From positions 1 to 46,916 of IMG/VR virus record IMGVR_UViG_3300011116_000473: 46,916 nt of DNA, one strand, 5' to 3'. This document shows, piece after piece, positions 1 through 46,916 of this stretch. The first letter of the stretch is position 1. The number at the start of each line of letters is the position of its first letter. The notes below the pieces were generated by a model. It worked only from the letters and a program-made list of their open reading frames with translations. It was not told the origin of the DNA and made no database searches. A program made the translations under genes and the position numbers. This stretch comes from a virus.

Positions 1-59
1 TTTCTCGCCCATTTTGACTCTTCTAATTGCTCTTTTGATTTCTTCTTTTTTTTGCTCAT
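1..59 (-). CDS. partial gene, lysine-rich N-terminus
   Basis: Only the first 19 codons lie in the window; the gene continues past the left edge. The start ATG (57-59) overlaps the stop codon of the upstream gene as ATGA, the usual arrangement in this operon. The visible peptide begins MSKKKKKSKEQLEESKWAR and is strongly basic. No family can be assigned from so little. Confidence 0.6.
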   Translation of the reverse strand, partial: MSKKKKKSKEQLEESKWAR

Positions 60-274
60 TCTTCTTCACCTTCAGTTTCCTCCTGTGTTTCGGGTAAGTA
101 TCCCCAGTTGTTTATGCGTTTGTGAGCCTTAATAGCCGTGTCTTGAATAAAGGATGGGTCGACTACCTCTCCGTTCTCTGTCTTCGCTTCTAGTACCCTT
201 GTCGTTCCATTTTGACAGGCTAATTTTGCATAATACCGTTTGCCACTCTGATTGAACCAGATGACCGTACTCAT
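56..274 (-). CDS. hypothetical protein, 72 aa
   Basis: Small protein with no recognised family. It opens with a short beta-like stretch (VIWFNQSGKRYYAKLACQNG) and ends in a very acidic tail rich in glutamate. The ATG overlaps the stop of the upstream HNH gene (ATGA), and its own stop overlaps the next start, so it sits in a tightly coupled operon. It could be a small accessory of the neighbouring nuclease, but nothing in the sequence shows that. Confidence 0.6.
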   Translation of the reverse strand: MSTVIWFNQSGKRYYAKLACQNGTTRVLEAKTENGEVVDPSFIQDTAIKAHKRINNWGYLPETQEETEGEEE

Positions 275-576
275 CGACTAATCATGTACCCCATGTCGTA
301 TGCCCACTTTGGATTCTGATGAATCTTGTGATGGCACTCGAAGCACACCGAAAGGAAGTATTCCACCTCGTTCAGCCTGTCTCCGAACCTTCCTCGACGG
401 TGATGAACTTGGCTCGACATTTTAACTCGACAGACTTGGCACACAGGATTGTTGGAAAGGAACTTTTCCCTCACATCCTTGTACACCTCATTCTGCCTTC
501 TCCTTTTGGACGATGCCTGTCGAAGTTTCCCACCCCTTTTTAGGGGAGTTTTGCGTTTGAGTGGGGAGCGTTTCAA
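271..576 (-). CDS. HNH endonuclease
   Basis: A 101-residue protein with the zinc-finger HNH layout: C46-x2-C49, the catalytic-type HH pair at 58-59, then C78-x2-C81-HH and H86. The first 28 residues are an arginine/lysine-rich tail (KRSPLKRKTPLKRGG), as seen in many small phage HNH and NinG-like proteins, probably for DNA contact. It starts with TTG directly after the upstream stop codon. Phage HNH proteins commonly assist terminase during packaging or act in recombination. It is far from the terminase genes in this linear window, though it would lie nearer if the genome is circular or permuted. Confidence 0.85.
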   Translation of the reverse strand: MKRSPLKRKTPLKRGGKLRQASSKRRRQNEVYKDVREKFLSNNPVCQVCRVKMSSQVHHRRGRFGDRLNEVEYFLSVCFECHHKIHQNPKWAYDMGYMISR

Positions 577-578
577 TT

Positions 579-1202
579 TTACAGTTTGTTGTAAAACTCG
601 ATCAGAGGCTCAAGATCTTTCTTGATAAGACTCTTTCGCTCCTGCGACCAGCTATCCACTGGAGACTTTCGAATCTCCTGCTTCAACCAGCGCACACCCT
701 CTTGCGACCAAGCCACAAGATTGAATGACGGTGACAATGGATCGTCCTCGATCTCGTTGTATTCTGCCAGAGTCTTACGCATGTTGATCCGTAGCTCTGA
801 AACAGTCCACTCGTTTTCATTTGCCTTCTCAAGCCACTTCTTTTGTTCCGTGGTATCCAAGGCCGCCACCTCACGGTGATGTGACCATGATAGAGTCTGG
901 AAACGATTCTTGGCTGGAACCTTTGAGGATACGAAGTTACAGGCTTTTAGGTAGTCTTGGCGATGCTTTGTCACGGCTTCTGCCTGTGAATACTTCTGGC
1001 CGTAGGTATGCTCCCCAAACACTAGCCAGTCTCCGATCCACCAGTTTAGACTGGATTCCATGCCTGTAAGAACTTTTCCTACATCCAGCCATTTTTCGAT
1101 TGTGTGCTTTCCCTCGATTACCAGTTCCATTGGTTTGAACTGGAATCCGTCGAGGGCTAGACCCATGGGTTGCGCTACTGTTATTTCATTATTGTTTTTC
1201 AT
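579..1202 (-). CDS. conserved phage/plasmid protein, ParB-associated type
   Basis: A 207-residue soluble protein. The centre (residues about 50-140) has the pattern SLNWWIGDWLVFGE, then LSWSHHREVAAL, then a WTVSELR-type helix. I recall this arrangement from proteins in actinobacterial, phage and plasmid genomes that are annotated near or fused to ParB-like DNA-binding proteins, so a DNA-binding role is a reasonable guess. The start has an AGGA Shine-Dalgarno about ten bases upstream. Its first 14 bases overlap the end of the helix-turn-helix gene, so the two are probably co-translated. Exact function is unknown. Confidence 0.7.
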   Translation of the reverse strand: MKNNNEITVAQPMGLALDGFQFKPMELVIEGKHTIEKWLDVGKVLTGMESSLNWWIGDWLVFGEHTYGQKYSQAEAVTKHRQDYLKACNFVSSKVPAKNRFQTLSWSHHREVAALDTTEQKKWLEKANENEWTVSELRINMRKTLAEYNEIEDDPLSPSFNLVAWSQEGVRWLKQEIRKSPVDSWSQERKSLIKKDLEPLIEFYNKL

Positions 1203-1716
1203 GTTTTATTTTCCTATGGTTTGCGAGTCGATAAGACTCTCTTGATAGTTGTGATTTCATAAGCCTTGGTGGCTGGAGGTCAAGCTTTTCACAAAGCGAA
1301 ACAAGCTGTTTGTCGAGAGCCTGTTTAGAAACGCCATACTTTTTAGCAAGATCTGTAAGAGTAATTCCCTGCCTAAGTCGAATGCCAGTAGCACAGGCAT
1401 AAAGATCTGCCGTCTTTCTAGGGTTGGATGAGTCCACAATTGAACATATGACCTGTGCGATAGCTTCCCAGACCTTTTCTGAAAGCTGACTTTCAACATA
1501 CTGGGTGAGGGCTTCTTGTACCGTGATAGACTTATTGGAGTTGTGAATTGCCGACAGGTAGATTTTCTCCACGACAATACGAAATTCTGGAAGTGTTTTT
1601 GGAATTGGTTCTCTGAATGAATGGATTGATTCACGGATTAAGTCCTCTATGGTATCTATGTTTTTGGATGGATCATCGTAATAACTAGCCGATGGGGAAT
1701 CTGCTGGATCGTCCAT
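1189..1716 (-). CDS. helix-turn-helix protein, sigma-region-4-like
   Basis: A 175-residue protein whose C-terminal third contains a clear helix-turn-helix, GITLTDLAKKYGVSKQALDK (about residues 118-137), followed by a basic tail. The N-terminus is acidic and probably disordered. Such proteins act as transcription regulators or small sigma-like factors; the motif resembles resolvase and sigma region 4 type helix-turn-helices. No good Shine-Dalgarno precedes the ATG at 1716. Its location at the promoter-distal end of the early region makes a middle or late regulator plausible, but this is inference. Confidence 0.75.
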   Translation of the reverse strand: MDDPADSPSASYYDDPSKNIDTIEDLIRESIHSFREPIPKTLPEFRIVVEKIYLSAIHNSNKSITVQEALTQYVESQLSEKVWEAIAQVICSIVDSSNPRKTADLYACATGIRLRQGITLTDLAKKYGVSKQALDKQLVSLCEKLDLQPPRLMKSQLSRESYRLANHRKIKHEKQ

Positions 1717-1766
1717 GAGGTTGATTGATATACAACATGTAGATCATATGTCTATACATTTTGTGT

Positions 1767-2468
1767 TTATTCATATGGGCTTCCAGCATCTATCCATGCG
1801 TAGCGATCCTTGTAGCCTAACCGTTTCCAAGCTGGATCACTTTGGCATGATGACTGACTTGGTTTTGGTTTGATTTTAACCTCAACCGTGCCTTCGCATT
1901 TGTTTAGCCAATTCACAATGAATCTAAGGGTCATTCTGCGACCTTGCCTTGTGGCTAACCAAGCCTTCATTTTGCGAAGTTCGTCTTCAACTTTAACGCC
2001 TCGCTTCCGATGCTCCTCTAATACTTTAGTTAACTTATCTTGATCATTATCTGTATTAGTATTATCAATACTATTACTATTGCTATTGCTACACACATCG
2101 TTTGGACAATGACTAGACACTAGCTCTTCTAATCTGTTGTTAGACTTACTTTTACGCCATTCAGCCTTTTTTGACTCCTCACGAATCATTCTGCGACAGA
2201 ACACCGTTCCATCACTAGCTCTTGCATATACCCCAGCCTCAACGAGTTCCCTATCGAGATCCGTAACCTCATCAGAAGAGAGGTGGAGCTTTCGCTCCAA
2301 CTGCTCCCTTGTGATGGGGCTAGAGTCTGCATTCAATAAGTACCCCCGACGAGGGCTGTTATGCATGATTAGGAGAAGCTCAAACCAAAAGCCCCTAGCC
2401 GATATGGACAAGTGATGTGTGTCACTTGCCCAATCGGAAGGGAAGAATTTAAAGTAAGGTAACTTCAA
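1767..2468 (-). CDS. replication initiator-like protein (DnaD/phage O type)
   Basis: A 233-residue protein. Residues 1-105 form a winged-helix-like N-terminal domain beginning MKLPYFKFFPSDW, typical of phage replisome organisers and DUF1376-like proteins. A linker of repeated Ser-Asn and Asp-Asn (about residues 122-142) separates it from a basic C-terminal segment. The start is TTG, overlapping the stop of the nuclease gene. No polymerase or helicase gene is in the window, so this protein probably recruits the host replisome. The family assignment rests on domain layout and neighbours, not on a diagnostic active site. Confidence 0.65.
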   Translation of the reverse strand: MKLPYFKFFPSDWASDTHHLSISARGFWFELLLIMHNSPRRGYLLNADSSPITREQLERKLHLSSDEVTDLDRELVEAGVYARASDGTVFCRRMIREESKKAEWRKSKSNNRLEELVSSHCPNDVCSNSNSNSIDNTNTDNDQDKLTKVLEEHRKRGVKVEDELRKMKAWLATRQGRRMTLRFIVNWLNKCEGTVEVKIKPKPSQSSCQSDPAWKRLGYKDRYAWIDAGSPYE

Positions 2469-3232
2469 TGTATGTGTGGGTAATACTTATTAGCCCACTG
2501 CCAATACGCCAGAATTCCGAGGAACGCTGGCTTTGCTTTTGCCAATTCCTGTTCGTCCCATTTGTGAAGCTTGATCTGCAAGTCTTCCGTGGAACTAAAC
2601 AAGATGTTCGCACAGGCTACATCTTCACCCAGAGCCAGCCGATAGGCAGACAGTTGGATGCAGTATGAGTCCCATGCCGTCAATTTTTTACCCTTTGGAT
2701 CAGAAGTTTTAAGGTCAAGCAAAGTGCGCTCTCCCTTTTTTGTTCCATCCTTTAAATATGCGAGCGTATCGAATCTTCCAGCAAATCCGTACTCTTTACA
2801 GATCACCACAGATTCAGATTTCTCAATCGACAAGATGTTTTCCGACTTCCACTCTAGAAGCATCTCGACCCGCTTTTTATCCAGATCGGTTTGCTCCTCA
2901 AGCTTGATAGTATCAAGACCTTCCCACAACGAGTGGATATGTGTACCCTTTTCCATTGCCTCACGGCTCTGGGCATTAGAGTCCTCATCCACCCTAGCGA
3001 TGAATTGCTCATCAGTCTCTCCACGAGTCCTCTGGAGAGTAAGCAGTGAAAGGGCGAACCTCTCCCGCTTATAGTTCTCCAAGCCGTAGTTTTTGCTGGC
3101 AGACATGGCGGTAGTTACCGATGGGAAAGCCCTGCAAGGTCTTGCCATCCGTAGCCCACCCTCAACTGCCATTCCGTATTGGTCATAGAAGTGACCAAAG
3201 CCCTGTTTCTGTGCTGGTATGATTGTAGCCAT
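2465..3232 (-). CDS. PD-(D/E)XK exonuclease, RecB/Cas4-like
   Basis: A 255-residue nuclease with the core motifs of the Cas4/RecB superfamily: GRFD with D155, LLDLKTS with D173 and K175, and Q193-LSAYR with Y197. H98 and H100 upstream (GTHIH) match the conserved histidine region of phage exonucleases of this kind. Such enzymes resect DNA ends to give single strands. The next gene encodes an ERF-type annealing protein, so the two form a classic exonuclease/annealase recombination pair. The ATG follows the ERF stop codon by one base. Confidence 0.85.
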   Translation of the reverse strand: MATIIPAQKQGFGHFYDQYGMAVEGGLRMARPCRAFPSVTTAMSASKNYGLENYKRERFALSLLTLQRTRGETDEQFIARVDEDSNAQSREAMEKGTHIHSLWEGLDTIKLEEQTDLDKKRVEMLLEWKSENILSIEKSESVVICKEYGFAGRFDTLAYLKDGTKKGERTLLDLKTSDPKGKKLTAWDSYCIQLSAYRLALGEDVACANILFSSTEDLQIKLHKWDEQELAKAKPAFLGILAYWQWANKYYPHIH

Positions 3233-3233
3233 T

Positions 3234-3968
3234 TTAGAATGCCTCCGTTTCGTTTAGATCATCAACATCGTTTGCGGCCGTATCCAAGGCATCACGAAGC
3301 TTCTGGGAAGCATCATCGATTTTACCCTTATAAGGTTGTGGGTTCCACTCACGAATCCACCAATCCAAGCTCTTTGGAGGCAGATTGCCCAAGGCAGTGC
3401 CTTTGTTCTTTCCGAAGTGGATCACTACTCCTCGCCAGTCTTGACCGCTTCCAGAGCCATTTACAGGCGATTTTTCGCTATTCCCTTCAGTAGTGTGAGT
3501 CTCGACTGGTTGTTCCAGTTCGATCTTTGGTGCTGGCTTGGCTTTGATTACTGGCTGTGCATGTCCTCTGCCCATTGCCATTTCACCGTCATCATCCTCC
3601 TCTGCTACTACTCCGACGATAGATGCCAAGGCATACCGCCGTGCATAGGTGATGGCAGACCCTACTGCCTGTGGATCGTTCTTGATGGGATTCACTGGAT
3701 AGAGTCCACGCACCCACTGACCCGACGAGTGAAGTAGAGTCGTTACCAGTGCCGTCTGGCCGTTGATGATCGTTGTGGGTTGGGTAACCACAAGGTCATT
3801 ATCCAGAAGCGCAGTTTTACAGGCATCTACTACCGAACCGAAGTCTGCGTACTTCGATTTGAAGAATGGGTTGTCATTCTGTTTTTTAGCAACCTTCATC
3901 TTTCCCCAAGCACTGATGAGTGCCTTGGAGATCAGATCTGTTTTTTCTGATTGTAACTGCATTTCCAT
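3234..3968 (-). CDS. erf: ERF-family single-strand DNA annealing protein
   Basis: A 244-residue protein whose N-terminal 135 residues match the ERF family: NPFFKSKYADFGSVVDACKT, then a TLLHSSGQW strand, then AVGSAITYARRYALASIVGV. ERF proteins anneal complementary single strands in phage recombination and replication. The C-terminal part is a low-complexity linker followed by a short globular tail (YKGKIDDASQKLRDAL) probably used for partner contacts. A perfect AAAGGAG lies five bases before the ATG. It lies directly upstream of the partner exonuclease gene in the same operon. Confidence 0.9.
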   Translation of the reverse strand: MEMQLQSEKTDLISKALISAWGKMKVAKKQNDNPFFKSKYADFGSVVDACKTALLDNDLVVTQPTTIINGQTALVTTLLHSSGQWVRGLYPVNPIKNDPQAVGSAITYARRYALASIVGVVAEEDDDGEMAMGRGHAQPVIKAKPAPKIELEQPVETHTTEGNSEKSPVNGSGSGQDWRGVVIHFGKNKGTALGNLPPKSLDWWIREWNPQPYKGKIDDASQKLRDALDTAANDVDDLNETEAF

Positions 3969-3978
3969 ATTTTCTCCT

Positions 3979-4296
3979 TTATGATTTTAATTCTCTGGTC
4001 TGAAAGAATCCAGCCAACTCTGGCTCTTCATCCATCAGAATCCGTGCATAGCGTGAGGAATAGTTGTTGTTAAGCTTAAAGTCTGGATCAGTTGTCTCCA
4101 ATGCCCTGTGGAATCGGACAACCTCCACGATGGCTTTTATGCCATAATGGTTCCATCCCTTTCGCTTCAACTGCAATGCCCGATCCCGAAGAGCCGTGTA
4201 AACCTGTGGGTTTTCAGCGTGAAACTCTTGGAATTTGGCTTCAAGCCGTGATTCGTCCTCGAATCCAAGCTCGCACTGTTCCGCAACTTCAAGCAT
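3979..4296 (-). CDS. conserved phage hypothetical protein, 105 aa
   Basis: The ATG at 4296 was chosen because AGAAGG stands ten bases upstream and the overlap with the preceding gene is only eight bases. An in-frame ATG at 4341 would add 15 basic residues. The protein has the pattern FHAENPQVYTALRDRALQLK and ends KLNNNYSSRYARILM-DEEPELAGFFQTRELKS. This ending recurs in small phage proteins of diverse hosts that sit near recombination genes, but no function is known to me. It is predicted to be helical and cytoplasmic. Confidence 0.8.
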   Translation of the reverse strand: MLEVAEQCELGFEDESRLEAKFQEFHAENPQVYTALRDRALQLKRKGWNHYGIKAIVEVVRFHRALETTDPDFKLNNNYSSRYARILMDEEPELAGFFQTRELKS

Positions 4297-4438
4297 GGAT
4301 TTTCGCCTTCTCGAAGTGTTTTTTCCAGCGGATTTTAGCATTCAATCGGTTAGCCTTTGTTTTAGCGTCCGATCTTTTGCTTCCACCCTTGGCTCCAATC
4401 GAAGCCATATATTTTCTGATTAGTGTATTTGGTTCCAT
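4289..4438 (-). CDS. small basic KGG-type protein, 49 aa
   Basis: An AAAGGAGG Shine-Dalgarno four bases before the ATG at 4438 fixes the start; a longer reading upstream to 4498 has no such site. The peptide is very basic and contains IGAKGGSKRSDAKTKANR, a motif like the KGG/stress-type repeats found in small phage and bacterial proteins. It may bind nucleic acid, but that is inference from charge only. Its stop overlaps the next gene by eight bases. Confidence 0.7.
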   Translation of the reverse strand: MEPNTLIRKYMASIGAKGGSKRSDAKTKANRLNAKIRWKKHFEKAKIHA

Positions 4439-4448
4439 GTGTCCTCCT

Positions 4449-4664
4449 TTATGCAGAGCCGTTTTGACTTTGACAAGTGTTTTCTTGCCCAAGATCAAAT
4501 ATGGCTTGCGTTGCCTGTCCTACTGCCTTTGCCAATTCAGTCTGCCCAGAATGAATGGCTTCCGACACCTTGCAGAAATGTTCCCGCAAGATTTTGTTTT
4601 CTTTCTTGAGTCTGAAGTTCTCTTCCTCCAGTTTTAGCTCAAATTGCTCTGCCTCGAATCTCAT
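4449..4664 (-). CDS. small coiled-coil protein, 71 aa
   Basis: Residues 1-35 are a heptad-like charged helix (FELKLEEENFRLKKENKILR), strongly suggesting a coiled coil and a multimer. The rest is polar and helical. GGAGG stands seven bases before the ATG, and the start overlaps the stop of the upstream gene (ATGA). Function is unknown; it may be an assembly partner for another early protein. Confidence 0.7.
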   Translation of the reverse strand: MRFEAEQFELKLEEENFRLKKENKILREHFCKVSEAIHSGQTELAKAVGQATQAIFDLGQENTCQSQNGSA

Positions 4665-4771
4665 TTGATTTCCTCCGTGTATTTAGCGGTAAGGCATTTG
4701 ATCTCATCCAAGAGTTCAAACAGCCTCCCATATTTAGGGTCATTTACTGGAAGCTCCTCCCAGTATGTCAT
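4661..4771 (-). CDS. small hypothetical protein, start uncertain
   Basis: The 3' end is well supported because the stop overlaps the next start as ATGA. The ATG at 4771 gives 36 residues (MTYWEELPVNDPKYGRLFEL and on) and avoids the upstream gene, but has no Shine-Dalgarno. An in-frame TTG at 4954 is preceded by a strong AAGGAGG and would give 97 residues, overlapping the upstream gene by 164 bases in another frame. I list the conservative form; either could be right. Confidence 0.45.
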   Translation of the reverse strand: MTYWEELPVNDPKYGRLFELLDEIKCLTAKYTEEIK

Positions 4772-4790
4772 CGCACTGAACCACGCACCA

Positions 4791-5096
4791 TTAACACTCC
4801 AGCAGAGGTTTTTGATTATCGTAGTTGCGCTTTGGCGGGTAGGGTTTTCCGACAGCTTGCCTCGCATGGTACGAGCCAAAATCGTAGCCAGCCCAATAGG
4901 CGAGTCCGTCAGCTTCTTTGATTTGCTTCTCGGTTTGGTCATGTTCATATTCAAGATCCCAGCACCTCCTTCCTACATAGTATCCAAGAGCGAAAGCTTG
5001 CCTTTCGACCTCAGATGTTTTTATTGATCCAAAACTATCCCCCACCTTTGGAGGATTGTAAGGATGTTTAGTTACATCTTTGTTCTGCTGTGACAT
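4791..5096 (-). CDS. hypothetical protein, 101 aa
   Basis: No family recognised. The middle has alternating aromatic and glycine residues (FALGYYVGRRCWDLEY, then GLAYWAGYDFGSYHARQ) consistent with a small folded domain. The start is not certain: ATG at 5096 gives MSQQNKDVTK, ATG at 5117 adds MWSSIER, and GGAGG lies directly before the latter. The start region overlaps the end of the upstream gene by 29 bases or more. Confidence 0.6.
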   Translation of the reverse strand: MSQQNKDVTKHPYNPPKVGDSFGSIKTSEVERQAFALGYYVGRRCWDLEYEHDQTEKQIKEADGLAYWAGYDFGSYHARQAVGKPYPPKRNYDNQKPLLEC

Positions 5097-5385
5097 GCGT
5101 TCTATCGAAGACCACATCCTCCGCAATTTCAATCATTCGTTTGGATGGTTCTTTTACTAAGGTGTCGCCGTCATAAATCTCCAATCCGTCGATCCACATC
5201 TCATTCCCCTCCGACTCCCAGTTATGGCGATTATCGCTACCCCTCATGCCCCAAAATTCATAAGCCCCAATGCCCACTCTCTCCATGTAACAGCGGTGGA
5301 ATGCCACCCCCAGACAGTTGTATTCCTTGCCCTCAAATTTAAATTTGAGTTCGTCAAAATATATTTCATGTTCTTGTGAGTTCAT
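5068..5385 (-). CDS. hypothetical protein, 105 aa
   Basis: Acidic protein with no recognised family. It contains a beta-rich N-terminus (YFDELKFKFEGKEYNC) and a short helical C-terminus. It has its own promoter: a TTGCCA/TAGGAA pair whose -10 ends six bases before the ATG, so its message may begin at the start codon. The promoter's TAGGAA could also act as a weak Shine-Dalgarno in a longer message. Confidence 0.65.
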   Translation of the reverse strand: MNSQEHEIYFDELKFKFEGKEYNCLGVAFHRCYMERVGIGAYEFWGMRGSDNRHNWESEGNEMWIDGLEIYDGDTLVKEPSKRMIEIAEDVVFDRTHVTAEQRCN

Positions 5386-5391
5386 GGTTAG

Positions 5392-5420
5392 TTCCTACAG
5401 ATTACGATGCGGATTGGCAA
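5392..5420 (-). promoter_or_regulatory. sigma-70-like promoter, leaderless type
   Basis: On the minus strand TTGCCA (5415-5420) and TAGGAA (5392-5397) are 17 bases apart. Six bases separate the -10 from the ATG at 5385. The -35 is identical to those of other promoters in this region; the -10 is the poorest of the set. Confidence 0.5.
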
Positions 5421-5430
5421 GAATTATTTT

Positions 5431-5661
5431 TTAGATTACCCCCGCAACCTTCAGAATCTTTTTTCCAAGCCTTCCGTGTGTGTCGATTTTAATATAGCGA
5501 TCTACAAATTGAGCCAAGGGATGATTGCTTGTAAGATCGAATTGTGGCCTTGTTCCTATAATTCTTAAATATCCTCCACACTTGTCTCGACGAACCGTGT
5601 AGTTCCTTGCGTTAAATGTAACATCAATCTCTAAGCTTTTATCGGTTTGATCGTTGTTCAC
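5431..5661 (-). CDS. hypothetical protein, 76 aa
   Basis: Small protein of unknown family, with a likely beta-hairpin core (DVTFNARNYTVRRDKCGGYL). It starts with GTG directly after the upstream stop codon, and GGAGG inside the upstream gene stands eight bases before it, so translation is coupled. No motif allows a functional guess. Confidence 0.6.
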   Translation of the reverse strand: MNNDQTDKSLEIDVTFNARNYTVRRDKCGGYLRIIGTRPQFDLTSNHPLAQFVDRYIKIDTHGRLGKKILKVAGVI

Positions 5662-5964
5662 TTATTTAACCTCCACTTTTACCGAGTACTTGCGAGTCGC
5701 TACCGAGAATGAGTAAACCAGCTTGCCCTCGCCCCGCTTGTTCTCGTCTGGGATCTGCACCCCGACATCAGCAGTCAGCCGTGATACGCACCCAAGGGGA
5801 TGAACCCGAATCTTGATGTTCTCGACTGAATCGACAATGTGACGATTACCAAATAACCCGCCATGGCGAACCCGATCAAATGCCACTTCTGCAAAGTAGG
5901 ATTGATCGCACTTACGCTGGATGGCTTTCAAGATTTTCTGCTCGATTTGCTCTAGTTTGTTCAT
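5662..5964 (-). CDS. hypothetical protein, 100 aa
   Basis: No recognised family. A helical start (MNKLEQIEQKILKAIQRK) is followed by beta strands with a conserved look (IKIRVHPLGCVSRLTADVGV) and a basic C-terminus. The start overlaps the stop of the gene upstream (ATGA). Part of the early cluster of small genes. Confidence 0.6.
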   Translation of the reverse strand: MNKLEQIEQKILKAIQRKCDQSYFAEVAFDRVRHGGLFGNRHIVDSVENIKIRVHPLGCVSRLTADVGVQIPDENKRGEGKLVYSFSVATRKYSVKVEVK

Positions 5965-6098
5965 TTCGCTAACCTCCTATAAAGATCGAGTTCGACGGAT
6001 TGAATTTCCACTAGCGATTTTCTGTTAGCCTTTGCCTTGCGAATCTCTTTAAGAAGATTACGCACAAATGGCGAAGCAACTTTTTTTATTTTATTCAT
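5961..6098 (-). CDS. small basic protein, 45 aa
   Basis: The ATG at 6098 is chosen because AGAGG stands nine bases upstream and a promoter lies just before it. A longer in-frame reading would run through that promoter. The peptide is rich in lysine and arginine and helical (KVASPFVRNLLKEIRKAKAN). Unknown function; possibly a small host-interaction or DNA-binding protein. Confidence 0.6.
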   Translation of the reverse strand: MNKIKKVASPFVRNLLKEIRKAKANRKSLVEIQSVELDLYRRLAK

Positions 6099-6123
6099 CG
6101 TGGTTTCCTCTCTTTCTGTAGTG

Positions 6124-6152
6124 AGACTATCAGATGCTAGGCGGGTTGGCAA
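6124..6152 (-). promoter_or_regulatory. sigma-70-like early promoter
   Basis: TTGCCA (6147-6152) and TAGTCT (6124-6129) are 17 bases apart on the minus strand, leaving a leader of about 20 bases with AGAGG before the ATG at 6098. The -35 lies inside the last codons of the upstream gene, where it encodes the peptide Cys-Gln. Confidence 0.65.
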
Positions 6153-6664
6153 GCACTTTCTTCTGCATAAATATCCTTGGAGACGATCTCCAGAGGCTCC
6201 TTCACCCAGCCCTCACTTGGGACAATGCTGACACCAACATTGACCTTGCCAGCGAGTTTTGCATTCGCCTTGCGGATCACTGTGCCGATGGTGTAGCCCT
6301 TTTTCTTGATGGTTGATGCCCTTGCAGGACGAGAGGGCAGGAACACTGGAGGATTCAAGAACCTACCGTTCGAATCGACCAGCGACCATGCGCTACCATA
6401 ACGAGTCTGGATTTTAAGGGCTGGCTTGTAATTCCCCTCAAGATCAAAGATCGCATCAAACTCATAAACCCCGCCACCCTCAAGAAGCTCTGCATTGGCG
6501 TGATCTAGCCGAGAGCAAAGATCGCTTGCCCACTGGGACAAGAATCCGTCGGTATCGCATCGCTCAAAAGAATCAACGGCCTCCTGTGCCTTGTTAGACG
6601 ATGACTCCCTAAGTTGTTTTGCTTTTTCGAGTTGTTCCGCTGTTGCTTGGTATTGGTTGTTCAT
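6137..6664 (-). CDS. hypothetical protein, 175 aa
   Basis: The ATG at 6664 is preceded by CGAGGA and a promoter, so longer in-frame readings are rejected. The protein starts with a charged helix (QATAEQLEKAKQLRE) and continues with a beta-rich domain (EFDAIFDLEGNYKPALKIQT, then GSAWSLVDSNGRFLN). No known family. Its last codons (ACQPA) hold the -35 box of the next promoter, so transcription signals and coding are packed together. Confidence 0.65.
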   Translation of the reverse strand: MNNQYQATAEQLEKAKQLRESSSNKAQEAVDSFERCDTDGFLSQWASDLCSRLDHANAELLEGGGVYEFDAIFDLEGNYKPALKIQTRYGSAWSLVDSNGRFLNPPVFLPSRPARASTIKKKGYTIGTVIRKANAKLAGKVNVGVSIVPSEGWVKEPLEIVSKDIYAEESACQPA

Positions 6665-6687
6665 TTTGTGTTCCTCGCTTTCTGGGG

Positions 6688-6984
6688 TTACTCTACTACA
6701 TTCGAAGCTGGTTGGCAAGCATTATTTGCTGGGAAAACCCATTTCCCGTAAGTTTTTGAAAGACCCAATAGTTGCTCTTTTTCGATTAAACATTCTTGAA
6801 TAATCCTTTTGGTTTGAGTGGGCGCACCATCCTTGTCCGTTTCTTGGTATATTCTTACAGAAGCCCCAAGTAGTGTTGATTTTGTTGATGGCTTTGAAAA
6901 GAACGAAAATTTCCTGCCATCGGAATCTTTGGCTGTGACCCTTATCAATTTCCCGATTTGAATTAGATCATTTAACTCATTCAT
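6688..6984 (-). CDS. hypothetical protein, 98 aa
   Basis: The ATG at 6984 lies ten bases after a TAGACT -10 box; longer readings cross the promoter. The protein has a beta-strand-rich N-terminal half (LIQIGKLIRVTAKDSDGRKF) and a central basic segment (TKRIIQECLIEKEQL). No recognised family. Its message would have a leader of only about four bases. The gene is the last of the leftward early run before the plus-strand endonuclease. Confidence 0.6.
   Translation of the reverse strand: MNELNDLIQIGKLIRVTAKDSDGRKFSFFSKPSTKSTLLGASVRIYQETDKDGAPTQTKRIIQECLIEKEQLLGLSKTYGKWVFPANNACQPASNVVE
6690..6718 (-). promoter_or_regulatory. sigma-70-like early promoter
   Basis: TTGCCA (6713-6718) and TAGAGT (6690-6695), 17 bases apart, minus strand. 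A leader of about 20 bases carrying CGAGGA precedes the ATG at 6664. The -35 overlaps the ACQPA codons of the upstream gene, as in the promoter at 6124-6152. Confidence 0.65.
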
Positions 6985-6994
6985 TACGCAATAG

Positions 6995-7023
6995 AGTCTA
7001 TACCATGCTAACCCGCTTTGCAA
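6995..7023 (-). promoter_or_regulatory. sigma-70-like promoter, short leader
   Basis: TTGCAA (7018-7023) and TAGACT (6995-7000), 17 bases apart on the minus strand; the ATG at 6984 begins ten bases after the -10, so the leader is nearly absent. The spacer is almost the same as that at 34699-34715 (both contain AGCGGGTTAG). Confidence 0.6.
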
Positions 7024-7071
7024 GCATTATTTTAGGCTTGCGTAAGGCATTGATGACACCAGCCTAACGGT

Positions 7072-7419
7072 ATGGCATCAAAGCTTGAGGCGAAGTTTCT
7101 GCTCTACTGGAGGTCATCCAATGGCACTTCCTTGGAGGTTGAGTACCGATTCTGTCCAGAGCGCAAGTGGAGATCAGACTTTGCCGATGTGAATGCCAAG
7201 TGCCTCTTCGAGATTGAGGGCGGTCAATGGATCATGGGCAGACACCAGCGAGGATCTGGTTTTGCCAAGGATGCCGAGAAGTACAATGTTGCAAGCTATC
7301 TAGGATGGAAGGTATTCCGAATCACTCCCTCAATGCTTACCCTAGATTATGTGGAAGACTTAATTAGAATTTGTCGAGGTCTTGCGGTTTCGAACAGCTT
7401 TATTTCTGGGAAGCGGTAG
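7072..7419 (+). CDS. PD-(D/E)XK endonuclease, Vsr/DUF559-like
   Basis: A 115-residue protein on the plus strand. It has the order E6, D36 (RSDFADV), then LFEIEGG with E47 and E49, then GRHQRGSGFAKDAEKYN and a WKVFRIT strand. This is the small restriction-type fold shared by Vsr, DUF559 and phage resolvase-like nucleases. It may cut branched or mismatched DNA during recombination. It lacks a good Shine-Dalgarno. Its 3' end overlaps the convergent neighbour by 60 bases. Confidence 0.8.
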   Translation: MASKLEAKFLLYWRSSNGTSLEVEYRFCPERKWRSDFADVNAKCLFEIEGGQWIMGRHQRGSGFAKDAEKYNVASYLGWKVFRITPSMLTLDYVEDLIRICRGLAVSNSFISGKR

Positions 7420-7695
7420 TTTTTTTACTACTCGATAATGGTTGATCGGCATAATTCTTCTGCCAGTTACATCTATTACTCTGAACTTTTTCATCTCCAA
7501 AATTCCCCTTCTGCACATATCGGCCAGCATGAGGTGTCGCCCACCGCCCCTTGTATAAGTTAATCCAAAACTCTCCATCACCTCTCCAACTTTTTTCCAC
7601 TCTGGAGAAACTTTATCCTCTAGGTCTTTAATATATCCAATAAGCGTGGAAGCCCACTCGCCCTCGATTGGCTTATTCCATTTTTTACCCTTCAT
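7360..7695 (-). CDS. hypothetical protein, possible winged helix
   Basis: A 111-residue basic protein. The central part (WKKVGEVMESFGLTYTRGGG, then HLMLADMCRRGILEMKK) has the spacing of a winged-helix domain, so DNA binding is possible. The C-terminus is a lysine/arginine-rich tail that overlaps, on the opposite strand, the end of the endonuclease gene. The start overlaps the stop of the metallophosphoesterase gene (ATGA). No family is recognised. Confidence 0.6.
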   Translation of the reverse strand: MKGKKWNKPIEGEWASTLIGYIKDLEDKVSPEWKKVGEVMESFGLTYTRGGGRHLMLADMCRRGILEMKKFRVIDVTGRRIMPINHYRVVKKLPLPRNKAVRNRKTSTNSN

Positions 7696-8426
7696 ATGAT
7701 CTTAAAGTCTGTTGAGACAATCCAATCACCGCTTACTTTTCTTGCTTGATGCACAATGAATCCTCCGTTGTTTAGCAACAATCCATACACAAATCCGTTC
7801 TCTTGAGCAAGTGCAGAAATTGTGGCTCTGTTGTACTCATAGTCCAAACGGCATAAGCACCCAGCGATCCAGCCCTGTCTAGGAGTCAGTCCTTCTACCG
7901 TTGCCTGTTGGATGGTGTGACAATGCCCCATCACGACATTCTCTCCGTAGCCTTGGAGAGTCTTGCGGATTGCCATGGCTCCATGAGCATACCCATGCAG
8001 AAACAACAGTCTGCCCTCACGATGAATTCCCTTCCGCTTGTCATATGGGTAAATAATCGTTCCTTGCTTCTTGCACAGATCCTCGATTTCGTTCACTCCG
8101 TTCTGAGCCGCATCCCGCTTCAGTCCATCCTCAACATTATTATCTGCCAGATCCCATAGACGCTCGCAGTGATTTCCCCTTAAATAAACATTCGGTTTCC
8201 ATTCCTTTAGAAACTCCATGCCCATAGCTACATCGTCTGCGATGCTTTCTGCCTTCTCTGCGTTTCCTGCTTTCTTTCGAAGGCAACGAAAGTCGAACAA
8301 GTCTCCCCCGAAAATCTTTAGGTCTGGTTTAAATGCCTTGGTGAATTCGTGTAGCTTTTTGACCACAGACTGATCTGCCATGTCTCCGTGAAGATCGAAG
8401 GAGGCGATGAATTTGCGATGCTTCAT
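7692..8426 (-). CDS. calcineurin-like metallophosphoesterase
   Basis: A 244-residue enzyme with the complete metal-binding set of this superfamily: D11-L-H13 in DLHGD, GGD41-42 with FDF, RGNH at 83-86, an HGYAHG histidine motif, and a final GHCH. These enzymes hydrolyse phosphoesters with two metal ions; in phages they may act on nucleic acid ends, nucleotides or proteins. The gene lies between the lysis group and the early genes, in an operon with overlapping stop/start codons. The substrate cannot be told from sequence. Confidence 0.88.
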   Translation of the reverse strand: MKHRKFIASFDLHGDMADQSVVKKLHEFTKAFKPDLKIFGGDLFDFRCLRKKAGNAEKAESIADDVAMGMEFLKEWKPNVYLRGNHCERLWDLADNNVEDGLKRDAAQNGVNEIEDLCKKQGTIIYPYDKRKGIHREGRLLFLHGYAHGAMAIRKTLQGYGENVVMGHCHTIQQATVEGLTPRQGWIAGCLCRLDYEYNRATISALAQENGFVYGLLLNNGGFIVHQARKVSGDWIVSTDFKII

Positions 8427-8698
8427 TTAGATCCAAGTAGCTTTATGATCTGTTTGCGTAAATAGGTTGCGCTTTTGTTCGATTTTGCATCTTCGACCAA
8501 TTTAACTGATCTTTCGTAAAATGTAATGTAATAGTTTGCTAAGTCGAGTATTTCTTCCATTATTTCACACATTAACGGCTTCTCTTCTATTTTGGTTCGG
8601 TATTTTGTGTACCCCCTTATATACTTGGCATACATCAAATCCTGCATCTTTTTGGACAACCTTTTGCCGTGAGCGATCCTGTCCTTGGGTATTCTCAT
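8423..8698 (-). CDS. small helical protein, possible MazG-like
   Basis: A 91-residue protein. The segment CEIMEEILDLANYYITFYER resembles the metal-binding E-x3-D helix of all-alpha NTP pyrophosphohydrolases (MazG type), but the second acidic helix is not obvious. If related, it would degrade nucleotides in the infected cell. The start overlaps the endolysin stop (ATGA). The family call is weak. Confidence 0.6.
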   Translation of the reverse strand: MRIPKDRIAHGKRLSKKMQDLMYAKYIRGYTKYRTKIEEKPLMCEIMEEILDLANYYITFYERSVKLVEDAKSNKSATYLRKQIIKLLGSK

Positions 8699-9180
8699 CG
8701 AAGTCCTCTCCCGCCAACACGCCTCTTGATGCCCCAGATTCGCTCTACAATAGGGCTAAAAAGCGTCTTTGCTGGCTTCTGGGACGCTTCTAGCTCCCGC
8801 CAGTTTCTGAAGCTACTATCCTCAAGATGGGGCAGTTCCCAAGAGATGGGGCGCAAACCAAACTCTTTTGCTATCCGTTGAGCCTTTAGGTAGCTTGCCG
8901 TATCATCCCAAGACGATTCTCCGTTTTTGACTGGGACATAATCTATTGCCCTTGCATAGTTGTGAAAGCTTTGGCCAGCCCTTGCATTTGTGACCTTGTT
9001 CCCTTTAGTGGATCTGCCCTGTTTATATAGCTTTTCTTGGTCTTCATTCGACCTGTATCCGCAATAGACAAGAATCTTTAGTCCCTCTGCCTTGCACTCC
9101 TCGTACCAGCGGATCACCTTTTCTTTGAAATCTGGATGCAATCCTTCAAATATTCTATAGCTTCTCTCCTCGTAGTTCAT
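8695..9180 (-). CDS. M15 peptidase endolysin
   Basis: A 161-residue protein with the zinc-peptidase motifs of the VanY/L-alanyl-D-glutamate peptidase family: GYRSNEDQEKLYKQGR, then S71-x-H73 to D80 (SFHNYARAID) and a final LPH118-LE. It should cleave the peptide stem of peptidoglycan at lysis. It has no signal peptide, so it depends on a holin to reach the wall. A small lipoprotein and a holin-like gene lie immediately upstream, giving a lysis cassette. The start overlaps the lipoprotein stop (ATGA). Confidence 0.88.
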   Translation of the reverse strand: MNYEERSYRIFEGLHPDFKEKVIRWYEECKAEGLKILVYCGYRSNEDQEKLYKQGRSTKGNKVTNARAGQSFHNYARAIDYVPVKNGESSWDDTASYLKAQRIAKEFGLRPISWELPHLEDSSFRNWRELEASQKPAKTLFSPIVERIWGIKRRVGGRGLR

Positions 9181-9404
9181 TTATTACGCTCAACCTCTAG
9201 CTGGTATTGAAGCTCGTTGATTGTCTGAAGTGCGTCTCTCGCCCAACCCTTCACATCTTCGTTGGACTTCATCACTTCTGCAAAGCGATAGTCCGTAGTG
9301 AGAAAAGTAACTGTGTCTGTTGGAAGGAACTGCGAGCCTGTACTAACGCAACCACCAAGGAATACCGCTGTTACCAGAGAAAAGATTATCAATGCGTTTC
9401 GCAT
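9177..9404 (-). CDS. small lipoprotein, possible spanin subunit
   Basis: The ATG at 9404 is chosen because it starts a clear signal peptide: MRNALIIFSLVTAVFLGGC, with the lipobox ending at C19. The mature part (about 56 residues) is polar and ends in a helical stretch (ALQTINELQYQLEVE). It lies between a holin-like gene and the endolysin. This suggests a role in outer-membrane disruption like an o-spanin or u-spanin, but no spanin family signature is seen and the function is inferred from position. Confidence 0.7.
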   Translation of the reverse strand: MRNALIIFSLVTAVFLGGCVSTGSQFLPTDTVTFLTTDYRFAEVMKSNEDVKGWARDALQTINELQYQLEVERNK

Positions 9405-9500
9405 TTTGATCACGCTTTTTTCTGATCTCGGATTCTTTTTGTTCCTTCGTAGTCGGCCAGAACCGAAGAAGCAGGTCAATTAAGGCTCCGATTAAGCGAA

Positions 9501-9683
9501 TCACTTTTTGTCGTCTATGTGCAGTCCGACAGTCTTGAGAAATGCAACGATCTTTTCTAATACGCTATCATCGGTTGGAGTGGGGGTCAGCCTTACAATC
9601 ACCCTAGCCAAGATCACAACCGCACCAGCTACCGCAACAATCGAACCAAAGTTTTCAGTAGTCCAAGAGATAATGTTATTCAT
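9501..9683 (-). CDS. putative holin, one transmembrane segment
   Basis: A 60-residue protein with one hydrophobic helix (GSIVAVAGAVVILARVIV, about residues 13-30), then a short TPTPTDD turn and a C-terminal amphipathic helix. This layout is common among small phage holins, and the gene is first in the lysis cassette. The ATG at 9683 lies 14 bases after a TTGACA motif; an ATG at 9695 would add four residues but begins inside a hairpin. Neither start has a Shine-Dalgarno. Confidence 0.65.
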   Translation of the reverse strand: MNNIISWTTENFGSIVAVAGAVVILARVIVRLTPTPTDDSVLEKIVAFLKTVGLHIDDKK

Positions 9684-9690
9684 ATAGCTA

Positions 9691-9709
9691 GGCATAGTGT
9701 CAATATGCC
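9691..9709 (-). promoter_or_regulatory. start-associated TTGACA inside a hairpin
   Basis: TTGACA (9698-9703) lies 14 bases before the holin ATG. It forms the loop of a perfect inverted repeat, GGCATA / TATGCC (9691-9696 and 9704-9709). This is one of ten TTGACA sites 13-18 bases before start codons. Confidence 0.45.
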
Positions 9710-9725
9710 GTAAAGCAAGAAATTA

Positions 9726-10760
9726 CTATGCGTTGAAGTTGATATACTTGCGTGGCCTCCAGCGGATATGCCCAACAAACTCACCTGTCAGTTCGTGGTA
9801 GGCTTCGTGAATCTCGATCTCATCCGTTCTCTTGCCATCCTCACCAACTTTTCGTTTCACATGGCTACAAAGAATATGAGGAATTACACACATTTTTATT
9901 CCCGCTGGATGCCATCTGTTCCAACATAAAAACAAATCTTGAGTTCCCTTTAGTTCGTAACCCTCAAATGTAGCCAAAGAAAGAGCCTTCTTATTCATTA
10001 TCGTGCAACCAAGGCCAACCCAATCCGTAGGAAGTATCGCTCCTCGCCCGATAGCTGGGTATGCAGAATCCATCCAGCCCCTTTGCTTCCATCCCTTTGA
10101 TTGAAGTTCAAATATGTTCCCCTTGGGTGGGCAGGATTTTATCTTTTTATCCAATTCCTCCCACTCTTTTATCTCTGAATCACTCGGTTTTTCTTTTTTC
10201 TCAAAAAGCTCTTTGCCTCTTTCCTCACGCTTTTTTATTTGTTTCTTTAGGTCTGCTGGAATAATTCTTTCGTCTTGCTTGAAATCTTCTGCAATTGGAT
10301 GTTGAGGATTCCCCCTTCCACCAAGAAATTGACCATTTGGATATGTTACCATCGCTATTCCGTAGTAGCCATCATCAAATTCTAGTGCTTGAAGAAGAAC
10401 CTTCAGAGCATTCGGAGGAACAAGAACATCACTTTCAATAGACCAGAATATATCTGAATCTAAATCTCTAGCTAAAGAAAATGCTTTTTGCTGAATCCTT
10501 GCGATGATTAACTGGGCATCATCCTTGTATGCCTTTTGAGAATCTTCGACATTTGAACTTTTAACGCTATGAACCGTCCATCCGATAGGCTGTAGTCTTG
10601 ACTTTATCAGCCTAAACTTTTCATCGCACTCCTCGGAAAAGTCCGTGCTTACTATAAGATTTCCAGAAAATCCCTTAACTGATGCGGTGAAATGCTCAAG
10701 CCAAGAATCAACCGAATAGCACCATCCCTTTGTAAAATACACCCCAACACATATCTTCAT
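9726..10760 (-). CDS. GT-A-like glycosyltransferase
   Basis: A 344-residue protein. Residues 100-115 (DSDIFWSIESDVLVPPNALK) hold an ESD motif in the place of the DxD metal/nucleotide-sugar site of GT-A enzymes, followed by WVGLGCTIMNKKAL and a QDLFLCW acceptor-side acidic pair. An inserted charged coiled segment (about 185-220) is rich in lysine and glutamate. It probably adds sugar to a virion or host component. It lies directly after the long fibre gene, overlapping its stop, so fibre glycosylation is a reasonable guess. Confidence 0.7.
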   Translation of the reverse strand: MKICVGVYFTKGWCYSVDSWLEHFTASVKGFSGNLIVSTDFSEECDEKFRLIKSRLQPIGWTVHSVKSSNVEDSQKAYKDDAQLIIARIQQKAFSLARDLDSDIFWSIESDVLVPPNALKVLLQALEFDDGYYGIAMVTYPNGQFLGGRGNPQHPIAEDFKQDERIIPADLKKQIKKREERGKELFEKKEKPSDSEIKEWEELDKKIKSCPPKGNIFELQSKGWKQRGWMDSAYPAIGRGAILPTDWVGLGCTIMNKKALSLATFEGYELKGTQDLFLCWNRWHPAGIKMCVIPHILCSHVKRKVGEDGKRTDEIEIHEAYHELTGEFVGHIRWRPRKYINFNA

Positions 10761-13330
10761 ACATCAATGTATGTACTTCCAAAATAATTTGTAAAGCTTA
10801 AAAAGCTTGGATATGGGTGAGTTGGTATTGCCCAACCAGTAGGAAATACACTATTTGCATTCGGATGTGGAGTGAAAACATCAATTGTTCTGAGTACTGC
10901 GTTTTTGGAAAAGGTGTATGATCCTCTCGAAAAAGTAGAAGTTGAATTAGTAGTTCCTCCAGTTTCGTCTATAAATGTATAAGAAAACGCATTTGAAGCA
11001 GTAATTAAATCACGATTTGACAGAGAAGCAGGATCATTTGTTATCTGTGTTCCCGATACCATTAGCACATCTTCCATTTCCTTAATTGACTTTACTACTG
11101 GAACTACAATTGCTTCTGGAAATGAAGAATTTGTATTATATTGATCAAAATAACTTGGTCGATATTGCAACCGCATATTATCTGTAGATCCTCTAAATCC
11201 AAATGATACTTCGAGAAAATATGTAGTTGAGGAACTTGAGTTATATCTTGTATAGCGAACTGCTGTTCCACCATCTCCGTACCTAAAGGTATATCTACTT
11301 GTATTCGAAGTTTCTACTGTGCTTCCCTCTGGAAGTGTGAACCCATAGCCAGTTGGAATTTGATTTACACGGACATTTAGCTTTTCTGTATGAGTATATG
11401 TTGTAGAGCTTGTCGAGTCAGTGCTAGATTCAGTATAAATTCTTCCAGCTCCGTTTGCTGGAAAATCGTTTAGCATATCTGCTTTGCTTTTTATATTAGA
11501 CAACATTCCATTGTTTGGAATAACAGAAGTCGCATTATAGGTAAATCTATTCTTAAATGCAAAAATAGCTGGTATCTCTGAAAATCCATCATAAACTTCA
11601 AAGTTTGTATTAGTTGTAGCTGGTGTATGATAAATATTGCCCAATCCTATTCTATTTTCTTGATTGTCATATTTTGCACCATATAATGTACTTATCGGAA
11701 TGTTATCGTTAAATTCACCTCCAAGAAGAGATAGTTTTGCAAAAAAGTTTTGATCTATTTTGCGTGTATATTGTGTATCCTCATTAAAATACTCAATTTG
11801 AGTAATCCCTCCCGTTCCAAGAACAGATCCAATATAACCCGTAGTAGTTGCCGTATAACTTTTATAAAAAGCAACATCTAAAGATGCTGATAATGTTACA
11901 ATTGAAGTAGAAGCTGTATTAACAGTTTTAAGGTTAATAGAATAATCAATCACTGCATTTTCATCGAGAACTGATCCTACGGACTGAAATAAGGTAGAAC
12001 TTGCGTATTGTTCTACAGTTGATGTTGTTGGAATAGTATAAACTTCTGTATTAGTTAAAACACTATATGATGTTAAATAATAATAAACTTCTGATGTTCC
12101 AAGAGAAGTATAATTTGTTGATGTTGTTTCCCAGCTTCCAATTGAGCCGTCATAATTATAAGTTAAAGTTCTTTGCGAAGAACTTTCTTCCAAATAAGTA
12201 TATGTATATATATTTGTTATTGTGCCTGTTGTTACAAGCTCCGTTATGGATCTTGTTGCAGTATCAAAACTCTTATTAAAGGTTACATTAGATTGTGGTT
12301 TTCTACTATATGTGATTATATGATTAGTATAAAGTCCCTCATAAGAGGCTGATAAATTTGAAGCATAGAAAGTTGTTGAATCTGGTCTAAATACTATTCC
12401 CGCTATAGGGCTAATTGCAAATCCATCTGAATTTTCTTCAGTTATTATGGAAAATAATGAGTTATTTGACCCAACGCTAGTACCTATAAGTGTAGTATAT
12501 GACGCACTATTCGACACCTGTGTTGTTGTATACTCTACATTTGTTAAAGAAGTGTTTGTAGTTATAAATGTATATGAGTATGCTCTTAGCGATAAGCTTG
12601 TTTGTGAATCTATAAAATAAAAATTTGAATTAGATTCAGTGGTAACAGTAATGCTTATATTTTGCGAACTTAATGTAGATATTGGCATTGTATAATTTGT
12701 GGTAAATCTCCAAAACTGTGGATAGATTTCTTCACACGCAATATTGCCAGTTTGCTGTTCGTTTGTATCGCTGTAGTAAGGCTCATAGTTATCATCTGCA
12801 CCAGTAGTATAATCTGTATACATTCCAAATTCACTAACTTTTGAATAAGTGCTTCCATAGTGATGAATAAACATGCTTCCCTCAGAAATTCCATACCTAT
12901 ATACTGGTATTTCTATATCCCCACTTGAAAGTGTCTGACCGCTTGTATAAAATTCATTAAAATGTGTTAGTTTGAAAGTAGAAAATGGTGCATATGGACT
13001 TGTTGAAATTAATTCAATGCTTGCAAAGTCACGATTACGAGTTGCCCCTGTTCCAAAGGCATTAATCTCATTTTTTAGACCAGCTGCAGTCCAAGTATAA
13101 CCCTCGTCAACTTCTCTTGTAAATAACTTATCATAGTCCAATTGATAAACATTATAAAAATTTGCTGATTCGCCTCCTGAATATGTTGTAGTACCTGTTG
13201 CCCCATCACTTTCATATTCTTGGGTTGTTGAGGCACTACTGATATCTTTAGCCGATTGGATTTCAGTTATTCCTGCTACTGAGGTAGTGACTGCACCAGT
13301 AAGCGAGTAAGTTGTTAGGTAAGAGTACAT
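10757..13330 (-). CDS. large Ser/Thr/Tyr-rich tail fibre or adhesin
   Basis: An 857-residue protein dominated by serine, threonine, tyrosine and asparagine with very few charged residues, typical of an extended all-beta fibre. No enzymatic motif or transmembrane segment is seen. The DNA looks clearly more AT-rich than that of the neighbours (many ATA and TTA runs), which suggests separate origin or rapid exchange. It is the last and longest of the tail-tip genes after the tape measure, the usual position of receptor-binding proteins. No classical collagen or chaperone domain is visible. No Shine-Dalgarno is obvious at the ATG. Confidence 0.75.
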   Translation of the reverse strand: MYSYLTTYSLTGAVTTSVAGITEIQSAKDISSASTTQEYESDGATGTTTYSGGESANFYNVYQLDYDKLFTREVDEGYTWTAAGLKNEINAFGTGATRNRDFASIELISTSPYAPFSTFKLTHFNEFYTSGQTLSSGDIEIPVYRYGISEGSMFIHHYGSTYSKVSEFGMYTDYTTGADDNYEPYYSDTNEQQTGNIACEEIYPQFWRFTTNYTMPISTLSSQNISITVTTESNSNFYFIDSQTSLSLRAYSYTFITTNTSLTNVEYTTTQVSNSASYTTLIGTSVGSNNSLFSIITEENSDGFAISPIAGIVFRPDSTTFYASNLSASYEGLYTNHIITYSRKPQSNVTFNKSFDTATRSITELVTTGTITNIYTYTYLEESSSQRTLTYNYDGSIGSWETTSTNYTSLGTSEVYYYLTSYSVLTNTEVYTIPTTSTVEQYASSTLFQSVGSVLDENAVIDYSINLKTVNTASTSIVTLSASLDVAFYKSYTATTTGYIGSVLGTGGITQIEYFNEDTQYTRKIDQNFFAKLSLLGGEFNDNIPISTLYGAKYDNQENRIGLGNIYHTPATTNTNFEVYDGFSEIPAIFAFKNRFTYNATSVIPNNGMLSNIKSKADMLNDFPANGAGRIYTESSTDSTSSTTYTHTEKLNVRVNQIPTGYGFTLPEGSTVETSNTSRYTFRYGDGGTAVRYTRYNSSSSTTYFLEVSFGFRGSTDNMRLQYRPSYFDQYNTNSSFPEAIVVPVVKSIKEMEDVLMVSGTQITNDPASLSNRDLITASNAFSYTFIDETGGTTNSTSTFSRGSYTFSKNAVLRTIDVFTPHPNANSVFPTGWAIPTHPYPSFLSFTNYFGSTYIDV

Positions 13331-13343
13331 CTCAGCTTATTGC

Positions 13344-13916
13344 TTATGAGGCAAATATCCAAGTGTACCAAGGACGATATGGCATCTCTCCAAATGCAAC
13401 GCCTGTTATCGGCTCTCGAATGACCTCCTGTGTTGTGGCTGCTATTGAGGATGTTCCGATTGTTCTAAATGGAACCCAAGCAGGGCTGATATAATATATA
13501 TTTAACTTAAAATTTGCTGGTGCTATTTCTGGTGTTGCCGTAACTGGGGATGGTGGAGATGCTTCGGCCACAATTTCAGCAGATTGTACAGTTTTTCCAT
13601 CTGACTCACACTCTAAATTAACAAATAGCTCCGTATTTAATGTTAATCCAAAAGTTGAGGCAATATTTGTTGGAAGAATTCCATTTATTGTTCCAGCTCT
13701 TAGGCCAAAACCAGTACCACTTGTATAGTATTCAAATGGATATGTTATTGTTTTTTGAGACGATTTTGTAACTGTTAAAGTTGTACCTCCCACTCCCCTG
13801 CGAAATGCACCTCCAACTATAGATTGAAGCTGGCATTCTCGAATGCTGTCTATGATGTTATTCATCATATCAGCCGTGATTAGCTGGCCTTTTTGAACTT
13901 TTCCTATTAGTGCCAT
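13344..13916 (-). CDS. tail-tip structural protein
   Basis: The start at 13916 (MALIGKVQKGQLITADMMNN) follows the upstream stop codon by four bases (TAA TTTT ATG) without a Shine-Dalgarno; translation may rely on re-initiation. The 190-residue protein has a helical N-terminus and a beta-rich remainder. The N-terminal segment resembles the start of phage fibre and head-fibre proteins that trimerise. It lies between a duplicated pair of tail proteins and the long fibre. Precise role unknown. Confidence 0.65.
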   Translation of the reverse strand: MALIGKVQKGQLITADMMNNIIDSIRECQLQSIVGGAFRRGVGGTTLTVTKSSQKTITYPFEYYTSGTGFGLRAGTINGILPTNIASTFGLTLNTELFVNLECESDGKTVQSAEIVAEASPPSPVTATPEIAPANFKLNIYYISPAWVPFRTIGTSSIAATTQEVIREPITGVAFGEMPYRPWYTWIFAS

Positions 13917-13920
13917 AAAA

Positions 13921-14637
13921 TTATGTTGGAAGAGATGGAGGTGATATAGCTGCTCCGTATATGTATGTATTCCAACCATTTTCACCAGAAGCTCTAAAAT
14001 CTTGTGTAACATCAAATGCCTGTCCTCTTTTAACATAAGATATTCCCACGCAAAGCCAAGTAGAACCAGTAATTGCACTTGGAAAATCAGAGGTTGCTGT
14101 TACAATTCTTCCAACTGCTTGCAAGTCTGTTGCTGACGCAGTAACAGAAGTTGTAAATGATCTTCTATAAACAAGGTTTGGATTTAAATACGATGTAACT
14201 CCAAAGAAATTCTTTTTAGCATCTTTTGAAAATCCAGCAAAAGATCCATCATCATTATATATCACACTTGTAGATCCAGCTGCCGTAACAATGCTTGAGC
14301 CACCTCCAGAATCTCCAGAAAAAAAGTACTTGTTGCTTTCTATTGGCTCTTCTCCAGTTGAACTTGTTGAGTCTTGTTGTAGCGTTGTACCCTCCTGCCC
14401 TTGGTAAGTAACAGTAATCTCGGTAAACGCACCCCCACTGCTAACAACATTTATCGAAACGGCTCTTAGGGTTCGACCGCCAATATTTTTTGTTTCATTA
14501 AGTGTAGGAGTTACAGCCGTTACTGAACGCAAAACCATATTCTTCTCTGTATATGTGATTAAGCCTTCCTTGTTTTGTTCCCAAGATGACTCTGGAATCA
14601 AGTCTTGACCGTTATATCCTAAGTATGTAGCACTCAT
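13921..14637 (-). CDS. tail structural protein, copy 2 of a pair
   Basis: A 238-residue beta-rich protein clearly paralogous to its upstream neighbour. Shared segments include YNDDGSFAGFSKDAKKNFFG versus YDENGIFVSFSKTASNNFFG and a C-terminal ASGENGWNTYIY versus ASGSKGWNNYIY. The start overlaps the neighbour's stop (TAATG). Duplicated proteins of this size after the tape measure are likely tail-tip or baseplate components. No known domain is recognised. Confidence 0.7.
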   Translation of the reverse strand: MSATYLGYNGQDLIPESSWEQNKEGLITYTEKNMVLRSVTAVTPTLNETKNIGGRTLRAVSINVVSSGGAFTEITVTYQGQEGTTLQQDSTSSTGEEPIESNKYFFSGDSGGGSSIVTAAGSTSVIYNDDGSFAGFSKDAKKNFFGVTSYLNPNLVYRRSFTTSVTASATDLQAVGRIVTATSDFPSAITGSTWLCVGISYVKRGQAFDVTQDFRASGENGWNTYIYGAAISPPSLPT

Positions 14638-15350
14638 TATGCTGTAAAATATATGTAGTTATTCCAACCCTTTGATCCGCTTGCCTTGTATTCTTCCACA
14701 ATTTCATACTGGCCAGATCCAGTTTTTTGATTTCCATTATTTCTAATATTTACTGAATTCTTAAGCCAATTTCTTCCAGAAGCTATCGTTGGAGGGCTTC
14801 CCGCTGGTGTTGCGTAGATATATGAAACATTACCTGTAATTCCCGCTGTTGGCTGTGTTCCCATAGAATATATTCTTCTATACTGAACTTGTGGACTCAA
14901 GAAACTTTGAACTCCAAAAAAGTTATTACTTGCTGTTTTAGAAAATGATACAAAAATACCATTTTCATCATAATTTACACTCCCAGTTCCAGCTGCTATT
15001 TGAATTGGCGTTGTGTATATTCCAGTACTAACTGTAAATGCAATATGGGATGAGATTGGCTCCTCCTGTACGCTTGCAACAACCTCATATACCTCTGGTG
15101 CAGAAGAGTCTCCACCGCTATATGTTTTTGTTACTTCGGCAAGACCATCTTTTCTATTTACAGATATATTTGTCAGAGAAAGTGTTTTTCCAGAAATAGA
15201 AACAGAATCCGCACTCCCAATGTTTCCAGTAACAACACTAGCTTGCTGGTAAATGTTTGTTACCGAATACTCTATTTTTCCCCTATCAAAGTAGCGAGTT
15301 GATTCGCTTACCCTTACAGGAAAAGTTCCTTTGAATGTTGGGGCTGGCAT
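14637..15350 (-). CDS. tail structural protein, copy 1 of a pair
   Basis: A 237-residue beta-rich protein, paralogous to the next gene across at least the C-terminal half. The N-terminus differs (MPAPTFKGTFPVRVSESTRY), so the two may occupy different places in the tail tip. It lies three bases after the tape-measure gene in the transcription direction. No enzymatic motif is seen. Confidence 0.7.
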   Translation of the reverse strand: MPAPTFKGTFPVRVSESTRYFDRGKIEYSVTNIYQQASVVTGNIGSADSVSISGKTLSLTNISVNRKDGLAEVTKTYSGGDSSAPEVYEVVASVQEEPISSHIAFTVSTGIYTTPIQIAAGTGSVNYDENGIFVSFSKTASNNFFGVQSFLSPQVQYRRIYSMGTQPTAGITGNVSYIYATPAGSPPTIASGRNWLKNSVNIRNNGNQKTGSGQYEIVEEYKASGSKGWNNYIYFTA

Positions 15351-15353
15351 ATA

Positions 15354-17615
15354 CTAAGCAAGTACAGCTGGCATTGTTGGTTGGGGGATTACATATTGAC
15401 CAGTACGAGGATTCTTGAACAATTGCCCCTGCTCGTAAAGCAGTCTGTTAGTTTCCTGCTGTGCTTTTAGCTGTGCCTCGTTGGTCTTTAAAAGAGGATC
15501 GCTACCAAATGCTCCTCCACCACCGCCAATTCTTTGTAGGCTAGAAATTCCTTGAGACATCCCCATACTGCGAATAGCTCTTGTTTTTGATCCTAAAACT
15601 TCAGCACCAGCTATTTCTGAAACTGCTTGTCCAGATGGTTTACCGAGTAATGCTACCGCAGAAAGCTTGCCAGATAAATCTGCTAAAGCATTATTTGCAT
15701 CTTTACCACGAACCCCAAAGGAAACATTTGCAGATGAAAGTGCATCTATTCCGCTTTGCACTCCGTTAATTGCCTTCTTTGCTCCATTTGCAATTTGCTC
15801 AAATGCCTTGTCCGTATTTCTTGAGTTTATTCCAGACTTGGCCGAACCAAACGAAACTCCAGTTTGCAAGTTTTTATCTAGAATATCTCTAAATGTATCA
15901 CCGCTACTGGCATCTACTAGTTTATTCTCAAATCCAGATAGAAAGTTTGACATTCTTAATTCCATTCTATCTATTGTTTTTTCAAGAACGGAATAATCTT
16001 TTTCTTGGAAAGACTTTATTAAGCCACTAAAATAATCTACCGTATTTGCCAATCCTGTAACTAGACCATTGGCAATATTTAATATTGGTGCAAGTTTTGA
16101 AAACATTACAGCAACGCCTCTAGTTGTTTGCACAACGGCAAATTCCATGCCAGCTTGAAAATATGCTATCGGAGTTTCAAATGCCCTTAAAAGCATAGAT
16201 CCGACTACCTTTGCAAATCCAGTAAAGACATCAATAAGACCACTCGCAAGACCTTCTAATGCATCCGTTGATAAAAGAAGATTAAGATATGAAGCTGCAA
16301 ATTTAAACGCTCTTTCAAGCAAATCTTTAAGAAGAACTACAGAAGTTTCAAATGATGACTTTAAAAGTTCTGTTATCATACCGCTTTTAAAAGCACCAGT
16401 AAGAACTTCTATTCCAAATTTAATCTGTTGTCCTAATTTTGCCCCAAATCCAGCCAGCATATCACCGCCCTCAAAAAGTTTAAAAAGCTCAAGGATTGAA
16501 GGAGCTACTGCCCCAGCCATTTCGACAAAAAAGCCACGGAAGAATGAACCAGAGTCACGGAGTTTTGCAGAAATCTTTGAGAAGTTATCTGCATTTTTTG
16601 CAAGAGACTGACCAAGCTGACTTTGCTTTGTACCAAGCTCTGTAAAGCCAGCTTCCTTAAATACTCCTTTTAAAGATGCTCCAGCCCTGCCAAAAATAGA
16701 AAATGAGGCAGCTGTTTGCTCTGCTGATGTTGAGAGTTTAGATATGGCATTCCCAATCCTTATGAATTGTTGTTCTGGAGTCATTTTCATTAACTCATCA
16801 ACATTCAAATTGAGACGAGCCAACATATCATTTGTTGGTTCTCCGTCAGCATTTATACCAGTCAAAGCTCTTTGCATATTCTGAAGTGCGACAGCACCAG
16901 ACATTGAGCTAACCCCAGAGTTCTTTAATAATTTTTGAAGGTCATATAAAAATGGAATACTTGCACCTGTTCTTCCAGCAAGATTTTTCATCTCATCACC
17001 GAGTTCTATTGCACTTACTATTCCAATCTTAAAGAATCTATCTAAAGCTCCGAATGAAATTCCAAGTGCCCCAACAGCTACTCCGATTGGTTTTAATAAA
17101 CCCAAAAAGCCACGAAAAGCACTTGAAACAGCACCTCCAACGGATGCGGTTGCATTTTTAGCCATATTTGCAAGGCCACTAGCTACAGATGTAATTCCAG
17201 ATAAAGCACTCTTTGTTACTCCAATTACACCTTGTAGTGCCTTAGTAACGCCATAAATTGAAGCTCCAGCAACAACGGCAGATACGCCAATAACTCTAAA
17301 AGCTATGGGAATTCTAGAAATTACTGCTCCAGCTTGAGAAGCAAAAGATTTTAATTGAGAAAATGCAGTAGATACTCTCCCCATAATAGTTGGAAGCGTA
17401 TTAAAAATAGCCTGCAAATCTCTTCCACCCTGTGCAATTGTGCTGATTCTTTGAGAAACGCCAGCAACGGCATCAAAGGCTTTCCAAGCAACTTTTGCAG
17501 TATTTCCTATAGCAGATAAGCTACTACCAAACGATGTAAGTCTTGCTTTTGCACTATCAATAGCCGAATTAAATTTAGATACATCAACCGAGATTGCTCC
17601 TTGTGCTGTTTTCAT
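15354..17615 (-). CDS. tail tape-measure protein
   Basis: A 753-residue protein with the usual features: long helical stretches, an alanine/glycine-rich hydrophobic N-terminal third (ASIYGVTKALQGVIGVTKSA), and a mid region typical of tape measures (TGASIPFLYDLQKLLKNSG). It sets tail length and is ejected ahead of the DNA. At about 0.15 nm per residue this predicts a tail near 113 nm, an inference. It lies downstream of the tail-chaperone frameshift pair, as in lambda (gene H). No peptidase motif is seen. Confidence 0.9.
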   Translation of the reverse strand: MKTAQGAISVDVSKFNSAIDSAKARLTSFGSSLSAIGNTAKVAWKAFDAVAGVSQRISTIAQGGRDLQAIFNTLPTIMGRVSTAFSQLKSFASQAGAVISRIPIAFRVIGVSAVVAGASIYGVTKALQGVIGVTKSALSGITSVASGLANMAKNATASVGGAVSSAFRGFLGLLKPIGVAVGALGISFGALDRFFKIGIVSAIELGDEMKNLAGRTGASIPFLYDLQKLLKNSGVSSMSGAVALQNMQRALTGINADGEPTNDMLARLNLNVDELMKMTPEQQFIRIGNAISKLSTSAEQTAASFSIFGRAGASLKGVFKEAGFTELGTKQSQLGQSLAKNADNFSKISAKLRDSGSFFRGFFVEMAGAVAPSILELFKLFEGGDMLAGFGAKLGQQIKFGIEVLTGAFKSGMITELLKSSFETSVVLLKDLLERAFKFAASYLNLLLSTDALEGLASGLIDVFTGFAKVVGSMLLRAFETPIAYFQAGMEFAVVQTTRGVAVMFSKLAPILNIANGLVTGLANTVDYFSGLIKSFQEKDYSVLEKTIDRMELRMSNFLSGFENKLVDASSGDTFRDILDKNLQTGVSFGSAKSGINSRNTDKAFEQIANGAKKAINGVQSGIDALSSANVSFGVRGKDANNALADLSGKLSAVALLGKPSGQAVSEIAGAEVLGSKTRAIRSMGMSQGISSLQRIGGGGGAFGSDPLLKTNEAQLKAQQETNRLLYEQGQLFKNPRTGQYVIPQPTMPAVLA

Positions 17616-17983
17616 TTAAAGTTAGAAAATGCCACCTCCAAGGCTTTATCAAGCTCCTCTTGCTTTCTTTCACCCAAGAACCTAGCCATCTCGCTAGAGG
17701 CTTGTTTCCGCTTGTTTTTGACGAAATTACGACCAGCCCATACCACATTAGGAGTTTTCCATTGGTTTGTGATATACCACTGCTTTTTATTGAAGCTGAA
17801 CCACTCCTTGCCATTTCTGCCCTTGCTCAATACTGCCTCAGTTCCTACAGCTTTTCTCCAAGCCTCTTTGCCCTTCTTATTTAGCCGTTCAGAGGAGCCA
17901 GATAGGTTTTTAGCTACATCGTCCTTGAGTGCTTCAAGTCCGTATAGTAGGTCTTTATCGTTCCATGTAATAGATATGCTCAT
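17612..17983 (-). CDS. tail protein between chaperone and tape measure
   Basis: A 123-residue basic protein with alternating helices and an aromatic core (GKEWFSFNKKQWYITNQWKT). Both ends overlap neighbours (ATGA at each), and GGTAGGA precedes the ATG. Its pattern resembles HK97-gp10-like tail-completion proteins only loosely. The location, between the chaperone and tape-measure genes, makes a tail assembly role likely. Confidence 0.6.
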   Translation of the reverse strand: MSISITWNDKDLLYGLEALKDDVAKNLSGSSERLNKKGKEAWRKAVGTEAVLSKGRNGKEWFSFNKKQWYITNQWKTPNVVWAGRNFVKNKRKQASSEMARFLGERKQEELDKALEVAFSNFK

Positions 17984-18168
17984 AATCCTACCAATCTCTC
18001 TATGTCAGCTTTCCTCTTTATTTGTTCACTTCCCCACTCTGTGCTTATGCCGTTCATTCTCCATATACAATGCTGGTACTGGAATCCCCTCGCAAGCGGT
18101 AGTTCGTTGAGTATGAATTCCTCCGTCCAGCCTGTTTGTGAGGCCAGAGTGATGACATAAGATGCCAC
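17980..18168 (-). CDS. tail assembly chaperone, GT extension
   Basis: This frame encodes the second part of the tail chaperone. It contains the recognisable ASQTGWTEEFILNELPLARG and YQHCIWRMNGI segments seen in the T part of G/GT proteins. It can be read from a GTG at 18168 with no Shine-Dalgarno, but the frame is open back to the slippery site at 18186-18192. A -1 shift there fuses it to the upstream gene and adds ten residues (KLAEPEWV in the join). The fusion protein, not the separate GTG product, is expected to be functional. Confidence 0.8.
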   Translation of the reverse strand: MASYVITLASQTGWTEEFILNELPLARGFQYQHCIWRMNGISTEWGSEQIKRKADIERLVGL

Positions 18169-18182
18169 CCACTCTGGCTCGG

Positions 18183-18593
18183 CTAGTTTGGGGAGTCGTT
18201 ACTCGAAGATTTGCCGTCATCTTTAGGTGAGGCAATAGCAAGACCAGACGAACTGATGATTTCCTCGATCATCTTGCCAGCCTCCTCCAAGTCCGTGACC
18301 TTTAACTTGTCTGCCCACTCAAGAACCGAACCCCAAAACTTCTCTTTGCTATACGAATTCACCCGAACCTGTGCAATCGGAGCAGAGTGAATATAGATGA
18401 AAGAAAGAATATCAAACTCTGGATTCTCGCTTTCGCCTCCAGTAATCAGCTTATTCCCAACCTTTTTGCAAATAAGAAGCGATCCAGCCGTGAAAGGGCG
18501 AAGCTTTACATCTCGGATGCTTGTCTCTTTTGGGACAAAGGCATCTGCCCTTGCTTGGCTTAACACTTCCTCGTCATTCATTAGGTCATTCAT
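18183..18593 (-). CDS. tail assembly chaperone, G part
   Basis: A 136-residue protein in the place of lambda G. It has a folded N-terminal domain (SIRDVKLRPFTAGSLLICKK) and a disordered Ser/Asp tail ending in SNDSPN. The last two sense codons CCA AAC, preceded by C, form the heptamer CCCAAAC immediately before the stop TAG. Most ribosomes stop here and give G; a minority slip and give GT. The pair wraps the tape measure during tail assembly. The start overlaps the upstream stop (ATGA). Confidence 0.8.
   Translation of the reverse strand: MNDLMNDEEVLSQARADAFVPKETSIRDVKLRPFTAGSLLICKKVGNKLITGGESENPEFDILSFIYIHSAPIAQVRVNSYSKEKFWGSVLEWADKLKVTDLEEAGKMIEEIISSSGLAIASPKDDGKSSSNDSPN
18186..18192 (-). 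promoter_or_regulatory. -1 ribosomal frameshift slippery site CCCAAAC
   Basis: In the zero frame the codons are C CCA AAC TAG; after a -1 slip they read CCC AAA CTA GCC. This matches the X XXY YYZ rule exactly, and the shifted frame is open to the stop at 17980. The heptamer abuts the zero-frame stop. I did not see an obvious strong downstream hairpin. Confidence 0.8.
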
Positions 18594-18967
18594 AGTTTGG
18601 TCATTATCCTTCTTTTTTGTTCGGGTGTTGCATTCTTGGGGTAAAGGAGTGTTTTATTGCCGTACTTAACTCGCACCATAGGGACTGACTGCTTAATAGT
18701 GTCTAATAGCCGATCACGATTATGTGCGTATGCCCACAGATATGCCAGAGGCTCTTCTAGGCTCATCTTCTCAAGCCCACCTTTCCACTTCTGTGCATCT
18801 CTAGTTACTTCATTATTTACATCGTCAAAGATAAAATTAACTTCTGTTTTTCCGTTCTCTTCGATACAGCAAGATTCGTTATCTTTCAGCTTGTGACCCA
18901 TCGTGAGCAAGGCACAGGCCAGCTTAATGTTGTTTGTAATATAAAGGAAGTCGCCAGTTTTAATCAT
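18590..18967 (-). CDS. hypothetical tail-region protein, 125 aa
   Basis: No family recognised. The protein is soluble, with a helical second half (GGLEKMSLEEPLAYLWAYAH). It lies between the tube-like proteins and the chaperone, so it is probably needed for tail assembly. Its ATG is preceded not by a Shine-Dalgarno but by two direct copies of CAGATTCCTA, a decamer that also lies upstream of the gene starting at 28551. Confidence 0.6.
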   Translation of the reverse strand: MIKTGDFLYITNNIKLACALLTMGHKLKDNESCCIEENGKTEVNFIFDDVNNEVTRDAQKWKGGLEKMSLEEPLAYLWAYAHNRDRLLDTIKQSVPMVRVKYGNKTLLYPKNATPEQKRRIMTKL

Positions 18968-19011
18968 AGGAATCTGAGGTTAGGAATCTGTATTAATGTT
19001 TGTCTATATTT

Positions 19012-19368
19012 TTATGCTATTCCGTCTCGCTGAACGATCTTGTACTTAATTTTGGCGAAATCTTCAGATGACTTGCTCAAATTAACTTCCTCAACATAAT
19101 AGCCACCAGTTAGACCACCAAAACCAGTAAGATTTGTTGGGCTAAATGATCCTCCTTGAGTTGCAGAATTTGTCGTTGTGACATAGCCCTCAAGATTGTA
19201 TTCGTTCTTTTTCCCAGTAAAAGCAACACAAGCCACGCCACCAGAGATATTTTTTGCTTCTACTTTGTTCGATGAAGAATTTACGGAAAGATTTGTTGCA
19301 ATCATAGTGTTAACGGCACTGGTGATTCCAAAGCTAGTTGCTGTTCCTTTGATTGTGGCTGCTGGCAT
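19012..19368 (-). CDS. tail tube-like structural protein
   Basis: A 118-residue beta-rich protein, small and rich in Ser, Thr and Gly, with GYVTTTNSATQGGSFSPTNL and YVEEVNLSKSSEDFAKIKYK. The size, composition and position just before the chaperone genes fit a major or minor tail tube protein. The start follows the upstream stop by four bases (TAA TTTT ATG) without a Shine-Dalgarno, as at 13916. Another small beta-rich gene precedes it, so which of the two forms the tube is open. Confidence 0.6.
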   Translation of the reverse strand: MPAATIKGTATSFGITSAVNTMIATNLSVNSSSNKVEAKNISGGVACVAFTGKKNEYNLEGYVTTTNSATQGGSFSPTNLTGFGGLTGGYYVEEVNLSKSSEDFAKIKYKIVQRDGIA

Positions 19369-19372
19369 AAAA

Positions 19373-19732
19373 TTAGCTCGGTTGTCCTAAGTTTGAATAT
19401 CCAATGGCTGAAATTTGTATTTCAGCAAATCCATCGTTGGTAAGAGTTCTTGAGGCACTTTCCACATAAAGAGGAGTGTCTACGCCAGTTAAAAATGTGT
19501 TTGTAGTTAAAGTCAATTCAGCACCAATACTTGCAGTAACAGAACCACTAACAATCGTAATTGATGCGGAGCTATTGGGGTTAGAAATTGCAACTGCTTG
19601 GAATGTTCCGTTGCCACCCATAAGCTCAACTGGATCGCATTTAATCGTCTCTTCGTAGGAGCGAACTACAGAAGATGACTCATCTGTAGTGCCGAACTTG
19701 AGAGTGCTAAGACCGATAGTTGTGAGAGCCAT
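19373..19732 (-). CDS. tail tube-like or tail accessory protein
   Basis: A 119-residue beta-rich protein (SNPNSSASITIVSGSVTASI, ASRTLTNDGFAEIQISAIGY). It resembles the next gene in size and composition and may be a distant relative, though the identity is too low to be sure by eye. The ATG is preceded 16 bases upstream by TTGACA and has no Shine-Dalgarno; the TGA of that hexamer is the stop codon of the upstream gene. Confidence 0.6.
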   Translation of the reverse strand: MALTTIGLSTLKFGTTDESSSVVRSYEETIKCDPVELMGGNGTFQAVAISNPNSSASITIVSGSVTASIGAELTLTTNTFLTGVDTPLYVESASRTLTNDGFAEIQISAIGYSNLGQPS

Positions 19733-19748
19733 TCTAGTTTACTATTTG

Positions 19749-19754
19749 TGTCAA
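19749..19754 (-). promoter_or_regulatory. start-associated TTGACA
   Basis: Sixteen bases before the ATG at 19732; the hexamer includes the stop codon (TGA) of the upstream gene. The space between contains AAATAGTAAAC. Confidence 0.45.
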
Positions 19755-19984
19755 CCTTTGCGGATCAAAGTTTCTTTAACTAACTCCCAAGCAAGAGTCA
19801 TTAAACCGCCAACAATAGCTATCATTCCTAAAGCCTTATGTTTCAACGCCTCTAAGGATGATACCCTATTAGACAGATCGGCAAAGTTGGAAAGGGAAGT
19901 CTCGACCATATTATAAAGCTGTACTTGTCGTTCTTCCATTCTGGCTAGTCGCTCTCGGATCTCAGAATCGTCTTTAGGAGGCAT
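19751..19984 (-). CDS. XhlA-like protein, possible second holin
   Basis: The ATG at 19984 has AAGGA five bases upstream; longer readings enter the previous gene. The 77-residue protein has a coiled-coil N-terminus (EIRERLARMEERQVQLYNMV) and one transmembrane helix near the C-terminus (GMIAIVGGLMTLAWELV). This is the layout of XhlA-type haemolysin/holin accessory proteins. It lies far from the endolysin, among tail genes, so a structural membrane-contact role is also possible. Confidence 0.6.
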   Translation of the reverse strand: MPPKDDSEIRERLARMEERQVQLYNMVETSLSNFADLSNRVSSLEALKHKALGMIAIVGGLMTLAWELVKETLIRKG

Positions 19985-19985
19985 T

Positions 19986-20150
19986 TTAGTCCTTACTGCT
20001 GTCTTTGATGATCTTACGGATTGCTTTTCTTGCTTCACGAATCTCTGTTACCAGACGAACTGCTGGTTCTCCATTTTTAGTGCATGGCTCAAGAAATCCT
20101 TCGTCCCAGAGATATTGAATAGCTTTAATAACTTCATTTTCACGGCTCAT
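19986..20150 (-). CDS. small hypothetical protein, 54 aa
   Basis: The ATG at 20150 (MSRENEVIKAIQYLWDEGFL) has no Shine-Dalgarno, but TTGACA lies 18 bases upstream, straight after the stop of the preceding gene. The peptide reads like a small winged-helix fragment with a basic helical end (EIREARKAIRKIIKD). No family is recognised. It ends one base before the XhlA-like start. Confidence 0.5.
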   Translation of the reverse strand: MSRENEVIKAIQYLWDEGFLEPCTKNGEPAVRLVTEIREARKAIRKIIKDSSKD

Positions 20151-20168
20151 TATGTAATTTACTATATA

Positions 20169-20174
20169 TGTCAA
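20169..20174 (-). promoter_or_regulatory. start-associated TTGACA
   Basis: Eighteen bases before the ATG at 20150. The intergenic segment reads TTGACA, TATATAGTAAAT, then the start; nearly the same TATAGTAAAT occurs next to the TTGACA site at 32742. Confidence 0.45.
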
Positions 20175-20178
20175 TAGT

Positions 20179-21000
20179 TTATGTGATTACAGATGCAAAC
20201 TTGTTCATTAGGGTTGTTACTCTTGTGTCTAAATTTGGAATAGAAAGGCTTTTGCCGATTGAGTAAAAAGAAATCCTAGCAGAAGTTGGATTCGAACCCA
20301 ATCCAGATGCAAATACTCCATATAATTGAGAAGTTGGAGTACCAGAAGCAGTTGCTTGGCTTAAATCAGAAATTGCTCCTCCAGATGTAGTTTGCCTAGA
20401 AAAAAGACTTGTTGAGCCGTCTCTCGATGTTCCTTGAAACCCAACAGCAGAAAGGGCTACCGTTCTAGTGTTTGTGCTTGTTCTGTTTTTAAATATTGTT
20501 GAATTTATTGCAGAGTGTCCAATGTTTAAAAAGCTTCCAATTTGAACATTGTTTCCGACTAAAACACCAGTATTATTATCAGCATTTGCTACTGAAACAA
20601 AACAAGAAATATGGCAATCATTTTGAGGAAAGTTTGTTGTGTCGTTATTGTTGTATCCAGTATTTAAATATTTATTTGAATCATTACCAAGCAATCCAAG
20701 TGTTCTGCTGTAATCGCCAGCAACAAAGTTATTATTTGTGGGCGCATTTCCAACCAGAGGAGTAATTGCCCCTGCTACTGTTCTTGCCCCAGCCATAATG
20801 CAAGAGGCTACAAGTGAAGTCCAGATTCCGTCTTGTTTGCATCCTAGAACAAATTGGTTAATTGCAGTTCTAACTCTTTGTTCAAGTAGTTGGCCGTCTG
20901 CTGTCTCAACCCGATTGATATAGTCTAATGCGTCTTGATCAAATCCCTCCCCAAAGAATCCCTTTTGATTAAGGATTCCGCTAGTGGCAAAAAAGCCCAC
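20179..21000 (-). CDS. virion surface protein, LamG-like C-terminus
   Basis: A 273-residue protein. Residues about 24-75 contain LDYINRVETADGQLLEQRVR and ACIMAGARTVAGAITPLVG, a conserved leader I recall from many aquatic phage structural proteins. The rest is a beta-rich lectin-like region (GVLVGNNVQIGSFLNIGH). It probably decorates the tail or head. The start is GTG right after the upstream stop (TAAGTG), with GGAGG five bases before it. Confidence 0.65.
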   Translation of the reverse strand: MGFFATSGILNQKGFFGEGFDQDALDYINRVETADGQLLEQRVRTAINQFVLGCKQDGIWTSLVASCIMAGARTVAGAITPLVGNAPTNNNFVAGDYSRTLGLLGNDSNKYLNTGYNNNDTTNFPQNDCHISCFVSVANADNNTGVLVGNNVQIGSFLNIGHSAINSTIFKNRTSTNTRTVALSAVGFQGTSRDGSTSLFSRQTTSGGAISDLSQATASGTPTSQLYGVFASGLGSNPTSARISFYSIGKSLSIPNLDTRVTTLMNKFASVIT

Positions 21001-22464
21001 TTACGCCTCCAAGATTGTATAGCAAGATGCAGTTACGCTGGACAATAAATTAACAGCTCCAGTAGGAATGTAACTACCCTCGAAGGTAAGGCCAGCCCCT
21101 GAAAATAGTTGAATGCCTTGCGTTGTGGTTGGGGTGAAACCAATTCCAACTGTGATTACATTTGAGGCAGTAGTTATATTTTGAATTAAAAGATATTTGC
21201 GATTTGTGTTAGTTACTGCCGATGTTGCAAAAGCCGTGTTTGCGGTAGTTACAGAGCCAAATCGAGTTGTTAAAGAGCCGTTAGATGAGTTAGCTGTGAC
21301 TGTACCAGCCCCAATCGTAACTACGCCTATGCTGTTTGTTCCTGCTGGGAGAGCAGTTGTGAGTGTTGCTGGTATTGCGGATGAATTGTCGAAAACCGAC
21401 TTTCCTTCGTCCGTAAGCAAGATCACACCAAGCCCAGTGGTAACAGTTGGCTGTATATTCACTAACGGAATATTTGCCGTGACTGTGCCAGAGATGGGGA
21501 GGGGTTTATTATCAGCAACAAGCTGAAATTCAGCACTTATTGAATCAGCATAACCAATTTGAATCCCGTAAATAGGTAAATTTCCCGCACCATCGCTTAC
21601 GCCTTCGCCAAAATTAAAAAATGGAACATTCGCCGTAACCGTCCCGCTAATCGCAGGGAGGGACGCAATCGCGACACTGTTCGATATAGATGCGGTTACA
21701 GAGCCAATTTGGGCAGTGCCCGAACCAATTACAGTCTGCAAAGCACCGCTACCAACTTCTGTAGTAAGTTGGGTTAAGGCTCCGTCCCCAGCACGACGGA
21801 TATTTCCTATCGTTACGACTCCGATTTGAGCCGTGCCTGCGGCCAAAGCAGGGAGCGAGCTGATCGTTACGCTGTTGCCTACTGTGACTGTTCCAGAGAT
21901 TAGTCCAAAAGTAATAGATGGAGTACCGATAATGCTAGTCGAGCCAGTAATTACGGCAGTACCAAAAGTTACTGTTGCAGTTGTGAAAGTAACGGATTGA
22001 GATGCTGGAAAGTTTAATACTGATACAGAACCAGTAATTGTAGGCTGACTAAATGTTACAGAAGCTTGCGTAAAAGTAACAGCTTGTGTAGCAGGGAAAT
22101 TAAGAATTGATGTCGATCCAGTAATAAAAGCCGTGCCAAATGTGACCGATGCTTGCCCAAAAGTTACAGATGGAGTTCCAGATATGGTTGCCGTAACGCT
22201 ACCACCAATCGTTACAGCAGAAGCACGAAGCTGTGCGTCCGTAAGACCACCAGTAATTGTGACTTGACCTAGTGTAACTGTGATATTTTCTAGGGCATTT
22301 AAGGTATTCGGTCCCAATTCAACACCAGACACAGCCGTGGCTATATCTGTAATCCCTTGTGTACCGAAGGATATAACCGTATGGGCTGGGATATGAGAGT
22401 TACTTACAAGAATCGTTGAAAGTGTAGTTAGCGACTGATTCCCATCACGAATTGGTAGTGGCAT
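21001..22464 (-). CDS. beta-repeat virion protein
   Basis: A 487-residue protein made of short beta-strand repeats. Units such as VTFGQASVTFGTAFITGSTS, VTFTQASVTFSQPTITGSVS and VTFTTATVTFGTAVITGSTS recur about every 33 residues in the first 220 residues; the DNA shows the same periodicity. This predicts a solenoid or fibre. The ATG at 22464 has an AAGGGGG site and lies 15 bases after TTGACA. The gene sits between tail-end proteins and the LamG-like protein, so a tail or head fibre is likely. Confidence 0.65.
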   Translation of the reverse strand: MPLPIRDGNQSLTTLSTILVSNSHIPAHTVISFGTQGITDIATAVSGVELGPNTLNALENITVTLGQVTITGGLTDAQLRASAVTIGGSVTATISGTPSVTFGQASVTFGTAFITGSTSILNFPATQAVTFTQASVTFSQPTITGSVSVLNFPASQSVTFTTATVTFGTAVITGSTSIIGTPSITFGLISGTVTVGNSVTISSLPALAAGTAQIGVVTIGNIRRAGDGALTQLTTEVGSGALQTVIGSGTAQIGSVTASISNSVAIASLPAISGTVTANVPFFNFGEGVSDGAGNLPIYGIQIGYADSISAEFQLVADNKPLPISGTVTANIPLVNIQPTVTTGLGVILLTDEGKSVFDNSSAIPATLTTALPAGTNSIGVVTIGAGTVTANSSNGSLTTRFGSVTTANTAFATSAVTNTNRKYLLIQNITTASNVITVGIGFTPTTTQGIQLFSGAGLTFEGSYIPTGAVNLLSSVTASCYTILEA

Positions 22465-22479
22465 ATAGCTATTCCCCCT

Positions 22480-22485
22480 TGTCAA
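22480..22485 (-). promoter_or_regulatory. start-associated TTGACA
   Basis: Fifteen bases before the ATG at 22464; it contains the TGA stop of the upstream gene and runs straight into the AGGGGG Shine-Dalgarno. An in-frame TTG within the motif is a less likely start. Confidence 0.45.
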
Positions 22486-22979
22486 ATAACCGCTAAATAC
22501 TGAGAGTTGAGATATTGGCTGAAGTCAAGTTCTGCCTGTCCATCACCAGTAGGATCTGGGGTAACAATAGCTGAAATCACAAGTCCTTTTCTCCAAGCTC
22601 TTTTAGCTATTTGTATAGTAGGGGTTTCTGATGAAATCCTCGCCATATAAACATGAAGATCAACCGAGTTATCTTGAATCTCAAATTGAAGGCTTTGTCC
22701 AGTTCCGTAAAGAGAAGCAAAAATCTCAAGATATGTAGAATCAAAAGTGCTAGATGACACTTTGGCAGAGCTATTCGAATAATCTACCGAAACTTCCATA
22801 TCATAAACACCGCTGTATGGAGTAACAAGTTGCCGTACTGGTCTTGCGGAAATTGCGATATATGGGAAAAGCCTTGCACCTATCCGTGTGGTTGTGTAAA
22901 CATTAACCCCAGTAACCGAAGAAAACAGAGAGGCTATTGATTGCTCAAGCTGATAATCTGGAGAATTCGGAATGCTCAT
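22482..22979 (-). CDS. tail terminator-like protein, copy 2
   Basis: The ATG at 22979 overlaps the stop of the upstream gene (ATGA). The 165-residue protein is a clear paralogue of that upstream gene: both have VTGVNVYT, then RLFPYIAI or RLLPFVAI, then a YSGVYDMEVSVDY or FTGIFDLNVTISY strand. Proteins of this size between the connector and tube genes are usually tail terminators or minor tail proteins (lambda U/Z-like). Function is inferred from order. Confidence 0.65.
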   Translation of the reverse strand: MSIPNSPDYQLEQSIASLFSSVTGVNVYTTTRIGARLFPYIAISARPVRQLVTPYSGVYDMEVSVDYSNSSAKVSSSTFDSTYLEIFASLYGTGQSLQFEIQDNSVDLHVYMARISSETPTIQIAKRAWRKGLVISAIVTPDPTGDGQAELDFSQYLNSQYLAVI

Positions 22980-23401
22980 TTTGCAGTTGCCTTTACATCC
23001 ATCAAAATATCCGTAGCCCAAGTTCGTGATGGGGAAACAATCCTTTTTCCAATGTTTGTAATGTTTGCTATATAAAATTCTAGGCTTGCTGAAGCCGTGG
23101 TCAATTGAGAGGCTAGGTTCGGATCGGTATAAAATGCTTGCTGAATCTCAAAGAACTTTTCGTTATAGCCTTGGTTAGATGAAGTATCGGCTCTGGCTAC
23201 ATATGAAATTGTAACATTCAGATCAAAAATACCAGTAAATGGAGCAATTTCCTCGCTTCTTATTTCAGCATCTATAGCTACAAATGGAAGCAATCTTGGA
23301 CTAGCTCTTTCCGATGTATAAACATTAACTCCAGTAACACCCGCCGAAGTAATGGCGTATGCTATGGAAGTCTCTACCTCGTCCTCAATGGAGTTCGTCA
23401 T
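22976..23401 (-). CDS. tail terminator-like protein, copy 1
   Basis: A 141-residue protein, paralogous to the next gene over most of its length (shared VTGVNVYTSERASPRLLPFV). It overlaps the stop of the putative connector gene by four bases. One of the pair may cap the tail tube and the other join it to the head. No enzymatic motif is seen. Confidence 0.65.
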   Translation of the reverse strand: MTNSIEDEVETSIAYAITSAGVTGVNVYTSERASPRLLPFVAIDAEIRSEEIAPFTGIFDLNVTISYVARADTSSNQGYNEKFFEIQQAFYTDPNLASQLTTASASLEFYIANITNIGKRIVSPSRTWATDILMDVKATAK

Positions 23402-23721
23402 CCAGTTGTAATCTCAGCGACATCAATGTTATAAGAAACTTCATCTGCCGAGATCGACCAACGAGCGACCATTCTCTCTGTACCTCCAACTGTGCAAAGA
23501 GATCCGATAACAGGGGGAGCAGAAACTACGGAAACAGGAACAATAAGCGTTTGTGTAATGTTGTAAATTTCACCCCCGACATCCAGTTCAGATGTAAAGG
23601 CTAGGTCAGTGACGGAAGCGGAAACGGAATTGGTAGCCAAACCAGTAACCACAGTATAAAGATCGCTGATTAGCTCGGTAAGGTCAGCCCCAAAAACGGC
23701 TATGTCTAGTCTTCCTGCCAT
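23398..23721 (-). CDS. putative head-tail joining protein
   Basis: A 107-residue protein. The N-terminal helix (GRLDIAVFGADLTELISDLY) is followed by beta strands ending in TVGGTERMVARWSISADEV, a layout like small head-tail connectors such as lambda gpFII. It is the first gene of the tail block after the sugar cassette. The start has no Shine-Dalgarno but a TTGACA 16 bases upstream. Confidence 0.55.
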   Translation of the reverse strand: MAGRLDIAVFGADLTELISDLYTVVTGLATNSVSASVTDLAFTSELDVGGEIYNITQTLIVPVSVVSAPPVIGSLCTVGGTERMVARWSISADEVSYNIDVAEITTG

Positions 23722-23737
23722 ATTACATATATAGCTC

Positions 23738-23743
23738 TGTCAA
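23738..23743 (-). promoter_or_regulatory. start-associated TTGACA
   Basis: Sixteen bases before the ATG at 23721, in a 96-base intergenic gap; followed by GAGCTATATATG. Confidence 0.45.
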
Positions 23744-23780
23744 TTTCACGCCCCACAACCCTCCTAGTAAACTCATCCAA

Positions 23781-23819
23781 GCGTTTTTAAGGGCATTTCT
23801 GAGCGATTTTAAGCCATTT
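23781..23819. repeat. short imperfect direct repeat
   Basis: Two adjacent copies on the plus strand, GCGTTTTTAAGGGCATTT (23781-23798) and GCGATTTTAAGCCATTT (23803-23819). They fill part of the gap between the sugar cassette and the tail block and run into the end of the glycosyltransferase gene. They may bind a regulator or be remnants of recombination. Confidence 0.4.
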
Positions 23820-24480
23820 AAAGGCTAATAATATTTGCCCCAAGCGTGTAGTCATCTTGATAAACCCCTGTCGGAACTAGGTCATACGACTCCCTAACCG
23901 CTGAAGCCATTATGGCTGGAGATGAGTTTATGCCTAGAAAGTTCCTAGCCCTTTGAATAAGGAAAGGCATATAGGCAACAGAGCTACAGCTTATCGCCCT
24001 CAGTCCGTTAATATCTAGTTCATTCGGACATAGCACTACTAGGTTATCCTTTCCGTACATTTCGATGGCCTTTTTGACTACGATAAGGGGATCATGCTTC
24101 ACCATTTGGCTTATCCCAAAAGGAGCAACAAGATCATAAACCCCAAGGTCTGGAGCAAACCATATATTGTCCAAAACTATCCTTTCATCAACTGCCTCTG
24201 GGAACTGATCTCCGAATACAAACTCCTCCCATCTTCTACCGCTTGCTCTGTACTCATCGTAAAGCAAAGGCCAGACCTCTCTGTTGAATACATAGTCAAA
24301 CTTTTCGTAGGCATCGTTAATTTTCTTATGCTTTACATAGGTTGTGCATTTTAAAATGTCTGCATACTCATCCTTGCACTCAAAAAATACTTCGTCTCCC
24401 CTGTCTGCAAATAACTTCGCCAACGGCAACATCCTTAATATGTCGCCCAACCTCTGATGATATTGTATTAAAACTTTCAC
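23818..24480 (-). CDS. glycosyltransferase-like protein (GT-B, GT9-like)
   Basis: A 220-residue protein. The N-terminus (QYHQRLGDILRMLPLAKLFADRG) matches the acceptor-side opening of heptosyltransferase-like GT9 enzymes, and the C-terminal LGINSSPAIMASAV resembles their donor-binding loop. It is shorter than most GT9 enzymes (about 300-350), so it may be reduced. The start is GTG overlapping the stop of the exostosin/radical-SAM gene. It belongs to the five-gene sugar cassette. Confidence 0.6.
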   Translation of the reverse strand: MKVLIQYHQRLGDILRMLPLAKLFADRGDEVFFECKDEYADILKCTTYVKHKKINDAYEKFDYVFNREVWPLLYDEYRASGRRWEEFVFGDQFPEAVDERIVLDNIWFAPDLGVYDLVAPFGISQMVKHDPLIVVKKAIEMYGKDNLVVLCPNELDINGLRAISCSSVAYMPFLIQRARNFLGINSSPAIMASAVRESYDLVPTGVYQDDYTLGANIISL

Positions 24481-26330
24481 CCAGCAAAGTATTCTGTGAC
24501 TTTATGCTCCAAAGCTTTCTCAGTTTCGAGCAACTGGATCTTTCTGCCCTTTGTGTCCCTCGATTTTATTGCCAAGTCTGCGTTGCTTTTTGTGTAGGTA
24601 TCCAACTGCTCATTGTCCATAGACCCTCGTAGTCGTGCTGGTACTCCGCATCCTGTACAGAAATGTTTAATCTGACCCTCAAATTCTCGGATTGGCTTTT
24701 TCCACCAGCCCTCAACTACTGGATGTCCGTTGTCTGTTCCCCTCGCCAGATCAAAAGAAGCTGCAACCTCACAAAAATATGCCCTTAGATTCCCCTTGTT
24801 CTGAACGATGGATGCAGACCACTCCCTGTTTACATCACATCCAGCGATCTTCTCCCACATTTCCTTTTCTGGATACAAGTCTTTTACTGCCGTCAAAAGT
24901 GGTGCGTGGTGGGAATTTCCCACATAGTATCCTCCGTTGAATCCACGCTGATTGACCATTACATTGTGAAGGTCTTTTAGTTTTTCATTTGCCCTTTCCT
25001 CATTGTGAGGGTTAAGGTTCAAGCCACCGAATGTCTTTTCAATTACCTCACGATGCTTGAAATAGTTGTTCGTCCATAGCCCTCTTTGATGCTGATTCGG
25101 AATCTCCTCACGGAATACCTCACATAGCTTTTCAAACTGCGTATGCACACAGGGATTGCCTCCAATCATAGCGATGATTCCATTAAAATCTTTGAGACTA
25201 CGAAGTGCTAATCGGAAGTTCTCTGGTGTCATCTCCCACAGCGAGTCTTGATTTTTAAGAAGGCGAGTGCAGTTCGAGCAAGCTAAGTCGCACTTGTTGG
25301 TCACATCCACGCAGATAATGTGCATATGTTCTGGGCTTCTCATCTTGCCAATGGCAATATCAGCATAAGATTGGCTCTCTAGGTTCTCAGCTACTTTTTC
25401 CATAATAAATTCCCTTTCAAATATGTGCCTATCTTTTGCTATGTTTTTCTGCTTTTCCTTGATCTCACCAATAGATAGCCGTTGAATAAAGTCAGTCAAG
25501 CCAAACAAGTGTCGTTCCTCTGTGACATAGCAATACTTGCTCCAATCAATCTTGTCTCCAAATGGAAGCACATATTCATCCGATACCAGTATCGGTATCG
25601 AGCCATTCAGTAAAGCCTCCACAAATCGAAACGACCATCTGCCGTATCCAGCAGGGCAAAGGGTAAATACCGACCTAGCCATAAGATCGTGGTAGGTGAT
25701 TTCCCCAAGCCTCTGTTTAATATCTAATGGAGATCCAATCACAACCTTATCGCTTTCAAATCTTTTCTTAAACTGAAGCAGTCTCCCGCCACGGATATGT
25801 TCTGGAGGTAGGTGAAGCTGAGTCATGCTCCCCATAAATGAAAGTAGAATATCTCTATTAAGTTCCTTTTGCTTGATCGGCTCGGATTGGTACGGAAGAA
25901 TGGCTATGTCTTGCCTGTGAAGATTAGCCAATGACTCAAGCACAATTAAGATAAAGCGGTCATCCATCCAGCCATACTTTTTATCGTAAGCCCGAAGTGG
26001 ATTGGCTTCGTGAGTCATCTCATACTTTGACTCTGCCCTTTGCCCTACATCTCCAGTTGAAACAAGGATATGCCTTCCCTTGTGAAGATAGGCACAATGA
26101 TTGACCAGAAGCTCTGGATCGACATTTGCAAATTGCAGTCCAGCCGTGAAAATAGGGACAAAGAAAAAGTCAGCTTCATCTGGATTTTTTGTCTCGTACT
26201 TTTTAAAGAAATTGTAGAAATCTACCAAATACTGAAGATGCGGGTATAGCCTGTTTAGCTCTGCGTAGAACAGATTCCTCTGCCATATCTCATTTGATAG
26301 TATAAGATCGTGGTAGGTAAAGATTTTCAT
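24477..26330 (-). CDS. exostosin-like glycosyltransferase fused to radical SAM
   Basis: A 617-residue two-domain protein. Residues about 1-320 match the exostosin/GT47 family, with RWSFRFVEALLNGSIPILVS and DEYVLPFGDKIDWSKYCYVT. Residues about 335-590 are a radical SAM domain: C347-x3-C351-x2-C354 for the iron-sulphur cluster, a following GGNPCVH segment, and extra C-terminal cysteines (HFCTGCGVP) that could hold an auxiliary cluster as in SPASM-type enzymes. The fusion suggests sugar transfer linked to a radical modification of the same substrate. Both ends overlap neighbours (ATGA, GTGA). I do not know this fusion from other phages. Confidence 0.75.
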   Translation of the reverse strand: MKIFTYHDLILSNEIWQRNLFYAELNRLYPHLQYLVDFYNFFKKYETKNPDEADFFFVPIFTAGLQFANVDPELLVNHCAYLHKGRHILVSTGDVGQRAESKYEMTHEANPLRAYDKKYGWMDDRFILIVLESLANLHRQDIAILPYQSEPIKQKELNRDILLSFMGSMTQLHLPPEHIRGGRLLQFKKRFESDKVVIGSPLDIKQRLGEITYHDLMARSVFTLCPAGYGRWSFRFVEALLNGSIPILVSDEYVLPFGDKIDWSKYCYVTEERHLFGLTDFIQRLSIGEIKEKQKNIAKDRHIFEREFIMEKVAENLESQSYADIAIGKMRSPEHMHIICVDVTNKCDLACSNCTRLLKNQDSLWEMTPENFRLALRSLKDFNGIIAMIGGNPCVHTQFEKLCEVFREEIPNQHQRGLWTNNYFKHREVIEKTFGGLNLNPHNEERANEKLKDLHNVMVNQRGFNGGYYVGNSHHAPLLTAVKDLYPEKEMWEKIAGCDVNREWSASIVQNKGNLRAYFCEVAASFDLARGTDNGHPVVEGWWKKPIREFEGQIKHFCTGCGVPARLRGSMDNEQLDTYTKSNADLAIKSRDTKGRKIQLLETEKALEHKVTEYFAG

Positions 26331-26875
26331 TTAATCTTTAGCCAGCAATCTCGTATAATTTCTGGAGATTCAACAAGCTCATCCACGGCAAGGATTACTC
26401 CGCTATGTCTTAAGATATAATCATGTCCAGCAAGTATCCCTCCCTTTTTAACCTTTGGCATCCAAGCAAGAATGTCTGCCTTTACAGATTCATAGCTATG
26501 GTCTGCGTCTATAAAAACTGCATCCAGAGATTCTTCTGCATACATTTTTGAGGCTGAAACGCTGTCAGTCCTAATGGGATTTATGAGATTTATAACTGGC
26601 CGAAGATTGTCGATAAATGTTCCGAAAAGAGAGTTTTCCCTTATGTCGCCTATATCCTTATGCTCCTGCGATCCATGCCAAGTATCTACAACATCTATCC
26701 GTAGCTTTTTATGCTGTGCCTCAACAGCAAGGTAAGATGTGCTTGCTCCTTTCCACGCCCCAACCTCTACGATATGCCCTCCTTCTGGAACAGATTCAAC
26801 GATTCTCTTGTAAATATTTTGATAGTTAAACCACTTTTCCTCAAATTTCTCGTCCATCCAGTAGTGTTGAATCAC
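26327..26875 (-). CDS. class I SAM-dependent methyltransferase
   Basis: A 182-residue enzyme with the class I methyltransferase motifs: motif I IVEVGAWKGAST, motif II after RIDVVDTW, and a DAVFIDADHSYESVKAD segment typical of Methyltransf_24/sugar O-methyltransferase-like families. It probably methylates a sugar or small acceptor made by the neighbouring transferases. The start is GTG overlapping the upstream stop. Confidence 0.8.
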   Translation of the reverse strand: MIQHYWMDEKFEEKWFNYQNIYKRIVESVPEGGHIVEVGAWKGASTSYLAVEAQHKKLRIDVVDTWHGSQEHKDIGDIRENSLFGTFIDNLRPVINLINPIRTDSVSASKMYAEESLDAVFIDADHSYESVKADILAWMPKVKKGGILAGHDYILRHSGVILAVDELVESPEIIRDCWLKIK

Positions 26876-28551
26876 TTGTTTCGTTGCTCAAATATCTTTT
26901 TGCCAAGATCGTAGTTTGATTGTGCATTATGACGGATAAAAACCTCGTCCTGCTCTCCCTTGGTAAAGAATGGGTTTTGATGCTTAAATACCAAGTCTTT
27001 TGCTTGCACTTGAATATCTTTTGTTCTTGCCGTGAATTCGTTGTCCGAGAAAATGCCAGAGCATTGTGCGTATTCTGGTGCAAATAGATTGCCTCCTAGA
27101 TAATCTAGTGTCGGCTTTGTGCAGATTGCGATGCACAGGAGATCGTCTGTTCGGTATCCGTCAGAAACAGCTAGTACGGCTGGCTTGGTTGGATCTGGTA
27201 ATCTTTTGCGAATCTCATCATCCCATCCAAAAGGAGGAATAAAGTCATCGGATACTTGAATGATGTACTTACCCTTTGCTTGTTTTGCACAGGCATTCCA
27301 CGCCCCTACGCACTTTCCGTTTGGCGTAATGATTCGTTCATTTCCAGCGTACTCGTCTGCGTCTGCATCGACTCCAAGCAAATGCTGTATTTTGTTTGGC
27401 TGTTTAGCCATTGAGAGCCAAGCCCATCTTGCTCCATAAAATTGTTTCGGCCTAGCCGTTGCGTGACATAGGGTAATATCAACTTCTCCGAAGTTTTTGA
27501 CTTTATCCTGCTGAAGAAAATCTACAAGGTCATTTTGCCCTAATGCTCTTGCACAACGCTCGTAAAGGTCTGGGGCTTCCCACTTGTAAATAGCTTCTTT
27601 CGTAGTCCAATATGCAATATTGGGGATTGGAATAGAACAGGCTGAACGAGCCAGAGCTAACGCTTCGTTATAGTGCTTTCGTGCGTAGTAGTCCTCTGCG
27701 ATGTAAAAGAGTGCCTCAATCCGATGCGGTGCTAGTGCGTATGCTCGAAATAGCTCTTCTCTTTTTAAAACTGGATCGGCCAAACATCTTCCTACAATGG
27801 TATGACATTGAACCCGAAGAACTGGATCAAGCGTATCGTCAGCTAACGCACACTTTGCGTGTCTAATTGCCTCGTCATACTTTCCAGACAAGAAATACTC
27901 CTCTGCTTTGTAGAATCTAAATAGGTAGCTTTCGTGAATCACACTATCAAGAATCTTATGATTTCTGGATACGCTAGAACCTTTGTGGTCAAATGGTGCG
28001 TGAAGGAACAAGCCAGCGTGTGTTCCCATAGCCTTTGCTCCAGCATCAGATATTGGCTTAATCTGCTCGTGAACTGGATACCTCCAGCGGAACTTTTTAT
28101 TCTTAGTCATCCTCTCTCGAACAGGACAAAGACCAGCCAAAGGAACGGAGTATCCAGCAAAAATACAGTCGTGATCTGTCACCCTTTCGGCAATAGCAAA
28201 AAAAGCTTTTTCTGCCCCATCGACCAAAATATCATCTGCGTCAAACCACATACACCATTCCTTTGTGCAAGCATCGAGTGCCGTATTTCTAGCGTCTGCA
28301 AAGCTATCTAAATGCTCCCAATCCTTTGCATTTTCTTTGTTATTATAAACTACCACCTTTGCCCCGAACTTCTTTGCTACTTCCTCAAGAATCGGAAGCC
28401 CTTCTTCGGTGTGCTTCCCCATCGCAGAGCAAAGCACAATCTCATCTGGCTTGAGTGCCTTGAAAGACTCCAAGGCTCTTGTGATATACTTGGATGCACA
28501 CTCCCTAGAAACGATAGCATAAAGGGATAGAGTAAATGGGAATCTGTCCAT
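26872..28551 (-). CDS. double glycosyltransferase with TPR-like middle
   Basis: A 559-residue protein. Residues 1-190 are a GT2-type domain with WFD104-A-D106-D107 at the metal site. The middle (about 215-340) is helical with tetratricopeptide-like spacing (YLFRFYKAEEYFLSGKYDEA). Residues about 350-540 form a second GT-A-like domain with YIIQVSDDFIPPFGW. It could add two sugars in sequence, as in bacterial SPBc2-type TPR glycosyltransferases. It starts the sugar cassette and has its own promoter ending six bases before the ATG. Confidence 0.75.
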   Translation of the reverse strand: MDRFPFTLSLYAIVSRECASKYITRALESFKALKPDEIVLCSAMGKHTEEGLPILEEVAKKFGAKVVVYNNKENAKDWEHLDSFADARNTALDACTKEWCMWFDADDILVDGAEKAFFAIAERVTDHDCIFAGYSVPLAGLCPVRERMTKNKKFRWRYPVHEQIKPISDAGAKAMGTHAGLFLHAPFDHKGSSVSRNHKILDSVIHESYLFRFYKAEEYFLSGKYDEAIRHAKCALADDTLDPVLRVQCHTIVGRCLADPVLKREELFRAYALAPHRIEALFYIAEDYYARKHYNEALALARSACSIPIPNIAYWTTKEAIYKWEAPDLYERCARALGQNDLVDFLQQDKVKNFGEVDITLCHATARPKQFYGARWAWLSMAKQPNKIQHLLGVDADADEYAGNERIITPNGKCVGAWNACAKQAKGKYIIQVSDDFIPPFGWDDEIRKRLPDPTKPAVLAVSDGYRTDDLLCIAICTKPTLDYLGGNLFAPEYAQCSGIFSDNEFTARTKDIQVQAKDLVFKHQNPFFTKGEQDEVFIRHNAQSNYDLGKKIFEQRNK

Positions 28552-28557
28552 GTTTTG

Positions 28558-28585
28558 TTTTTAGGAATCTGATGGGTTCTGGCAA
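28558..28585 (-). promoter_or_regulatory. promoter of the sugar cassette, leaderless type
   Basis: TTGCCA (28580-28585), spacer of 16, TAAAAA (28558-28563), six bases, then the ATG at 28551. The -35 follows the lipoprotein stop codon by seven bases. The spacer contains CAGATTCC, also seen before the gene starting at 18967. Confidence 0.5.
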
Positions 28586-28592
28586 GCAAATT

Positions 28593-28724
28593 CTATGGCT
28601 TAAATTCCTCCCACGATCCGTTTGTAGGCACTTCTGGGTACTTGGTAGGGTATTCTGATACCACTTCTGGTTTTGAGCAAGACGCAAGGGCAAGTGAGAG
28701 TAAAACTAGGCTAATAAATCGCAT
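28593..28724 (-). CDS. small lipoprotein, 43 aa
   Basis: A short gene with a textbook lipoprotein signal, MRFISLVLLSLALASC, lipobox LASC with C16. The mature peptide is 28 residues and proline-rich (KPEVVSEYPTKYPEVPTNGS). It overlaps the LamG gene by 14 bases. It resembles Rz1-like outer-membrane lipoproteins in size and composition, but lies far from the endolysin; an alternative is a lipoprotein that blocks superinfection. Easily missed because of its length. Confidence 0.7.
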   Translation of the reverse strand: MRFISLVLLSLALASCSKPEVVSEYPTKYPEVPTNGSWEEFKP

Positions 28725-29472
28725 ATTTTGTGTTAAGATAAGCCTCAACTTGCAGTCGTTCTCCTGCTGTGAGGACTCGGTTGTACATAATAGCTTCGGC
28801 TATTATGCCTTTAAATGTATATCCAAATGTTGAATAACCAATGAATAAAGCTGCATCGAGTGCAATATTACTATATGCATTTGTATTATCAGAGTGCATT
28901 AACGACCCATTAACATAATTTCTCCAATCATTTTCAGTGCTTACTACGGAATAAATACTCCAAGATTCTGTAATGGTTGATGGGGAAGTAAGTGGTCCCT
29001 TTCTGTCCTCTGAGGCAAATCCATCATAAACAGAACAATTTCCTCCGTATGGGTAATGACTTGATGAGTTAGCAGTACCAAAATCTCCAAATATGGGACC
29101 ATTATCGTTTGATTCACCACACACATCTTCTACATACACAACTGCAAATGCTGTTGTTCCAGAAGCACCCATTGGATTCGCTTCAATTTGAAATGATTTA
29201 TTGTCCCCTTCAACTATTGATGACAGGCTTATTGTTGGCTTTGAATTTAAGTCTGAAGAATTATAGGTTGGGCTTACGTCAACAGGTGTTGCGTTATTTG
29301 CATTCCCACTTTGATCTGCCCAAGCTGTTACATATGAACCAGAAAGAGTCACACCAGCATCAGCTTTGAGCCATAGGGATAGGCCATCTGAAGGAATTAA
29401 AGGAGCAGACGCAACTGCCTGTCCTAATGCCCTAGTACCGCTTACGGATATTCCGTAGCCGTAACCAGCCAT
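28711..29472 (-). CDS. LamG/concanavalin-like lectin virion protein
   Basis: A 253-residue protein with a complete Laminin-G-3-type domain from residue 29: GLSLWLKADAGVTLSGSYVT, AWADQSGNANNATP, and the closing IAEAIMYNRVLTAGERLQVE plus YLNTKYAIY. Such domains bind sugars and decorate phage heads or tails. It lies one base after a small beta-rich protein gene and before the lipoprotein. GGAGA stands six bases before the ATG. Confidence 0.8.
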   Translation of the reverse strand: MAGYGYGISVSGTRALGQAVASAPLIPSDGLSLWLKADAGVTLSGSYVTAWADQSGNANNATPVDVSPTYNSSDLNSKPTISLSSIVEGDNKSFQIEANPMGASGTTAFAVVYVEDVCGESNDNGPIFGDFGTANSSSHYPYGGNCSVYDGFASEDRKGPLTSPSTITESWSIYSVVSTENDWRNYVNGSLMHSDNTNAYSNIALDAALFIGYSTFGYTFKGIIAEAIMYNRVLTAGERLQVEAYLNTKYAIY

Positions 29473-29473
29473 T

Positions 29474-29764
29474 TTAGTCTCCGATTGCGAGAACTACGCC
29501 ACTATGAATTTGGAACGCAGAAACATCCCCAGCCAGATATATACCAGCGGGAATAGTCACGGCATTTGCTAAAGTCACACTAGCAATTCCACTCATACCA
29601 GTAACAGGAGATGTGATTGAGTGAAACTTACTCTCGGTAATTGCAACAAGACCAGCAAAGCTTCCAGTTACGGAACTGCCAGTAGTAGTCACATACTGGG
29701 TTTGTGGCCGAGCTGCGTGACTGATTTGATCGTAGTAAGGTTCTGAATTAGTTAAGTCTGCCAT
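29474..29764 (-). CDS. small beta-rich virion protein
   Basis: A 96-residue protein with no known family but with a clear paralogue on the other strand at 32762-33049: both share SE-x-YY-[DE]-Q-I near the start, a VTGSFAG or VTGAWG strand, and a final HSG segment. It is the first gene after the capsid terminator, has an AAAGGA Shine-Dalgarno and a TTGACA 16 bases upstream. It may be a head-surface or fibre-base protein. Confidence 0.65.
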   Translation of the reverse strand: MADLTNSEPYYDQISHAARPQTQYVTTTGSSVTGSFAGLVAITESKFHSITSPVTGMSGIASVTLANAVTIPAGIYLAGDVSAFQIHSGVVLAIGD

Positions 29765-29780
29765 AATATCTATCCTTTCT

Positions 29781-29786
29781 TGTCAA
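29781..29786 (-). promoter_or_regulatory. start-associated TTGACA
   Basis: Sixteen bases before the ATG at 29764, followed by AGAAAGGA. It lies directly after the terminator hairpin that ends the capsid transcript, so it may mark where transcription restarts. Confidence 0.45.
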
Positions 29787-29825
29787 AATAAAAAGGGGGA
29801 AGGAACCTTGATTCCCTCCCCCTTT
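29786..29825 (-). terminator. strong intrinsic terminator after the capsid gene
   Basis: A 14-base stem with one wobble pair (29792-29805 with 29812-29825), six-base loop, G/C-rich core GGGGG/CCCCC, followed on the minus strand by TTTTTATTTT. It sits 21 bases past the capsid stop codon. Confidence 0.85.
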
Positions 29826-29846
29826 CTACATGAACTAACCAACCAA

Positions 29847-30809
29847 TTACGAAGCAGAGTAAGAAGTCGTGATCAACTGCATTGCAGTAGAGTCGATGAC
29901 CTTGACCACACGATTCGAACGCACCCGAAGGATGTTCGAACGGCGACCTTCATCACGATAGCTCTCAGCAACGAAGGGAGCAGAAGCATCTTCGCTCCAA
30001 ACAATCGTGCGACCCGCACCACCAGAGGCGAAATCGCCACCAGCAGTCTGTCCAACGGCCACATAAGTCGTGGGGAGGATGAACGAACCGCTGAAGGCTT
30101 GACCTTTAGCTGCGCTGTTCTTAGCCGCTTTTCCAACTAATACTTTTTCAACGCCAGCCGCGGCGGCGATCTCTTGCTCAGACAACAGACGGCGAGAGTC
30201 AGTCGCAACAACACCGAAGAACTGATTCTGCGTCAGCGGTGAACGCCGAACGAGATCAAATACTTCTTGGTTCATGATCACCGTGTTGGCGATCACACCC
30301 TGCTTCAGCAAACGCTGTTTGGCTGCTGCCACATCGGCCACAAAGTTAATCGTGGCGAGATTGGTCACAGTGTAGTTGACCAAAGCGGCGGTCGCAGTGA
30401 AGGTTCCAGCATCAAACAAGATGGAAGCACATTCGGCTTCATGACCGATCTGGATGTTGCGGAGGAGGATCTTCGCAGTCTCGGTTTCTAGGCCGAAAAA
30501 GCGGGACACATCTGACGCAAGTGCATCTGGTACAACCTCTTCCAATCCGTATTCCACGCATGTGAAATTATCGTTATCGAACGCCCTCGAAGAGCGAGGA
30601 TACGAGCTGCCGGGAGCAACCTTAGAAGCATCGCTGTTCAAGAGTTCAGCGTTGCCCAAGTTAAGCTTGAGGTACTGTCCAGCACGAACTGGGCTGTTAT
30701 AGATCGGGAATACATCGGTTCCGATGAATCCTTGATCCGCTTGGCTGGCCTGAATGACAGCCGTTGTGATGTCGCCACGAAGGGTGGCGTTTGAGGTGAG
30801 ATAAGACAT
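29847..30809 (-). CDS. major capsid protein
   Basis: A 320-residue protein of the lambda gpE-like HK97-fold group. Features include an N-terminal segment without a cleaved scaffold, FDNDNFTCVEYGLEEVVPDA, a long spine-type helix (NFVADVAAAKQRLLKQGV) and TVIMNQEVFDLVRRSPLTQN. It follows the decoration gene, as E follows D in lambda, and ends at a strong terminator, as expected for a highly expressed gene. The start has AAAGGA eleven bases upstream. Confidence 0.88.
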   Translation of the reverse strand: MSYLTSNATLRGDITTAVIQASQADQGFIGTDVFPIYNSPVRAGQYLKLNLGNAELLNSDASKVAPGSSYPRSSRAFDNDNFTCVEYGLEEVVPDALASDVSRFFGLETETAKILLRNIQIGHEAECASILFDAGTFTATAALVNYTVTNLATINFVADVAAAKQRLLKQGVIANTVIMNQEVFDLVRRSPLTQNQFFGVVATDSRRLLSEQEIAAAAGVEKVLVGKAAKNSAAKGQAFSGSFILPTTYVAVGQTAGGDFASGGAGRTIVWSEDASAPFVAESYRDEGRRSNILRVRSNRVVKVIDSTAMQLITTSYSAS

Positions 30810-30827
30810 TTTTTTATTTTCCTTTCT

Positions 30828-31181
30828 TTAGCGGGTGTAGAACACTTCGATGACATCGCCAGATGCACCTGCGTTCCGAACCACACCAGCAGTGATTGCA
30901 CCACCAGCAGTGGAGGTGGAAACTTGTCCGTTAATCGCTTGATAAACGAGCGATCCAGCCGTCACCAAGCTCGCAGAACGAGCAAAGTTAGAAGGCTGAA
31001 AGAGTTTAACAAGGCCAATAGAACCGCTAACCACATCCTGCTGTACAACGCCGATAGCGTTACCAGCAGTAGCAGAAGCCTGTGCCGTATTGTCCGTAGT
31101 AGTCATGCTGACGATGCTGTTAGCCGTCACCGTGGAGGCGAAAGCCAATGAAGCAAAGCCACTATCAAATTGAGTTGCCAT
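30828..31181 (-). CDS. head decoration/cement protein
   Basis: A 117-residue protein, glycine/alanine/valine-rich and beta-structured (TVTANSIVSMTTTDNTAQAS, NAIGVVQQDVVSGSIGLVKL). The pattern fits DUF2190-like or gpD-like capsid cement proteins that trimerise on the shell. It lies exactly where lambda D lies, between scaffold and major capsid genes. AAAGG precedes the ATG. Confidence 0.75.
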   Translation of the reverse strand: MATQFDSGFASLAFASTVTANSIVSMTTTDNTAQASATAGNAIGVVQQDVVSGSIGLVKLFQPSNFARSASLVTAGSLVYQAINGQVSTSTAGGAITAGVVRNAGASGDVIEVFYTR

Positions 31182-31199
31182 AGTTTTGTTTACCTTTCT

Positions 31200-31673
31200 T
31201 TAGAAGCTTTTGTTGAAGCCACCAGCGGAAAGCTCTTTCCGATATTGTTCTGTGTATTTTCCAACACAAAGGCGAAGAGCTTCACCCTTGGAGATGTTGT
31301 TTGCTTTCATCTCAAAATTTACGAGTTCCGAAAATGTTTCGGGCTTTTTCTCATTAACAGCAGGAGCCGAATGAGCAATAGGAGCCGACACCATCTTGGA
31401 GAGTTCGGTGCGAATTTCATTTAGCACACCAGAAAGTTCGATTTTGCCAGCTTCAACAGCAGACATTGCGACCTTCTCCTCTTTATCGGTTTTTTCGGTA
31501 ACAACTGGAGAAGTTGCTTCCATTTCAGCTTTAGGCTCCTCGGTAGGGGCAGGATTCATTTTAGCTTCCAAAGCCGAAAGCCGAGTAGCGAATTCTGCCA
31601 TCTGCTTACCGAGATCTTCCATGTTATAAGAAGGGGTTTCCTTCTTGTCGGTAGTGTCAGGCGTAGTTTCCAT
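31200..31673 (-). CDS. nested scaffold protein, internal start
   Basis: In-frame ATG at 31673 (residue 344 of the full protein) is preceded by AAGG and by TTGACA 17 bases upstream, the same signals as at whole-gene starts. The product would be 157 residues: a coiled-coil (LGKQMAEFATRLSALEAKM), a disordered acidic middle and a basic helical C-terminus, the typical build of a scaffold. It would be to the protease gene what lambda Nu3 is to C. Confidence 0.6.
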   Translation of the reverse strand: METTPDTTDKKETPSYNMEDLGKQMAEFATRLSALEAKMNPAPTEEPKAEMEATSPVVTEKTDKEEKVAMSAVEAGKIELSGVLNEIRTELSKMVSAPIAHSAPAVNEKKPETFSELVNFEMKANNISKGEALRLCVGKYTEQYRKELSAGGFNKSF

Positions 31674-32138
31674 ATTACTCAAATTAACCTTGTCAACTAC
31701 TATACGACCAGAATCCGCTGAAAATAAACCTGTAGGGTTCGAAGCGGGGTGCTGTACTAGGTCTGCGGAGTACAATTCAGAACACCTCGCAAGGTCAAAA
31801 TCTGACCCATTTAGCTCTGATTCTCCACTGAACGAAATCGAAATCCCAAACGCATCTGGGATCTCGGAGGCAAGATCCATGTAATATTTTGCACGATCTT
31901 GGCGACTCTTGAGAAAAGTCAAATCTGCGAGAAGTTTGTTCCCGCTTTCGTCAATTCTGAAGTTCGTGAGTTTGCCGATAATATCAGCAATCCCTGCTCC
32001 GTGATTTTCATTTACCTTCACCCCGCCCTTGAATTGCTCTGCACAATTCTTCACTTGCTCAAGCGTGGTTGCGTCGATTTCAAGCCGATGGCCTTTGGCC
32101 ATGCCAGTAGTTAATACCGAAACTCCTTTTAAAGTCAT
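31200..32138 (-). CDS. nested prohead protease-scaffold, internal start
   Basis: In-frame ATG at 32138 (residue 189) has GAGGAGGG seven bases upstream, the best Shine-Dalgarno in this gene. A product from here begins MTLKGVSVLTTG at the edge of the protease domain and would lack the acidic N-terminal region. It may be the main protease form; no direct proof. Confidence 0.45.
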   Translation of the reverse strand: MTLKGVSVLTTGMAKGHRLEIDATTLEQVKNCAEQFKGGVKVNENHGAGIADIIGKLTNFRIDESGNKLLADLTFLKSRQDRAKYYMDLASEIPDAFGISISFSGESELNGSDFDLARCSELYSADLVQHPASNPTGLFSADSGRIVVDKVNLSNMETTPDTTDKKETPSYNMEDLGKQMAEFATRLSALEAKMNPAPTEEPKAEMEATSPVVTEKTDKEEKVAMSAVEAGKIELSGVLNEIRTELSKMVSAPIAHSAPAVNEKKPETFSELVNFEMKANNISKGEALRLCVGKYTEQYRKELSAGGFNKSF

Positions 32139-32702
32139 ATTGTCGCCCTCCTCATAATTGTATTTCTTTTTGCCCTGTCCTTGAATAACTGCGGTAGGAA
32201 TAGTTCCCGCTGGGGTACTTCCACCAGTGGGGTATGCCATTTCCTCCTCGTCTTCTTTGTCTTCTGCTTCGTCTTCAGCTTCTTCCTCGTCTTCGTCCTC
32301 GTCCTCTTTCTGTGGGATGGCGGGTTCAATGGGAGTAGAATCGCTTCCAGATTCGCCGTCAGACTGGCTCTCGTTCTCTAGGTTTTCCTCGTTATTATCG
32401 AAGATCTCGGATGCTATTTCCGCACGATCAGAAGCATCTGGGAATAGCCCGATCATGTTCTCATCGGCCACAAAGCGACCCATGAAATCCGTGAAAGTCT
32501 CGCCGTCTTCTGGGGTTAGTAAACTGTTATTAGAGGCGAAATTCTTTCTTTTCTGCTTCTTTTTTGCCTCTCTAAAGATACTTGCTCCTACTGCGTACCG
32601 TTGTTTATTATCCGTATAATCCTTAACAGCAGTGGAGTTACCCATGAATTTTGACATGAAATCAGCAAGAGACTGACCTTTTCTTGGTGTAGGTAGGGGC
32701 AT
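31200..32702 (-). CDS. prohead protease-scaffold polyprotein
   Basis: A 500-residue protein in four parts. Residues 1-42 and 63-101 are two copies of the FM-x-[KR]-F type motif found at the start of phage protease/scaffold proteins (SLADFMSKFM and TFTDFMGRFV). Residues 110-155 are very acidic. Residues 189-328 are a U35-like prohead protease with H234 (VNENHGAG) and a GISISFS serine near 288-290. Residues 344-500 are the scaffold. It should cut the scaffold, and perhaps other proteins packaged inside the prohead, during maturation. The order matches lambda C/Nu3 before D and E. Confidence 0.8.
   Translation of the reverse strand: MPLPTPRKGQSLADFMSKFMGNSTAVKDYTDNKQRYAVGASIFREAKKKQKRKNFASNNSLLTPEDGETFTDFMGRFVADENMIGLFPDASDRAEIASEIFDNNEENLENESQSDGESGSDSTPIEPAIPQKEDEDEDEEEAEDEAEDKEDEEEMAYPTGGSTPAGTIPTAVIQGQGKKKYNYEEGDNMTLKGVSVLTTGMAKGHRLEIDATTLEQVKNCAEQFKGGVKVNENHGAGIADIIGKLTNFRIDESGNKLLADLTFLKSRQDRAKYYMDLASEIPDAFGISISFSGESELNGSDFDLARCSELYSADLVQHPASNPTGLFSADSGRIVVDKVNLSNMETTPDTTDKKETPSYNMEDLGKQMAEFATRLSALEAKMNPAPTEEPKAEMEATSPVVTEKTDKEEKVAMSAVEAGKIELSGVLNEIRTELSKMVSAPIAHSAPAVNEKKPETFSELVNFEMKANNISKGEALRLCVGKYTEQYRKELSAGGFNKSF
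31691..31696 (-). promoter_or_regulatory. internal start-associated TTGACA
   Basis: Inside the protease-scaffold gene, 17 bases before the internal ATG at 31673; preceded by CGTATAGTAG. It is the only TTGACA in this set within a coding region and marks the nested scaffold start. Confidence 0.45.
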
Positions 32703-32716
32703 ACCCCATCCAAAAG

Positions 32717-32747
32717 TGTCAACTGCTATATGTATAGTAAATTGACA
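32717..32747. promoter_or_regulatory. divergent intergenic region with inverted TTGACA pair
   Basis: Minus-strand TTGACA (32717-32722) lies 14 bases before the protease ATG at 32702. Plus-strand TTGACA (32742-32747) lies 14 bases before the GTG at 32762. Between them is CTGCTATATGTATAGTAAA, which is partly symmetric (TATA-type on both strands). This is probably a two-way control region. Confidence 0.5.
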
Positions 32748-32761
32748 ACATTTGAGTTAAT

Positions 32762-33049
32762 GTGAGCGAAATAAACGGTTCTGAAATTTACTACGAACAA
32801 ATTATTACTGGAGCCAAGGGTGGGGTTGTTGTTACGGCTGGTTCTGGGGTAGTTACTGGAGCTTGGGGAAGAATACATTTTATAGAAAATACAAAGCTCC
32901 ACGGAATATCCGCTGGAAATCTTGTAAATATTTCTGCTCTTTTTGATGTATTGTCGGGGGGTCCCCAATTTTCTGCTGGATCAGAACTTAGAAATACTGT
33001 GACTGGCATAAAACTACATAGCGGAACTGCAATCTGCTATACACAGTAG
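32762..33049 (+). CDS. small beta-rich virion protein, plus strand
   Basis: A 95-residue protein, paralogue of the minus-strand gene at 29474-29764 (shared SE-I-YYEQI start, VVTGAWG, ENTKLHGIS versus ESKFHSITS, and KLHSG near the end). It starts with GTG without a Shine-Dalgarno and with TTGACA 14 bases upstream. It is one of only three plus-strand genes and stands alone facing the interrupting block, so it probably moved by a local inversion or duplication. Confidence 0.65.
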   Translation: MSEINGSEIYYEQIITGAKGGVVVTAGSGVVTGAWGRIHFIENTKLHGISAGNLVNISALFDVLSGGPQFSAGSELRNTVTGIKLHSGTAICYTQ

Positions 33050-33133
33050 ATTTTTTTAAACAAATAGAAAAGCCATCCAAGGCACACAACCCGTGAGTCT
33101 GATTGTACAGGCTTTCCTAATGAAGAACGCAGA

Positions 33134-33229
33134 CTAGACCAGCTTGAATACAAAGTGGGTCACCAGCATATAAAAGAAGCTGGCAAGAATCCACCCGATG
33201 CAGATGTGTTTTATGTCTCGGTAGTTCAT
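33134..33229 (-). CDS. 31-residue single-pass membrane peptide
   Basis: A short gene supported by a perfect AGGAGG four bases before the ATG at 33229 and by an ATGA overlap with the upstream stop. The peptide begins MNYRDIKHICIGWILASFFY and ends THFVFKLV; nearly all of it could span a membrane. Possible roles are a holin-like or superinfection-exclusion peptide; the sequence does not decide. Confidence 0.65.
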   Translation of the reverse strand: MNYRDIKHICIGWILASFFYMLVTHFVFKLV

Positions 33230-33447
33230 GGTTCCTCCTGTATTGCCAGATCCGCTAGTTTGTTCTCGATCCTAGTCTTCACGGCAACGATTGCGCCATA
33301 CTCTGTTTCGGATAGTACTTTGTGAGGCCAGACCTGTCTGCCGTCTCTGCCTAGCAATACCCAGCTATCCGTATCCACCTCTACAGCCCTGTCGCATTTA
33401 AGTACAGCCTTTAGATCGTCTGGAAGGTTTAGAACGATTGTGTTCAT
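33226..33447 (-). CDS. hypothetical protein, 73 aa
   Basis: No known family. The N-terminus looks beta-structured (IVLNLPDDLKAVLKC), then DTDSWVLLGRDGRQVWPHKV and a charged helical C-terminus. It overlaps both its neighbours by four bases (ATGA), within the operon of small genes that interrupts the head module. Confidence 0.6.
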   Translation of the reverse strand: MNTIVLNLPDDLKAVLKCDRAVEVDTDSWVLLGRDGRQVWPHKVLSETEYGAIVAVKTRIENKLADLAIQEEP

Positions 33448-33620
33448 TTTAATGTCTTCCCCTTTGATGGATGCTGGTGGATGCGTGACTCGATGGCATG
33501 AATCACATATCCGTTAATTGCCTCTAGGAATTCACCAGATACCCTAGTGAACTTTCCGTTCCTGCGCTCCTTGCTGATGGCAAGGGCATATTTTCGTACT
33601 CTGCTTTTATTGATTATCAG
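33444..33620 (-). CDS. small basic protein with non-standard start codon
   Basis: An open frame of 58 codons (IINKSRVRKYALAISKERRN, then GKFTRVSGEFLEAINGYVIH) with coding-like composition. An AAAGGAGGT stands 6-9 bases before its first codons, CTG (33618-33620) and ATA, and there is no ATG, GTG or TTG nearby. The stop overlaps the next ATG (ATGA). The signals on both sides say it is translated, probably from CTG or ATA. Family unknown to me; the RVSGEFLEA-type helix may bind DNA. Confidence 0.6.
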   Translation of the reverse strand: MIINKSRVRKYALAISKERRNGKFTRVSGEFLEAINGYVIHAIESRIHQHPSKGKTLK

Positions 33621-33634
33621 TGTGTACCTCCTTT

Positions 33635-33910
33635 TTATACTGGCAGAAGACTTGCGATCTTCTGCTCAAGAGTCGTTTCCGCTACTGCCGTGCAACTACA
33701 GGTCTTGGGATCGACCTCGAATACCCGATAGAGGGTTTCAATCACCTTGTAATAGCCAGCCTTTGCCTTGGTTGGCTTATCGCCTGTGATTGCCCATAGC
33801 AGATATTGACGGACATTACTATTTTGTGATCCGTACAACTGGAATATTCTGGACGGCAGAATACCGAGTTGATTTATTGCTTTCAATGCTCTCTCTTGTT
33901 TGCTGTTCAT
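33635..33910 (-). CDS. hypothetical protein, 91 aa
   Basis: A helical protein (MNSKQERALKAINQLGILPS, then GYYKVIETLYRVFEVD) with a Cys-Ser-Cys near the C-terminus. No family recognised. AAAGGA stands nine bases before the ATG. First gene to be read after the 33935 gene in the same small operon. Confidence 0.6.
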   Translation of the reverse strand: MNSKQERALKAINQLGILPSRIFQLYGSQNSNVRQYLLWAITGDKPTKAKAGYYKVIETLYRVFEVDPKTCSCTAVAETTLEQKIASLLPV

Positions 33911-33934
33911 GGTTTGTGTCCTTTCTGGGTTTAC

Positions 33935-34168
33935 TTATTTACTTTTAAGCTTGAGGAATGCTCGGATTGCAAAGCTGTTAGCCGTGTTTAGATCGTCAAT
34001 GAGTCGATCTTTCCTTGAGTAGCCATTCACAAACACTTCGCCCTTGTGGCTTGCACTGTAGCATTTCGAGTCTGTAAATGTTCCGCTAAGACTGAAGGCA
34101 AGACAATCGCTTTCCTCAATCTCAAACTTCCCGAATTTGGTTTTGACTATTTCGATTTGTTTGTTCAT
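33935..34168 (-). CDS. hypothetical protein, 77 aa
   Basis: Small protein with a beta-rich first half (VKTKFGKFEIEESDCLAFSL) and a helical second half. It has a good promoter and an AAAGGAATAC Shine-Dalgarno; the leader is about 22 bases. No family is known to me. It opens the small operon 33134-34168. Confidence 0.6.
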   Translation of the reverse strand: MNKQIEIVKTKFGKFEIEESDCLAFSLSGTFTDSKCYSASHKGEVFVNGYSRKDRLIDDLNTANSFAIRAFLKLKSK

Positions 34169-34194
34169 GGTTGTATTCCTTTCTTATTGTGGCA

Positions 34195-34686
34195 CTAGAT
34201 TACATTATCCAGAGCCGTTTGGCAAGAAGAATCTTTAGCACTGGGAATAAATTCGTAAGCCTCGGTGATTCGCTGGTAGGGAGTATTTGGAGTTGTGTCG
34301 AGAATCACGCCATCAATCACGGCAAAAGCATGACCGCTACGCCGACAATAAAACCGACTCTTTGGATATTTCTTTAAAAACTTTTGAATTGTGATTGAGC
34401 TTCGAACACATTTGTAAAACTGAAGACCATTCTTTTTGGCTTCCTTGATAATTTTTGGAACATAAAATCCTCTGCGATTTTTACGACCAGCATCCCTAGC
34501 AATATGGTGGGCAATATAGTATTTGATTCCAGCCGAGATAGCCAAGGCTCGAACTGTGCAATCACGATATTCGTTGAATCCATCATCCTCTTTCCCGCCA
34601 TCAGTTCTAGCTTGAGGAAGTACATCGCCAGAGAATTTTTTGAAGGTTTCTAAGTCAATGTTAATGGTGGTTGATTCGTTTGTCAT
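34195..34686 (-). CDS. papain/C39-like cysteine protease-like protein
   Basis: The ATG at 34686 lies six bases after a TACAGT -10; the in-frame ATG at 34701 would start inside the promoter. The 163-residue protein has the order YRDCTVRALAISAG (candidate catalytic Cys), AGRKNRRGF, then RRSGHAFAVIDGVILD with the candidate His and Asp. This Cys-His-Asp layout is shared by a family of phage papain-fold proteins. It may process phage or host proteins. Its last codons (SCQTALDNVI) hold the promoter of the next gene. Confidence 0.65.
   Translation of the reverse strand: MTNESTTINIDLETFKKFSGDVLPQARTDGGKEDDGFNEYRDCTVRALAISAGIKYYIAHHIARDAGRKNRRGFYVPKIIKEAKKNGLQFYKCVRSSITIQKFLKKYPKSRFYCRRSGHAFAVIDGVILDTTPNTPYQRITEAYEFIPSAKDSSCQTALDNVI
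34197..34225 (-). promoter_or_regulatory. sigma-70-like promoter
   Basis: TTGCCA (34220-34225) and TAATCT (34197-34202), 17 bases apart, minus strand, with a leader of about 22 bases and AGAAAGGA before the ATG at 34168. The boxes overlap the 3' end of the protease-like gene. Confidence 0.65.
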
Positions 34687-34692
34687 GGTGGT

Positions 34693-34721
34693 ACTGTACA
34701 TAATACTAACCCGCTTGGCAA
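34693..34721 (-). promoter_or_regulatory. sigma-70-like promoter, leaderless type
   Basis: TTGCCA (34716-34721), 17-base spacer, TACAGT (34693-34698), six bases, then ATG at 34686. Spacer and flanks closely resemble the promoter at 6995-7023. Confidence 0.65.
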
Positions 34722-34772
34722 GCTTTATTTAATCTTTTTTTTACCCCCCCCTAAAATTATTTTATTTTGTTG

Positions 34773-34801
34773 TTTACTTCGAAGCCGTTTCGTAGTACAC
34801 T
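34773..34801 (+). promoter_or_regulatory. sigma-70-like promoter, leaderless type, plus strand
   Basis: TTTACT (34773-34778), 17-base spacer, TACACT (34796-34801), six bases, then ATG at 34808. It is back-to-back with the minus-strand promoter at 34693-34721, making a divergent pair about 50 bases apart. Confidence 0.6.
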
Positions 34802-34807
34802 CCTTCC

Positions 34808-35626
34808 ATGATCAAAAACATCCAAGACATCAAACGGCTGAAACCCTCTGAAATTCGCAACCTTTCAAAAGCGGAACTGGAGGTGATTGTTCCTTTGCTT
34901 TCTGCCGAATACAAGAGGGTAAGGAATGAGTGTGGTGCAAATTATTTTTTGGTTAGCGATCTATTCACCTCGGCATCTAACCGTTTGGAAAAATACGCAA
35001 AGGAAGAGCGCAAGGCTCTCCGTGAGGCCAAACAGAACTCGAAAGAGATTGAGCGCAAGCGGATCGAGGGTCTTGCATCCCATCTCCGAAAGCTTCTTAT
35101 TCCTGTTGAAAATGCACTTGCTGAGTCGATTGTTGAAAGCGATAACGATAGGCTCAAACGCCAAGACAAATTCTTTAAATCGCTTCCCAAGCCCTATGTG
35201 ATCTATTACAAATCATGGCATTCGACTGATAATAGCGATGATAAGATTACATACACAGAATTCCGTCAGCAGTATGGCCGTTTTTGGGAAACGAAACGAC
35301 TGGATTATAGCCAGTCCAACCCTGAGAAGGTAAGCAAGAAATTAGGACTCGCCAAAAAGATTGAGAAGGATGCAAAGGATTATGCCAAGACTGCATGTGA
35401 TAATTTTGCCTTCAAGATCGTTCAAAAAACAGAGCAAGAGATCGCAAGCCGTAACTCTTTTGAGAAAATTGTCTCCAGTTCCTACAAGGGCAATACTAAT
35501 CCTTGGGATGGCGGTCAAGTCATTATCAAAACAGACAAGGGCGAATATGTTTGGAATACCAAGGTGATTCTGAACTTCTCGAAGTACGGACTCCCCTTCA
35601 ACCAGTGGCCAACTCGGTTGGCCTAG
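34808..35626 (+). CDS. hypothetical protein, 272 aa
   Basis: A plus-strand gene with its own promoter. The first 130 residues are a charged coiled-coil-like region (YAKEERKALREAKQNSKEIE); the C-terminal part has mixed structure with aromatic residues (YVWNTKVILNFSKYGLPFNQ). No enzyme motif or known family is seen. It is separated from the head genes by strand and promoter and looks like an added, independently expressed gene. Its end meets the minus-strand genes 35623-35745. Confidence 0.7.
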   Translation: MIKNIQDIKRLKPSEIRNLSKAELEVIVPLLSAEYKRVRNECGANYFLVSDLFTSASNRLEKYAKEERKALREAKQNSKEIERKRIEGLASHLRKLLIPVENALAESIVESDNDRLKRQDKFFKSLPKPYVIYYKSWHSTDNSDDKITYTEFRQQYGRFWETKRLDYSQSNPEKVSKKLGLAKKIEKDAKDYAKTACDNFAFKIVQKTEQEIASRNSFEKIVSSSYKGNTNPWDGGQVIIKTDKGEYVWNTKVILNFSKYGLPFNQWPTRLA

Positions 35627-35745
35627 TCCTTCTTGGATTCTTTGATCTTCTTGATCTCTTTGAGTGCTTCGATCATGTTGTCCAGAGATTTGTCATCACG
35701 GCTGGACAATTCATCTGCCAGTGGATCAGTCGAAGAGGTTGCCAT
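35623..35745 (-). CDS. small acidic-basic helical protein, 40 aa
   Basis: A short gene starting at ATG 35745 with AAAGG nine bases upstream, overlapping the zeta-like gene by 20 bases. The peptide begins MATSSTDPLADELSSRDDKS and ends with a lysine-rich helix (KEIKKIKESKKD). It directly follows the zeta-like kinase. Size and position would suit an antitoxin or small chaperone, but real epsilon antitoxins are larger, so this is only a possibility. Confidence 0.55.
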   Translation of the reverse strand: MATSSTDPLADELSSRDDKSLDNMIEALKEIKKIKESKKD

Positions 35746-36838
35746 GGGTTGCCTTTACTGGAGCATTACCTTTGCTCCGATCTGCGTTTCCGTCGAGCGA
35801 GTAGCCGATGTCGGCTATCCCTTCAGAAGTTAATTTGCTCCAAGTCTGCCTAGCCTTTTCGGCAGATCCTTTTACATAGTCATACGGAACATAGCGTCCG
35901 TTTGGCTTGTTAAATCGTTTAGAGGCTCGGTTTAAAGCGACCTTATCATCCACATCCACATGAACTATCCCAATTTTATATCCAACTGATTTTAGCGTTT
36001 TCGCCATCTCTGCAACCTTATTAGAGTTTTTTCCAGTAATGTCGATCAAAAGATTGTGATTTTCCATAACTGCCCTTGGGAATACGACCTTCTCAGATAT
36101 AAGAGCCGACTCCTCATGGAACGCTCCAGCATTCCACCCCTCGAATCCTTTTGACTTTCCCTTGACGGAATCTGGATCAATCTTGGTTGTCTCTTTTCCG
36201 TTTAGAATCTTTTCTGCGAATGGTCTTCCAGTAGTAGTTTTTCCGCTGGCTGGAGATCCCATAAGAATTACTGCGATGGGATTATCCGATTTTGCCCTTG
36301 GGTTTAGCTCGCTTGCAATAACCGCATCCTTCCATGCCTTATGTTCTGGAGTGGGGCTTTCAAATGTTTCAACGATGTCTTTCTTCTGGATGTACCGTTT
36401 TGGATCTCTCAGCGACCAGTGCGTTACTGGGGCATCTTCAGATCCTTCTGCTTGGGCTACTTCCTTCTGTAGCTTTGCCATTTTTTCCATGGCTATTCTG
36501 GCTTTTGGCTCTGCCTTTAGCCTTTCAACCATTGCATCAACTTCATCGCTTGGAGTGCTTGTTTCGGATTCTTTTTTAGCCTTTGAGGATTTAGACTTGC
36601 CCTTGCTTGGACCGCTTTTGCCCCCTCCGCCCTTTCCGCCAGACCATCTTCCTTTCTCATCCCTTGGCTGATCTGGATTGTAAAACTCGATTTTCTCTCC
36701 GTTGTATTGGAAAACGAATGATTGGACGGCAACCGCTTGAAGCTCTTCCTTTTTTGGGTGGATAATTTCTATATCGTTATCCCAATTCATTCGATTTTCT
36801 AGAGTATTCTTGTCCCACTCGGCAATAGTCTCTTTCAT
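35726..36838 (-). CDS. zeta-toxin-like kinase with capsid-linker motif
   Basis: A 370-residue protein. Residues 38-70 carry the linker repeat (YNGEKIEFYNPDQ, then RDEKGRW) shared with the preceding giant protein, followed by a Gly/Lys/Ser-rich spacer. Residues about 185-350 are a zeta-toxin-type P-loop kinase: Walker A GSPASGKT (194-201), KIDPDSVK (219-226), HEESALI, and HNLLIDITGKN. Zeta toxins phosphorylate UDP-N-acetylglucosamine and block wall synthesis. It overlaps the stop of the giant gene (ATGA) and probably works with it, perhaps injected or packaged. Confidence 0.8.
   Translation of the reverse strand: MKETIAEWDKNTLENRMNWDNDIEIIHPKKEELQAVAVQSFVFQYNGEKIEFYNPDQPRDEKGRWSGGKGGGGKSGPSKGKSKSSKAKKESETSTPSDEVDAMVERLKAEPKARIAMEKMAKLQKEVAQAEGSEDAPVTHWSLRDPKRYIQKKDIVETFESPTPEHKAWKDAVIASELNPRAKSDNPIAVILMGSPASGKTTTGRPFAEKILNGKETTKIDPDSVKGKSKGFEGWNAGAFHEESALISEKVVFPRAVMENHNLLIDITGKNSNKVAEMAKTLKSVGYKIGIVHVDVDDKVALNRASKRFNKPNGRYVPYDYVKGSAEKARQTWSKLTSEGIADIGYSLDGNADRSKGNAPVKATHGNLFD
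36635..36682 (-). repeat. linker repeat, copy 5
   Basis: Encodes Y53-N-P-D-Q-P-R-D-E-K-G-R-W then SGGKGGGG in the kinase gene. The preceding FVFQYNGEKIEF matches that before copy 4 (FVFRYNGDIIEF), so the repeat unit is about 35 residues here. Confidence 0.85.
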
Positions 36839-39800
36839 AATAGTTCTACCCTAGCAGAAACCAGATTTCCTACAACCTCTGGTTTCTTGGTTCCAGTCAA
36901 GTTGCTTTGATAAAGTGGTACTCTTTCGATTTCAGTAACTCGGAATCGTGATTTTCTAGGAAGAATAACCTCCTGCTCTTTTGACATACTTCCAGCGTTC
37001 ATAAACCTTGGAACTGCCATTCCTTTGCCTTTTGCTTTGCTTATGGTAAGGAAAAGTCTTGATTTTGTGTCTCCCACTAATGGATTAACCAAAAACCCAT
37101 CGCCATTCTTTGCCATATTTTTGAAAAGGTCACTATCAAAAAACGATGTATCCTTATAAATATTCGATTTCCCAAAAGAATTCTTTACTTCTTTTGCATC
37201 CAACTTGCCAAATTTTCCTTTTGAATTATAGGTGGTTATCTTTTTAAGGGGGGTTCCCTCTCCGTATTCATCTACTCCTATTAGATTGGTATATAACTGA
37301 CTAATACTACTAAATTTAGCACCAACATACGCATCCCTAGATGTAGAAACAAATCCCTTGTCTATAAACTCAGAACCAACCTGTAGGGTAGAGGCAAGCT
37401 CTTTGGTTTGTGATCGGGTCTTATTTTTTGAGTGCTTTGCTTGGTCTTCGGTCATTCCACGATAAATAGTGGATTGCTCATTATTGGGAAAAATCTTTAT
37501 GGCTTTGTCCAGCAATTCTTTTTTATCACCGATGGTAAAGTCTGGAGAATTTGGATCTCTTTCTTTTGCTTCACGACTTTCGGCATTCATAAGTATTGAA
37601 CCGCTACCAGTATAATCAGCTACAGCATTTATCATCTCGTCTGACTTATTTTGAAGCTCAACCGATGTTTCTGCTCCAAGTCCATCTTTAGCCACTGCTT
37701 CACTCCATTGTTTTGCTTCTCTTTGATTTTCTGGTCTATCCATTTCTAGGTTTGGATTGTCTAATATCTTGGAGTAAACCCATTCGGCTTCCTGCTTGAT
37801 TGATGTATAGCCTTCTCCTACTCCGCTTTTTCCCTCTCCTCTGCCTCTGGCCGAGTCGCCCCCCGAAGTCCATTTCCCACTCTCATCTCTATCTTGTAGT
37901 GGATCGTAGAACTCAATTATATCTCCGTTGTATCTAAAAACAAATGATTCGATAGCCACCGCTTCGTCGAACTGGAATCCCTCGGAACCATCATCTGGAA
38001 GCTGAATCACGATGGGTACATAAATCAACTTACTTCCGTCTGCCAATTCTTTTGTGGCCACAGGGGATGGTTTGGGTCCGTTCTCATAGACATATTTTCT
38101 AATCGAATCGACCTCGAAGATTTGCATTTTCTTGATAGCACTTGGGGAAACTGCACCGTCCTTGGTGAAGATTTTTGACACAGCGGCCAAGCCAGTTTTG
38201 CCCATCTTTTGAGCCTTGGTTGTAGGGATGTTGTCGGCAACGCTTTTGAATCCGTCTGCCAATACGCTGATGATTCCGATCAATTGCTTCCCGCCGATCT
38301 TGGGTGCATTACCAGAACGCAATACGCCGTACTCCATGGCTAGATCCAAACTGTCCGTACTGTACACCTTGCCCCCACCCCAAACGCCACTTTTAGAGGG
38401 TTTTAAGCCGTCTTTTCGTATGTCTTTAAGCACATCTGCTGAAGTTCCGTGATAAAGGGTAGTAGCCTCCCCAGTCTTCTTGCTGGCCTCCGCTGGGTTT
38501 TCCTGCGCCCACCTTGGTGTAGGTGTGGCTCCTTGAGCTATTCCACCCCCGCCAGTCCACTTACCAGACTCATCCCTTTGCTGGTTGGGATCGTAGAACT
38601 CTATCGCTTGATAGCTCCTGTAATAATTACGCCCTCCCCCTCGTTGTAGTCCGAGGTGAATACGATTCGGGAAAGATCGCTCATAGTTGTCGATGATTGA
38701 TTTGTAGGCTTTTTTTCCTGCAATCCTTGTGTCTCCACCGATGAACTCTCCGACTCCTCTGACTGCTTCTGATTTTCCATTTATTGCTCCTAGAAATTTG
38801 GCAACATTAGCCGTCAACTGCGATCCTTGGTCTAGGATTGTTACGCTAGTCTTGGCTCTGTCGCCCACCATTGTTCTAAAACTAATTCCGTTATCCGACA
38901 ATATTTTTCTGACTTCATCCATTGGTCTGTCTGCTGAGATTTTATGCAGAATATCGGGACCGTCCTTCTTTTTCTGGAAGGCTACAACTGCCTTTTGGTT
39001 TAGGCTCGCCCCCAGCTTGGATGCCGTGTATTTAAGTTGATCAAAGTCTTTAACCCCCTTCACATCGATTTTAATCGAATTCTCTGCGCCATCTTCCCAG
39101 TCTCCGATCCCAGACTCGACTTCCCCATCCATGTCTTGCTTCTTGATGGCATCTCTTGCAATGCTTACGGCTCTGGCATGTTCTGGCGAATCGGTCATTT
39201 TCTTCGCCTCTTCGTAATTCATGTTCTCTTTGATGTTTGGAGACACAAGAATTTCACCCCCTTTGCCACCTCCAGAAGTCCATTTCCCAGATTCATCTCT
39301 TTCTTGTGATGGATCGTAGGCGAAAGTAGCTACCTCGAATATCTTCTTTCCTTCGATTTCTTCACGAATCGCAACCGCAATTGCATCAGCAATATAGTCT
39401 GCCACATCCTCCATCTCTGGATCTTTTTCGAGTGTTACAACATTACCTTGAGCCGACATGGGGCGAACCCCAATCCCTTTTCGGACTATGTTTGATACTT
39501 GCCTACCGCCTTCAACCTTTCTGTATTCAGCTATTGCGCCCTTCACAAATCCTCTTAATGCAGACTGGCCAGCAACAATAGCTCCGACCTGTGGGTTAAA
39601 CAAAGATCCAACAAGAATTTTGTACCTGTCTCCGTGTGCGCTTTTTACTGCCTCAATGGCTCCCTGCGATCCGATGCTAATTGTCCTAGCAACACCACTT
39701 AAAAACTGCTGTCCGTTATCGCTGGCAAGCCAATTTTTGATCTGAGAGGCTTTAGAAGCACCATATTGCCCAGCCACCTTGGCTCCATTGGCAATGGCTG

Positions 39801-40752
39801 TAATGCCCTTTACAGCCCCTTTTACGCTCGATTTTGCCATATCTAGGGCTGGATTTTGTCTTTGAACCTTCTGGATAAGCTTGCCTTCAAGCGACCCGCC
39901 TTGGCTAGTCCATTTGCCAGACTCGTCTCTTTGTTGGCTTGGATCGTATAAAAGGGTTGGGGAATCCGATAATTCAATAACCTTTCCGTTGTATGAAAAA
40001 GCTTTCTTTACTGATGGCGTGTTGGGAACGAATTGCTCCCCCTTCTTACTGCCCTCTGCCTTTGTTCGGTTTGCCCCCGCCTTCTGTGCTGGAGTAAGCT
40101 TATCCCATACTCGTTTCGGTAGATACCTTTTGTCCTTACCCTTGCGTAGCGATGGCTTGCCATCCGAGGTAGTCCACTTCTCTTTCCCCCATTTCTTTAG
40201 GCTTTCCTGTGACTTGCTTCTGCCACCCCTGTAACCTCCCCCAGCTTTTTCGTAAGCCTGTACCAGTAGTTGCGCTTTTCTTGCAGACCATTGCCCAGCC
40301 TTGCCTCCGCTTGTACCACGAAGAATCCTGTTTTTAATCCTCTCCCGAAGTTTTGGTTTTGTATATTTTTGAAACTCCAATGTGGCCTTGTCGGTAATGG
40401 GACCCCCAACGATCCACGCACTGCATGTTCTCATTGAAGCGCATTTAAAGTCAAAGATTTCGCAGTAACCAAGATCGCCAGCTTGCTCAACTTCCTGTGC
40501 GTCTGTTCCAATACCTTTGCTGATGCAATCCATGAGTCTCTTTGTCTTGTTGAATCCAGCGCAGTTCCCGCAACGCATTGTCTTAGCTTCTTCGACAGAT
40601 CCCCCGAAGGTCTTTGCTTTGTTAGCCCAGTACTCCTCATTCGGCTCCTTGGGATTGGCGGGACCGTATTGCGCTACATCAATAGCCTTTTGACGATTGG
40701 CTAGATTGGTTTTGATGTCCTGTGTTGGGAGTGGACAATTACTCTCAGCCAT
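36835..40752 (-). CDS. 1305-aa multidomain packaged effector, two ART domains
   Basis: Follows the portal gene (TAATG overlap). Residues 58-115 hold six cysteines (C61, C64, C76, C97, C104, C110), a likely zinc domain. Residues 130-245 match DUF5872 (GGKAGQWSARKAQLLVQAYE). Four linker repeats (269, 479, 720, 949) separate further modules: an Ala/Gly-rich hydrophobic helical region (300-430), an unknown domain (508-712), an ART-like domain with LYH768-GT and VY797-ST, and a C-terminal R-S-E ART with YR1098-GM, S1136-T-S and E1259-x-E1261. ADP-ribosylation of host proteins is the likely task. It probably enters the head and is injected. Confidence 0.85.
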   Translation of the reverse strand: MAESNCPLPTQDIKTNLANRQKAIDVAQYGPANPKEPNEEYWANKAKTFGGSVEEAKTMRCGNCAGFNKTKRLMDCISKGIGTDAQEVEQAGDLGYCEIFDFKCASMRTCSAWIVGGPITDKATLEFQKYTKPKLRERIKNRILRGTSGGKAGQWSARKAQLLVQAYEKAGGGYRGGRSKSQESLKKWGKEKWTTSDGKPSLRKGKDKRYLPKRVWDKLTPAQKAGANRTKAEGSKKGEQFVPNTPSVKKAFSYNGKVIELSDSPTLLYDPSQQRDESGKWTSQGGSLEGKLIQKVQRQNPALDMAKSSVKGAVKGITAIANGAKVAGQYGASKASQIKNWLASDNGQQFLSGVARTISIGSQGAIEAVKSAHGDRYKILVGSLFNPQVGAIVAGQSALRGFVKGAIAEYRKVEGGRQVSNIVRKGIGVRPMSAQGNVVTLEKDPEMEDVADYIADAIAVAIREEIEGKKIFEVATFAYDPSQERDESGKWTSGGGKGGEILVSPNIKENMNYEEAKKMTDSPEHARAVSIARDAIKKQDMDGEVESGIGDWEDGAENSIKIDVKGVKDFDQLKYTASKLGASLNQKAVVAFQKKKDGPDILHKISADRPMDEVRKILSDNGISFRTMVGDRAKTSVTILDQGSQLTANVAKFLGAINGKSEAVRGVGEFIGGDTRIAGKKAYKSIIDNYERSFPNRIHLGLQRGGGRNYYRSYQAIEFYDPNQQRDESGKWTGGGGIAQGATPTPRWAQENPAEASKKTGEATTLYHGTSADVLKDIRKDGLKPSKSGVWGGGKVYSTDSLDLAMEYGVLRSGNAPKIGGKQLIGIISVLADGFKSVADNIPTTKAQKMGKTGLAAVSKIFTKDGAVSPSAIKKMQIFEVDSIRKYVYENGPKPSPVATKELADGSKLIYVPIVIQLPDDGSEGFQFDEAVAIESFVFRYNGDIIEFYDPLQDRDESGKWTSGGDSARGRGEGKSGVGEGYTSIKQEAEWVYSKILDNPNLEMDRPENQREAKQWSEAVAKDGLGAETSVELQNKSDEMINAVADYTGSGSILMNAESREAKERDPNSPDFTIGDKKELLDKAIKIFPNNEQSTIYRGMTEDQAKHSKNKTRSQTKELASTLQVGSEFIDKGFVSTSRDAYVGAKFSSISQLYTNLIGVDEYGEGTPLKKITTYNSKGKFGKLDAKEVKNSFGKSNIYKDTSFFDSDLFKNMAKNGDGFLVNPLVGDTKSRLFLTISKAKGKGMAVPRFMNAGSMSKEQEVILPRKSRFRVTEIERVPLYQSNLTGTKKPEVVGNLVSARVELL
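37858..37908 (-). repeat. linker repeat, copy 4
   Basis: Encodes residues 949-965, YDPLQDRDESGKWTSGG, preceded by FVFRYNGDIIEF. It stands between the H-Y type ART-like domain and the C-terminal R-S-E ART. Confidence 0.9.
38542..38595 (-). repeat. linker repeat, copy 3
   Basis: Encodes residues 720-737, YDPNQQRDESGKWTGGGG, preceded by SYQAIEF. It stands before the H-Y type ART-like domain. Confidence 0.9.
39265..39318 (-). repeat. linker repeat, copy 2
   Basis: Encodes residues 479-496, YDPSQERDESGKWTSGGG, preceded by FEVATFA. It stands between the hydrophobic helical region and the unknown domain 508-712. Confidence 0.9.
39895..39948 (-). repeat. linker repeat, copy 1
   Basis: Encodes residues 269-286, YDPSQQRDESGKWTSQGG, preceded by FSYNGKVIEL. 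It ends the Cys-rich/DUF5872 part and opens the hydrophobic region. Confidence 0.9.
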
Positions 40753-42755
40753 TATTCGCTCCGTGCTTTGTCCAATTGACCAACAATCTTTTTAGCCCTT
40801 GCAAGTCCTGCATCACCGCCCCACCCCATGTATGCTTGCCATCCTTTTCCTTGCTCGCTCCATGTCGAACCCTTCTTGTCCACCTCATGCCGTGAAAGGA
40901 AGCTGTAGATTCTGCGCCAAGTGCGGGGAGAAAGCTTCTTGCGTCCGATAATATCCCTAGCCCTTGCAATTCCTACTTGAGTCATTCCACGCTGGCTGGC
41001 TGGCTTTTCAGCCCTTACCCGCAAGGCAGACTTGGCCGACTCGACCATCCCATCACTAGGGTAAAGATCAATATCAGCGATGTTCTGCATCTCGATTGCG
41101 TCCAGTACCATCTCTGCATCTTGTGTCGTAAATTCTTTTGAGGTACTTGTTCGCCTCGCCCTAGAAGGCACATAATCGTCCTCTAGGTGCTGTTGCTGAA
41201 TCTTGGCTATCTCTTCTTTGGGCTGTTGGTCTGGAACCTGTGGCTGTTCTTCTGGTGCGGGTGCTTGCGCCTGTGGGAACGCTGGCATGGATGGCTTGAA
41301 AGCCTCGGAAATCGATTCGATTGGAACATCCATTTCTTTAGACAGATCCTTGGCATACTTAACCTCGTAGGCTCGTTGTCTCATTGCCTCTTCATAGTCC
41401 TCGCCTTTGGCTCCGTACACCTCTGCGGCCGTCCGAAGACCCGCCTTGAACTCGCTGATATTTGCTTGTGAATCGCGGCCTACATCTATGGTGCTGTCCG
41501 AAGGGTAAATCCACTTGCCCTTGGTAAAGTTGCTATTGGGCGGGATCTTGCCCCTAGAAATACCGTCTGCGATTACCAAGTTCTTGATCTTATCAAAGAA
41601 ACGATCCTCTAGGATGCTCTGCCAACGCTTGAATGTGCGTGAGGCCAGAGCCATCTCCAGCCGAACTGTGGGACCCCCAAGCTTCGATAGATCGTAGCAG
41701 AATCCGAATGGAAGATTGAAGGCCAAGGCAATCATGTGAACGATCAAATCCACATAGCCTTGGAACGCTGAAGAAGGTCGATTGCTTTCGAACATCTTCA
41801 TCTCGGAACCAGTGGGGATGTAGTTAATTTGCCCCTTCTGCATATTCTCAAGATTCATCGTGTTGCCATAAGAATCTGTCTCGGCTTGGTTGAAGTACGA
41901 TGCGGGATCGTCGGAAGATCCTGTCGCATTCGAAATTGTCATGATGCGAAAAGCCGCGTTCTTAACTGCGAGGTTTTCGGCATCCATGGTTTCCGCAAGA
42001 TCCTTGCAATAGTTAATAACAGAGGCCAGATGGCTACGACCACGAACCTCATCCAGTCGAAGTGGATCGTAAATAAACAGGAAGGACGATGCGGGTATTT
42101 CCTGTGCATCTGTGTAGAAGTTGCCCTGCGTCCTGCGATAAACTTTATACGATTCCGTGCGCCCGAACTTGTCGAACTTCACTCCCCCAATGTATTCTTG
42201 GCTGGAAGTAGGATTGTCGAACATGCCTCCAATTCGGTCAGCCTCTACTGCTTGGATGCGAATGTCGCTATTGGGATCTACTTGATCCCCGATGGAGTTT
42301 TCCCTTGTGATAACAAAGCCAACATCGCCGTCACGAAGTACGGAACGAAGAGCTAGATGAGACAAGGCGTGAAAATTATTCCTACCAAAGAAGTCGCACT
42401 TCCTGCACCAAGCCGACCAGTAATCCTCGTAAGACTGATCCACTTTCCTGTCTCCAGTGCGGGACATGTATCGGAAATTTCCAAGAGCATACTGCGAAAA
42501 TTTCAGAAGAATTGATCTGATAATAGGATTGTTGTCTTCTAGGTCACGACCAGCTTTGATAAGCTCGATGCGCTCAAAGGTTGAGTTGTATCCTTCTCCA
42601 CCAGATAGTGGCCTTGATGGGAGTCTGTCCCTAAGTGGATATGCCCCAGCGAATCTGGTTAATTCTGTAAGCTTGCACTTGTCGGCAAGCCTCTTGACCC
42701 CAAACTTGGGGTTGATTGCAGTAATCGCTTTTTCTAGGAAGTTTAGTTGAGGCAT
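40752..42755 (-). CDS. portal protein with extra C-terminal domain
   Basis: A 667-residue lambda gpB-type portal: YEDYWSAWCRKCDFFGRNNF, LRDGDVGFVITREN, RIQAVEADRIGG, and LAFNLPFGFCYDLSKLGGPT are characteristic. The family is usually about 500-550 residues. The extra C-terminus (about 545-667) contains GIARARDIIGRKKLSPRTWR and YSFLSRHEVDKK, then WGGDAGLARAK, a module I recall from other aquatic phage head proteins. The dodecamer forms the DNA gate. The leader before the ATG is AT-rich without a good Shine-Dalgarno. Confidence 0.88.
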   Translation of the reverse strand: MPQLNFLEKAITAINPKFGVKRLADKCKLTELTRFAGAYPLRDRLPSRPLSGGEGYNSTFERIELIKAGRDLEDNNPIIRSILLKFSQYALGNFRYMSRTGDRKVDQSYEDYWSAWCRKCDFFGRNNFHALSHLALRSVLRDGDVGFVITRENSIGDQVDPNSDIRIQAVEADRIGGMFDNPTSSQEYIGGVKFDKFGRTESYKVYRRTQGNFYTDAQEIPASSFLFIYDPLRLDEVRGRSHLASVINYCKDLAETMDAENLAVKNAAFRIMTISNATGSSDDPASYFNQAETDSYGNTMNLENMQKGQINYIPTGSEMKMFESNRPSSAFQGYVDLIVHMIALAFNLPFGFCYDLSKLGGPTVRLEMALASRTFKRWQSILEDRFFDKIKNLVIADGISRGKIPPNSNFTKGKWIYPSDSTIDVGRDSQANISEFKAGLRTAAEVYGAKGEDYEEAMRQRAYEVKYAKDLSKEMDVPIESISEAFKPSMPAFPQAQAPAPEEQPQVPDQQPKEEIAKIQQQHLEDDYVPSRARRTSTSKEFTTQDAEMVLDAIEMQNIADIDLYPSDGMVESAKSALRVRAEKPASQRGMTQVGIARARDIIGRKKLSPRTWRRIYSFLSRHEVDKKGSTWSEQGKGWQAYMGWGGDAGLARAKKIVGQLDKARSE

Positions 42756-42795
42756 TTGATTATCTTATTATTTATCGCTATTTATATCAACTAGA

Positions 42796-43053
42796 TTAGT
42801 TCCTGCCACCCCTTGAGTAGTCTGGGAAAGTCCTATTGATTCTGGCTCTGGGACCCGCCAAGCGATTGATGGCCGCTGTGCATTCCATAACTGTATTCTG
42901 TAGCTCCTGTAAATTTGCCCTCGTAAGTTGCCTTCCGCCAATGCTATAAGATGCACCAGTCTTTAGGATGGCCTCGATTGCTGTTAGGGTGTCTGTACGA
43001 ATCTGTGTAACTGTGGCTAGGTCTAAGCCGTAATATACACCTTGAATAGCCAT
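42796..43053 (-). CDS. gpW-like head completion protein
   Basis: An 85-residue protein located where lambda W lies, between the large terminase and the portal. It has two helices around a short GGRQLTRANLQELQNTV segment and a basic C-terminus (RINRTFPDYSRGGRN), similar in layout to gpW. In lambda this protein seals the portal before the tail attaches. TTGACA stands 13 bases before its ATG; no Shine-Dalgarno. Confidence 0.75.
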   Translation of the reverse strand: MAIQGVYYGLDLATVTQIRTDTLTAIEAILKTGASYSIGGRQLTRANLQELQNTVMECTAAINRLAGPRARINRTFPDYSRGGRN

Positions 43054-43066
43054 GCTTTTGTATAGC

Positions 43067-43072
43067 TGTCAA
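43067..43072 (-). promoter_or_regulatory. start-associated TTGACA
   Basis: Thirteen bases before the ATG at 43053. It contains the TGA stop of the upstream gene and is followed by GCTATAC. Confidence 0.45.
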
Positions 43073-43251
43073 CGCTTGCGCCTATATTTACGCCGTTGTT
43101 TTACCCGCTTCCAGATAACCTCGTTTTTATCAAGACTAAGTGAAATGGCCATCATTTTGCTATAAAACCCATACCCAAGCCCTGTTACCATCATAAAGTA
43201 GCTGAATACATGCCCAATATAATAAAACACATAGGATAGGGCTGTATTCAT
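43069..43251 (-). CDS. small membrane protein, 60 aa
   Basis: The N-terminal 38 residues are hydrophobic and aromatic (YVFYYIGHVFSYFMMVTGLG), enough for one long or two short membrane passes. The C-terminus is strongly basic (WKRVKQRRKYRRKR). The ATG overlaps the stop of the terminase gene. A membrane protein between terminase and head genes is unusual; a role in exclusion or host interaction is possible. Confidence 0.6.
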   Translation of the reverse strand: MNTALSYVFYYIGHVFSYFMMVTGLGYGFYSKMMAISLSLDKNEVIWKRVKQRRKYRRKR

Positions 43252-45041
43252 TCTTTTACCTCTTCAATTTCAACTTTGTCATCTTGAGGAACTGGCATGC
43301 ACCCAGACAGCATCGCCCCTACTAGGTTCATGCATTCTGCGTCCATTAAGTGATTATCCTTTCGGATTCTGTGCCATACCATTTTAGTCCTTCCAGAAAG
43401 AGGATTATACTTTGCCCTCTTCACCTCTGCGCTCAAATGGTTGTGCCACTCTTCGGGGCAATCGTCTGGTATTTCCCACTTCGACATCTTTCCGTTCTTT
43501 AACAGGCTCAACATATCCTTCACAGATGGATTCGACCATCGAATGACAGGGCATTTGGATTTCGTTAGCCCCTCTGCCTGTGCTGTTCTTCCAGTTCCAG
43601 ATAGAGGATCTCCCCAGTTTATCGTGCTGAATGGCCTTATCATTCGCCCAGTTGGTGTGATGTGGACGAACTGCATCGAGTCAGATCCCAGCAAGCAAGT
43701 CCATCCCCACTTACAAGCTTGAAAATAAACCTCTCTGGTATTAGAACCGCTATCGCAAAATACCATTTTGTCGTTCACGCCCCAGTCCAATTGCAAAGCT
43801 CGTAGGGCATCCCATGATTCCAGCCTTCCGCACCATTCCAGTTTCGACTCTCCATTGTTTTTCCATCCACGCACGACTACCCACATATGGAATCCTTTTG
43901 CCTCTTGGATGTCTGCTGTGATGATTCGCTTTTCGCACCCCTCAAACTTCTGCCCCATCTTGTACCCAGATCCAGATACCTTGGTTTGGTTCTCCTCCTC
44001 GACCTCCACCCAAGGTTGGGCAAGCACCGAGTTTACGAAATTCTGTAGCCCCATGACGCTCTTCTTATCGTTTAGGAACTGGACACAAAGCTTCCCAAAG
44101 GTTTCCCAAGGGGAATAGATGCCCGAAAGGTGGTATGACTTCACTTGAGGCTCTGGATTAAGGTTTGTTGGCTTCCATTTGCCCATTCTAAGCATCTTTG
44201 TCTTGTGGCCATCAGTTATCCTTCCCTTGCACGAAACGCACTCATAATAGGCACTGGAGCGCACTTTTTCGTTATCCCACTCCCCATCTGCATTCTTGGC
44301 GTTCTCGTCCCACTTTACCTGTGGCCAAGTAAGAACCTGTTCCTCACCGCAAAAGGGGCATGGCACATAGTAGTATCTCTGGTCACCCCTCTTGAAGCTT
44401 TGCCAGATGTGGCCGTAATCTGTGGTTGGGGTGGATGTTTGTACTGTCAGCGACAAGGGGTAGGTCTTCGTCCTAACCTCTGCCAACTGGATTGAATTCG
44501 CTTCCTTGGATGTTGCTTCCGACATCTTATCGGTTTCGTCGCAAATCAATAATCCCACAGAGCGTGATGCAAGATTGGCTGGAGAGTTACTGCCAAAAAA
44601 CCAGACCGACATTTTATCGAAATGCTGTTCCATCAGCTTGTACTTATCCAGATTCTTTGGCTTGTGCCGTGCTAGTGCCTCGCAATCGTCCACCATTGGC
44701 AACCAGCGGTACTCTGAGAAGGATCTGGCTAGATTCTCGTTAGGCATAACCCACATGGTAGGAATCGGTTTTAAATCGAGTCTGTACGCCAGCCCAGCCA
44801 AGATCGATGTAGTTTTAGCTGTCTGCGCCCCCCAGCACAGGATCATGGTTCGCAATCGCTCGTCTCTAAAGTTCTCCAGTGGCTCCCGAACATATGGGGT
44901 GAGGAGGGTTGAATAGGGTCCCGCCGTCGATGACACTCGCTCTGAAAGGTAAAGGTTTGACTCAGCCCACTCCGTAACGGAAAGATCCTTCTTTGGTATC
45001 CAGAATGTCTGAGCAAGCAACTCTAGCTCTTGGGTTGTCAT
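43248..45041 (-). CDS. terL: terminase large subunit, GpA family
   Basis: A 597-residue motor/nuclease. Walker-A-type GAQTAKTT (71-78), Walker B LLICDE (164-169), a zinc pair CPFC / CVSC typical of GpA, and a C-terminal RNase-H-like nuclease with ITADIQ and VFCDSGSNTREVY. It packages DNA into the prohead and cuts it. Its class suggests cos-type packaging as in lambda. The start overlaps the upstream stop (ATGA). Confidence 0.93.
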   Translation of the reverse strand: MTTQELELLAQTFWIPKKDLSVTEWAESNLYLSERVSSTAGPYSTLLTPYVREPLENFRDERLRTMILCWGAQTAKTTSILAGLAYRLDLKPIPTMWVMPNENLARSFSEYRWLPMVDDCEALARHKPKNLDKYKLMEQHFDKMSVWFFGSNSPANLASRSVGLLICDETDKMSEATSKEANSIQLAEVRTKTYPLSLTVQTSTPTTDYGHIWQSFKRGDQRYYYVPCPFCGEEQVLTWPQVKWDENAKNADGEWDNEKVRSSAYYECVSCKGRITDGHKTKMLRMGKWKPTNLNPEPQVKSYHLSGIYSPWETFGKLCVQFLNDKKSVMGLQNFVNSVLAQPWVEVEEENQTKVSGSGYKMGQKFEGCEKRIITADIQEAKGFHMWVVVRGWKNNGESKLEWCGRLESWDALRALQLDWGVNDKMVFCDSGSNTREVYFQACKWGWTCLLGSDSMQFVHITPTGRMIRPFSTINWGDPLSGTGRTAQAEGLTKSKCPVIRWSNPSVKDMLSLLKNGKMSKWEIPDDCPEEWHNHLSAEVKRAKYNPLSGRTKMVWHRIRKDNHLMDAECMNLVGAMLSGCMPVPQDDKVEIEEVKE

Positions 45042-45565
45042 AGTCTAAATTCCTCATGGATCGAAAGAAGTTTAGTTCCTGTTGGGTAAAGGATCTTCTC
45101 GTCCTCTGTCTGGCAAATAACACTTCTTGGATACTTTAGAAGGTCAAATGACCAGTTTAGAAGAACATCGTCCATCTGCATATCAGTGAAAACAATGTCT
45201 CTGGCTGGACGCATTTTCCACAGGAACTCAATCCCAGTCCTACTGATATTGTATTTTTCTGGAAGATTGGGGGCAATCCCAACCCAAGATCGCATTTTGA
45301 ATCTTGAAAGCTTGTAGATCATGTCTAGGCAAGCTTGCTGACCATTCCCGCAAAACCACACAGGGTAGCCTTTCGCACTTAATATCTTAGTGTTTTTCTT
45401 TTCGTTGCTTGTGTGAGGAGAAAAAAAGAATAGATGCGGGTAGATCGTATGACCTATGCAGTCTTCAGCTAGAAAGATTGCAGACTTTGCGTGTCTGCTT
45501 TTTGAGTCACCGCAACAGATGATGGCCGCCTCATCTGGCCTTTCATACTTATCCGAGATTCCCAT
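45038..45565 (-). CDS. hypothetical protein beside terminase, 175 aa
   Basis: The ATG at 45565 (MGISDKYERPDEAAIICCGD) gives a 17-base overlap with the ParB-like gene; a TTG at 45610 would add 15 residues and overlap more. The protein is alpha/beta with several cysteines and aromatic residues (AEDCIGHTIYPHLFFFSPHT, YPVWFCGNGQQACLDMIYKL). No family is recognised. Its position between ParB-like and large terminase genes suggests a packaging or DNA-end role. Confidence 0.65.
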   Translation of the reverse strand: MGISDKYERPDEAAIICCGDSKSRHAKSAIFLAEDCIGHTIYPHLFFFSPHTSNEKKNTKILSAKGYPVWFCGNGQQACLDMIYKLSRFKMRSWVGIAPNLPEKYNISRTGIEFLWKMRPARDIVFTDMQMDDVLLNWSFDLLKYPRSVICQTEDEKILYPTGTKLLSIHEEFRL

Positions 45566-46148
45566 GGGTTTCGTGAACACATGCCAAGATAATATTGGCG
45601 ATTCCCTCAATCTTTTTGCTCTCCCCGATCTGCTTGACCTTCCCCATTAAGTCCTTCAAATCCTTTTTTTCAACATAAAGAGGTATCATTTCTACATCGC
45701 CTGTCTCAATTTCCTCTTTCATGTCCTCAACTTCTGGTGGCGCACCAGTAAGCATCTTTTCGATCTCCTCTTTGGAGAATCCAGTCAGTTCAATGTTTAG
45801 CGGGGTTTGGTCAATCTCTTCGAGTAAGTTTTTGAGTGCCTCGTTGTCGAATTCTCCCGCAAGGTTGTTGAGTGCGAGGTTTGCCACTTTCTCTTTGTCC
45901 TCTGGCAAATCGACTGCCCATACATCGACTTCCGTGCGCCCCATGGCTTGGTAAATCTTAAACCTCTGATGCCCACCAATGATCCTGTTTCCAGTCCGAA
46001 CATTGATCGTGATGGGTTGAATATCCCCAAGCTCTGCAAGGCTTTTCGTGAGGCGACCCAACGCCTCTGGAGTAATTTTTCTAGGATTGTAGCCAGCCCC
46101 TTGTATCTCACTAAGGCTTAACCTCAATATCTTGGGGTACTTGCTCAT
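45549..46148 (-). CDS. ParB/Srx-fold DNA-binding or nuclease-like protein
   Basis: A 199-residue protein. Residues 8-90 are a ParB N-terminal domain: YNPRKITPEALGRLTKSLAE, GDIQPITINVRTGNRIIGGH-QR, then ALNNLAGEFD. This fold binds CTP in ParB and acts as a nuclease or modifier in phage relatives. The C-terminus is acidic and helical. Phages often carry such a protein next to terminase or DNA-modification genes. It overlaps the small terminase gene by 38 bases. Confidence 0.8.
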   Translation of the reverse strand: MSKYPKILRLSLSEIQGAGYNPRKITPEALGRLTKSLAELGDIQPITINVRTGNRIIGGHQRFKIYQAMGRTEVDVWAVDLPEDKEKVANLALNNLAGEFDNEALKNLLEEIDQTPLNIELTGFSKEEIEKMLTGAPPEVEDMKEEIETGDVEMIPLYVEKKDLKDLMGKVKQIGESKKIEGIANIILACVHETHGNLG

Positions 46149-46803
46149 TTGTAGCTAAAGTGGGTTCATTTTCGTCCAAGTCAATATCTTTCATATCACC
46201 AAGCTTTCCTCCCTTCGTCTTCTCGATTACTGCGATGATCTGTTTTACCCCATCAGCAATTGCATCTTTAGCAAGTTCTGGATCGCTGGGGTTTGCCCTC
46301 CTGCAAACACTAGCCCCCAATCCCTCCATGAGATTACGAATAGTCATCATGTACCTTGCAAAGATATTTCTTGCCACATCTGCATCAATCTTTGCCCCCA
46401 TCGCAACCTGTAACGACTCGACTTTGATCTCTGCCTCCATCCTGCTTTTCACTGCTTCACGATGCGCCTTTACCAAGCTTGGCAATTTATGGGTTTCGTT
46501 GTTCGCCTGTGCATTATGCAAAATTGCATATGACACCTTTTCCGTATTTCTTGCTCTGGCCAAGCATCCATATATATCGTCCCTAGAAAGATCGCCCTTG
46601 CTCACTGGAACTGAAGTGTCTTTTGGGATTACCACCCCTCCAGAGATGCTGTTCGAAGGAAGCTTCCCAGATCGCTCCCTATTGTTTTCCCTCCAAGCAG
46701 TGGCGTTCTCAATCGTATCCGTTGGCATCCCCTTGTTTTTAAGCTTTGAGATATAGGGCTGGGAGCATCCCCAAGCGTCTGCTATTTCCTGTAATGTTGC
46801 CAT
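46111..46803 (-). CDS. terS: terminase small subunit
   Basis: A 230-residue protein with an N-terminal helix-turn-helix (LQEIADAWGCSQPYISKLKN) like Nu1-type small terminases, a disordered linker, a long helical middle (KAHREAVKSRMEAEIKVESL) for oligomerisation, and an acidic end. It recognises the packaging site and recruits the large subunit. It opens the late operon and is read from a promoter whose -10 ends six bases before the ATG. Confidence 0.8.
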   Translation of the reverse strand: MATLQEIADAWGCSQPYISKLKNKGMPTDTIENATAWRENNRERSGKLPSNSISGGVVIPKDTSVPVSKGDLSRDDIYGCLARARNTEKVSYAILHNAQANNETHKLPSLVKAHREAVKSRMEAEIKVESLQVAMGAKIDADVARNIFARYMMTIRNLMEGLGASVCRRANPSDPELAKDAIADGVKQIIAVIEKTKGGKLGDMKDIDLDENEPTLATNEQVPQDIEVKP

Positions 46804-46809
46804 TTCATT

Positions 46810-46838
46810 TTTATACTTCCAATTTATTTATTGAGCAA
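46810..46838 (-). promoter_or_regulatory. promoter of the terminase/head operon, leaderless type
   Basis: TTGCTC (46833-46838), 17-base spacer, TATAAA (46810-46815), then six bases (AATGAA) to the ATG at 46803. No Shine-Dalgarno precedes that ATG, so a leaderless message is the simplest reading. Confidence 0.6.
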
Positions 46839-46916
46839 GATTATTTCTATTTTATGTTATAACCTAATGTTCAGTAAGTTATGTAGTTAAGAAATTGATC
46901 GGGGCTTCGCCAACCT

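What the first reader, a model, noticed from the sequence alone, without database searches (positions are those of the whole stretch)
35726..40752. A packaged multi-toxin system: two ADP-ribosyltransferase domains and a zeta-type kinase joined by one repeated linker
The 1305-residue protein after the portal carries a zinc-type N-terminus, a DUF5872-like domain, a hydrophobic helical region, an unknown domain, an H-Y type ART-like domain and a complete R-S-E ART (R1098, S1136-T-S, E1259-x-E1261). The next gene is a zeta-toxin-like kinase. All module borders are marked by the same linker peptide. Position right after the portal, where MuF-type toxin carriers lie in other phages, suggests loading into the head and injection with DNA. 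The combination and the linker-based layout are, as far as I know, undescribed.
Basis: partly seen in the sequence, partly recalled or inferred. Interest (0 to 1): 0.9.

Follow-up and report, generated by a model that had tools for sequence, protein, structure and literature searches.

The report
Phage effector string with swappable modules
A freshwater-type phage carries, right after its portal gene, a long chain of enzyme modules (two ADP-ribosyltransferase-type domains and, in the next gene, a zeta-type kinase) joined by one repeated short peptide at which whole modules are inserted and swapped between related phages; it is most likely loaded into the phage head and delivered into the host with the DNA.

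Summary
A 1305-aa ORF (36835-40752, -) follows the portal and is itself followed by a zeta-kinase ORF (35726-36838). The linker [YF][DN]PxQxRDxxG[KR]W occurs four times in the first and once in the second, nowhere else in the window. The C-terminal ART is solid: Pfam 5e-11, R1098/S1136/E1259-x-E1261 as stated. Residues ~745-930 are probably a divergent H-Y ART (profile hits to PARP10/PARP3/KptA E 0.002-0.007; AF2 pLDDT 81, Foldseek not significant). The N-terminus resembles HiPIP rather than a zinc domain. Relatives show that these are cassettes. Zeta is fused to the chain in nine relatives; module order is shuffled; GNAT, ART-PolyVal and alternative modules come and go. In the window a 1169-bp ART cassette starts at the first base of a linker. 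Some relatives separate the same modules with an unrelated linker, CGTGxGGFxxGNxC. The first linker is widespread and in 12 proteins follows portal or MuF domains. Cyanophage P-SS2 gp030 (MuF + zeta + R-S-E ART) was detected in purified virions by mass spectrometry. So packaging is well supported by analogy but not shown for this phage. 'Toxin' is unproven: counter-defence or host takeover fits better. A new variant of polyvalent/MuF-type virion effectors.

The parts
40752..42755 (-). portal protein, lambda family, with a C-terminal extension
   Evidence: PF05136 E 2.2e-47; phrog_21 portal E 9.6e-55; phrog_2859 on aa 544-663
36835..40752 (-). 1305-aa linker-jointed effector chain; its start codon overlaps the portal stop codon
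   Evidence: relatives L001-L013
40393..40737 (-). Cys-rich (HiPIP-like) N-terminal domain, aa 6-120
   Evidence: 50% identity over aa 6-122 to a DSL-LC01 protein annotated high potential iron-sulfur protein; conserved in close relatives
40090..40356 (-). DUF5872-like domain, aa 133-221; absent at this place in L003-L008 and L010, a separate gene in L011-L013
   Evidence: PF19197 E 8e-4, below cut-off; phrog_14910 and phrog_17747 E <4e-16
39910..39948 (-). linker 1, YDPSQQRDESGKW
39319..39909 (-). segment 1, alanine/glycine-rich helical region; two alternative versions (~31% identical) occupy this slot in close relatives
   Evidence: no Pfam match
39280..39318 (-). linker 2, YDPSQERDESGKW
38596..39279 (-). 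segment 2, alpha/beta domain of unknown function, predicted repeated ferredoxin-like (beta-alpha-beta) fold
   Evidence: AF2 pLDDT mostly 70-90; Foldseek to phage SAM lyase 6znb prob 1.00, TMt 0.50, and ACT domains; 35% identical copy in a 2049-aa multidomain protein, L216
38557..38595 (-). linker 3, YDPNQQRDESGKW; predicted disordered (pLDDT below 50)
37909..38556 (-). segment 3, probable H-Y type ART-fold domain (H768, Y797), followed by border peptide SFVFRYNGDIIEF
   Evidence: PARP Pfam 0.02 in window, 7.9e-5 in L009; profile hits PARP10/PARP3/KptA 0.002-0.007; AF2 pLDDT 81
37870..37908 (-). linker 4, YDPLQDRDESGKW; left edge of the inserted ART cassette
36838..37869 (-). R-S-E mono-ADP-ribosyltransferase module (R1098, S1136, E1259-x-E1261)
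   Evidence: PF03496 5.1e-11; Vis structure 4xzj 1.5e-8; R, S, E conserved in 4 family members
36740..37908 (-). 1169-bp cassette 85% identical to L009, absent from L001, flanked by a 98-nt direct repeat (36641-36738 and 37867-37964)
35726..36838 (-). 370-aa tagged zeta-family kinase ORF
   Evidence: PF06414 1.1e-18; GSPASGKT P-loop starting at aa 194
36644..36682 (-). linker 5, YNPDQPRDEKGRW, before the kinase
34808..35626 (+). 272-aa gene on the opposite strand, next to zeta in 9 relatives
   Evidence: no family match
31200..32702 (-). 500-aa candidate prohead protease/scaffold; NENHG...ISISFS motifs seen by eye only
   Evidence: no HMM match
29847..30809 (-). major capsid protein
   Evidence: phrog_1005 E 3.1e-27

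Best explanation
The locus encodes a virion-carried effector chain: several enzyme modules made in the late (head) operon directly behind the portal, loaded into the head and delivered into the host cell with the DNA. Each module follows a short, flexible linker, often with a preceding YNG-x-x-IE(F/L) border peptide, so modules can be fused, split into separate tagged ORFs, or replaced by recombination at the linker without disturbing their neighbours. Once in the cell the R-S-E ART, the probable H-Y ART and the zeta-family kinase modify host proteins, RNA or nucleotides to overcome defence or take over metabolism. Shown here by sequence: the anatomy, conserved ART residues, module exchange at linkers, and physical fusion of the same linker to portal or MuF domains elsewhere. 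Inferred: head loading of this product, ejection, enzymatic activity, targets.
For: Directly behind the portal, or separated from it only by another linker-tagged ORF, in the close relatives that show both genes. Linker follows portal or MuF domains in 12 proteins of unrelated phages, one of them portal + Acb1 + MuF + linker + weakly KptA-like module. Genes within two ORFs of linker genes are dominated by portal, head-morphogenesis, terminase and head-maturation-protease families (e.g. 13/125 one portal family), while genes five or more ORFs away are not (no family above 2/116). Modules after linkers include ARTs, NUDIX, TopoIB, ParB and a PI3/4-kinase-type family. Zeta and ART relatives lie in P-SS2 gp030 together with MuF, detected in purified virions with on average 96.5 peptides (PMC2784084). 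ART cassette inserted at a linker in the window relative to L001, donor-like L009. 50 of 103 ends of >=80%-identity blocks lie within 20 bp of a linker; over all 359 ends 102 observed against 59 +/- 7 expected (pairs not independent). Same modules separated by an unrelated linker in L212-L214.
Against: No MuF or portal domain in this polypeptide, so the head-loading route is unknown. No proteomics for this phage or its close relatives. P-SS2 gp030 lacks this linker, so the analogy covers module content, not layout. ART and kinase activity are untested; the H-Y ART lacks a significant structural match. The linker is also found in bacterial genome contigs, whose context was mostly not examined.
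Confidence: 0.72

Rival explanations
1. The proteins are late-expressed but not packaged: they act in the infected cell (host shut-off, superinfection exclusion) and merely share the head operon.
For: No structural domain in the chain; the zeta ORF is separate in the window; many phage effectors act intracellularly.
Against: Linker fused to portal/MuF in 12 proteins; P-SS2 MuF-zeta-ART protein abundant in virions.
Confidence: 0.15
2. It is an interbacterial polymorphic toxin in the sense proposed for MuF toxins: delivered by phage to kill non-lysogens, with a cognate immunity protein, possibly the + strand gene 34808-35626.
For: Late operon, toxin-family domains, swappable modules; the + strand gene accompanies zeta in nine relatives.
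Against: That gene is absent next to zeta in L003 and L009; each chain holds several modules rather than one C-terminal toxin; no lysogeny gene was noticed, although the window was not searched systematically for one.
Confidence: 0.08
3. As to the linker's role: the linkers are prohead-protease processing sites, and the chain is a polyprotein cut into separate effectors in the head.
For: Linker predicted disordered; same modules occur as separate tagged ORFs; a candidate protease/scaffold gene lies downstream; MCP N-terminus, protease candidate and DUF5872 modules of L012/L214 share a peptide (AY..G.T....T.TAVIQGQ).
Against: No linker copy in the capsid protein or protease candidate, the usual substrates; no known cleavage consensus matches; protease assignment is by eye.
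Confidence: 0.25
4. As to the linker's role: it is only a recombination seam or repeat scar without a peptide-level role.
For: Homology blocks end at linkers more often than expected; insertion begins at a linker.
Against: Synonymous positions diverged while the peptide is kept; two unrelated linkers used at the same borders; same peptide at the N-terminus of single-module ORFs.
Confidence: 0.2

Closest known systems
Cyanophage P-SS2 gp030 (PSS2_gp030, 1499 aa)
   Same: Head-module gene downstream of the portal gene holding a zeta kinase (blastp 7e-12 to the window) and an R-S-E ART (hhalign E 4e-6 to the window family) in one polypeptide; detected in purified virions by mass spectrometry (PMC2784084).
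   Different: Has a MuF domain, order MuF-zeta-ART, no linker A or B found, no match to the other modules seen; deposited as head morphogenesis or minor head protein and called major capsid protein in the paper.
Polyvalent proteins of phages and conjugative elements (Iyer et al. 2017, PMC5512222)
   Same: Several disparate enzymatic domains in one long protein next to head genes, predicted to be packaged and injected; ARTs and GNATs among the modules; segment 2 also occurs in a 2049-aa multidomain protein (L216).
   Different: That paper's main text does not contain the word linker; it stresses processing by zincin peptidases, none found here.
MuF-associated toxins (Jamet et al. 2017, PMC5576092) and MuF/portal-ART fusions (PMC9503650)
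   Same: Effector domains carried by head proteins near the portal, ARTs frequent, delivery with DNA proposed.
   Different: No MuF domain here; several effectors per chain.
Phage T4 Alt
   Same: R-S-E clade ART packaged in the head and injected (as reviewed in PMC5512222).
   Different: Not a linker-jointed chain.
Vis-type R-S-E mono-ARTs and the zeta/PezT kinase family
   Same: ART module matches Vis (E 1.5e-8); kinase matches PF06414 (1.1e-18).
   Different: Modules embedded in a phage head operon; substrate specificity unknown; the kinase only weakly matches the AvrRxo1/XopAJ (3e-5) and PezT (0.027) models.

Membership tests
Polyvalent proteins | Two or more domains of disparate biochemical activity in one polypeptide of a phage or conjugative element | tested here: met
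   R-S-E ART, probable H-Y ART, HiPIP-like and DUF5872-like domains in one ORF; kinase fused in nine relatives
Polyvalent proteins | Encoded among virion morphogenesis genes | tested here: met
   Immediately behind the portal; protease candidate and MCP downstream
Polyvalent proteins | Packaged and injected | not testable with these tools
   Only by analogy: P-SS2 gp030 in virions
MuF toxin carriers | N-terminal MuF (PF04233) domain | tested here: not met
   No PF04233 match in the window proteins scanned; the same linker does follow MuF in L105, L108, L110, L129, L144
R-S-E ADP-ribosyltransferases (PF03496) | Family match above cut-off and R, S-T-S, E-x-E catalytic residues | tested here: met
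   42.7 bits vs cut-off 23.4; R1098, S1136, E1259/E1261, conserved in the family
R-S-E ADP-ribosyltransferases (PF03496) | NAD-dependent transfer activity | not testable with these tools
   needs an assay
H-Y type ARTs (PARP/KptA side) | ART fold with H-G-T and Y strand motifs | tested here: inconclusive
   H768 and Y797 invariant in 14 rows; most profile hits below E 0.1 are PARPs, KptA or another H-Y ART; Foldseek E >0.1 though about 20 of the top 50 are ARTs
Zeta toxin family | PF06414 match and P-loop | tested here: met
   67.9 bits vs cut-off 22.3; GSPASGKT
Zeta toxin family | Epsilon/PezA-type antitoxin partner | tested here: inconclusive
   Only candidate is the 272-aa + strand gene, not always present, no family match

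The most novel reading that the evidence does not exclude
Two unrelated short peptides, [FY][DN]PxQxRDxxG[KR]W and CGTGxGGFxxGNxC, each followed by a glycine-rich stretch, are interchangeable head-cargo joints used across many phages: they mark where an effector is attached to the portal, to MuF or to another effector, they let cassettes be exchanged one at a time, and they can be used as a sequence signature to find virion-delivered effectors in uncharacterised phages.
Probability: 0.4. Interest if true: 0.8.

Novelty: new variant of a known kind. Interest (0 to 1): 0.66.

Why it matters
If the linkers are general cargo joints, a simple motif search would point to the effectors that phages carry in the head and deliver first, which are hard to recognise by homology; phages with these linkers place ARTs, NUDIX, GNAT and an Acb1 anti-CBASS protein in such chains. 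The cassette exchange seen here also shows how such arsenals can be rebuilt one module at a time while the chain stays intact, and the shared capsid/protease/cargo peptide offers a testable lead on how cargo enters the head.

Tried and rejected
A 22-residue linker as tblastn query gave one phage (Nocardia phage P3.1 'capsid maturation protease'): too short for BLAST, so a degenerate DNA pattern was used instead. Nucleotide search of the phage collection found no near relative; ART and segment 2 had no tblastn relative there. Foldseek of the two-domain model was dominated by segment 2, so segment 3 was folded alone; its matches lean to ARTs but are not significant. Profile comparison of segment 3 with an ART-PolyVal alignment covered only the H-G-T motif region (47 columns). 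PDB sequence search found nothing for segment 2. The protease reading of ORF 31200-32702 found no support in Pfam, PHROGs or NCBIfam. The linker peptides were not found in the paper library; published alignments in figures would not be seen. A host for this phage was not settled: related phage contigs sit in a bin labelled Betaproteobacteria, while a homologous HiPIP-like protein is in an Actinomycetia phage.
Full report
What is there. The window is a 46,916-base virus record from IMG/VR. On the minus strand the order is terminase large subunit, a head-tail adaptor, portal, the 1305-aa ORF, the zeta-kinase ORF, small genes, a 500-aa protease/scaffold candidate, a small decoration-like gene, the major capsid protein and, further on, tail genes. 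The 1305-aa ORF begins on the last base of the portal stop codon, and the kinase ORF begins within the last codons of the 1305-aa ORF.

Domains. The C-terminal module is a good R-S-E ART: Pfam PF03496 at 5.1e-11, Vis structure at 1.5e-8 with a family profile, and R, S, E conserved among four divergent members. Segment 3 is probably an ART of the H-Y side: weak Pfam PARP match in the window, 7.9e-5 in the relative L009; a 14-row profile finds PARP10, PARP3 and KptA first (E 0.002-0.007); NCBIfam gives KptA at 2.4e-5 for L214; AlphaFold2 gives pLDDT 81, but Foldseek matches, many of them ARTs, are not significant. Segment 2 is a fairly confident alpha/beta domain with ferredoxin-like features, nearest to phage SAM lyase and ACT domains by fold. 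The linker and its surroundings are predicted disordered. The N-terminus is Cys-rich and its nearest phage homologues are annotated as HiPIP. The kinase belongs to PF06414 (1.1e-18).

Relatives. Thirteen close loci from IMG/VR and further ones were laid out module by module. In L001-L008 and L010 the kinase is fused behind segment 3 in one ORF. (L005's chain is split into two frames upstream of segment 3, which may be a frameshift or a sequencing error.) L009 has the order segment 3, segment 2, kinase, then a second ORF with segment 1 and the R-S-E ART. L006 adds an N-terminal ART-PolyVal module (3.5e-13) and another weakly matching one, L010 and L214 a GNAT, L003 and L002 a JAB-like N-terminal piece (by eye), L011-L013 other R-S-E ARTs. 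Segment 1 comes in two versions about 31% identical that replace one another between otherwise very similar phages. Most extra or replaced modules are bounded by linkers; the HiPIP-like and DUF5872-like modules are the exceptions.

Cassette insertion. Compared with L001, the window has an extra 1169 bp (37908 down to 36740) that begins at the first base of linker 4 and ends just before the YNG-IEF element in front of the kinase; this block is 85% identical to L009, whereas the rest of the region is 66-70% identical to L009 and 84-89% to L001. A 98-nt direct repeat flanks it. It carries the ART, its stop codon and the start of the next small gene, which explains why the kinase is a separate ORF in the window but fused in relatives. 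Over all pairs, ends of homology blocks fall near linkers more often than expected (102 of 359 against 59 +/- 7; 50 of 103 for blocks of 80% or more), with the caveat that pairs are not independent.

Two linkers. In L212-L214 the same homologous modules are separated by a different peptide, CGTGxGGFKxGNTC, with linker A once or not at all; L009 and L012 use both. Both are followed by glycine-rich runs, and in this family both are often preceded by a YN(G/S)-type border element. That unrelated peptides serve the same borders argues for a peptide-level role besides recombination. In the wide set linker B is mostly internal, like A.

Packaging. Of 49 pieces that precede linker A in unrelated phages, several match portals or MuF. 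Checked one by one, 12 proteins have a portal (L085, L089 weakly, L092, L108, L112, L113, L115, L124) or MuF domain (L105, L108, L110, L129, L144) before the linker. L108 reads portal, Acb1, MuF, linker, weakly KptA-like module, second linker-like peptide, then a region that looks RelA/SpoT-like by eye. Neighbours of linker genes are head genes; distant genes in the same contigs are not. Cyanophage P-SS2 gp030 combines MuF, zeta and an R-S-E ART homologous to the window's modules; the P-SS2 paper lists this ORF with 96.5 peptides on average in purified particles, under the name major capsid protein (PMC2784084). This is the strongest experimental support for head loading of such a combination, though in another phage.

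Function. No experiment speaks to activity. Because one chain carries several modules, because relatives add GNAT or, in unrelated phages, NUDIX and Acb1, and because no constant immunity gene accompanies the modules, I favour delivered counter-defence or host-takeover enzymes over competition toxins. This agrees with the published view that head-packaged ARTs act at the start of infection (PMC9503650).

Novelty. Packaged multi-domain effectors, ART-MuF fusions and a zeta-ART head protein are known. The repeated, interchangeable linker layout, the exact cassette insertion and the spread of the linkers behind portal/MuF domains were not found described; the literature search covers open-access text only.

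Noticed in passing
window 30744-30809 (MCP N-terminus), 32172-32240 (protease candidate); L009 MCP, L214 and L012 DUF5872 modules: A shared peptide: MAYITSGATLRGDVTTAVIQGQ (MCP of L009), MAYPTGGSTPAGTIPTAVIQGQG (protease candidate), AYASGGGGAPAGTIPTAVIEGQ (DUF5872 ORF of L012), AYPVGGATMPATIKSAVIQGQG (L214). It may be a head-assembly or cleavage signal common to capsid, protease and cargo.
   Followed up: partly
window 34808-35626 (+): A 272-aa gene on the opposite strand to the head operon, conserved next to the kinase in nine relatives, absent in L003 and L009; no family match. Possible antitoxin or regulator.
   Followed up: partly
window 24477-26330 and 26872-28551 (-): Radical-SAM-like (weak, 0.0018) and glycosyltransferase-like (1.4e-17) genes between capsid and tail genes.
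   Followed up: no
L362 3783-8282 (P-SS2 gp030): Reported as major capsid protein in the P-SS2 proteome paper, but its domains are MuF, zeta kinase and an R-S-E ART, so it is a virion-borne effector carrier.
   Followed up: yes
window 35726-36838: The kinase weakly matches the AvrRxo1/XopAJ zeta model (3e-5). From memory, AvrRxo1 phosphorylates NAD; with two ART-type modules all three enzymes could act on NAD. Speculative.
   Followed up: no
L389, L367 (RFYV01000025.1, RFYV01000066.1): Contigs of a close relative of L009 are binned in a MAG labelled Betaproteobacteria; a weak host hint.
   Followed up: partly
L216 2414-8560: Segment 2 (35% identical) lies inside a 2049-aa multidomain protein with a zincin-like motif by eye, without linkers.
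   Followed up: partly
window 40752-41126 (portal C-terminal extension) and L242 4408-6219: The portal tail (around RHEVDKK...GWGGDAG) resembles by eye part of a DSL-LC01 'capsid maturation protease' (RHEIDKK...LWGGDTA), whose neighbour is the HiPIP-like protein.
   Followed up: no
L012 3690-4190, L013 3138-3758, L234 739-1674: Small linker-A ORFs upstream of the portal in some relatives: tagged single modules outside the chain.
   Followed up: no
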